39,976 nt of DNA from Thermoplasmata archaeon (GCA_021827405.1 JAKAVY010000014.1:1-39976); one strand, 5' to 3'. Counted from the stretch's first letter, positions 1-39,976 are shown. Numbers and translations are program-made. Notes: generated by a model not told the origin, from the letters alone.

Positions 1-3000
1 GGCTCCCGATACTGTTGAACCACAACGGGGCCACCGTGCCCTTCTTCGAGCTCAACTCGTTCTGGAGCTGGGTCACCTGCGCATTCAGGGTCGCGATGCT
101 CGCCGTGTCCGTGGAGATCGTCCCCTGGTCGGAGGAGATCGTGGCCTGGTCCTGCTGGATGGTCTGCTGGGCGGCCCCCAGTTGGGCTTGGAGCGCGGCC
201 AACTGCGCCTGCTCTGCCGTGGTGTTCCCCTGGCTCGTTGCGAGTTGGGCCTCCAGGTTGGCGATCTGCGCATCCAGGGAACTCACGGCCGCGTTCGCGT
301 TCGCCAGTTCCCCGGTGAGCGTGGAGACCTGCCCTTTGAGCGTGGCCACGGTGCCGGTGAGGCTGGTGACCTGGCCCTGGAGGCTGGAGACCTGGCTCTG
401 CAGTTGGGCGAGGTTCGCGTTCGCGGTGGAGAGCTCCCCTTGCAGGGTGCTCACCTGGCCCTGGAGGCTAGAGACCTGGGTGTTGAGCGAGCCGATGGTG
501 GCCTGGTCAGCGGAGATGGTGGCCTGGTCGGATGCCACCTCCCCGTTCAGCGTGTTCACCAGTTGGCTCAGGCTCGCCGCTTCGTTGTCCGCGTAGAAGC
601 TCACCGTCCGGGTCGTGGTGGCGGCGCCGGGGGCCTGCTCGGTGAAGACCACCGAGTACGATCCATCCATCAGGGTGGCCGTGTTCAGGGTGTAGCTCCC
701 GGAGATGCCATTGGCGAGGACCTCGGTCCCTCCGCCCCAGACCAGGGTGAGCGTCCCGGTCGCTCCGGGGTAGCTCGTCCCGGCGAAGGTGAAGGTGTCG
801 GCTCCGGTCACGGTCTGGCTCCCCGCGCTCGAGCTCAGGCTGGCAGGCAAGAAGACGGTGGGGTCCTGCCAGTACATCGGGTACTCCACGTGCGGGATGG
901 CAAAGCTAAAGCAAAACCCGAAGAAGCAGAACGAGTAGCTGAACGAGACATCGTTCGTTCCGCCCGCCACTTCGCTCACAACGATGGGTCCTGTCAACCC
1001 CGCCGTACTCAGGTTCACCGGTAGCGTGCCGTTCGTCACCCCGCTCTCCCAGATCCCGGGATTGATGACCCCCAGAGGGTACTCGTAGGTGGTCGGGGCC
1101 GCCGTGTCGTAGTACGGCGAGCATCCCGGGAGCATCTGCGTGTTCGGGGGCTGGGCAAACCCGTAGAACGTGGGGGCTCCGCCGAGGAAGGCGCCCGGCA
1201 GGCCACAGGTGTAGTTCACGTACTGGCCCGGGGAACTCCCGATGGAGACGTTCACGAAGTCCACGTACTTCATTCCCGCGAAGGAGAGGTCGCCCACCAC
1301 CGCGCCTCCGCTCGAGGTGGCGTCCAAGGCGAGGTTCTGCGTGTAGAACGACCCGCTCTGGGGCTCCTCGAAGACGGTCACGGTGTTGGAGACCATTCCG
1401 TCGTAGGTGGCGGTCAGTTGGTAGACGTCGGTGAACAGCGGCCCGTTGTTCTCGGCGGTGAAACCGTCGATCCAGTAGACCGCCTCGCCTCGGGTGTCCG
1501 AGATGGTCTGCCCGATGGTGACCCCCGGGGCGTAGGACGCGGGGGGCAGGGTGGGGTCCAAGAGCCCGTACTGGCTCTGCACCGCTACTTGGCTCACTAC
1601 GGCGCCTGAGACCGGCATGCCATTCAGGTACACCTGGGAGTGACCGAACAGGTTGTAGAACCCGACGGTGGTGGTGGTGAAGGTTGTGGTCTCCGCGACC
1701 GCGGTCTGGCAGTTCCCGTAGGGGTCCACCACGCAGAGGGTCAGCGTTCCCGTCGGCGTCGGTTGCGCCACCGCATAGGAATCAAAGGCCCACTGGGCAT
1801 TGGATCCCCCTACGAGGGAGGTGACCAGGAAGTACCCGTAGGTGGTGGCCGCATCCCCTCCCGGCGATTCCCCGCTCGTGGGGGTGTAGGAGAATGTGCC
1901 GGCCGAGCCGGTCTGTAGGGTCGTGATGGTCCCTCCGCCGTACATCCCGCCACTGGCCTGCCCGGAATATGCCTCCACGTTGTATATCCCACCCTGACCG
2001 CTCTGGTCCAACACTTTCAACGTGTAGGTGGACCCGGCGGTGAGGGTGTTGAACGGCATCCAGCCCGACGAGGTCTTGACGAGGAGGGAGAAGGCCGGGT
2101 TCATCAACGTGTGGCCGGGAAGGCCGCTCTGGCCGACCAAGGCTTGGTCGAGCAGGTCGACCAGCGGGATCCCCAGTCCCTGGAGGTAGTTCCACCCACT
2201 CCCGGCGGGGTTGCCGAGGCTCGGGAACCACAAAGGTTGCACCGGGGCGCTGGGGGTCTCGATGGAAAGGTTGTAGTAGTACCAAGTGAACGAGTTCGCC
2301 GGGTACGAGTCGAAGCTGTTGCTGACCGCCTGCATCGGGAGGTAGGGGTTCGTCGACACCCCGCCGGCGCCCGCCTCATAGGCGTTATGGGCAGCGTAGA
2401 GCAGGGGGTTGATGTCTCCCATCTTCGGGTTGCCGAACGCCACGTTGGCCTGTTCCTCGATGAGCGCCCACTCGCCCGCCGTCGTCGGCGTGGCGAAGGA
2501 GGTCCCGCCGTAGAACAGGTTCCAAGTGCCGAAGGCGTACACGGTCATGTTGAAGGCCGCGCTCCCGGAGATCACCGGATCGATCTTCGCCGCGGTGGAG
2601 TAGGTGTCGAGGGCGTTCTGCCACCACGGTTGGGTCTCGGTGAGGGACTGCCCAAAGCCTCCCCCGGTAATGCCCCGGTACGTCCCTCCGAGGCCGAACC
2701 CGTAGGACCAGTAGGCGGTACCGCCGATCCCGCTCCCCTCGGCCCAGTACGCGGTCCCGATGGCACCGAAGCAGAACCCGAAGAAGAAGAACCCGTCACA
2801 ATAGGTGAACGAGTTCGAGGTCACCGGGAACTCCGACGAGCCGGACTCCGCCGTCACTTGCGCTCCCCCCACGGAGGTGGCGCCGGGCGAATCTGCGGGC
2901 ATGAAGTCGTTCACTTCTGCGTAGACTCCTCCGCCATCCCCGGAGGCGAAGAAGTTCGTGACCCCCACAGAGTTCAGCAGTTCGAGCTCTTGGTCCTCCA

Positions 3001-4564
3001 CCGTGATGTACATGGGGCTTCCGTCAAAATATGTGTACTCTTCGCCGGAGCCGTAGCTGTTCGAGGTGATCGTGACCGAGCAGGCGCCACCGGACGCCGC
3101 GCCTTCCACCACGTACAGCCCCGCCGTGTTAAGCACCGAACTCGTCGGGCAAACGCCGCCCGTGGACCCCAAGGAGAGGTACTGGGCGATGTCGCCGTAG
3201 GCCTGGTCGAAGGACGAGAAGTAACCGGGATACGGGATACCGATGACGTCGATGTGAGCGCCGGGGGCCATGGCCGCGGCGTACTCGACGTCCAGCTCCG
3301 TCTCCAAGGTCCAGCCGGCGAACTCCCCGTTGAGAATGCAATTGTTCAGGTTGTTGTTCGGGAAGAAAGCGAACGGCGTGTTCACGGCGATCTGGGTGAG
3401 CCGGTTCATCAACTGGCTGGAACTCCCGAAGGCCTGCGCGGACCATGCCGCGAAGTCGCTGGGCAGGCCACAACCCACCTCGACGACCGCGATGGTGATC
3501 CCCTGGCCCTGATCCGGCTCGGAGGCAATGGTAGTGTTCCCGAACCAGAGGTTGTGGGCCCCGGAAATCGCCGGCATGGTGGACGGGAAGAGGAACTGGT
3601 AGTTTCCACAGAGGCCGTCGAAGCTGCAGGTGAAACCAAGTGGCGAGAAGTTCGTCCAGAGGAAGTTCCCCGCGCTGTCTGCTTGGATGGTGTCCAGGAC
3701 CGAGTTGCAAGAGCCAAAGACCCCGAAGGCACAGGTCTGTGCCGATGAGGGGACGGTGGTGTTCGTAAGGTTTCCGGGAGTGGCCGGCTGGGCGGGAATG
3801 TACCCGGGGTACATGTTCAGGGGCATGGCCACATTCGGTTGGGCGGCCATCCCGTCAAGCCCCGCGATCCCGTTCACCGCGTAGGCCAGTCCCGCAGGCA
3901 ACTGGGCCGGGGCAGAATTGGCGTAGAAGACCGGGCCGCTCTCGGTGGTCCCCGCCACCCCGCTGGCATTCCCGAAGGTCGGGTTCCAGGACCCGGCAGA
4001 CTGGTATTGGGCCTGATAGGCATCCATCCCGGTGTGGAAGGCCGCCGAGATCTGCCCCACGGTCCCTGTGACGGTGAGCGTCAGGTCCGTGCTGCTCGTC
4101 TGGACGGAAAGCCCAAACCCCTCAAAATAGGAAACGGCCGAGGGATAGGCGCTGTTGCCATACTCACTGCCCAAGGTGGACGCCGTCAGGAACTGCCGGT
4201 ACTCGGGGCTCGCTGGGTTGTTCAGGTTGTTGACGAGGGCGGTCAAGCTCGCCGAGGGTCTCAGGGTGACCGTTACCGAGTCCGGTGCCTTCGCGTTATA
4301 CTTCGCGGGGACCGGGACCACAGTCGTGGTCCCCAAAGGGGTAGGGTTCGAGGGATTCAGGTTGCTCGCCGACCCTGGCACCGAGGTGAGGGGTCCTGAG
4401 GCCTTGGGGGCGGACAGAAGCCCTGTCGGCCCCGCGGGGGCCCCGGCGCTGGCCGCAGGGGCCTGAGGGAGGAAGGCCACCAGGCTCGCCGCGGTGCTCA
4501 AGACCATGACCAAGGCCACTAGGATGGCGACAAGGGCGTTCCGACTCCACGGACGTTCTCTCAT
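1..4564 (-). CDS. Secreted S53 (sedolisin/kumamolisin-type) protease with pro-domain, extended C-terminal region and coiled-coil; C-terminus truncated by window start
   Basis: Absent from the ORF track because it runs off the window, but the minus frame starting at ATG 4564 stays consistent at several points sampled (codon starts near 2818, 946 and 598 are in phase). Starts MRERPWSRNALVAILVALVMVLSTAASLVAF (signal peptide). Pro-kumamolisin-like LTALVNNLNNPASPEYRQFLT...; TLETELDVEYAAAMAPGAHIDV (Glu/Asp motif); FFASGDGG; NLFYGGTSFATPTTAGEWALIEEQ (catalytic GTS). Ends in heptad-like QVSSLQGQVSTLQGEL... repeats. Confidence 0.9.
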   Translation of the reverse strand, partial: MRERPWSRNALVAILVALVMVLSTAASLVAFLPQAPAASAGAPAGPTGLLSAPKASGPLTSVPGSASNLNPSNPTPLGTTTVVPVPAKYNAKAPDSVTVTLRPSASLTALVNNLNNPASPEYRQFLTASTLGSEYGNSAYPSAVSYFEGFGLSVQTSSTDLTLTVTGTVGQISAAFHTGMDAYQAQYQSAGSWNPTFGNASGVAGTTESGPVFYANSAPAQLPAGLAYAVNGIAGLDGMAAQPNVAMPLNMYPGYIPAQPATPGNLTNTTVPSSAQTCAFGVFGSCNSVLDTIQADSAGNFLWTNFSPLGFTCSFDGLCGNYQFLFPSTMPAISGAHNLWFGNTTIASEPDQGQGITIAVVEVGCGLPSDFAAWSAQAFGSSSQLMNRLTQIAVNTPFAFFPNNNLNNCILNGEFAGWTLETELDVEYAAAMAPGAHIDVIGIPYPGYFSSFDQAYGDIAQYLSLGSTGGVCPTSSVLNTAGLYVVEGAASGGACSVTITSNSYGSGEEYTYFDGSPMYITVEDQELELLNSVGVTNFFASGDGGGVYAEVNDFMPADSPGATSVGGAQVTAESGSSEFPVTSNSFTYCDGFFFFGFCFGAIGTAYWAEGSGIGGTAYWSYGFGLGGTYRGITGGGFGQSLTETQPWWQNALDTYSTAAKIDPVISGSAAFNMTVYAFGTWNLFYGGTSFATPTTAGEWALIEEQANVAFGNPKMGDINPLLYAAHNAYEAGAGGVSTNPYLPMQAVSNSFDSYPANSFTWYYYNLSIETPSAPVQPLWFPSLGNPAGSGWNYLQGLGIPLVDLLDQALVGQSGLPGHTLMNPAFSLLVKTSSGWMPFNTLTAGSTYTLKVLDQSGQGGIYNVEAYSGQASGGMYGGGTITTLQTGSAGTFSYTPTSGESPGGDAATTYGYFLVTSLVGGSNAQWAFDSYAVAQPTPTGTLTLCVVDPYGNCQTAVAETTTFTTTTVGFYNLFGHSQVYLNGMPVSGAVVSQVAVQSQYGLLDPTLPPASYAPGVTIGQTISDTRGEAVYWIDGFTAENNGPLFTDVYQLTATYDGMVSNTVTVFEEPQSGSFYTQNLALDATSSGGAVVGDLSFAGMKYVDFVNVSIGSSPGQYVNYTCGLPGAFLGGAPTFYGFAQPPNTQMLPGCSPYYDTAAPTTYEYPLGVINPGIWESGVTNGTLPVNLSTAGLTGPIVVSEVAGGTNDVSFSYSFCFFGFCFSFAIPHVEYPMYWQDPTVFLPASLSSSAGSQTVTGADTFTFAGTSYPGATGTLTLVWGGGTEVLANGISGSYTLNTATLMDGSYSVVFTEQAPGAATTTRTVSFYADNEAASLSQLVNTLNGEVASDQATISADQATIGSLNTQVSSLQGQVSTLQGELSTANANLAQLQSQVSSLQGQVTSLTGTVATLKGQVSTLTGELANANAAVSSLDAQIANLEAQLATSQGNTTAEQAQLAALQAQLGAAQQTIQQDQATISSDQGTISTDTASIATLNAQVTQLQNELSSKKGTVAPLWFNSIGS

Positions 4565-4610
4565 AGGTTCTCGCTGGCCCCCTGGGGGGCCCTGGGGCAT
4601 CATCGTACAC

Positions 4611-4621
4611 CAACATAAATG
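4611..4621 (-). promoter_or_regulatory. Candidate archaeal TATA box for the S53 protease gene
   Basis: Minus strand reads CATTTATGTTGG about 50 nt upstream of ATG 4564 in an otherwise GC-rich region. Confidence 0.4.
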
Positions 4622-5029
4622 TTTGTGTGCCCGTTCATGCCGGTGTAATTGCGTGGGACTTGAGCCGCGCACGCGTGCGAACGAGGAAGGGACCGGGGAA
4701 AGAGCCTGACCCGCAAGGGGGCCCTGCCCAGGCGGCGCGACCCCGTTGTCCTTCCCGGGACGGGCCCGCGACCGATCCGTTGGGGGCTGTTAGCGCCCAG
4801 CTGCGACCCACGGGGAGCCCCAGGTGGAGCGGGGGGGAATCGGGGGAGTCGGGACGGGGGTGGCCCCGGATGAGCTTCCATGCTGGGTGGTAGGAACGCC
4901 GGCGACGCCCGATGGCCGGGGGTCCTTTCCCCTTGATCGGAGCGGTGACCCGTTTCCCAGACCCATGCGGCGAGAGCCACTTTTTGGTGGCTGCGTTGTC
5001 CTCTCGTCTATAGGAAAGCGTCAAGCCGT

Positions 5030-5049
5030 CCACCGGGGTCTTCCGGTGG
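5030..5049. promoter_or_regulatory. Perfect inverted repeat CCACCGG-GGTCTT-CCGGTGG just upstream of the YHS gene
   Basis: 7-bp arms, 6-nt loop, about 20 bp downstream of TATA-like CTATAGG (about 5008-5014), ending one base before GTG 5050. Confidence 0.35.
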
Positions 5050-5058
5050 GTGAGACCC

Positions 5059-5199
5059 GTGAAGGTGAAGGACCCGGTCTGCGGGATGACAGTAGAGAGC
5101 GAGAAGGCGCCCGCCAAGGGGACGTACCAGGGCCAGACGGTCTACTTCTGCAGCGAGAGCTGCCGGAAGACCTACGAGGCCCGGCTCAAGAAGCCCTGA
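5059..5199 (+). CDS. Small YHS-domain (metal-binding) protein, 46 aa
   Basis: GTG start; M(V)KVKDPVCGMTVESEKAPAKGTYQGQTVYFCSESCRKTYEARLKKP*. YHS signature DPVCGM...YFCSESC. In-frame upstream GTG at 5050 also possible. Missed by the ORF track length cut-off. Confidence 0.85.
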   Translation: MKVKDPVCGMTVESEKAPAKGTYQGQTVYFCSESCRKTYEARLKKP

Positions 5200-5220
5200 G
5201 CGGCCCCCACGGTCCTCCCG

Positions 5221-7293
5221 ATGCCCACCGACCCCGTCTGCGGCATGGCCGTGGACGAACGCAGCGCGGAACTGACCCTGGTACGGGAGAACCGGACCTA
5301 CTACTTCTGCTCCACCTCCTGCCTGGAGGAGTTCTCGGCCCCCGAACGCCAGCTCGCCCGGCTCCGCTGGCGTCTCGCGGTGGCCTGGCCGCTCTCCATC
5401 GTCATTCTCCTCCTCACCTACGCCTTCCACCTCCCGGGGTGGCCCTACCTCGCCTTCGCCCTGGCCACGGCGGTCCAGTTCTACCCCGGGCTGCAGTTCT
5501 ACCGGGGCACCTGGGACGCCTTCCAGAGCCGCCTCTGGAACATGGACGTCCTCATCGCGGTGGGGACCACCGTGGCCTACGGCTACAGTAGCGTCGTGGT
5601 CTGGTTCCCCGGCCACCTCCCCGCGGAGTACTACTTCGACGCCTCGGCGTTCATCGTCACCCTCATCCTCACCGGGAACTATCTCGAACACCTGACCCGG
5701 GAACGCTCCCGGGGGGCCCTGCGGGAACTTCAGCAGCTCCTGCCCACCACCGCCCGGGTGCTCCGGGACGGGACGGAGGTGGAGGTCCCGGTCTCCGAGG
5801 TGCGAGCCGGGGAGCTCTTCCGGGTCCGCCCCGGGGCCCGGGTCCCCGCGGATGGGCGGATCCGGGAAGGACGCTCCACCCTGGTCGAGGCGCTCCTTAC
5901 CGGGGAGGGACTGCCGGTGGAAAGAGGCCCCGGGGACCGGGTCCTGGCCGGGACCATCAACGGGGACGGTCTCCTCACGGTGGAGGCCACCCAGGTCGGC
6001 CAGGACACCCTCCTCGCCCAGGTCGGGCAACTGGTGACCGAGGCAGAGCTCAGCCGGGTGCCGCTCAAGCAGCTGGCCGACCGCATCGCGGCGGTCTTCG
6101 TTCCTGTGGTGCTCGCCCTCGCCGTGGCCGCCTCCGTGGCCTGGTTCCTCGTCGGGGCCGGCCTCACGGTCACCTTGCTCGTCTTCGTCTCGGTGGCGAT
6201 CACGGCCTGCCCCTGCGCCTTCGGGATCGCCACGCCGGCCGCCCTGGTCGTGGGGACCGGCCGGGCGGCGGAGGAGGGGATCCTGTTCAAGGGCCGGGAC
6301 TCGCTGGAACGGGCGAGCCAGATCGACCTCGTCCTCACGGACAAGACCGGCACCCTCACCCGAGGGAAGCCCACCCTCACCGACGTGCTTCCCGTCCCCG
6401 GGGAGTCGGCCGACCACCTGCTGGCGCTCGCGGCCGGGCTGGAATCCGGCTCCGGTCATCCCTTGGCCCGGGCGGTGGTGGAGGAGGCCCGGAGGAGGAA
6501 GGTAGCCCCCCTCCCCTTCACCCAGATGGAGGAGGTGCCCGGCCAGGGGGTCGAAGGGCGTCTCGGGGAGAAGCGCTTCCGGCTCCTGCGAGCGGGCACA
6601 CCCCCGGAGGGCTCCGGCTCGCTGGGCCCCCTCTCCGGGGAGCGGGCCCGACTGGAAGGCCTGGGAAGGACCGGGTCGGTGCTCTTCGACGGGGACCGCC
6701 CCCTCGGTCTCCTGGGCTTCGCAGACGAGATCGCCCCCGGGGTCGCCGAGGCGGTCCAGGCGCTGGAACGGGACGGCCTCCGGGTGGTGATGGCCACGGG
6801 CGATCACGAGGCGGCCGCCCTCGCGGTGGCCCGGGCGGCCGGGATCCCCGAGGTCCACGCCGGGCTCACCCCCTCGGAGAAGATGGACCTGCTGCGCCGG
6901 CTGCAGAAGGAGGGCCACCAGGTCGCCTACGTGGGCGACGGCATCAACGACGCCCCGGCCCTCGCGGCCGCGGACCTGGGCATCGCCATCGGGGCGGGCA
7001 CCGACGTGGCGAAGGAGGCGGGCGGGGTCGTCCTGATGCGCTCCGACTTCCGCGGCGTCGCCCTCGCGCTTCGGACGGGTCGCCGGACCGTGGCCAAGGT
7101 CCGGGGAAACCTCACCTGGGCGCTGGGCTACAACGCCGTCCTGCTTCCCATCGCTGCCGGGGCGCTCGTGCCGGTCTTCGGGCTGGGGATCTACAACGTC
7201 CTTCCCATCACGGGGGCGCTCGCCATGGGAGTCTCCTCCACCACCGTGGTGCTGAACTCGCTCTCCCTGCGCTTCCTCTCCTTATCCCGCTGA
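5221..7293 (+). CDS. Heavy-metal (likely copper) translocating P1B-type ATPase with N-terminal YHS domain
   Basis: MPTDPVCGMAVDERSAELTLVRENRTYYFCSTSC (YHS); ITACPCAFGIATPAAL (CPC); DKTGTLTRG; GHPLA; VAYVGDGINDAPALAAADLGIAIG. Confidence 0.95.
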   Translation: MPTDPVCGMAVDERSAELTLVRENRTYYFCSTSCLEEFSAPERQLARLRWRLAVAWPLSIVILLLTYAFHLPGWPYLAFALATAVQFYPGLQFYRGTWDAFQSRLWNMDVLIAVGTTVAYGYSSVVVWFPGHLPAEYYFDASAFIVTLILTGNYLEHLTRERSRGALRELQQLLPTTARVLRDGTEVEVPVSEVRAGELFRVRPGARVPADGRIREGRSTLVEALLTGEGLPVERGPGDRVLAGTINGDGLLTVEATQVGQDTLLAQVGQLVTEAELSRVPLKQLADRIAAVFVPVVLALAVAASVAWFLVGAGLTVTLLVFVSVAITACPCAFGIATPAALVVGTGRAAEEGILFKGRDSLERASQIDLVLTDKTGTLTRGKPTLTDVLPVPGESADHLLALAAGLESGSGHPLARAVVEEARRRKVAPLPFTQMEEVPGQGVEGRLGEKRFRLLRAGTPPEGSGSLGPLSGERARLEGLGRTGSVLFDGDRPLGLLGFADEIAPGVAEAVQALERDGLRVVMATGDHEAAALAVARAAGIPEVHAGLTPSEKMDLLRRLQKEGHQVAYVGDGINDAPALAAADLGIAIGAGTDVAKEAGGVVLMRSDFRGVALALRTGRRTVAKVRGNLTWALGYNAVLLPIAAGALVPVFGLGIYNVLPITGALAMGVSSTTVVLNSLSLRFLSLSR

Positions 7294-7304
7294 TCCGGCC
7301 TCCG

Positions 7305-9290
7305 ATGGGAACGGGCCTCCCGGAGGACCCCTCCACGTCCCGGTCCCTCCGGGATAAGAACCCCGGCGGCGTGGCCGGACGCAACGTGTCGACCCGCGCC
7401 CACCCCAAGGAGGGCCCCGCCCGGGGGCCGCTGGCCCGGGGCTACCCGGACCTGGAGGACTACGGGGTCATCGGGAACAACCGCACCGCGGTGCTGGTCG
7501 GCCTCGAGGGGTCGGTGGACTTCGCCGGCTTCCCCCGGTTCGACTCCCCTCCCACCTTCCTCGCCCTCTTGGACCGGGAGAAGGGGGGTCACTTCTTCCT
7601 GGGGGTCGAGACGCCGGGGGTCACGACCCGGCTCTCCTACGAGCCCGGGACCAATGTCCTCGAGCACACGTTCCAGGCCCCGGACGGGTCGGAGGCCGTC
7701 CTTCTGGACTTCTGCCCCGAGGTCGGTTCCGGGCATATCCTCATGTCCGAGATCCACCGGCGGATCTCGGTGCGGCGGGGGACGCTCTCCTTCCGTCTCT
7801 CCTTCCAGCCCCGGTTCGGCTACGCCCGGGAGGTGCCCACCTTCCAGGTGGACCGCTACGGGGCGCTGGCCCGGGCCCCGGCCGGGTCCGCCTCCCTCGC
7901 CACCTACCGCCCCCTGAGGATCGAAGGGGGCGGTGTGGAGGGCTCCTTCTCCCTCTCCGCGGGCCAGGAGGAGTGGTTCGTGTTCGCCCATGGTTCGGAG
8001 GTGGTGACCCCTCTCGAGGCCTTCCAGCCCGCCCAACGGCTGGAGAGCACCCTCCAGTACTGGCGGGCCTGGTCCGGCCGGTCCACCTACCACGGGCGCT
8101 GGCGAAGCGCCGTGGAACGCTCGTCCCTCCTCCTGAAGCTGCTGTTCTACCGGCCCACCGGGGCCATGGTCGCCGCGCCCACCACCTCCCTCCCGGAGGA
8201 CCCCGGAGGGGTCCGGAACTGGGACTACCGCTTCACCTGGATCCGGGACACGGCCCTGGCGGTCCGCTCCCTCTTCCGTCTGGGCTTCGAGGAGGAGGCG
8301 GTGGACTTCATCTACTGGCTGCTCACGCTCATCGTCCGGGACCGGGACCGGCTGAGGGTCCTCTATGACGTGGAGGGCCGGTCCCCCCCTCCCGAGATCG
8401 AGCTGACCCATCTGGAAGGCTACCGGGGCAGCCGTCCCATCCGGGTCGGGAACGCGGCCCACGAGCAGGTCCAGCACGACATGTTCGGGAACGTCCTGGA
8501 CGTGGCCAACCTGCTGGAGATCCACGGGGGCGTGGTCTCCGTGGACCTCTGGCGCGAGCTCCGGCACCTGGTGAACCGGGTGGTGGAGATCTGGGACCGG
8601 CCGGACCGGGGGATCTGGGAGGTCCGGGGCCCTCCCCGGCACTTCGTCTACTCCAAGGCCATGTGCTGGGTGGCCCTGGACCGGGCCATCAGCCTGGGCG
8701 GTCGCCTCGGCATGGTGGCAGACTACGCGACCTGGGAGCGGACGCGGGAGGCGGTCAAGGAGTCCGTCCTCACCCAAGGGCTCACGTCCGACGGGAAGGC
8801 GTTCGCCTGGTACTACGGCGCGGAGGGGGTCGACGCCTCGCTGCTCCGGCTCCCCGTGGTGGGGTTCATCTCCGCCCAGGACCCCCGGATGCAGGAGACC
8901 GTCCGGCGCGTGGAGTCCGAGCTCGTCCACGGCCCCCTGGTCTATCGCTACAAGCTCGATGATGGCCTCCCCGGGACCGAGGGGACCTTCCTCCCCTGCG
9001 CCTTCTGGCTGGTGGAGTACTATACCCTCAGGGGCGATCTCCAACGCGCCCGGACCCTTCTCGAGGAGCTCCTGAGCCGGTCGGGACCCTTGGGGCTCCT
9101 CCCGGAGGAGATGAGCCCCGACGGGAAGTTCCTGGGGAACTTCCCGCAGGCCTTAAGCCATCTGGCCCTGCTCCTGGCCACCACGAGGTTGAACGACGCG
9201 CTGGACCGGCGCCGGAGCGTCTCGCCGGTCTCCTCCCCGCCGGACCCCCCTAACCCCCACGGGGTGAGCGGGGCCTCCATCAACGGCTGA
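7305..9290 (+). CDS. GH15-family glycoside hydrolase (glucoamylase/trehalase-like)
   Basis: YPDLEDYGVIGNNRTAVLVGLEGSVDFAGFPRFDSPPTFLALLD; NWDYRFTWIRDTALAVRSLFRLGFEEEAVDFIYW; GTEGTFLPCAFWLVEYYTLRGDLQRARTLLEELL. Exact start uncertain. Confidence 0.88.
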   Translation: MGTGLPEDPSTSRSLRDKNPGGVAGRNVSTRAHPKEGPARGPLARGYPDLEDYGVIGNNRTAVLVGLEGSVDFAGFPRFDSPPTFLALLDREKGGHFFLGVETPGVTTRLSYEPGTNVLEHTFQAPDGSEAVLLDFCPEVGSGHILMSEIHRRISVRRGTLSFRLSFQPRFGYAREVPTFQVDRYGALARAPAGSASLATYRPLRIEGGGVEGSFSLSAGQEEWFVFAHGSEVVTPLEAFQPAQRLESTLQYWRAWSGRSTYHGRWRSAVERSSLLLKLLFYRPTGAMVAAPTTSLPEDPGGVRNWDYRFTWIRDTALAVRSLFRLGFEEEAVDFIYWLLTLIVRDRDRLRVLYDVEGRSPPPEIELTHLEGYRGSRPIRVGNAAHEQVQHDMFGNVLDVANLLEIHGGVVSVDLWRELRHLVNRVVEIWDRPDRGIWEVRGPPRHFVYSKAMCWVALDRAISLGGRLGMVADYATWERTREAVKESVLTQGLTSDGKAFAWYYGAEGVDASLLRLPVVGFISAQDPRMQETVRRVESELVHGPLVYRYKLDDGLPGTEGTFLPCAFWLVEYYTLRGDLQRARTLLEELLSRSGPLGLLPEEMSPDGKFLGNFPQALSHLALLLATTRLNDALDRRRSVSPVSSPPDPPNPHGVSGASING

Positions 9291-9385
9291 CCCCGCCGGT
9301 CCTCCGGGGCACCGCGACCTCCCGGCCCAAGGATGGCTCGAGTCCACCGAGGGTTTGAAGAACCCCTCCCCTGCGTCCTTCTCCC

Positions 9386-10252
9386 GTGACCGCGACCGCT
9401 CCGGACCTGATCCCCCTCGTGCCGCCGAAGGCCCAACCCCTGCCGATCGCCCCCGGGGAGGCTATCCCCCTGGAGCACCTCTCCCCTCACGACCTTGTCA
9501 CCTACTTCCGCTGCCCTCACGAGATGGAACTGCACCGTAGCCAGCACCTCTCCTGGCGTACCGGCGCGCCCCTTGCCCCCCGGACCCCCTCGGGCACGGT
9601 GCCGCTGTCGCACTCCCCCCTCTTCCCGCCTCCCGTGGGAGACCCCCGGCCGGTGCACGGACGGCTGGACGTGGGGCCCCAGGACACGCTCGTCTACCAG
9701 GACCCCGACGAACCCGCTCTCCCCTTCCTCTTCCCCGCGGAGAGGAGCCACGCCCACGCGTTCCTCCGGGACCACTCCGCCACCCTGGAGGACCGTGCCT
9801 GGGCGCTCAGCGGGCGACCGGATTACGTGGTCCGGCGGCCCGACGGCCACTTCTTCCCCGTGGAGTACAAGGAGACCCACCTCTTCGAGGACTACCCCCG
9901 GCACCACGGCCGCTTCTTCGACTTCCTCCAAGTGCTCGCGGAATGCCGGCTGGTGGAGGCCACCTGGGGGGTCGCCCCCGTCAGCGGCCTGGTCTATTAC
10001 GGCGACAGCTCGGGGGGAGGAGAGCGGGAGGGGTGGGTGGAGGTCCCCTACACGGGGGCTCCCCGGGCCTGGCTCCAGACCGCCCTCCAGCTCATCCGAG
10101 CGGACCCGGTGCGCGCCCCGGTCCCTCAGGAGGGGAACTGTGGTCACTGCGAACCGAACCGGGACGGCCTCTGCGCGTATCCCAAGGTCCGGTTCGAGGA
10201 CGTGCATCCCAGCCACCGGGGAGAGGTCCCCCGGGCGCGCCGGTTCTACTGA
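9386..10252 (+). CDS. Cas4/RecB-like PD-(D/E)XK nuclease with Cys cluster (orphan)
   Basis: GTG start. LSPHDLVTYFRCPHEMELHR; SGRPDYVVRRPDGHFFPVEYKETH (D...ExK); C-terminal NCGHCEPNRDGLCAYPKVRFEDV. Four-Cys pattern as in Cas4/Dna2-type Fe-S nucleases. Confidence 0.8.
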   Translation: MTATAPDLIPLVPPKAQPLPIAPGEAIPLEHLSPHDLVTYFRCPHEMELHRSQHLSWRTGAPLAPRTPSGTVPLSHSPLFPPPVGDPRPVHGRLDVGPQDTLVYQDPDEPALPFLFPAERSHAHAFLRDHSATLEDRAWALSGRPDYVVRRPDGHFFPVEYKETHLFEDYPRHHGRFFDFLQVLAECRLVEATWGVAPVSGLVYYGDSSGGGEREGWVEVPYTGAPRAWLQTALQLIRADPVRAPVPQEGNCGHCEPNRDGLCAYPKVRFEDVHPSHRGEVPRARRFY

Positions 10253-10468
10253 GGGACGGGAAAAGGGCGCCCGGAAGGCGGGGCGGGCGAAGGAGACCGC
10301 GGCCGCCCCCCCGACCCCTCCGGGCCGCGCGGGGCCGGTCCCTGTCGTTCGGCGCCCGATCGGGGAGGCCCGCGGGGCATGGCCGACCGGTCCGCCGGGC
10401 CGGGCTTGCGGTAGCGCTCCCCGCCCCCCCCAAGGGAGAACTAATACCACCGCGCCACTCCGCCGCCC

Positions 10469-10897
10469 ATGCGACCACGGGTCAATGTCCTCACGCTTGG
10501 GGTGGACGACCTGGCCCGCAGCCTTCGGTTCTACCGGGAGGGCCAGGGCCTGGTCTCGGAAGGCATCGTCGGCACCCAGTACGAGCATGGCGCGGTGGCC
10601 TTCTTCCCGCTGAGAGGGGGACTCATCCTCGCCCTCTACCCGCGCAAGGAGATCGCCTGGGATGCCCAGGTCCCGTAGGGCCCGAGAAGCCCGACCGAGC
10701 TTACCGTCGCCCACAATGTCAACAGCCCGGGGGAGGTGGACGAACTGATGGGACAAGCGTTGCGGGCCGGGGCCCGGATCACGAAGCCCGCGGGAACCAC
10801 CTTCTGGGGAGGGTACGCCGGGTATTTCCAGGACCCGGATGGGCACTTGTGGGAAGTGGCGTGGAACCCCCAACTTCCGGTCGAGGAAGGTCCGTAG
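10469..10897 (+). pseudogene. VOC/glyoxalase-like protein interrupted by an in-frame TAG at 10676-10678
   Basis: MRPRVNVLTLGVDDLARSLRFYREGQGLVSEGIVGTQYEHGAVAFFPLRGGLILALYPRKEIAWDAQVP*GPRSPTELTVAHNVNSPGEVDELMGQALRAGARITKPAGTTFWGGYAGYFQDPDGHLWEVAWNPQLPVEEGP*. Both halves are in the same frame, with no indel. Confidence 0.8.
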
Positions 10898-11165
10898 GCC
10901 CGAGCCCGGGACCTCAACCGGACCGGTGGGGTCGTGGCCGCGTCCCCCACGCCTGCGTTGGGCAGGATCGTGGCACCCTCCGGACCGTCGAAGAGACTCG
11001 ATCATCGAGACGGGGCAAGCCCCTGCCCCCGGGGATGGACGTAGCTTCAAGAGCGACCGGCCCGATCCCCCTCCCTCGACCCGGACGATCCGGGACGGAG
11101 GGAGAGAGGTTCTCCTGAGGTTCCCCGCGCGCGCCGGGATCGTCCGGGGAGGACACCGGAGGAAC

Positions 11166-11594
11166 ATGGTCGCCCCTAGGGAACCGAGCTCCGGGGCGAG
11201 CCGGGTGGCAGAACGGTTCCAGGAGGCCTGTTCCCAGGCCCTCAACGACCCTTCCTTCGAGGGTGTCTACCTGAGCCCGTTGTGGGACCTTCCCGCGCCC
11301 CCGGGGATCGTCGCCTGGAAGCGCTCCGTCCTCCGGCGGAGGGCGGGGGGCGGGGCGGAACCCTGGGGCCATCTCTTCCTCGTCGAGGAGCCCCGTCCGG
11401 GAGGGTTCGCGCTCGAGGAGCTCCACGACACCCCCACGTTCTCCCATCTGCGCTCCCTCCCGTTGGAGGGGCCCTGGGCGCTGGAAGCCGGCCCGCCGGC
11501 CGTCTGGCTGCTCCTCCGGGCGCGGGACGAACGGACCCGGACCCCGCTCTCGGCCTTCGCCAGCGCGCTCCGGGCGCTCTGGCCCCGCTCCTGA
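11166..11594 (+). CDS. Hypothetical protein, 142 aa
   Basis: MVAPREPSSGASRVAERFQEACSQALNDPSFEGVYLSPLWDLPAPPGIVAWKRSVLRRR... ; track ORF begins upstream at 10839 but ATG 11166 follows the VOC gene stop. Confidence 0.5.
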   Translation: MVAPREPSSGASRVAERFQEACSQALNDPSFEGVYLSPLWDLPAPPGIVAWKRSVLRRRAGGGAEPWGHLFLVEEPRPGGFALEELHDTPTFSHLRSLPLEGPWALEAGPPAVWLLLRARDERTRTPLSAFASALRALWPRS

Positions 11595-11623
11595 CGTCCC
11601 GGGGTCCTGCCAGGAAGGGGCGG

Positions 11624-12547
11624 TCAGCCCACGAAGGTGAGCCAGGACCGGTACCGGGGGTCCCGGCCGTGAATCGCGTCGTCGTAGAGCTTCTGGAGGC
11701 GGTGGGTCACCGGGTAATCGCCGGAGCCGATGGGCCGCCCGTCGACCTCCCGGATCGGAGTGAGTCCCACCGCCGTCCCGCTGAAGAAGACCTCGTCCGC
11801 GGTGAAGAGCTCCTCCCGGGTGAAGTCCGTCCGTTGGAAGCGGATCCCCTCGTCCCGGGCGAAGCGGATGAGGGAGTCCCGGGTGATCCCCCGAAGGATC
11901 CCGGAGCTCGCCGGGGGCGTGGAGAGGACCCCGTCCTTCACCCGGAAGATGTTCTCCCCCGGCCCCTCGGCCACCATGCCGGCGGCGTTCAGCAATATCG
12001 CCTCGTCGTAGCCCGCCGCACTGGCCTGCATCTTCGCGAGCGCGCTGTTCGCGTAGTTGGCCGCGCACTTGGCCTGGGGAGGGAGGGCCCGGCTGTCGAT
12101 GCGCGTCCAGTTGGAGACCGTGGCCCGTACCCCCTTCTGGGCGCTCTGCTCCCCCAGGTAGGCCCCCCACTCCCAGAGGGCCATGGCCACCGAGATGGGG
12201 CTCCGGGTGGGGTCGAGCCCCATCTCCCCGTAGCCGGAGAAGGCCAGCGGGCGAAGATAGCTGTCCGTGACCCCGTTGATGCGGACGAGCTCCTTGGCCA
12301 CCTCCCGGAGCTGGGACGGGGAGTACGGGAGCGGCATCCGGTAGATCTTCGCGCTGTTCTCGAAGCGGGTCAGGTGCTCCGGGAGGCGGAAGATCGCGGT
12401 CCCCTGGGGGGTACCGTGGGAGCGGATGCCCTCGAAGATGGCGTAGCCGTAATGGAGCCCGTGGGTGAGGACGTGGACCCGGGCCTCGCCCCAGTCCACG
12501 AACTTCCCGTCCAGCCAGATCTTCGAAAGGGGCTTGATCCCGACCAT
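11624..12547 (-). CDS. ilvE: Branched-chain amino acid aminotransferase (class IV PLP, IlvE-like)
   Basis: MVGIKPLSKIWLDGKFVDWGEARVHVLTHGLHYGYAIFEGIRSH...; class IV motif around DEAILLNAAGMVAEGPGENIFRVKDG. Start at 12547 preferred (TTAATCC about 28 nt upstream); longer ORF reaches 12589. Confidence 0.9.
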   Translation of the reverse strand: MVGIKPLSKIWLDGKFVDWGEARVHVLTHGLHYGYAIFEGIRSHGTPQGTAIFRLPEHLTRFENSAKIYRMPLPYSPSQLREVAKELVRINGVTDSYLRPLAFSGYGEMGLDPTRSPISVAMALWEWGAYLGEQSAQKGVRATVSNWTRIDSRALPPQAKCAANYANSALAKMQASAAGYDEAILLNAAGMVAEGPGENIFRVKDGVLSTPPASSGILRGITRDSLIRFARDEGIRFQRTDFTREELFTADEVFFSGTAVGLTPIREVDGRPIGSGDYPVTHRLQKLYDDAIHGRDPRYRSWLTFVG

Positions 12548-12603
12548 GGACGGGGTAGGCCAAGCCTCGGGATTAAGGGCGTCGGTCAAGCGCCGTTTAC
12601 GGG

Positions 12604-12613
12604 CGGTATAAGC
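12604..12613 (+). promoter_or_regulatory. Candidate TATA box (GCGGTATAAG) for the POR operon
   Basis: GGTATAAGCC about 35 nt upstream of ATG 12646 in the divergent ilvE-por intergenic region. Confidence 0.5.
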
Positions 12614-12645
12614 CCCTCCCGGACGGTCGCAGGCTCCGAGGAACC

Positions 12646-13500
12646 ATGTTGGAGATCCGCTTCCACGGCCGGGGAGGGCAAGGGGCCGTGGTGGCCTCCG
12701 AGCTTCTGGCCCAGGCCGTCTTCTTCGATGGCAAGGTGGCGCAGAGCTTCCCGTTCTTCGGGGTGGAGCGGCGGGGCGCCCCGGTCACGGCGTTCACCCG
12801 GATCGATGACCACCCGATCGAACTTAGGAGCTTCATCGAGCACCCGGACGTGGTGGTGGTGCTGGACCCCGGTCTGCTGAGGGACACCCCGGTCACGGGG
12901 GGTCTCAAGCCGGGAGGCCTCCTCTTGGTGAACTCTCCCCAGGCGCCGGGGGCGTTCTCCCTTCCCCAGGGAGGCACCCTCGCCACCGTGGACGCGACCC
13001 GGATCGCCGTGGGACGTAAGGTGGGGACCGCCACCATGCCCGTGGTCAACACGGCCATGCTGGGAGCGCTCGCCCGGGTCACCGGGGCCTTCACCGAGGC
13101 CTCCCTGGAGCGGGCCATCGTCGCCTTCGTCCCCTCCCATCCCGAAGAGAACCGCGCCGCGGCCCGGGACGGCGCGGAGTCCGTCCGCATGGAACCGGTC
13201 GCCCCGTCCTCCCGGCCTTCTCCCCCGTCGGAGGAGGCCGCTCCCCTTCCTTTCCCGGAGGGGCCGGTGGCCAGCCTGCCGAGCAACATCCTGCACACCT
13301 CGTCCTGGCGTACGCTCCGACCGGTCATTGACCGGGACCGTTGCACCCGGTGCAACTTCTGCTGGGAGTTCTGCCCCGACGACGCCTTCGACTTCGATGC
13401 CGAAGGGTTCCCGGTGGTGAAACTCCTCTATTGCAAGGGCTGCGGGATCTGTGCCACGGAGTGTCCTCCCGATGCCATCCAGATGGTGACGGAGGCGTGA
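12646..13500 (+). CDS. 2-oxoacid (pyruvate-type):ferredoxin oxidoreductase, gamma-delta fusion
   Basis: MLEIRFHGRGGQGAVVASELLAQAVFFDGKVAQSFPFFGVERRGAPV (gamma) fused to RDRCTRCNFCWEFCPDDAF...YCKGCGICATECPPDAIQMV (2x4Fe-4S delta). Confidence 0.93.
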   Translation: MLEIRFHGRGGQGAVVASELLAQAVFFDGKVAQSFPFFGVERRGAPVTAFTRIDDHPIELRSFIEHPDVVVVLDPGLLRDTPVTGGLKPGGLLLVNSPQAPGAFSLPQGGTLATVDATRIAVGRKVGTATMPVVNTAMLGALARVTGAFTEASLERAIVAFVPSHPEENRAAARDGAESVRMEPVAPSSRPSPPSEEAAPLPFPEGPVASLPSNILHTSSWRTLRPVIDRDRCTRCNFCWEFCPDDAFDFDAEGFPVVKLLYCKGCGICATECPPDAIQMVTEA

Positions 13501-13509
13501 GGTACGACC

Positions 13510-14694
13510 ATGGGGTTCAAGGTGCTCTCCGGCAACGGCGCGCAGGCGGAAGCGGCCCGGCTCGCCCGGGTCCAGGTCATCGCGGCCTACCCCATCACTC
13601 CGCAGACCACGATCGTGGAGGCGCTGGCGGACATGGTCGCCTCCGGCGAGCTCAAAGCCCAGTACGTCAAGGTGGAGTCGGAGCACTCGGCCCTCCAGGT
13701 CTGCTTGAGCGCGGCGGCCCTGGGAGCGCGGACCTACTCCGCCACCTCCAGCCAGGGGCTCCTGCTCATGCACGAACTGCTGCACTGGGCCTCCGGCCAG
13801 CGGACCCCCATGGTCCTGGGGGTGGTGAACCGGGCCGTGGCCCCTCCCTGGAACATCGGCGCGGACCACGCGGACACCATGTCCCAGCGGGACACGGGCT
13901 GGATCCAGTTCTACCCGGAAAGCAACCAGGAGGTCCTGGACACCGTGCTCACGGCCTACCGGCTGGTGGAGGACCCGGAGATCCGGCTTCCCGCCATGGT
14001 GACCGAGGACGCCTTCTACCTCTCCCACACCTTCGAGCCGGTCGACGTGCCGGACCCCAAGGTCGTGGACACGTTCCTTCCCCCCAAGGACGCCCGGGCC
14101 ATCCTCCGCCCCGGGGTGGTCTCCCGTCTGGGGAGCTTCACCGGGCCCGACCACTACGTGGACTTCCGCCACCAGGTGGCCGAGGCGATGGACCGGGTCC
14201 TGCCGAAGCTCCAGGAGGTGGAGTCCGAGTACGCCCGTCGCTCCGGCCGCGACCTGGGGGGGCCGCTGGTGGGCTATCGGACCGAGGACGCCGACGCGGT
14301 GCTCCTCACCCTGGGGACCATAAGCACCACCGCCCGGGGGGTGGTCGACGAGCTGCGCTCGTCGGGCCAGAAGGTGGGGATGGCGAAGCTGAGGGTGTTC
14401 CGGCCTTTCCCGGTGGAGGCGGTCCGCGCGCTGGCCCGGGACGTAAGCCGCCTGGGCGTGCTCGACCGGTCGTTCACCTTCGGGTCCTCCGGTCCCGCGG
14501 CCTCGGAGGTCCGTTCCGCCCTCTACGGGGTCCCCTCCCCTCCCTCCGTCACGAGCTTCCTGGCCGGCATCGGGGGGCGGGATGTGGGCCCCAAGGACCT
14601 GCACCGGGTCTTCCAGGCGTTGCTCTCCTCCCGATCCACCGGCCCCCGGTGGATGGACCTGGAGACCGATGGGGGGGTGGTCGTCCATGGCTAA
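13510..14694 (+). CDS. 2-oxoacid:ferredoxin oxidoreductase alpha subunit
   Basis: MGFKVLSGNGAQAEAARLARVQVIAAYPITPQTTIVEALADMVASGELKAQYVKVESEHSALQ... Confidence 0.93.
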   Translation: MGFKVLSGNGAQAEAARLARVQVIAAYPITPQTTIVEALADMVASGELKAQYVKVESEHSALQVCLSAAALGARTYSATSSQGLLLMHELLHWASGQRTPMVLGVVNRAVAPPWNIGADHADTMSQRDTGWIQFYPESNQEVLDTVLTAYRLVEDPEIRLPAMVTEDAFYLSHTFEPVDVPDPKVVDTFLPPKDARAILRPGVVSRLGSFTGPDHYVDFRHQVAEAMDRVLPKLQEVESEYARRSGRDLGGPLVGYRTEDADAVLLTLGTISTTARGVVDELRSSGQKVGMAKLRVFRPFPVEAVRALARDVSRLGVLDRSFTFGSSGPAASEVRSALYGVPSPPSVTSFLAGIGGRDVGPKDLHRVFQALLSSRSTGPRWMDLETDGGVVVHG

Positions 14695-15646
14695 GCTCAC
14701 CATCCCCCGGGAGGAGCTCATGTACTCCGGCCACGCGGCCTGCCCGGGGTGCGGTCCGGCGTTGGCCATGCGGTTCCTGTTGAAGGGCCTGGGACCGCGG
14801 ACCGTGGTCTCGGTGCCCGCCTCCTGCTGGAGCGTGATCGCCACCCCGTACCCCACCACCGCCCTGGGGGTGGGGATGCTGGACAACGCCATCGAGGCGA
14901 CCGGCGCCTCCATCTCCGGGCTGCGGGCCGCGGCCGACGCGCTGGGTCTGGAGGACCTCAACGTGGTCGGGTTCGCTGGGGATGGGGGGACCGCGGACAT
15001 CGGGCTGCAGTCGCTGAGCGGGATGCTGGAGCGACGGACGGACGCCCTCTACGTGATGTACGACAACGAGGCGTACATGAACACCGGGGTCCAGCGCAGC
15101 AGCGCCACCCCCCAGGGGGCCTGGACCACCACCACACCGGTGGCCGGGGAGGCCCGGGGGAAGCTCGAGCCGAAGAAGGACATCATGGCCATCGTCCTGG
15201 CGCATCACCCCGTCTACGCGGCCACGCTGAACCCCAGCTTCCCGGAGGACTTCGTCCGGAAGGTGGAGAGGGCCCGAGGGATGAGGGGGCCTCGCTTCTT
15301 CCACGTGTACGCGGCCTGTCCCCCCGGGTGGCGCTACGACTCCGACCAGACCATCGAGCTGGGAAAGCTGGCCACGTACACCGGTATCTTCCCGCTCTAC
15401 GAGGTAGAGAACGGTCAGCTCCGGATCACCCGGCGGATGGGGCAGCTCAAACCGGTGGAGGACTACCTCGCGGCCCAGGGCCGGTTCCGGCACTTCAGCC
15501 CGGAGGAGGTCCGCCAGGTGAAGGAGCAGGCCGAGGCCCGCTGGGCCGACCTGCTGGCCCGGGAGAAGGCGACGAGTACGCCGGCCCCGGTGCGGGAGGT
15601 CCCCCCGGCCGGGGCCCCGGCCCCGCGACCTTCGGCCACGACGTGA
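14687..15646 (+). CDS. 2-oxoacid:ferredoxin oxidoreductase beta subunit (TPP-binding)
   Basis: ATG 14687 overlaps the alpha stop. MAKLTIPREELMYSGHAACPGCGPALAMRFLLKGLGPRTVVSVPASCWSVI...GFAGDGGTADIGLQSLSGMLERR...YDNEAYMNTGVQRS. Confidence 0.93.
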   Translation: MAKLTIPREELMYSGHAACPGCGPALAMRFLLKGLGPRTVVSVPASCWSVIATPYPTTALGVGMLDNAIEATGASISGLRAAADALGLEDLNVVGFAGDGGTADIGLQSLSGMLERRTDALYVMYDNEAYMNTGVQRSSATPQGAWTTTTPVAGEARGKLEPKKDIMAIVLAHHPVYAATLNPSFPEDFVRKVERARGMRGPRFFHVYAACPPGWRYDSDQTIELGKLATYTGIFPLYEVENGQLRITRRMGQLKPVEDYLAAQGRFRHFSPEEVRQVKEQAEARWADLLAREKATSTPAPVREVPPAGAPAPRPSATT

Positions 15647-15661
15647 GCCTTGGGGGGGGAC

Positions 15662-16567
15662 ATGACGCTGGAACGCCTGGTCGTGGCCGTCGACGGTTCC
15701 AAGGCCGACGAGCGGATCTTAGCCGTGGCCGAATCGCTGTCCCGGGCCACCGGGGCCTCGCTCAGGATCGTCTCGGTGGCGGCCGCCGCTCCCTCGTACA
15801 TGCACACCCGCTCGGGGGTCACCGTCCCGCCGGAGGAGGCCGCCCGGTTCCACCGGGAGGTCCTGGTGCGCTCGGAGGAGGAGGCCCGCGCCGCGGGGGC
15901 CGGACCCGTGGATCATCTCCTGCTGGAGGGCCCGCCGGCCCAGGCGATCCTGGACTCGCTCGGGGCGAAGCCCCCGGACCTCCTCGTGGTGGGGAGCCGG
16001 GGGGCCTCGGCCACGCGCCGACTGTTCCTGGGCAGCGTCTCCAACGCCGTGGTCCAGGCCGCTCCTTGCCCCGTTCTGGTGGTCCGGCCCCTTCCCCGCA
16101 AGGCGCCCGGGGTCCCCCGGCTGCAAGACCTGGCGGTGGCCGTCGATGGCTCTCCGCCGTCGGAGGTGGCCTTCCACCTCGCCCGGGACCTCGCCGCTGC
16201 GTTGAGCGGAAAGGAGACCCATGGGGTCCACCTGAGCCTTTTGACCGTCCTCCCCTCCCATCCGGCTCCGAAGGGGAGGGCCCCGGCGCACGGCGGACCG
16301 GCCCCCCGGGACACGGAGTGGGTACAACAGTGGGCCGAGGAAGCCCGGGCCCAGGTCCCGGAGGTCCGGACGGAGGTCTACGAGGGCTCCCCGGTAGAGC
16401 GGATCCTGACCTATCTCCAGACCCATCCCACGGATATCCTCGTGGTGGGCTCCCGGGGACTATCCCCCACCCGCCGGGTGCTCCTGGGAAGCGTCTCCAC
16501 CGCGCTCATCAACCACGCCCCGTGCATGGTCCTGGTGGCGAAGGCCCCTCCCGACCGGGAAACCTGA
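15662..16567 (+). CDS. Universal stress protein, tandem UspA domains
   Basis: LERLVVAVDGSKADERIL...DLLVVGSRGASATRRLFLGSVSNAVVQAAPCPVLVVRP and second copy DLAVAVDGSPPSEVAF...ILVVGSRGLSPTRRVLLGSVSTALINHAPCMVLVAK. Confidence 0.93.
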   Translation: MTLERLVVAVDGSKADERILAVAESLSRATGASLRIVSVAAAAPSYMHTRSGVTVPPEEAARFHREVLVRSEEEARAAGAGPVDHLLLEGPPAQAILDSLGAKPPDLLVVGSRGASATRRLFLGSVSNAVVQAAPCPVLVVRPLPRKAPGVPRLQDLAVAVDGSPPSEVAFHLARDLAAALSGKETHGVHLSLLTVLPSHPAPKGRAPAHGGPAPRDTEWVQQWAEEARAQVPEVRTEVYEGSPVERILTYLQTHPTDILVVGSRGLSPTRRVLLGSVSTALINHAPCMVLVAKAPPDRET

Positions 16568-16653
16568 TCCCGGACCGGCGCGGGGCTAGGGGGGACCCGC
16601 GTCCAGGGCTCGCGTCGTGGGGCGGACCTGCCGGGGACCTACCGCCGGCGCCC

Positions 16654-16701
16654 GGGGGTGCGGGGTCAAGTATCCCGCGCCTTCTCAGGGTCCGCACCCC
16701 C
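16654..16701. promoter_or_regulatory. 10-bp inverted repeat GGGGGTGCGG...CCGCACCCCC abutting the methyltransferase start codon
   Basis: Arms 16654-16663 and 16692-16701, 28-nt spacer containing AAGTATCC; ATG begins at 16702. Confidence 0.35.
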
Positions 16702-17487
16702 ATGGACCGGGAACTGGCCGCCCCAGAGACCTTCTTCGGGAAGTACGCCGCGGCGTACACCGCGAGCGAGCGGCATGCCCGGGGAGCGGACCTGGCCATC
16801 CTCGTCGAAGCGCTGGCCCCCCGCCCCCAGGAGCGTGCCCTGGACGTGGCCACCGGCCCGGGGCACACCGCCCTCGCCCTGGCCCCTCATGTTCGGGAAG
16901 TGGTGGGCCTGGACGCCACCGAGGCCATGCTGACGGAGGCCCGGAAGCTGGCGGAGGGCCGGAAGGTCCCGAACGTCCACTTCCAACGGGGGGACGCCGC
17001 GCGGTTGCCCTTCCCTGACGGAAGCTTCGACCTGGTGACGTCCCGCCGGGCCCCCCACCACTTCCCCCGGATCGATGCCTTCCTGAGCGAGGCCGCGCGG
17101 GTCCTCGTTCCGGGCGGAAGGCTGGGGATCTCCGACATGTGCCCGGATCCAGCGGGGGCAGACCTCTTGAACCACTTGGAGCGGCTTCGGGACCCCACCC
17201 ACGCCCGGGCGCTCTCGGACCCGGAATGGACCGAGGAGGTGACCCGGGCGGGGCTGGCGTTGACGTTCCGCCAAGTGACCGCCGAATATCTGCCACTAAA
17301 GGAGTGGCTCTCACCGGTACCCCCCGGGGGGACCGAGGAGGTTCGGGTCCGCTCGGCGCTGAAGGAGGCTTCGCCTTCCGCGCTCAAGGCCCTGGGGGCC
17401 CGCGCCGAGGAGGGCCGGGTCGTCGGGTGGGAGAAGCGTCGGATCCTCCTCGTGGCCACCAAGCCGGCCGCTCGCCCCCCGCCCTGA
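16702..17487 (+). CDS. Class I SAM-dependent methyltransferase (UbiE-like)
   Basis: ALDVATGPGHTALALAPHVREVVGLDATEAMLTEARKLAEG...VHFQRGDAARLPFPDGSFDLVTSRRAPHHFPRIDAFLSEAARVLVPGGRLGISDM. Confidence 0.9.
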   Translation: MDRELAAPETFFGKYAAAYTASERHARGADLAILVEALAPRPQERALDVATGPGHTALALAPHVREVVGLDATEAMLTEARKLAEGRKVPNVHFQRGDAARLPFPDGSFDLVTSRRAPHHFPRIDAFLSEAARVLVPGGRLGISDMCPDPAGADLLNHLERLRDPTHARALSDPEWTEEVTRAGLALTFRQVTAEYLPLKEWLSPVPPGGTEEVRVRSALKEASPSALKALGARAEEGRVVGWEKRRILLVATKPAARPPP

Positions 17488-17616
17488 GAGGTCCCGCGCC
17501 GGCCGTCGGGGCGATCCCGAGGGACCTTGGCCAAGCCCGGCCTCGCTTCCCGCGAGCCCCCTCCTTCCTCGGGGCGGGAGGCCTCCGCCGGACCCCGTAC
17601 CCTCCCTGCCGGCCGG

Positions 17617-18543
17617 TCAAGACGCCGGGGAGGCCCCCCGCCCTTCCCATCCTTCGGTGGCCGGCGCGTCCCCCTTCCCTTGCAGGAACTCCTCCAGACG
17701 CAGGAACGGGCGCGGGAGATCGGGGGGAGGCGGGAAGCCCAGGGTGTCTGACAGCAGCCAGTCGTACTCGTAGGTGTACAGCACGTGCCATCCCACGGCG
17801 TTGAAGGCCTGGACGGCCCAGCGTCCCATCCGGGGGGAGACGCGGACGAGGTGAGGCTCGCGCCCCACGGCGCGGGCGAGGAGCCCCAGGAGCTCCCGGT
17901 AGGTCATCCGATCCGGTCCTCCGGCCAAGGTGACCGGCGGCAGGTGACCGGCGAGCGCCTCCGCCACCAGGAGGCCCAGGTCCCGGTGCCAGATCGGGGC
18001 AAGGTGGTACTCTCCGCTCCCGAAGAGGGGGAAGTAACGGTGCCGTCGCAGGAGCGCGAGCATGACCTGGATGAGCCGGTCCCGGGGGGCGAAGACCGCC
18101 GAAGGCTGAAGGAGGTTGACCTTGAGCCCGCTGGAAAGGAGCGTGCGCTCGAAGGGTCGCCGGCGGGTGAAGTACGGCAGCTTGGCCTCCAGGGCCGGGG
18201 GGCCTGGGGGAAGGGAGATCTGGACGAACCGCTCCACCCCTTCCTCCACACAGCGCCCAAGGACCCGGTGAAGCGCGTCGGCCACCGGCGCGAAGCGCCC
18301 GTCCGGGCCGGGTTCGCGGTACCAGACCACGTTCACCACGGCGTGGAGCTGCCGAAAGAGTTCCGGCCGGTCCGGCAACTGCCGGAGGTCCCCCGGCACG
18401 AACGTCACCCGCCCACTCTCGTTGGCGAGCGGGGTCCGATGGTAGGAGATCACGGAGTACTCCCGGAGCAACTCCTCCAGGACCCCGGAGCCCACGACCC
18501 CTCCGCCTCCCCCCAGGAGGAGCACCCGCTTCCTTTCGGCCAT
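17617..18543 (-). CDS. NAD(P)-binding atypical SDR/epimerase-like protein (NDUFA9-like)
   Basis: MAERKRVLLLGGGGGVVGSGVLEELLREYSVISYHRTPLANESGRVTFVPGDLRQLPDRPELFRQLHAVVNVVWYREP...; Rossmann GGGGxVGxxV. Confidence 0.75.
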   Translation of the reverse strand: MAERKRVLLLGGGGGVVGSGVLEELLREYSVISYHRTPLANESGRVTFVPGDLRQLPDRPELFRQLHAVVNVVWYREPGPDGRFAPVADALHRVLGRCVEEGVERFVQISLPPGPPALEAKLPYFTRRRPFERTLLSSGLKVNLLQPSAVFAPRDRLIQVMLALLRRHRYFPLFGSGEYHLAPIWHRDLGLLVAEALAGHLPPVTLAGGPDRMTYRELLGLLARAVGREPHLVRVSPRMGRWAVQAFNAVGWHVLYTYEYDWLLSDTLGFPPPPDLPRPFLRLEEFLQGKGDAPATEGWEGRGASPAS

Positions 18544-18566
18544 GGCGGAGGAGGGGAGGAGAGGGG

Positions 18567-18574
18567 CTTTATCC
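18567..18574. promoter_or_regulatory. Single A/T-rich box CTTTATCC/GGATAAAG positioned for two divergent leaderless genes
   Basis: Centre about 30 bp from plus-strand ATG 18600 and about 28 bp from minus-strand ATG 18543. Confidence 0.5.
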
Positions 18575-18599
18575 CTGCCCGGGCTGCGGGGCACGGCAC

Positions 18600-18716
18600 A
18601 TGGCCGCCTCTTCGCTCTTCCGCTGGGTCCGGGTCGCCTGGGCGGTGGTGGGGATCGCCCTGGTCCTCCTGGTCATCCTCTGGGTGGCCATCCTCTGGGC
18701 CCAGACGGGCGCTTGA
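18600..18716 (+). CDS. 38-aa single-TM small protein
   Basis: MAASSLFRWVRVAWAVVGIALVLLVILWVAILWAQTGA*; correctly spaced TATA-like box; below track cut-off. Confidence 0.55.
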   Translation: MAASSLFRWVRVAWAVVGIALVLLVILWVAILWAQTGA

Positions 18717-18746
18717 GCTCCCTCTTCCCGGGAACGGACGGCCCGC

Positions 18747-20153
18747 TCACCAGAGCCGCCCTAACGGGTCCTCTTCCCCCGGCGCCGCCGGAGGAGGGGG
18801 AGGGAGCGTCTCCCCGGCTCCGCTCTGCGGGGTCGGGTCCCGGGGGCGAGGGCGCAGGATCCGCACCGCGGCAATGAGGATGGCGGCCACCGCCACACCG
18901 GCGAGGGCCGCTTCCAGGAGCGGTCGGCTCCCAGGGGAACCCGGCCCGCCACCCCCGCCAGGCCCACCGCTCCCGGGGAGGCCGTTGCATCCGGAAAGCT
19001 CCTGGCAGGACTGGTTGTGTGCCGCCGTAGGGGAGACCGGGGCCCCGTAGACCGTGTAGTTGCCCAGCGGGGACTGCGCCGCCTGGGCCGCGGGAACGAG
19101 AATGGAGCCGGTGACGTCCCCCTTGGACGTCCCAGGTAGATGGGGCGCGAAGAGGGTGGTGGAAGCGACGACGCCGAGGTGAGAGGACTGTCCGAGCCAG
19201 TTGAGATCGGTCGTGGTCACCTGCTGGAACGGGGCGGGGTTGGAGGCCGCGACAGGGGCCTCGAAGAGGTCCGCCACCGTGGGGACGAGGAGCACGCCGT
19301 CCTCCAGGACGAAGGTGCTCGGGGCGGTGAGCGCGAGGCTCATCCCCTGGGTGGGGGCCCCGTCGTCGGACTCGCCCGTCGGTCCCCCATCGGTCCCGGA
19401 GACCGCGAATCGGGCGGTGAGCGCGAGCGGGCCAGCCCCGGGCCCGCACGGGCTGGTCCCGTTCACCGCGACCACCGTGCAGGCCACCTGGTAGCTCCCG
19501 GAGACGGTCCCGAGGGCGGAGGCGTTCCAGGGTTCGTCGGTCGGGGGATCCAGGGGGAAGAGCCCGAGGCCACCGGCCCCGAGGTCCACGGAGGCCTGGA
19601 GCCGGGACTGGGCGCTCCGGTCCACGGCACCCGAACCGCTGGCCACCTTCCACGACAGTCCCTCGGTCAGGTTCTGGACGAGGAGGCTCTCGCTGGAGAG
19701 CAGGGCAAAGGCCGGCAGGACGGTCCCGTTCTCCAGCACGACGCTCCCGTCCCGGGTCAGGTTGGCCGTCAATTGGTCCACCTCCCAGGCACGGATGGTG
19801 AGGTTCACGAAGCTCCCGCCGGGGGGGCAGGCGAGGGAACAGAGCTCGGCAAAGAGGACGAAGCTCACCGTGCGGTTCATCTGCACCGTGAAGCCTTGGG
19901 CACTGGTGTTCCGCTGGCTGAAGATCGCCGTGGTGGCGAAGTCGGCGTGCAGGTCGTAGCTTCCCCCGAGGGCACCGGAGACGGTGACCAGGTGGCTCAC
20001 CGAATCCTCTCCCGCATAGGCCCAGAGGGCCGGCCCGGGGCCCCCGGGGGTGGGCGGAAGGGCCAGGGCGAAGCCGGGGACGATCAGCAGGGCGGTGAGC
20101 AGGGCCGAGAGGGCGAAAAGCCCCCCGCGGGGTCGGCCAGGGAAGCGTGGCAT
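18747..20153 (-). CDS. Secreted/surface protein with signal peptide and C-terminal TM anchor, unknown function
   Basis: MPRFPGRPRGGLFALSALLTALLIVPGFALA...; Asn-rich extracellular part; C-terminal PLLEAALAGVAVAAILIAAVRILRPRPRD. Confidence 0.75.
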   Translation of the reverse strand: MPRFPGRPRGGLFALSALLTALLIVPGFALALPPTPGGPGPALWAYAGEDSVSHLVTVSGALGGSYDLHADFATTAIFSQRNTSAQGFTVQMNRTVSFVLFAELCSLACPPGGSFVNLTIRAWEVDQLTANLTRDGSVVLENGTVLPAFALLSSESLLVQNLTEGLSWKVASGSGAVDRSAQSRLQASVDLGAGGLGLFPLDPPTDEPWNASALGTVSGSYQVACTVVAVNGTSPCGPGAGPLALTARFAVSGTDGGPTGESDDGAPTQGMSLALTAPSTFVLEDGVLLVPTVADLFEAPVAASNPAPFQQVTTTDLNWLGQSSHLGVVASTTLFAPHLPGTSKGDVTGSILVPAAQAAQSPLGNYTVYGAPVSPTAAHNQSCQELSGCNGLPGSGGPGGGGGPGSPGSRPLLEAALAGVAVAAILIAAVRILRPRPRDPTPQSGAGETLPPPPPAAPGEEDPLGRLW

Positions 20154-20290
20154 GGTCCTCCTCGGAGGGGTCTTAACCCGATACGCTTACATGAACCCCC
20201 GTCCAGGGGTCATAGGGCCGGTCTGGACGGCGTGACAAACCCTCTCCAGCCGCCCGGGAGGACCCTCTGCGCGATCTGACCGAGACCGAG

Positions 20291-21325
20291 GTGAAGGTGC
20301 TCATCGCCCTCCTCGCGGTGGAGGACGAGAGCGAGCGCACCCGGCTCGAGAGGACCGGGCTACCCCGCTCCACCTATCACGCGGCCCGGCGACGCGCCTA
20401 TGAGGAGGGTTGGGTCCACGATCGCTACCTGCCCGACCCGAACGCCTTCGGGTTCCGGACGGCGCGGGTCTGGCTCTTGCGACCGTACGCGGACCGGCAG
20501 GAGGAGCTCCTGCGTCGCCTGGAGTCCCGGCCGGGGACCGTGGTGCTCTGGCAGGCCCCCCAGTCGGTCTTTGCCGTCGAAGTGGACCCGGGGGCCGAGG
20601 GGGCCGCGACAGGACCCCAAGTCCCGGAGGAGCTGACCCAGGAGAGGACCGTCCTCTCCGTCGCCCTGGGCGAGCGCGGCTTCCCCGTGTACTTCGACTA
20701 CGAGGGTTTGGTATCCCACCTGGCCTCTCAACCCGGGGCCCGGGCCTATCCTCGGGGGCTTGATGGGCGTCCCGGCCTCTCTCCCGGGAAGGCCCCGGTC
20801 CGGTCACCCGGGACCTGGCAGGCGGCCTACCGGCTGGTGCTCCTGCCGTTCAACGCCCCCCTGGAGGGTCGCCCCGGGCACCGGATGGGGCCCCAGGGGC
20901 TACCCCGTTCCCAGCGTCGGCTTCTGGACCTGGGCTGGGTCCACCGTCGGGTCCTTCCGGACCCGGCCCGGATCCCTCCCTTCCGCGGCCGCCAGGCAGA
21001 CGAGATGGTCTTCGTACACGGGCGGTGGAAGGAGGGGGAGAAGGCCGACCTGCTGTTGCGGACCCTCACCGGGGAGTGCCGGGTCTTTCCCTTCCTCTTC
21101 GCCTTCAACGACGAGGCGCTGCTCCTCGCCGCCCTGGGGCAGAGCGCCCCGGGGGACGGGGGGGTCCCTGGCTCCTCCCCCCGGCGACCCGTCCTGCCGA
21201 CGCTCCGCCAATGCCTGGAGAACATCGTGGTCACCCGGGAGCGGGTGGCCTCCGTGACCCCCCGGGTCGACCACCGCTACGACCGGCTGTTGTCCCGATT
21301 CGGGCTCCCGGAGGAGAGCCGTTGA
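20291..21325 (+). CDS. Putative tandem winged-helix (Lrp/AsnC-like) regulator with internal duplication
   Basis: EVKVLIALLAVEDESERTRLERTGLPRSTYHAARRRAYEEGWVHDRYLPDP...ARVWLLRPYADRQEELLRRLESRPGTVVLWQAPQSVFAVEV; second LPRSQRRLLDLGWVHRRVLPDP in the C-half. True start may lie upstream of GTG 20291. Confidence 0.6.
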   Translation: MKVLIALLAVEDESERTRLERTGLPRSTYHAARRRAYEEGWVHDRYLPDPNAFGFRTARVWLLRPYADRQEELLRRLESRPGTVVLWQAPQSVFAVEVDPGAEGAATGPQVPEELTQERTVLSVALGERGFPVYFDYEGLVSHLASQPGARAYPRGLDGRPGLSPGKAPVRSPGTWQAAYRLVLLPFNAPLEGRPGHRMGPQGLPRSQRRLLDLGWVHRRVLPDPARIPPFRGRQADEMVFVHGRWKEGEKADLLLRTLTGECRVFPFLFAFNDEALLLAALGQSAPGDGGVPGSSPRRPVLPTLRQCLENIVVTRERVASVTPRVDHRYDRLLSRFGLPEESR

Positions 21326-22248
21326 GACCCCCGGTCTCCGACGAACCTCCGAAGACCCTCCCGATAGCCCAGGGGACGCACGCCGAGCTTGTGGACCTCC
21401 CGCACCCTAAGCCCGCCTCGCCGTCCGTTCCCGGGCTCGGGCACCCCGCCCCGTCGGGCGGGAAGCCCGGCCTCCCGGCAGAGATGGGCCAGGAAGCCGT
21501 CCAGGGAGACCACTTCTGGCGAGGCCACGTGGTAGATCCGGCGGGGCTGGCGGTCCAGGATCGCTCCCAGCGCCTCGGTCAGGTCGGGCACCCAGGTGGG
21601 GGTGATCTGTTCGGCCGAGGGAATGACCAGGGGGGCGCCCCGTTCCAGGGCCTCGGCCCACTGCGCCACCCAGTCGGGTCGCGAGGGATGGCCCCCCCCA
21701 TACGGTCGGCAGACCCGGACGATGGCCCGCCTCGCCCGGGAGGCATAGACCCGCGCCTCCCCGGTCCCCAGCGCCGCCCCGGTCGGGGAGAGCCGGTCGG
21801 AAGGGGGGCTGGGGGGGTCCTCCTCCCCGTAGGGCCCCGCCTCCCCGTCGAAGACCTCATCCGTGGAGAGCTGCACGAGGTAGCGGTCCTGGCGCTCGGC
21901 CTCGTCCGCGAGCCAGCCGGGGAGGTCCACCAGCAGCCTGCGTTCGCGCTCCGGGTCCCCGGCGCCGAGGGCGCCCATCCCCCGGGCATCGGCCGGTCCC
22001 GGCGCGAGGCACGGGATGGCCAGGTTGATCCAGGCGTCGGCCGGAGAGCCGGAGAGGAGCGCCCGTACCGCCGGCCCGTCGGACAGGTCCAGAGGGTGGA
22101 ACCGACGCAAGGGCAGTCCCCAGGTCCGGGGATCGGTCCGGCCAGCGGCCTCCAAGGCCCAGCCCGCTGGAGGCTGCCGGAGCAGATGGGTGCCCGGGGC
22201 CGAAGAGGCGCCGAAGACCAGGGCCATAGGAGGCATCCCGAGGCCCAT
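21277..22248 (-). CDS. NAD-dependent sugar-nucleotide reductase (RmlD/dTDP-4-dehydrorhamnose reductase-like)
   Basis: MALVFGASSAPGTHLL...RYLVQLSTDEVFDGEAGPYGEEDPPSPPSDRLSPTGAALGTGEARVYAS...TPTWVPDLTEALGAIL. Confidence 0.75.
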   Translation of the reverse strand: MGLGMPPMALVFGASSAPGTHLLRQPPAGWALEAAGRTDPRTWGLPLRRFHPLDLSDGPAVRALLSGSPADAWINLAIPCLAPGPADARGMGALGAGDPERERRLLVDLPGWLADEAERQDRYLVQLSTDEVFDGEAGPYGEEDPPSPPSDRLSPTGAALGTGEARVYASRARRAIVRVCRPYGGGHPSRPDWVAQWAEALERGAPLVIPSAEQITPTWVPDLTEALGAILDRQPRRIYHVASPEVVSLDGFLAHLCREAGLPARRGGVPEPGNGRRGGLRVREVHKLGVRPLGYREGLRRFVGDRGSQRLSSGSPNRDNSRS

Positions 22249-22305
22249 CGGGGGACGGGTTAAGGGCCTTCTCCCTGGGACCGGCGCAGACGGCCCCCGG
22301 AACGG

Positions 22306-22629
22306 TCAGCCGTAGTGCGGGATGCCCGGATCGACCAGGGTGGCCCAGCCATCGATCCCTCCCTGGAGGCTCAGGACCCGGGGGAATCCCTGCTGCTCCA
22401 GGTAATCCGCGACCACGTAGGAACGCATTCCGTGATGGCAATAGACCACCACGGCCCCTTCCTGGGGGATCTCGTCCAGACGGTCCGGGACCTCCTCCAT
22501 CGGGATGAACAACGACGGATCAATCCGCGCCTGGTCCCGTTCCCAGGGCTCCCGGATGTCCAGGAGGAGGACCTTTTCCTTCTTTTCGAGGAGGTCCCGG
22601 AGCTGGCGGGGGTCGAGCTCCGTCACCAT
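22306..22629 (-). CDS. Rhodanese-like domain protein
   Basis: VLLLDIREPWERDQARIDPSLFIPMEEVPDRLDEIPQEGAVVVYCHHGMRSYVVADYLEQQGF; CHHGMRS active-site loop. Confidence 0.92.
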   Translation of the reverse strand: MVTELDPRQLRDLLEKKEKVLLLDIREPWERDQARIDPSLFIPMEEVPDRLDEIPQEGAVVVYCHHGMRSYVVADYLEQQGFPRVLSLQGGIDGWATLVDPGIPHYG

Positions 22630-22672
22630 GGGGGGGCCGAGGCCTTTCCCCTCAAAGGCCTTGCCCCGGGGT

Positions 22673-24340
22673 TCAAGGGCTGCGGCCGACGAAGTATCTT
22701 CCCAGCCTCCGGAGGAACGGCAAGGGCCGGCCCAGGTAGGACTCCGCCACGGAGAGCAGGTGCCCGTCCTCCATCTCCAGGCTCCGGGTGGCGGGAATGG
22801 CCAGGAAATAGCCGAGGAAGAGGAGGGCGAAGAGCCCGGGGAGCCACAGACCGCTCGGGTCCCACCCCCGGCTGGACGCCACCAGGAAGAGCACCGCCAC
22901 CGGAACGCTCAAGGCGAGCAAGGGTCTCGCGAGGACCCCGTGGAACGGATGGATCCCCTCCAGCAGGTGGGTCTGGACCACGCAGAGGACGGGGAGGAGC
23001 GCCGTGGCGGAGGCGAAGGCGATGGCCGCCCCTTCCGACCCGAGGAAGGGTACGAGGGCCACCGAGAGGAGCACATCGGTGAGCGCGCTGGCCACGGTGT
23101 CGTACAAGAGCAACCGTAGCCGTCCCAGGCCGATGAGCACCGAGGAGGACGGTCCCATGAGCGTGGCGAGGAAGGACCCCAGGACGGTGATCTGCAGGAG
23201 GACGGTGGCGTTGCCGTAGCCCGGCGACTTCAGGGCGGAGCCGTAGACGAAGCTTAAGGAAGGACCCGGGAGCAGAAGGAAGAGCAGGAAGAAGGGGAGG
23301 GTGACCAGAAGGATCCACTTGGTGATGGTGGTGTAGCTGCGTCGCAGTTCCTGCATGTCCCCTACCCGGTGAAGGTGCGAGGCCACGGGGAGCATGATGT
23401 AACCCAGGGAGGCCCCCCCGAGCGCCACCAGTCGCGCCATGGGGAGGACCGCATTGTAGGGTCCCACCACCTGGGTGTGGGAAGGGGAGAGGACCCCCAG
23501 CACGATGGTGTCCGCGGTGCCCACGGTGGCCGCGGCCACCGCCACCAGGGCGAGGGGAAGCGCAAAGACGAGGAGCGAGGCCGCGGTGTTGGTCTCATAG
23601 TCCACGGAGAGCACCCGTTGAGGGTCGAGAGGGCGGTCCCAGGGTCGGCCCCGCCGGGAGAGGGTGTAGACGGTGAGGCCCACCAGGGTCGCCAGCGCGC
23701 TCAGCAGGTAGGCCAGCAAGGCCCCGGTGAGGCCCAGGCCCTCCTCCAGGAAGCTGAACAGGAAGATCAGGGCGAGCCCGGGGCTCAGGACCTGGTTGAA
23801 CAGGGTGTTCGGCAGGACGTCCTCGTTCCCCTGGAAGAACGAGGCGAGGAGCCCGGAGATCGTGGTGAGGACGAGGTAGCCGGCGAAGAACTCCAGCACC
23901 GGGGTGAGGGAGGGGTCGGAGAGAAGGGAGGCCAGCGGGTCCGCGAGCAGGAAGAGCGCCCCCCCGGCCACGGCGGCCGCCGGGAGGGTCAGGAGGATGG
24001 CATTGACCACCAGGCGCCTGCGGTCCCGGGTCGCCACGGTGTGGGCGAGCTGGCGCGCCACGGCCTGGGGCAGCCCGAGGGTGCCCACGGCGCCGATGAA
24101 TCCTACCAGGGCCAGGGTCAGGGCCACCGAGTTCCAGTCCCCGGGGGACAGCCGGGTGACCAGCAGGATGCGGACGCCGAAGAGGGCCCCCACCAGGAAG
24201 ATCTGGCCGACCAAGGCAAGGAGGGAGCCGTGGCCGAGGCTCTGGAGGGAGTGTACGGGGGAAGGGGGAGGCGCGCCCGGACCGGCTTTCGGGCCGGGCG
24301 GCCGGTCCGAGGACCTCGGCAGGGGTTCGGACCTTCCCAT
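22673..24340 (-). CDS. Oligosaccharide flippase (Wzx/MATE-like polysaccharide biosynthesis protein)
   Basis: Polytopic, about 14 hydrophobic segments: SLLALVGQIFLVGALFGVRILLVTRLSPGDWNSVALTLALVGFIGAVGTLGLPQAVARQLAHTVATRDRRRL... Confidence 0.85.
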   Translation of the reverse strand: MGRSEPLPRSSDRPPGPKAGPGAPPPSPVHSLQSLGHGSLLALVGQIFLVGALFGVRILLVTRLSPGDWNSVALTLALVGFIGAVGTLGLPQAVARQLAHTVATRDRRRLVVNAILLTLPAAAVAGGALFLLADPLASLLSDPSLTPVLEFFAGYLVLTTISGLLASFFQGNEDVLPNTLFNQVLSPGLALIFLFSFLEEGLGLTGALLAYLLSALATLVGLTVYTLSRRGRPWDRPLDPQRVLSVDYETNTAASLLVFALPLALVAVAAATVGTADTIVLGVLSPSHTQVVGPYNAVLPMARLVALGGASLGYIMLPVASHLHRVGDMQELRRSYTTITKWILLVTLPFFLLFLLLPGPSLSFVYGSALKSPGYGNATVLLQITVLGSFLATLMGPSSSVLIGLGRLRLLLYDTVASALTDVLLSVALVPFLGSEGAAIAFASATALLPVLCVVQTHLLEGIHPFHGVLARPLLALSVPVAVLFLVASSRGWDPSGLWLPGLFALLFLGYFLAIPATRSLEMEDGHLLSVAESYLGRPLPFLRRLGRYFVGRSP

Positions 24341-24422
24341 GGTCGTATCGGGGAAGGGAGGGGCTGGATAAACCTCCGGCCCGGGGAGGGGGGCCTATGT
24401 AGGGGCCGGCCTTTCCCCGGCC

Positions 24423-25340
24423 GTGCCCTCCCCGCTGCGTGTCCTCATCACCGGTGGCGAGGGCTTCTTGGGACGGCACCTGGCGGACGCTCTGGAGGCG
24501 CGCGGAGGGACCGTCCGGACCTTTGACGACGCCTCGGCCGAGGGTACGCGGGGGAGGCCGCGGCGAGACCGATGGGTCCTGGGAGACGTGCGGGACCTCC
24601 CCCGGTTGGAAGCCGCGGCTAAGGGGATGGATGCCCTGGTGCACCTCGCGGCCCGCGCCATCCCCCCCGACGACCCCGTGGAAGGGTACTCGGTGAATGT
24701 CCTCGGGACCCTCAACGCCCTGCGGGCCGCGGGCTCGCAGCGGGTCCCCCGGGTGGTGCTCGCCTCCTCCTCGTCGGTCTATGGGAACGCGGGGGCGCCC
24801 CCGTTCTCCGAAGGGCGGTCTCCCGGGCCGGTCGGGCTCCGGGGGGCGAGCTACGGGGCCCGGGAGCTGCTGGGACGGGCCTTCGCGGAACGCGAAGGCC
24901 TCACGGTGATCGCGTTACGTCTCTTCCATGTCTACGGCCGGGGCCGGGCCCGTTCCCACCATCCGGGGATCCTCACCGCCTTTGGGGAGGCGCTGGCCCG
25001 GGGGGAACCCCCCGGCGTCCCCGGGACCGGAGAGGCGACCCGGGACTTCCTGAGCGTCCAGGACGCCGTGGCCGCGTTCACCCGGGCCCTGGACCGCCGC
25101 CTCGGTCGCTGGACCGTGGTGAACGTGGGGACGGGGGTGCCCGTCTCGTTGCGCGCGGCCGCCGAGATGGCCTGCGAGGCCATGGGCCGGCTGGATCTGG
25201 AGCCGGTCTCCCTCGCGCCGGGGCCGGAACCGGCCACCTCCAGCTTCGCCGACCTGCGCACGGCGCGCAGCGTGCTCGGGTTCGAACCGGCGGTGGGGCT
25301 CGCCGAGGGCCTCGCGGGAAGGGACTGGTTTATCCCGTAA
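24423..25340 (+). CDS. NAD-dependent epimerase/dehydratase (UDP-sugar epimerase-like)
   Basis: LRVLITGGEGFLGRHLADALEARGGTVRTFDD...VLASSSSVYGNAGAPPF...LRLFHVYGRGR...RDFLSVQDAVAAFTRALD. Confidence 0.88.
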   Translation: MPSPLRVLITGGEGFLGRHLADALEARGGTVRTFDDASAEGTRGRPRRDRWVLGDVRDLPRLEAAAKGMDALVHLAARAIPPDDPVEGYSVNVLGTLNALRAAGSQRVPRVVLASSSSVYGNAGAPPFSEGRSPGPVGLRGASYGARELLGRAFAEREGLTVIALRLFHVYGRGRARSHHPGILTAFGEALARGEPPGVPGTGEATRDFLSVQDAVAAFTRALDRRLGRWTVVNVGTGVPVSLRAAAEMACEAMGRLDLEPVSLAPGPEPATSSFADLRTARSVLGFEPAVGLAEGLAGRDWFIP

Positions 25341-25434
25341 CCGGACTCCAAGTCCTTCGAACCGGCGGCCCTTCGGGTCCGAGCCCGAACTGGACCGAAG
25401 GGGGTCACGGTCCTTCCCTCGTCCCGGGCACCCC

Positions 25435-26277
25435 GTGGCCGTTGCCTTCATCGGGGTTCCCTTTGTCACGGACAGGGTGGGCGCAAAGGACGTGAACCAC
25501 CTGTTGGCGGAAGCGCAGCGCCATCCGATCCAAGGTTGGGACTTCCGTTGGGTCCGAGAGGGGGGGCGATTCCACGAGGAACCCCTTCCCTGGGACTACT
25601 CGGACCTGGTCGCCCAGAGGGCGAGGGGTTCCCCCGACCTCCTCGACCTGGGCACCGGCGGCGGAGAGCGCCTCGCCGCCGTCTCTCCGCGCCCCGGCCT
25701 CACCGTGGCCACGGAGTCCTATCCGCCCAACGTGAGGGTCGCCGCGCGCCGACTCGTCCCCTTGGGGGTCCATCTCGTGCGATCCTCGGGCGCCCCCGAC
25801 AACGTCCCGGGAGGGGGGGCCCCGTCCGCGGGCCTTCTGCCGTTCCGGGACGGCGCCTTCCACCTGGTGATCGACCGCAACGAGGCGTATGTCCCACGGG
25901 AGGTCGCTCGCCTGCTCGCCCCGGGCGGATCGTTCCTGACCGAGCAGAGCGGGAGTGCGGAGATCCCCGAGCTCTACCGCCTCCTCGACCTGCGTCCACC
26001 CCCCGATCTGGGGCCGGGGCGGAGCCTCGATCTCGCGAGACACCAGCTCATGGCGGTGGGGCTGGCGCCCCTGGCGGGGGGCGAAGCGGACTTTGCGATG
26101 AGCTTCCGAGACGTCGGCGCTCTCGCCTGGTACCTCGCGGCGGTCCCGTGGGCGGTCCCGGGGTTCTCGATGAAGAGCCAGCGGGGAGCGCTCGAGAGGC
26201 TCCACCGAAGGATCGCAGAGGAGGGGCCGATCCGAGTCCCGAGGCATGCCTTCTGGCTGGAAGCCCAGAAGCGATGA
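25435..26277 (+). CDS. SAM-dependent methyltransferase-like protein
   Basis: GSPDLLDLGTGGGERLAAVSPRPGLTVATESYPPNVRVAARRL...LPFRDGAFHLVIDRNEAYVPREVARLLAPGGSFLTEQSG. Confidence 0.8.
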   Translation: MAVAFIGVPFVTDRVGAKDVNHLLAEAQRHPIQGWDFRWVREGGRFHEEPLPWDYSDLVAQRARGSPDLLDLGTGGGERLAAVSPRPGLTVATESYPPNVRVAARRLVPLGVHLVRSSGAPDNVPGGGAPSAGLLPFRDGAFHLVIDRNEAYVPREVARLLAPGGSFLTEQSGSAEIPELYRLLDLRPPPDLGPGRSLDLARHQLMAVGLAPLAGGEADFAMSFRDVGALAWYLAAVPWAVPGFSMKSQRGALERLHRRIAEEGPIRVPRHAFWLEAQKR

Positions 26278-27194
26278 CCGAACGTCCCTCGGCGGCGTGG
26301 GCGCCTCCCGGCCCGGTCGAAAGCGTATATGCCGGCCGTGGGCTGTCTGTCCCGGCCGAGCCCATGCAGACCCGGACAAAAGCCGAGCGGGCCTCCCTCC
26401 CCTCGGGCGAGAACGAGGGAGCTCCCCTGGTCAGCGTGGTGCTGCCGACGTACAACGAACGGGAGGCGCTCCCTCCGCTGCTCCGGGCCCTGGGGGAGGT
26501 GCTCTCCCGCCGGACGTTCCGCTCGGAGATCGTCGTGGTGGACGATGACTCCCCGGACGGGACCGCGGAGGCGGCCCGCTCAACCACCCTGCCGGTCCCG
26601 CTGACGGTCCGAGTGAGGAAGGGCGAACGGGGACTGGCCTCCGCGATCCTCTTGGGGCTGGGGGAAGCTCGGGGACGGGTGGCCGTGGTGATGGACGCGG
26701 ACGGGAGCCACCCGACGGAGACCGTGCTGCCCCTGGTGAGGGCCGTGGTGGAAGACGGGGCCGAGATGGCCTTGGCGAGCCGGTACATGTCGGGGGGGGA
26801 GACCCGGGACTGGCCCCTGGGGCGCCAGTTGATCAGTCACGGGGCCACCTTCCTGGCGCGTCCGCTGACCTCCGCCCGGGACCCCATGACCGGTTTCTTC
26901 GCCCTGGACCGGGCCATCCTGTCGCGCTCTCCGCTGGACCCGGTGGGGTACAAGCTCGCCCTGGAGATCCTCGTTCGCGCCCGGCCGAGCCCGATCAAGG
27001 AGGTCCCCTTCGTCTTCACCGAGAGGAGTGCGGGGAGGAGCAAGATGGGGGCCCGGGAGGTCGTGCGCTACCTGCGTCACCTGGGACGGCTCTACCGCTT
27101 CCGGATCTTCACCCGAGGGCCGAGCGGGTCGGGCCCGGGCGGCCCCGGGGGCGCCTCCCGCCGGCCCAACGAGCGTCTGGACCCGCAGGGTTAA
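26274..27194 (+). CDS. GT2 glycosyltransferase, dolichol-phosphate mannosyltransferase-like
   Basis: PLVSVVLPTYNEREALPPLLRALGEVLSRRTFRSEIVVVDDDSPDGTAEAAR...VVMDADGSHPTETVLPL...KEVPFVFTERSAGRSKMG. ATG 26364 with GTATATGCC about 35 nt upstream is an alternative leaderless start. Confidence 0.9.
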   Translation: MTERPSAAWAPPGPVESVYAGRGLSVPAEPMQTRTKAERASLPSGENEGAPLVSVVLPTYNEREALPPLLRALGEVLSRRTFRSEIVVVDDDSPDGTAEAARSTTLPVPLTVRVRKGERGLASAILLGLGEARGRVAVVMDADGSHPTETVLPLVRAVVEDGAEMALASRYMSGGETRDWPLGRQLISHGATFLARPLTSARDPMTGFFALDRAILSRSPLDPVGYKLALEILVRARPSPIKEVPFVFTERSAGRSKMGAREVVRYLRHLGRLYRFRIFTRGPSGSGPGGPGGASRRPNERLDPQG

Positions 27195-27220
27195 GTTCCC
27201 GCGCCCTTCCCTTGGGCTCG

Positions 27221-27457
27221 ATGGCCTCCCAGACCCGGCGGCGCACTTCTTGGGTGCCCTGGTGGTTGGACCCATACTCGGACAACTTCGTGGCCTTCGG
27301 CGTCCTTTTCAGTCTCCTGATGCTCCTCATCGTCGGCGGGCTGTGGCTGCTCCGGGTACTGGTGGTGGGACCGAACGCCGGGGCGCACCCGGTCACCCCT
27401 CCCTCCTCCCCCAGCTTTCCCCAGGTGCTCCTCTCGATCGCCACCTCCTTGCTCTGA
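27221..27457 (+). CDS. Small single-TM membrane protein
   Basis: MASQTRRRTSWVPWWLDPYSDNFVAFGVLFSLLMLLIVGGLWLLRVLVVGPNAG...; TTAAGTT box about 29 nt upstream. Confidence 0.55.
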   Translation: MASQTRRRTSWVPWWLDPYSDNFVAFGVLFSLLMLLIVGGLWLLRVLVVGPNAGAHPVTPPSSPSFPQVLLSIATSLL

Positions 27458-27545
27458 ACAGGAAGGGAGGCGCTCCTCCTGTCCGTGGGGCGGGGGGTCC
27501 TCCCCGGGGATAACCCTTAGCTTTCCAGTTGCCCTTTAGGGGGAC

Positions 27546-28166
27546 ATGGCCGAAGGCCCGGTTCCGATGGGGATGCTGGTCCGGTCGCTCTCCGGGCAAC
27601 CGACGCTCCTGATGCGGATGCGGGCCCTGTCCTTCGGGAAGTACTACGACGTGATGGACCCGAACCAGACGGTCCTGATGACCATCGGCCTGGACGCCCG
27701 CCAGAACGTGAAAGGGCGCTTGGTGGGAGCCGCGGTCGGGGTCTTCGCCGGGGACTACGTGGGGGGATGGATGGCCCGGCGGCGGGAGTATGTCTACGAC
27801 GTGAAGGACCCGCAGGGGAACCTGGTTCTCCAGGTCCACAAGGGGGTCGGAGGGAACGCCGCCACCTTCGCGGTGGTGGAGATGGCCTCGCAGGCGCCGG
27901 TCGGACGGATCGAACTGAACCGGAGCCTGATCGGCGGGCTACGGGCCACCTGGGTGGCCCCGGAGGGTCAGGCCTATCTCCAGACCCGAGGGAACATCCT
28001 TCGCCGCACCTACGACATCCTGGGGCCCCGCGGGGAGGGGTTCGGCCAGGTCCGTCACAAGGTCCTGGCCATCCGGGATGTCTGGCATCTCGAGCTCGAC
28101 CCTCGGGTGAACCATCTGTATTCCGCCCTCTTCGCGACGATCCTCGACTTCGAGAAGAAGATGTGA
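27546..28166 (+). CDS. LURP-one-related/phospholipid scramblase-like fold protein
   Basis: PTLLMRMRALSFGKYYDVMDPNQTVLMTIGLDAR...EYVYDVKDPQGNLVLQVHKG...AYLQTRGNILRRTYDILGPRGEGFGQVRHKVLAIRDVWHLEL. Confidence 0.65.
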   Translation: MAEGPVPMGMLVRSLSGQPTLLMRMRALSFGKYYDVMDPNQTVLMTIGLDARQNVKGRLVGAAVGVFAGDYVGGWMARRREYVYDVKDPQGNLVLQVHKGVGGNAATFAVVEMASQAPVGRIELNRSLIGGLRATWVAPEGQAYLQTRGNILRRTYDILGPRGEGFGQVRHKVLAIRDVWHLELDPRVNHLYSALFATILDFEKKM

Positions 28167-28191
28167 CGGGACCCCCCGTCCCCGGCGGGCC

Positions 28192-28776
28192 TTAGGCAAA
28201 GGCCAGGTAGAGCAGGACCACGGCGAACGCCCCCAGGAGGAGGGCCGAGGCCATCGCGAGGCCCTCCCCCGCGCGAGGATGCCTTCGGAGGATCCCGTTG
28301 AGCCCCAGCGGGAAGGTGAGGATCCAAAGCGTGATGGCGGCAAACAGACCGACGAGGAGGAGGGCACCCCCAGACCCGACCAGGGCGAGCCCCGCGGTGA
28401 GCCACCAGAGGACCTGGAAGGGATTCCCGATCCCGAGGGCGAGGCCGGCGAGGTAGGCTCTCCCCTTTCCCGCGGGGGTGGTAAGGCTCTGCTGCCGTCG
28501 CCGGAAGAGGCGGATGGCGAAGAGGACAAGGACGGCCGCCCCGACAAGATCGATCTCCCGGGAGTAGGGGGCCAGGACCGCGGCCGCGCCCAGGCCCAGG
28601 ACCAAGCCGCCCAGGATAAGGTCCGCCGTCATCGCTCCCGCTCCGGTGAGGATCCCGGCCGAGAGGCCGCCCCGGGCGGTCTGCGCGGCGATGAGGCCGT
28701 TCATCGGCCCGGGCGGAACGGCCAGGGTGAGCCCGAGGGCGAAACCGGCCAAGAGCACCACCCCTCCCGAGGTCAT
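28192..28776 (-). CDS. LysE-family translocator
   Basis: MTSGGVVLLAGFALGLTLAVPPGPMNGLIAAQTARGGLSAGILTGAGAMTADLILGGLVL...; PPGPMN motif. Track ORF start at 29250 is too long. Confidence 0.85.
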   Translation of the reverse strand: MTSGGVVLLAGFALGLTLAVPPGPMNGLIAAQTARGGLSAGILTGAGAMTADLILGGLVLGLGAAAVLAPYSREIDLVGAAVLVLFAIRLFRRRQQSLTTPAGKGRAYLAGLALGIGNPFQVLWWLTAGLALVGSGGALLLVGLFAAITLWILTFPLGLNGILRRHPRAGEGLAMASALLLGAFAVVLLYLAFA

Positions 28777-28944
28777 GGGAAGGCTCCCCGAGGTACGACG
28801 GTCCCGGCCATGTCCCGTCCCTCCATCGGAGCAGAAATTCATTAACCCGTCATCTGTGCACGGCTCCATGCGCCCTTCCAACACCGGCTCGGTCCGCCCT
28901 CTCTCGCCAACGCGGGACGGGGGAAAGAACGACCCCGGGCGCCC

Positions 28945-29736
28945 ATGGGTCCCTCCTCCCCGTCGATGACGATTCCTCCGGGGGAGGCTGCGGGCCTGAA
29001 GGGCCCCGAAACGCCGATGCCCTCCTCCCCCGGGGATCGGGTCAACCGGCTGTCCGTGCGAGCTGGCGCCACGCTCTGGGTCTTGGGAGTGGCCGGGTTC
29101 CTGTTCGGGATGGGAGTGACCCAACTCGGGTGGGACCCCCTTCGTTCGGGTCCGACCCCCGTCTACAGCCTCCTTCACAACTACATCAGCGACCTGGGCG
29201 CAGTGAGCTGCGGCCCTCTCCCCGGTCGCTACGTCTGCTCCCCCTGGCACGAGGTCTTCGACTTGTCCGCGGTCGCTCTGGGGATCCTGCTGATCCTCGG
29301 CTCCGCGCTCCTATGGGACCGCCTGCCCGGACCACGGTCCTCCTCCGTCGGGCTCGTGTTCCTCCTTCTCGCGGGGCTCGGGGCCATGGGGGTGGGGCTT
29401 TTCCCGGAGGACGTGAACCTCACGGTCCACAGCGCCTCGGCCGCGGTGGCCTTCCTCTTCGCGAACCAGGGGGTCCTGGTCCTGGGGATCGGCTGGTCAC
29501 GTCTGTCGCAGGGCCGGACGTGGGGGGCGTACTCCATTGTCTCGGGGCTCGTGGGCCTCCTCGCTCTGGGGCTCTTCGGCCTGAAGGCCTACGGTCTGCT
29601 CTACGTGGGAGGGATGGAGCGGTTGGTGGTGGCCCCCGTGCTCCTCTGGACAATCTGGGGCGATGTCGGGGTCCTGGTAGGTCGGCGCGGGCTCTTCGCA
29701 GGGGGCCTGGCCCCGAAGGACCCGGCCCCTCCTTAG
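28945..29736 (+). CDS. DUF998-like multi-TM membrane protein
   Basis: YSLLHNYISDLGAVSCGPLPGRYVCSPWHEVFDLSAVALGILLILGSALLWDR...VGLFPEDVNLTVHSASAAVAFLFANQGVLVLGIG. Terminates with TAG. Confidence 0.75.
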   Translation: MGPSSPSMTIPPGEAAGLKGPETPMPSSPGDRVNRLSVRAGATLWVLGVAGFLFGMGVTQLGWDPLRSGPTPVYSLLHNYISDLGAVSCGPLPGRYVCSPWHEVFDLSAVALGILLILGSALLWDRLPGPRSSSVGLVFLLLAGLGAMGVGLFPEDVNLTVHSASAAVAFLFANQGVLVLGIGWSRLSQGRTWGAYSIVSGLVGLLALGLFGLKAYGLLYVGGMERLVVAPVLLWTIWGDVGVLVGRRGLFAGGLAPKDPAPP

Positions 29737-29744
29737 GGACCCTA

Positions 29745-29796
29745 CGTCCCCGGACGGCGCTGCGGGGACGAGCCCGGGGGGACCCGGGCCCCCCCG
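29745..29796. terminator. Two adjacent GC hairpins between convergent transcription units
   Basis: CGTCCCC-N12-GGGGACG (29745-29770) and CGGGGGG-N8-CCCCCCG (29775-29796) between the DUF998 stop and the minus-strand operon end. Confidence 0.4.
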
Positions 29797-29834
29797 ATGG
29801 CCACGGGGTCCGCGGTCGCGGATCGGGAGGCCCT

Positions 29835-30299
29835 TCAGGGTTCCCAGCCGCGCTCGGAGCACTCTTGCTCCACCGCGTGGCGGAGGTACTTCAGGGCCGG
29901 CTCGGCGAGCCGGTCGAGGTGCAGGAGAAGGTAGGAGAGGTACACGCGCTCGAGCTCCAGGGTCTGAGAGGCTTGCCGGCGGCCCGGGAAGGAGGGAATG
30001 CCCCGGGGTCCCTCGGGAGCCTCTCCCGAGCGCGCGCGGGCCCCGGCCCGGCTCTCCTCCCCTCCGAGATGGAGGGGACGCGGAAGGGGGAGGGTGGGGG
30101 GACCGTCGGTCCCAAGGCCCCCCGGGAGAAAGGCGGGAAGCCCGATACGGGCGGACGAGGTCGAGCGGGGAACGATGCCGGGGGCTCCCTGCCCGTTCGA
30201 GAGGGATTCCCCCGTCACCTGTTCGACGATCTTGCGGACGGACCAGGGCGTGGCCCTCCGGGGCGGCACGGGGGGAAGGCCGGGAGCGCTGTCGGACAT
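29835..30299 (-). CDS. 154-aa protein of unknown function, last gene of the T4SS-like cluster
   Basis: MSDSAPGLPPVPPRRATPWSVRKIVEQVTGESLSNG...Pro/Gly-rich middle...QTLELERVYLSYLLLHLDRLAEPALKYLRHAVEQECSERGWEP. Confidence 0.65.
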   Translation of the reverse strand: MSDSAPGLPPVPPRRATPWSVRKIVEQVTGESLSNGQGAPGIVPRSTSSARIGLPAFLPGGLGTDGPPTLPLPRPLHLGGEESRAGARARSGEAPEGPRGIPSFPGRRQASQTLELERVYLSYLLLHLDRLAEPALKYLRHAVEQECSERGWEP

Positions 30300-30308
30300 G
30301 TGTCCGAC
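30291..30308. promoter_or_regulatory. Inverted repeat GTCGGACA-TG-TGTCCGAC overlapping the 154-aa gene start codon
   Basis: 8-bp perfect arms, 2-nt spacer; ATG at 30299-30297 (minus). TTTATGTA box about 30 nt upstream overlaps the VirB4 stop codon. Confidence 0.45.
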
Positions 30309-30323
30309 GTTCTCTCCGAGGCC

Positions 30324-32030
30324 CTACATAAACCCCGGCGCTCCAGCGGAAGGCTTCGGCCCTCCGCTGAGGGTTGAGGGAGCCCGGGGCCGCCGCTCCG
30401 TGGCGAAGGCCGCCTCCAGGAGACGGCGTTCCCCTCCGGAAGCGATCACGTGGACCGGGAGCGTGGTCTCCCCGGCAAGCAGCAGGCCACCGGACCAGCC
30501 GTGCTCCCGAGGGAGCGGAGCCCCCTTGACCATCGCGATCTCCTCATCGCGAAGGGGAAAGAGGGCCCTGAGCCCCCGCCCCCCGTCCTTCAACCGGAGC
30601 AGCATCAGATGGTCCACGTTCATCAGGATGGACCGGCCCGCAGGGGAGGAGAGGAAATCCCCCGGGTTCTGGCTGAGCAGCTCCAACCCGGCCCGGTAGT
30701 GCCGCACGTGCCGGACCAGGTGGTCGAGGAACCCGGCCGTCCCGGCCGTCATGAGATAATGCGCCTCGTCGACCACCACGAGCTTCTCCCCCGGGCGGCG
30801 ACGGAGTTCCTCCTGGACGAAGTCGAGCGTCAGGGTGAGGAAGAAAGGGAGTTCCCCCGGGGAGATCCCCGAGAGGTCGAACGCGCAGAGCGGGGCGGAC
30901 AGGTCGACCGAGGTGGGTCGGTCGAGTTCCAAGAGGGAACCCCGGACGGCGCGGGAGATCAGGCTCAGGAGCCGGTCTCCCGCGGGAAGGTCCACTTCCA
31001 GCCGGGCCAGGAGATCGCTGAGCCGGGGGACCGGGTCCGGTCTCTCCTCGTAGAGCCTTCCGAGAGCCACGTCGAGCCGCGCGACCTCCTCGTCCCGGAG
31101 CGACGGGAAGAGGCTTCGCCAGAGCACCCCGACGGTGGCCAGCTTTAGGCGTCGGTCCCCTCCGGTCGTGGCCGGGTCCAGGGGGTTCATGGAGGAGCCG
31201 GGGCTCCCGGGAGCGATCACGACGCCGCCCAGCGCCTCCAGGACCCGGGCGAGCCCCCCCAGCGGGTCCAGGACGAAGACCGACAGCCCCGGGCGCGCCC
31301 AGCGGTTCCTCAGGATGCCGAGCGCGGACGCATAGCTCTTCCCGCTCCCCGTCTCCCCGAACACCACCGAGGAATGGTGGGGGTGCCGGAACCGGTCCAG
31401 GTGCACCGGGGTGCCGTGGAAGGCGTGCGCCCCGAGGAGGGGACCTTCCGGGTCGGGGCTGGGATCCTCCCAGAGTGGGAGAAGCGTGGCCAGACCGCCC
31501 TCCTCGAGGCGATGGAACCACTCCGAGGGGGCCGGACCCCCGGGACAGAGGCTCAGGAAGGCCGGCCATGCCCTCCACCGGGTGCGGGAGGCCCGGACCC
31601 CGAGCCCTTCCAGCTCTCGGAGGGTCTCCTCCAGTCTCGGTTCTCCCGGGGACCGCCCTTCCCTTTGGCGCAGGCCCAAGAGCACATCCCAGAGCCGGGT
31701 GGTCCGGCTCAGCAGTTCCTCCTCGAGGCGTCGGCACCCTTCGGCGGCCTGGACGAAGGGGAGGGCTCGGGGGTCCCTCTCCCCGCGTAAGCTCGCCAGC
31801 TCGGATTCCAGGTGGGTCCGGTCCTCCCGGAGGTCGCGTAGCCCCTCCTCTCGGCCGACCGGCCGGAGCCGGAGGATGGTGTCCAGGGGCGCATCGGTAC
31901 GGCCCAAGGGAGGCAACCCAGGGACCCCCACGACGGTGGGGAAACGTCGGAGCAGTCGGACCCTCCACGATCCCCCGGGTCCCTCGAGGCCCTCCGTCCT
32001 TTCACGCCAGCCCACCCGCCGGCCCGTCAT
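30324..32030 (-). CDS. VirB4/TraC-type T4SS ATPase (C-terminal ATPase half; CedB/HerA-superfamily-like)
   Basis: Walker A FGETGSGKSYASALG; PGSSMNPLDPATTGGDRRLKLATVGVLWRSLFPSLRDEEVARLDVALGRLYEE; Walker B EKLVVVDEAHYLM; VRHVRHYRAGLELLSQNPGDFLSSPAGRSILMNVDHLMLLRL. ATG 32030 overlaps the previous stop (ATGA). Confidence 0.9.
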   Translation of the reverse strand: MTGRRVGWRERTEGLEGPGGSWRVRLLRRFPTVVGVPGLPPLGRTDAPLDTILRLRPVGREEGLRDLREDRTHLESELASLRGERDPRALPFVQAAEGCRRLEEELLSRTTRLWDVLLGLRQREGRSPGEPRLEETLRELEGLGVRASRTRWRAWPAFLSLCPGGPAPSEWFHRLEEGGLATLLPLWEDPSPDPEGPLLGAHAFHGTPVHLDRFRHPHHSSVVFGETGSGKSYASALGILRNRWARPGLSVFVLDPLGGLARVLEALGGVVIAPGSPGSSMNPLDPATTGGDRRLKLATVGVLWRSLFPSLRDEEVARLDVALGRLYEERPDPVPRLSDLLARLEVDLPAGDRLLSLISRAVRGSLLELDRPTSVDLSAPLCAFDLSGISPGELPFFLTLTLDFVQEELRRRPGEKLVVVDEAHYLMTAGTAGFLDHLVRHVRHYRAGLELLSQNPGDFLSSPAGRSILMNVDHLMLLRLKDGGRGLRALFPLRDEEIAMVKGAPLPREHGWSGGLLLAGETTLPVHVIASGGERRLLEAAFATERRPRAPSTLSGGPKPSAGAPGFM

Positions 32031-32434
32031 CTCCGCCCTTCCGGGGTCCGTGACCCCGGGGCCAACGCCCAGGCCAGAAGGGCAGAGAGCAGGGCCAGGA
32101 GGTCGTTCTTGACGAGGAAGGGCAAGGGTTGGAAAGGCTCGAGGAAGAGCCCGAAGCCGGCCACACCGGCCGCCAGCGCAGGGACCCAGGAGACCCACGT
32201 CGTTCTCCCGCCCCCCGCGCCTCGCGGCGTCCGTGGGGCAATCTCCCCGGGGCCCGTGAGCAAGAGGAACCAGACCACGAGGACCAGCGAGGGCGTGGAC
32301 CCGGGATCGACGCCGTACCCGCCCAGCGCGGCCGAAAGCACCGTCACGGCTACAGCGTAAGGGGCCCATCCGGCAAGATTTTGGGGGCGGCGGAACCGGG
32401 GGAGGGGATGTCCGGCCCGCCCGGGCGAGCTCAC
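32027..32434 (-). CDS. Small polytopic membrane protein of the T4SS-like operon, 135 aa
   Basis: GTG 32434 overlaps the upstream TGA (GTGA); VSSPGRAGHPLPRFRRPQNLAGWAPYAVAVTVLSAALGG...TPSLVLVVWFLLLTGPGE...VSWVPALAAGVAGFGLFL...NDLLALLSALLAWALA. Confidence 0.65.
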   Translation of the reverse strand: MSSPGRAGHPLPRFRRPQNLAGWAPYAVAVTVLSAALGGYGVDPGSTPSLVLVVWFLLLTGPGEIAPRTPRGAGGGRTTWVSWVPALAAGVAGFGLFLEPFQPLPFLVKNDLLALLSALLAWALAPGSRTPEGRR

Positions 32435-33150
32435 CAGAGGCCGGCGAGCCTCCTGGCCACTCGCTGGAGCTCCCTGCCGCGGATCCGGCTCCAGGAAGGA
32501 GGGGGGTGGACCGTACCTGCCGTTTCCCCCGGGGCCCCCTCCATCAGCACCCGCGCCGGCAATAGCACGAAGAGCCGGCTCTGGTAGCGGCCGTGACGGA
32601 GCTCCTCCTGGAGCGCCCGGTAGGAGAGGAACGGAGCTCTCTCCGAGGGTGCCGGAGCAGCTCCGGCCGGGGGATCCGGCCACGGGACCGCCAACCTCAC
32701 GAGGAAGAGGTCCCCCGCGGTTCCCGGTAGGAGCCGGAGGAGGGCCCGGGCCTCCTCCAGAAGCCCCTCGGGGTCCTTCCCGAAGACCGGTCGCGGCGGG
32801 AGCTCCCAGGCGGCCCAGAGGCTCCCCTCGGCGTCGCGAAGCAGGTCGCCGCGCACCCGGAGCGACAGGGCAGGCCCGTCCCCCTCCCGGAAGACGAAGA
32901 CCCGACGGAGGTGGTAGCGGAGCGCGTCCGTCACCAGGTCCCAGAGACTCTCGCCCTCGACCTGGAGCAGGCTCAGGGCGGTCGCGACGCCCGCGAGAAG
33001 AAGGCCGGCGAGGGGGCTGAGGGCCAATGCCACCAGGAGCCCTGCGCAGGCGGACAAGAGGGTGCGGAGCAGGGCCCGGCTCCCCGGGAAAGGTCCCAGG
33101 GACATCCGGTGCCCCTGGCGTTCGGGAAGCAAGATTCCGAGATCGCCCAT
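32431..33150 (-). CDS. PrgI/VirB3-like membrane protein fused to VirB4 N-terminal-like domain
   Basis: ALLRTLLSACAGLLVALALSPLAGLLLAGVATALSLLQVEGESLWDLVTDALRYHLRRVFVFREGDGPALSLRVRGDLLRDAEGSLWAAWELPPRPVFGKDPEGLLEEARALLRLLPGTAGDLFLVRLAVPW; two TMs then soluble domain. Confidence 0.6.
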   Translation of the reverse strand: MGDLGILLPERQGHRMSLGPFPGSRALLRTLLSACAGLLVALALSPLAGLLLAGVATALSLLQVEGESLWDLVTDALRYHLRRVFVFREGDGPALSLRVRGDLLRDAEGSLWAAWELPPRPVFGKDPEGLLEEARALLRLLPGTAGDLFLVRLAVPWPDPPAGAAPAPSERAPFLSYRALQEELRHGRYQSRLFVLLPARVLMEGAPGETAGTVHPPPSWSRIRGRELQRVARRLAGLW

Positions 33151-33175
33151 GGTCCATGGTCCCTCCCCCAGGGGC

Positions 33176-34348
33176 TCATCCTGAGGCGCGCCCCCGGGGG
33201 CCCGAAGGCGCCCACGGGGCGGGGGGGCGGGTCCTCGGAGAGGTCCCTCCGCCTCTCCCCCCTACCGTGTTGGAAGGGGAGGAGCTTGCGGCCTTCCCCA
33301 GGTGCCGGGCAAGCGCACCGATGCCTTCGCCAACGCCCCAGACCACCGCGCTGGCCGGGCCTAGCGTGGCCGAGGGCCAGGAGGCCGTGAGCGAGGCGGC
33401 GCTCCTCCCCTTCCCGCCACTGCCGGCGGCCCGGGAGGCCCGGAAGCTGCGGACCCCGTGCTGGAGCCAGCTTCCCCCGGTCTCCGTGGGGGCCCGGGGG
33501 GCCTGGGAGAGGCCGCCCACCACGAGCCCGGAGGGGGCCGGGGCACCCAGGGCGCCCGCCAGTCCGGACCCCGCGGAGGCCAGCAAGGCCGGCATTCCCA
33601 GGGCAACGCCGAAGAGCGCCAGCACGAGCACGACGCTCTGGGAACCCACGGCCAGGGCGAGGGGGACGATGAGGAAACAGGGCAGGAAGACCATCTCCAC
33701 GAAGAGCCTCCAGGCGCGCCGGGCGAGGGAGGCGGCGAAGGGCCAGGGCCACAGCAGCGTGAAGAGGGGCAGCAGGACGACCAGGACCCCCACCAAGGCG
33801 TCCCTCAGGGCGACCAGGTAGGTCAGCATCAGGGTCAGCAGAAGGAGGGTGATCTCCCCGATGAGGGCCAGCAGGCCGTTGTCCCAGGCGATATTGAGCC
33901 CGGCGGGCCCGACTAAGTTGTAGTAGTTTTGCCAGGCCCCTCCCCCGTAGTTGTAGAAGACCGGGTAGACGGCCGAGCCGAAGGTGAAGATCAGGCCCGC
34001 GAGGGGGACGGCCAGGTTGGCGAGCAGCACACCGAGCACCAGCCGGGGGGCCAGGTCCGGCCAGCGCTGGGCCAGGGAGGGCAAAGCGGCCCTCAGGAGA
34101 TAGAGGAGCCCGACCCCCACGATGACGAGGACGGCGAGAGGGTCCACCAGGTTCACCAGCAGGTAACCGCTGAACGCCTGGGCCTGGGCGAAGAGCCCCG
34201 GGGAGGACCAGGAAGCGAAGACCGCTTGGGGAGCCATCTCCGGGACGAAGAGCCCGCCATAGGTGGGCCCCACCACCAGGCTCACCACGGCCGACAGGCC
34301 CCCGAAGAGACCGAAGAGCAGGGCCTTGATGATCACCCCGAGACCCAT
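33176..34348 (-). CDS. VirB6/TrbL/CedA-like polytopic membrane protein
   Basis: Multiple TMs: DPLAVLVIVGVGLLYLLRAALPS...VLGVLLANLAVPLAGLIF...LLALIGEITLLLLTLMLTYLVALRDALVGVLVVLLPLFTLLWPWPFAASLARRAWRLFVEMVFLPCFLIVPLALA; Gly/Ser-rich cytosolic tail. Confidence 0.65.
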   Translation of the reverse strand: MGLGVIIKALLFGLFGGLSAVVSLVVGPTYGGLFVPEMAPQAVFASWSSPGLFAQAQAFSGYLLVNLVDPLAVLVIVGVGLLYLLRAALPSLAQRWPDLAPRLVLGVLLANLAVPLAGLIFTFGSAVYPVFYNYGGGAWQNYYNLVGPAGLNIAWDNGLLALIGEITLLLLTLMLTYLVALRDALVGVLVVLLPLFTLLWPWPFAASLARRAWRLFVEMVFLPCFLIVPLALAVGSQSVVLVLALFGVALGMPALLASAGSGLAGALGAPAPSGLVVGGLSQAPRAPTETGGSWLQHGVRSFRASRAAGSGGKGRSAASLTASWPSATLGPASAVVWGVGEGIGALARHLGKAASSSPSNTVGGRGGGTSPRTRPPAPWAPSGPRGRASG

Positions 34349-34358
34349 GGGCCCTCCG

Positions 34359-34769
34359 TCAGACCCCGGTGAGGACCCATCGGGCGAGCGCCCAGGCGAG
34401 CCCGCTCACGGCGGCCACCAGGATGAGGCTCCCGATGAGCGCGTCGCGGGCGCGCTCCTTGGCCTGGACCTTCCGGGTGGGGTCATGGGAGAACCAGCTC
34501 AATGCCACCCGGGCCCAGACCAGGGTCACCACGGCCCCGGCGGCGATCGACACAATGAACAGGAGCCGGTTCAGGGCCGCCGTGAGGTTGTCGGTGGCAT
34601 TCGCTCCCGCGGGCCGGAGGTGCCCGGCGGGAACGGGGCGGGCCCCCGGGGGGGGAGCGGTCCCGGCCCCGGGCCCTGCCGGGAACCCAGCGGAGACCGA
34701 GAGGGCCGCTCCCAAGAGGGCAAAGAGCCAGAGAAGGAGGGGCGGCCGGGCGGGCCGCGCCAGGGTCAT
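34359..34769 (-). CDS. VirB2/TrbC/CedA1-like small double-TM (pilin-like) protein
   Basis: Signal-like N-terminus LLLWLFALLGAALSVSAG, then LNRLLFIVSIAAGAVVTLVWARVALSWFSHDPTRKVQAKERARDALIGSLILVAAVSGLAWALARWVLTGV. ATG overlaps stop of the giant gene (ATGA). Confidence 0.65.
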   Translation of the reverse strand: MTLARPARPPLLLWLFALLGAALSVSAGFPAGPGAGTAPPPGARPVPAGHLRPAGANATDNLTAALNRLLFIVSIAAGAVVTLVWARVALSWFSHDPTRKVQAKERARDALIGSLILVAAVSGLAWALARWVLTGV

Positions 34770-37700
34770 AGGGCGCCCTCCCGGGCGGTCTCCTCAGACT
34801 TCGGGGCCGGTCCGGGGTAGTAACGGGTCTTCCCCTCGGCATCCTCCTCGCGGTGGACCTTCCCAGAGGCCGCCAGGGCCTCCAGCTCCCGTCCGGCGTC
34901 GTCCCCCGGCCACCCCTTCATCTGGGCCAGGGCCCCCAGGGAATCCGCCTCCTCCCCGGGCGTGGCCTCCACCTGCTCGAGGAGCTCCTCCCGACCGTCG
35001 GTCAGGGGAGGGGGTGCCTTGCGTCCTTTCCTGCGGAAACGGAAGAAGAGCGCCGAGCCCAGCAACCCCCCGAGGAAGAGAGCGAGCAGCACCAGCCCCA
35101 GGAGGTCCGGGGGCGGGCTGCCGGGGCCCGGGAGCAGAACCGTGGTCGCTGCCCCGTAGGGGCCGGTCACGTTCACCCGAAGGGCGGACCCGGCCCCCGG
35201 GAGGAGCAGCGTGACCCGGCCTGCCTCGGCCACGCCCGAGACCGGGGTGAGCCCGGGGGCCTGGGCCGTCACCGGATACCCGCTCAAGGGGTTGCCATAG
35301 ACGTCGGTGGCCTCCACCGTGAGGAAGAGGTCCGGACCATGGACGCTATAGGAGGCGACCCGCAGGACCCCTTCCTCCGGGTCGGCGATCCAGGTGTAGG
35401 AGAACGTCAGCGAAGGTCCCCCCGGCGCGCTCAGCACGTAGCTCACGTTCCCGGCCCGCTCCTCCGAGAGAAGGAACCGGGCCCACCCCCCCTCGACCGG
35501 CGAGAGCTCCGGGTCCCCCAATGCCCCCGCTCCCTGCCAGGCCTGGAGGGTGGCGTTGCCCGAGGCGGTCGTGTTCACGTTCCCGAACGCGTCCACCTCC
35601 GCCACGGCCACCGACACGTTCTGGCCGGCAAACCCCTCGGCCGAGAGGTCGGGGAGCATCCAGCCCACCACCGGGCCCGGACGCACCTCCACCCTCGTGT
35701 AGAAGGTCAGATTGGTGAGGAGCGTCCGGTCCGGCGCGAAGACCGAGACCGAGAAGGCGACCGCCACCATCCCGCTCCGGTTCTCCAGGAAGGTGGCCGT
35801 GCCTCCCCGATCCCCGGTGAGCCCGGGGCCCCACCAGGTCTCCGAGACGATCTCCCCGGGGGAGGACCACGGGTCGGGCCAGGTGGCCACCAGGGTCTCC
35901 GGGACGCCGGCCTGGGCGGCCGGTGTCGTGAGCAGCGGGGCCGGCGGCTCGGCGAGCCCGTCCAGCCAGGTGGTCTGCTCCACCTGCTTCCCCAGGGCGT
36001 CCCGGACCTCCAGGGTGACGGAGTCTCCTCCCGGTGCGTCGATGGGGAGGGTGAGGTTCCAGGTCCCATCGGAAGGGATCGGGACCCATGTCGAGGAGAG
36101 GTTCGACACTCCCAGCACCCGACCTTCGAAGGGGGCCATACCCCCCTCCACGACGCCGGTGAGGGTGGGGAGGAAGGGGAGGAGCCCCTCGGGGACCGGG
36201 ACGTCCAGTTCCAGGGCGAGCGGGTCGGCCATGGCCGTGACGTTCTCCTCGGAGGTGAGCACCGCCCCGGCGGCATCCACCGCCTGGCCCACCAGCGTGT
36301 AGTTCCCGGGGTGGGGGAAGGTGAAGGTGGCGTTGAGACCCGGGTAGGAGCCGAGCCCCAGCACCTCAAGGCCCCCCGACCAGGGCAGGCTCCCCCCTTC
36401 CGGCGTCCAGGTGTACGGCTCCGGTACGCCCACCGCCACGGTGGAAGGCCCGGACCACGGCCCGTCGGACGGGGCCGGCAGGACCGAGACATTGAGGGAG
36501 AGCTCGACCGTGGCCCCGGCCTGGTCCCGGGCCCAGGCCTCCAGCGTGTAGTCCCCGGGCCGGGAGAAGAGGAGGGCGCCGGAGGGGAGCACCGAAGCCC
36601 CGGGGGGCAGGACCCACCCGGAGGAGTAAGGGGGGGTCCCGCCCTGCATGGAGGCGTCGACGGGGGTCGGCAGCCCCACATCCGTGGTGGGGATCTTCGA
36701 CGAGAGGGACAGGACGAGCGCCGGGTTCACGGTGAGGACCAGCGCGCCCTGGGCCGTGGCCCCGAGGCCGTCTTCGACGGTGAGCCCGATGACGTAGCGA
36801 CCCGGCGTCACCGTGGAGGCGGTGGCGAACGGCCCGTCCGAGGAGAATGGAAGCCCCGGCGGGACCTCCCAATGGTAGCTGAGGTTCCCATACCCGCCGT
36901 CCGCCGTGGCCTCGAAGGACACGGAGGACCCCTCGTCCACTTCCGTGGCGGAGGCCCCCAGGCCGAGCGAGACGTGCGGCACCACGGGGAAGCTCAGGGA
37001 CTGGTAGACCCGCGTGCCCGTGGCGTCCGTGACCTCCAACGTCCCGTTGACGGACCCGGCCTGACCGGGGGTGAGGGTCAGGTCCGCGAGACCGAGGCCC
37101 ACCTCCAGGAGGGAGCCCAACTGCCAGCGATAGGTGAAGGGGCCCACCCCCCCGACCTCCTGGGCCGCAAGGGGGAACGCCACCCCCACTTCCGCCGCCG
37201 GGCTGGGAACGAGGACCGGGCCCAAGGACAAGGCGGGGGCCACCGGGAGCGTGAGGGAACTGGCCACCTGGGCGCCCGCCCCGTCGGTGAGCACCACCCG
37301 AACGGTCTGCGTCCCCGCCTGGGGGAAGGTGTAGGAGACCGAACTTCCCCCGGACCCACTGAGACCGGGCATCGTCCAGAGGAGGTTCTCCGGCGAGGAG
37401 CCTCCCAGGACGAGGGCGCTGAGGAGCACGGGCTCCCCCACCTCCGGGGTGCTCTCGTTGCTCTGCAAGAGGAGCGTGGGCGCGGGGGCGACGGAGACGT
37501 TCAAGGGGGGTGCCGAGGCGGTCGTACCTTGGGCGTCGGTGACGGTGAGGCTCACTTGGTAGAGGCCGGGGACCCAGAAGACGGTGGTGGGATCGGCGAG
37601 AGAGCTTCCGGTCCCGTCCCCGAACTGCCAGGAGTAGTTGTAGGGAGGGACCCCGAAGGAGACCTGACTTTCGAACGAGGTGGCGAGACCCACATCGACG

Positions 37701-39976
37701 CCCGGCTCGCGGAGGGAGGAGGTGGCCGAAGGGTCAGGGACCACCGAGACCCGGACGGGCGTGGCGTTCGCGCCGACTCCCGTGGCATCGACGAGCCGGG
37801 CGGTCACGGTGTAGGTCCCGGCCTGCTGGTAAGCATGACCGGCCGGCGCGGGCACCGGCGCGCTCCCATCCCCGAAGTCTACCGTTTCCGTGGACCAGGG
37901 CCCCGTGCCTCCCTGGACCTCGAGGGAGGCCTCCAGGGCCTCTCCCACATCCACCCGGGCCGCGCTCAGGACCAGGGCCACCTGCGGGAGGGGGTGAACG
38001 GTGAGCGGGGAAGAGGAGAGGACCCGGTCCCCCAGGGCATCGGTGACCTGGAGGGAGAGGACCTGCGAACCCGGCTCCGGGAGGTCCAGCGTCTCGGGAA
38101 ACCTCCCGGTGGTGCCGGCAAAGGTCACCGCGGGGCCATCGGAGACGTTGAGGGTCCCCGCGTAGGGAGGGACCCCACCTCCCACGGTCACCGTGAGAGA
38201 GAGGGACCCCACGTCCGTGGCCGTCGTGGGGAGCTCGAGGGCCGCGCCGAGCGCGGGGGCCACCGAGACCGTGGCATGGGTGAAGGCCTCCAGGCCGCCG
38301 GAATCCTGGACCGATGCGGAAAGGGTCAAAGGCCCCGGCACCCGAGGGACCCACGGGACCTCCAGGAGTCCCCCGAGCACCGGACCCAAGGGGAGGGAGA
38401 CCCCATCGGAGCCCTCTACGTCCACCTGGTACGGCGGGGTCCCGCCGCTCAAGAGGAGGGCCAAGGAGACCGGGAGGCCTACCTCGGCCGGGGGGAGCGG
38501 GCTCAGGAAGCCGGCGGTGAGCGGCGCCACCCCGGTGAGCGGGAACGACGCGGAGACGTTCGCCTGGTCCGCGTCCTCGACGCTCAAGGTGGCCACCACG
38601 CTGCCCGCCGAGTCCAGCGTCCCGCGGAACGTGACCACCCCCGGGCTCGAGAGCGAGCCCTCTTGCGCGGTCATCGCGGTCACCGGGGAGGAGAAGCTGA
38701 GGTCCCAGTGGTAGGGAGCCAATCCCCCGGAGACGGTCCCCCACAGGGTGAAGGGGCTGCCGGTGGCCAGGGGGGTGGCCGAGCCCGTCAAGGTGGCCTG
38801 GGGGTCGGGCAGGACCCGGCCCACCTCCTCCGAGGCGGAGAAGGCGACCCCGGAGGCGTCCCGTCCGCTCCCGGAGAGGACGACCGGCCCCGGGTCCGGG
38901 ACGGAGAACGGCTCGGGGTAGACGCCCGGCGCCGGGAAGGTCCCCTCAAGGGAAGGGCCCCCCAGGTAGGGTTCCCAGGAGATCGTGTAGGGAGGCGTCC
39001 CGCCCGCGATGGTCAAGGTCTCGGCGAGGGGAAGACCGACGTCGGCATCGGGGGGACTGGCGGCCAGGCTCAAGGTGGGAAGCGGGGCCACCGAGTCGGA
39101 GACCTCCGGGGCCTGGGTGCTCCTTCCGGAGGAGTCGTGGACGATGAGGCTGATCCCCAGGGGACCCGGGGTGCTGGGGTCCACCGTGAAGTTCGCCCCT
39201 TGCACGGACCCGGTCCCCCGAGAAGCCTGCCAGGCGTACGCGTAGGGAGGGGTGCCTCCGGTCACGGACGCGCTGAAGGTCACCGGGACGCCCACGTCGG
39301 AGACCCCGGGGCCGCTCACGGCCGCGAGCAGGGTGTCCCCCACGACCACCGGGGTGCTGGCCGGGACGGAGATGACCTCCCCGAGGGCGTCGGAGACGTT
39401 GGCCTGGGGGCGGTAGTCCCCGAGGGCATAGGTATGGGAGACCACGTCGGTGCCCGGGGCCGGGAGGACGGAGAGCTCCTCGCTGCCGTCGCCGAAGCGA
39501 TAGCGCACCTGGTACGGGCCGGTCCCCCCGTAGACCGGCAGTTGGAGGACGACCGGGGTGCCGGCGGTCGCCGGGTCGGGCGAGATGGAGAACGGGCCGG
39601 CCTCGAGCACCGGCTCGAGCGCGACGGAGGCGTTCGCCGTGAGGGTGAAGGGGCCGGTGACGCCCAGGACCGCATAGCCGGTCACCGTGACCTGGGCGGT
39701 GGCGTTCACCGGGGAGAGCACGGAAGCGGCGGTCAGGGTGGTGGAGAGGGCGTCGGTCGGGGAGAGGGAGCCGGCCCCGGTCGCGTTCAAGAGGACCCAG
39801 CGGACGCTCTGGACCACCACGGGGTCGGCGGGGAAGACGCTCTCGACCTCGGCGGTAAGGCTCTGGGAGGTGTCCGCGAGAAGCGTGGCCGACGGAGGGT
39901 CGATGGAAAGGAGGGCGTAGTCGTTCCCGCTCTCGGGGGCGGCGGTGCCGGGGGTGGGGGCCTGGGAGGGAGCGCT
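34766..39976 (-). CDS. Giant PKD-repeat surface protein, single C-terminal TM, winged-helix-like cytoplasmic tail; N-terminus beyond window
   Basis: The frame stays open through the right window edge (SAPSQAPTPGTAAPESGNDYALLSIDPPSATLL...VVVQSVRWVLLN), so M at 39820 is probably internal. Over a dozen PKD-like units with D-V-G-x-P...GGTPPY...; TM LLGLVLLALFLGGLLGSALFFRFRRKGRK. Confidence 0.9.
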   Translation of the reverse strand, partial: SAPSQAPTPGTAAPESGNDYALLSIDPPSATLLADTSQSLTAEVESVFPADPVVVQSVRWVLLNATGAGSLSPTDALSTTLTAASVLSPVNATAQVTVTGYAVLGVTGPFTLTANASVALEPVLEAGPFSISPDPATAGTPVVLQLPVYGGTGPYQVRYRFGDGSEELSVLPAPGTDVVSHTYALGDYRPQANVSDALGEVISVPASTPVVVGDTLLAAVSGPGVSDVGVPVTFSASVTGGTPPYAYAWQASRGTGSVQGANFTVDPSTPGPLGISLIVHDSSGRSTQAPEVSDSVAPLPTLSLAASPPDADVGLPLAETLTIAGGTPPYTISWEPYLGGPSLEGTFPAPGVYPEPFSVPDPGPVVLSGSGRDASGVAFSASEEVGRVLPDPQATLTGSATPLATGSPFTLWGTVSGGLAPYHWDLSFSSPVTAMTAQEGSLSSPGVVTFRGTLDSAGSVVATLSVEDADQANVSASFPLTGVAPLTAGFLSPLPPAEVGLPVSLALLLSGGTPPYQVDVEGSDGVSLPLGPVLGGLLEVPWVPRVPGPLTLSASVQDSGGLEAFTHATVSVAPALGAALELPTTATDVGSLSLTVTVGGGVPPYAGTLNVSDGPAVTFAGTTGRFPETLDLPEPGSQVLSLQVTDALGDRVLSSSPLTVHPLPQVALVLSAARVDVGEALEASLEVQGGTGPWSTETVDFGDGSAPVPAPAGHAYQQAGTYTVTARLVDATGVGANATPVRVSVVPDPSATSSLREPGVDVGLATSFESQVSFGVPPYNYSWQFGDGTGSSLADPTTVFWVPGLYQVSLTVTDAQGTTASAPPLNVSVAPAPTLLLQSNESTPEVGEPVLLSALVLGGSSPENLLWTMPGLSGSGGSSVSYTFPQAGTQTVRVVLTDGAGAQVASSLTLPVAPALSLGPVLVPSPAAEVGVAFPLAAQEVGGVGPFTYRWQLGSLLEVGLGLADLTLTPGQAGSVNGTLEVTDATGTRVYQSLSFPVVPHVSLGLGASATEVDEGSSVSFEATADGGYGNLSYHWEVPPGLPFSSDGPFATASTVTPGRYVIGLTVEDGLGATAQGALVLTVNPALVLSLSSKIPTTDVGLPTPVDASMQGGTPPYSSGWVLPPGASVLPSGALLFSRPGDYTLEAWARDQAGATVELSLNVSVLPAPSDGPWSGPSTVAVGVPEPYTWTPEGGSLPWSGGLEVLGLGSYPGLNATFTFPHPGNYTLVGQAVDAAGAVLTSEENVTAMADPLALELDVPVPEGLLPFLPTLTGVVEGGMAPFEGRVLGVSNLSSTWVPIPSDGTWNLTLPIDAPGGDSVTLEVRDALGKQVEQTTWLDGLAEPPAPLLTTPAAQAGVPETLVATWPDPWSSPGEIVSETWWGPGLTGDRGGTATFLENRSGMVAVAFSVSVFAPDRTLLTNLTFYTRVEVRPGPVVGWMLPDLSAEGFAGQNVSVAVAEVDAFGNVNTTASGNATLQAWQGAGALGDPELSPVEGGWARFLLSEERAGNVSYVLSAPGGPSLTFSYTWIADPEEGVLRVASYSVHGPDLFLTVEATDVYGNPLSGYPVTAQAPGLTPVSGVAEAGRVTLLLPGAGSALRVNVTGPYGAATTVLLPGPGSPPPDLLGLVLLALFLGGLLGSALFFRFRRKGRKAPPPLTDGREELLEQVEATPGEEADSLGALAQMKGWPGDDAGRELEALAASGKVHREEDAEGKTRYYPGPAPKSEETAREGAL

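Follow-up and report, generated by a model that had tools for sequence, protein, structure and literature searches.

Gene Organization of the Locus

The window, by which we mean the whole 39,976-bp stretch of DNA that was analysed, is one contig (G000:C5) of a 1.82-Mb genome that is 91% complete. Contigs related to the window's protein family include AcS1-45 and AcS5-116, which are listed as Ca. Lutacidiplasmatales (PMC9287336), and the window is therefore assigned, from these protein relatives, to this acid-soil order of Thermoplasmatota. It carries seven co-directional genes in the order giant surface protein, VirB2-like, VirB6-like, PrgI/VirB3-like, small membrane protein, VirB4 and 154-aa protein (Table 1). 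Re-examination of the ORFs showed that the gene order, strand and coordinates given in an earlier note on this DNA were correct, and the three overlapping junctions that it described were borne out, the other gaps being 10-25 bp. The giant and VirB2-like genes overlap by 4 nt (34769..34766, ATGA), followed by gaps of 10 between the VirB2-like and VirB6-like genes and 25 between the VirB6-like and VirB3-like genes; the small membrane protein and VirB4 genes share an ATGA overlap (32030..32027), and VirB4 is separated from the 154-aa gene by a gap of 24. The third overlap (GTGA, between the VirB3-like and small membrane protein genes) exists if the small protein begins at GTG 32434, which is its most likely start. 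The VirB4 gene most likely corresponds to the 568-aa frame, and the longest ORF (30324-32369, 681 aa) is over-extended.

Table 1. Features of the gene cluster in the window, with the basis of each assignment.
Feature	Coordinates	Strand	Basis or remark
154-aa protein, function unassigned	29835..30299	-	ORF
VirB4 ATPase, 568 aa	30324..32030	-	Profile vs PDB, NCBIfam, intact Walker motifs
Small membrane protein	32027..32434	-	135 aa from GTG 32434, or 106 aa from GTG 32347
PrgI/VirB3-like membrane protein with first part of VirB4 N-terminal domain, 239 aa	32431..33150	-	Family profile
VirB6-like polytopic membrane protein, 390 aa	33176..34348	-	AF2 model and Foldseek
VirB2-like pilin (putative), 136 aa	34359..34769	-	Pfam T4SS_pilin, AF2 hairpin
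Giant surface protein: PKD/Ig-repeat ectodomain, C-terminal TM helix, cytosolic winged-helix tail	34766..39976	-	Pfam, relatives
Winged-helix tail of the giant, residues 1663-1735	34769..34990	-	Tail profile, PDB profile matches

The arrangement of the cluster is far beyond chance, because the same order is kept across seven genera of the family and the giant gene, directly upstream, overlaps VirB2 by 4 nt in most loci; the conservation of synteny in related genomes, on which the earlier reading depended, is thus observed. The small membrane protein gave no Pfam match and is found at the same position and in the same size class in relatives of the family. The 154-aa gene lies 3' of VirB4 in most genera examined and does not adjoin it in the g3, g4 and g7 loci; a homologue of its product gave no Pfam match.

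Components of the Secretion Core

The identity of VirB4 is secure. Its profile matched 4ag5, a solved VirB4-like protein, in PDB (E 5e-40, residues 191-540), the NCBIfam model VirB4-like CD1110 was matched with E 2e-25, and the Walker A (GETGSGKS) and Walker B (VVVDEAH) motifs are intact in the alignment. A PF19044 search of the window's own genome gave no match though VirB4 is present, which indicates that single-family searches can miss these divergent proteins.

The 239-aa protein is assigned as a PrgI/VirB3-like anchor that bears the leading portion of the N-terminal domain of VirB4, because the profile of its family can be aligned along positions ~5-290 of natural PrgI-VirB4 fusions of 860-950 aa (E 5e-13 to 5e-18). 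In these fusions, which come from sister genera, VirB4 follows in the same chain at ~312-851, and their match to PrgI is weak. Direct Pfam support for PrgI is likewise weak (2 of 22 family members of the 239-aa protein); with the window protein alone, Pfam gave nothing useful. The PDB sequence search for the VirB3-like protein gave nothing.

For the 390-aa protein, the AF2 model (pLDDT 78) was searched against PDB with Foldseek, and the top six matches were chains of R388 TrwI/VirB6. The best of them had a probability of 0.99, but its E-value of 0.09 was not significant, and TM-scores were low (0.31/0.40). One member of the alignment matched Pfam TrbL/VirB6 (E 7e-4), and neither Pfam nor the PDB sequence search matched the window protein itself. 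The similarity to VirB6 that the earlier note had proposed was therefore recovered among the structural matches, and the model supports, short of significance by E-value, a VirB6-type inner-membrane pore. The matches of VirB4, VirB6 and VirB3/PrgI together support the earlier reading of these genes as a T4SS core.

The VirB2-like protein is the least secure of the components, its candidate identity being suggested by a weak Pfam match and the shape of the hairpin. Pfam T4SS_pilin (PF18895) matched the window protein with E 5e-5, under the curated cut-off, and its homologue at locus L039 with E 1.7e-8, above the cut-off. The AF2 model is a two-helix hairpin (helices 57-92 and 97-134) with a charged loop, preceded by a signal-peptide-like helix. 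No Foldseek match with E <= 0.001 was obtained, and the sequence search against PDB, solved pilins included, gave no match. At L039, VirB2-like genes form a tandem array.

The Giant Surface Protein

The giant lacks its N-terminus in the window, where the contig ends at 39976; the missing part is estimated at ~40-90 aa, including the signal peptide, and relatives of 1762-1825 aa have an N-terminal hydrophobic segment. Pfam detected PKD_4 (E 1e-39) and PKD (E 6e-35) repeats, and a TM helix is located near residue 1621. The tail profile is present in nearly all giants of the family, and its matches among PDB profiles were mostly winged-helix regulators, with 8pqm as the best natural match (E 6e-5 when every tail was included and 3e-4 when the profile was confined to the family tails). 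Two better-scoring matches in the family-tail search were discounted as designed repeat proteins.

The ectodomain is the variable part: its size lies between about 500 and 1,825 aa, and some genomes lack it. In Lutacidiplasmatales the constant part near VirB2 is the TM anchor with the cytosolic winged helix. At L026, in a genome that is 100% complete, solely a stand-alone 86-aa winged-helix protein remains upstream of VirB2; no tail was seen at L035 and L060. The inclusion of a giant PKD protein in the cluster, as first proposed, holds in so far as the protein is coupled to VirB2, but it is the anchor and winged helix that are kept and not the PKD ectodomain. This anchor and tail had been overlooked earlier.

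The giants of family f15 (L039 and L163) have the same layout of Ig/PKD-like repeats, TM helix and a tail of about 90 aa. Alignment of the Lutacidiplasmatales tails with those of f15 by hhalign gave a probability of 3% and E 0.013, not significant by probability, and the f15 (Aciduliprofundum-type) tails alone matched no winged-helix structure in the PDB profile search. A common origin of the giants in the two families is likely from their position, the sequence similarity being weak. Several families that bear the core are without a giant.

Distribution in Thermoplasmata

VirB4 was present in all 24 same-family relatives first sampled and in 53 of the 62 sampled genomes of the window's family (f1); VirB2 was found, as a single copy per genome, in 59 of 71 genomes of the family. 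The nine f1 genomes without VirB4 include G099, which is 93% complete in 7 contigs, and the system is therefore dispensable. The VirB2-B6-B3-B4 set, whole or partial, was also found in five other Thermoplasmata families (f11, f15, f19, f27, and f31), and in part of f19 VirB3 is fused to VirB4; gene calls in AT-rich loci were made with relaxed training. Family f15 resembles named DHVE2-group contigs and includes a genome (G039) that we take to be Aciduliprofundum boonei, and a genome of f19 (G101) is presumably Thermoplasma acidophilum. The flanks of the locus are housekeeping genes that differ by family: fibrillarin and L-PSP in f1, and, by reading of the sequences, enolase, CysS and topoisomerase I in f11 and topo VI in f31. 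The system had been placed in an archaeal lineage different from that of the known crenarchaeal ones; it is indeed non-crenarchaeal, but its core is shared by six or more Thermoplasmata families and is not confined to one lineage.

Relaxase and VirD4-Like ATPase

No relaxase and no VirD4 gene was found at the window locus, and in the window's own genome PF12696 (TraG-D_C) and PF03432 (relaxase) gave no match, the latter search being weak for archaea since its control was positive in 1 of 14 genomes. When a homologous ICE VirD4 was used as query, a VirD4-like ATPase of 828 aa was detected on a separate contig (G000:C65), where it adjoins KaiC-like genes and scores 23.9 bits with TrwB_AAD_bind (cut-off 20.5). 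The view that neither relaxase nor VirD4 is visible thus stands for the locus and, as to relaxase, for the genome, but not for this unlinked VirD4/TrwB-like ATPase, which the earlier note had overlooked. In f31, a related ATPase is encoded directly after VirB4.

Among 300 genomes, VirB4 and the VirD4-like ATPase occurred together in 85, VirB4 only in 13, the VirD4-like ATPase only in 24 and neither in 178 (35, 10, 16, and 177, respectively, outside f1); the genomes are related and not independent, and nominal p-values overstate the association. Counted by family, the VirD4-like ATPase was present in five of the six VirB4-bearing families and in two families without VirB4, which corresponds to p 0.0004-0.001 if the total of families in the sample is assumed to be 28-35. 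The link is loose, since the VirD4-like ATPase persists in 8 of 9 f1 genomes without VirB4 and is absent from the DHVE2/Aciduliprofundum family.

Inheritance of the Module

In the VirB4 tree, each family formed one clade, with support of 100 for f1, f19, f11, f15, and f31 and 99 for f27, and the family labels were clustered with seven changes, the least possible. The trees were quick trees with SH-aLRT support only, in which some f19 rows were long-branched, and a second tree was made without the f31 row L173, a mis-assigned ATPase. ICE-like VirB6-PrgI/VirB4-VirD4 loci exist in sister genera (L042-L047 and L049), and the VirB4s of ICE-like loci in f1 genomes formed a separate group (support 99) outside the core clade. 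As the families are single clades and the ICE-type VirB4s fall outside the core clade, we hold with high confidence that the apparatus is T4SS-derived and domesticated. Comparison shows a core of VirB2-B6-B3/PrgI-VirB4 that is vertically inherited without a linked relaxase or coupling protein. The earlier preference for a domesticated role gains from the tree that follows the families, the single syntenic copies and the lack of a linked relaxase or VirD4.

Comparison With Known Systems

The Ced system of Sulfolobales (CedA, CedA1, CedA2, CedB; CedD, CedE) is likewise a reduced chromosomal T4SS with VirB6-, VirB2-, and VirB4-like parts and no relaxase. CedB and CedD jointly form one VirB4 N-terminal domain (PMC11868833), and this domain is divided between proteins in the window module as well. 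In contrast, the window ATPase is nearer VirB4 than CedB/CedD, its N-terminal piece is fused to the PrgI/VirB3-like anchor, and the module has a giant PKD/winged-helix partner and belongs to another lineage, Ced being defined in Crenarchaea. With the Ced equivalogs, the ATPase reached 28.2 bits for CedD against a cut-off of 600 and gave no match to CedB; with these cut-offs far from reached, the module is, judged by sequence, not Ced.

The Ted system of Thermoproteales (TedA, TedB, TedC) shares the VirB4-VirB6-VirB2 set, and the window pilin has a predicted signal peptide, as TedC does (PMC9905601). It differs in that no solved pilin matched the window pilin in sequence, no HerA, ParA or Rad50 was seen at the window locus, and the PrgI/VirB3-like protein and the giant are present. 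The chromosomal T4SSs of Patescibacteria (MPF_FATA-derived) are also widespread and relaxase-less, with PF18895-type pilins, arrays included, and with coupling-protein homologues usually far from virB4, but they belong to another domain of life and no PrgB-type adhesin was found there (PMC12102498). In the present module, by contrast, a giant is encoded next to the pilin in the DHVE2/Aciduliprofundum family, and in Lutacidiplasmatales the two are translationally coupled.

The pCF10 Prg system and other monoderm (MPF_FATA) conjugation systems have the PrgI-VirB4 pairing in common with the module. In pCF10 Prg the large surface adhesin PrgB is encoded with the T4SS, and a large surface protein is thus encoded beside the T4SS in both. 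Unlike in these systems, no relaxase, VirB1 or VirB8 was recognised in the window module, which is chromosomal and vertically inherited and whose giant is anchored by a TM helix and ends in a winged helix in the cytosol.

According to a December 2025 review, archaeal T4SS-derived DNA-exchange machines comprise two crenarchaeal lineages (Ced and Ted), with otherwise only conjugative plasmids (PMC12857230). No description of the Thermoplasmata module was found in the open-access literature, where a 'VirB4 component' of E-plasma is mentioned in passing (PMC10354927); an earlier mention elsewhere is possible. The module is apparently an undescribed, long-kept device for cell-to-cell transfer, probably of DNA.

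Proposed Function

Taken as a whole, the best explanation is probably a domesticated T4SS-derived apparatus with DNA as the likeliest cargo. Seated on the PrgI/VirB3-like anchor, VirB4 would pull VirB2 subunits, which bear a signal peptide, out of the membrane and stack them, by way of the VirB6 pore, to form a short pilus or conduit. Where a coupled or adjacent surface protein exists, in Lutacidiplasmatales and the DHVE2/Aciduliprofundum family, it may recognise or hold partner cells and either signal contact inward or dock DNA at the foot of the apparatus; this docking or sensing role of the winged helix is possible but doubtful. As in Ced/Ted, the cargo would be DNA that passes from one related cell to another and serves recombination, with the unlinked VirD4/TrwB-like ATPase possibly as the DNA motor. 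The anatomy corresponds, like that of Ced/Ted, to a minimal T4SS that has no relaxase (PMC9905601). DNA exchange is the likeliest function and the reading with the most support, its prospect being a little better than even. A more tentative proposal, rated somewhat below even, is that T4SSs were domesticated along a third, independent line in archaea, here serving class-wide DNA exchange in Thermoplasmata, and that in some orders contact is sensed by the giant as a membrane-anchored receptor whose winged helix in the cytosol binds DNA at the channel.

Alternatively, the VirB2 pilus could serve attachment or interspecies contact with the giant as adhesin and no DNA moved, as might be suggested by the large PKD/Ig ectodomain, the VirB2-like array at L039, the lack of a relaxase and of a coupling protein at the locus, and the pervasive pili and needle-like penetration of ARMAN cells seen in Thermoplasmatales by cryo-ET (PMC4110969). 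This is rather unlikely: a VirD4-like ATPase is usually present in module-bearing families, several families keep the core without the giant, and Ced/Ted, also without relaxase, are reported DNA importers (PMC9905601). Secretion of proteins or effectors toward other microbes has been proposed for Patescibacteria, whose chromosomal T4SSs, VirD4-less or relaxase-less and with VirB2-like pilins, are read as non-conjugative (PMC12102498), and the PF18895 pilin is common to them and the Thermoplasmata module; it is improbable here, where neither effector-like cargo nor immunity genes show consistent linkage and the flanks are housekeeping genes that vary among families. That an ordinary integrative conjugative element was caught in the window is rejected as highly improbable despite the ICE-like loci of sister genera, because the module shows family-level clades and syntenic single copies in nearly all of the family instead of a patchy distribution, VirB4 follows taxonomy with the ICE VirB4s as a separate clade, and no relaxase or TraG-D_C match was found in the genome, the VirD4-like ATPase being unlinked.

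If DNA exchange is the true function, the module would give genetic exchange in Ferroplasma-type populations a basis that can be tested; such exchange between Ferroplasma populations was reportedly described by Eppley in 2007. Thermoplasma acidophilum, which can be cultivated, appears to be among the carriers, and this opens the question to a laboratory organism. The same function would likewise offer a testable basis for the pili, and for the contacts between cells, that were imaged in Thermoplasmatales of acid mines (PMC4110969).

Additional secretion-related and neighboring genes

A second T4SS, resembling an integrative conjugative element and comprising VirB6, a PrgI-VirB4 fusion, a protein of ~175 aa and a VirD4/TraG-like ATPase of 1,100 aa, was present in the sister genera g3 and g4 (loci L042, L043, L044, L046, L047, and L049), and G002 (L212) likewise carried a VirD4 piece. 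Two VirD4/TrwB-like ATPase matches were detected in the window's own genome, both unlinked. In family f31, genes for a VirD4-like ATPase and a GINS/Sld5-like protein come after VirB4, and topo VI B/A-like genes lie upstream in divergent orientation.

The tandem VirB2-like ORFs (about six, 82-405 aa) ahead of VirB6 in an Aciduliprofundum-like genome resemble the pilin arrays of Patescibacteria. In one f1 locus, a winged-helix protein equal to the tail of the PKD giant stands alone, without ectodomain or TM, and its gene overlaps VirB2 by 10 nt. Two other window regions are listed below.

Locations of the additional features
Feature	Location	Remark
VirD4/TrwB-like ATPase, match 1	L201:7846-10332 (G000:C65)	KaiC-like genes adjoin
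VirD4/TrwB-like ATPase, match 2	G000:C24:26843-28048	
VirD4-like ATPase and GINS/Sld5-like gene	L172:10332-13006	
VirB2-like array	L039:10826-15685	
Winged-helix protein	L026:13270-13530	
Large protein	window 2-4519, minus strand	truncated by contig start; looks like an acid protease of the kumamolisin/sedolisin type
Gene group	window 12646-15646	reads like a 2-oxoacid:ferredoxin oxidoreductase operon
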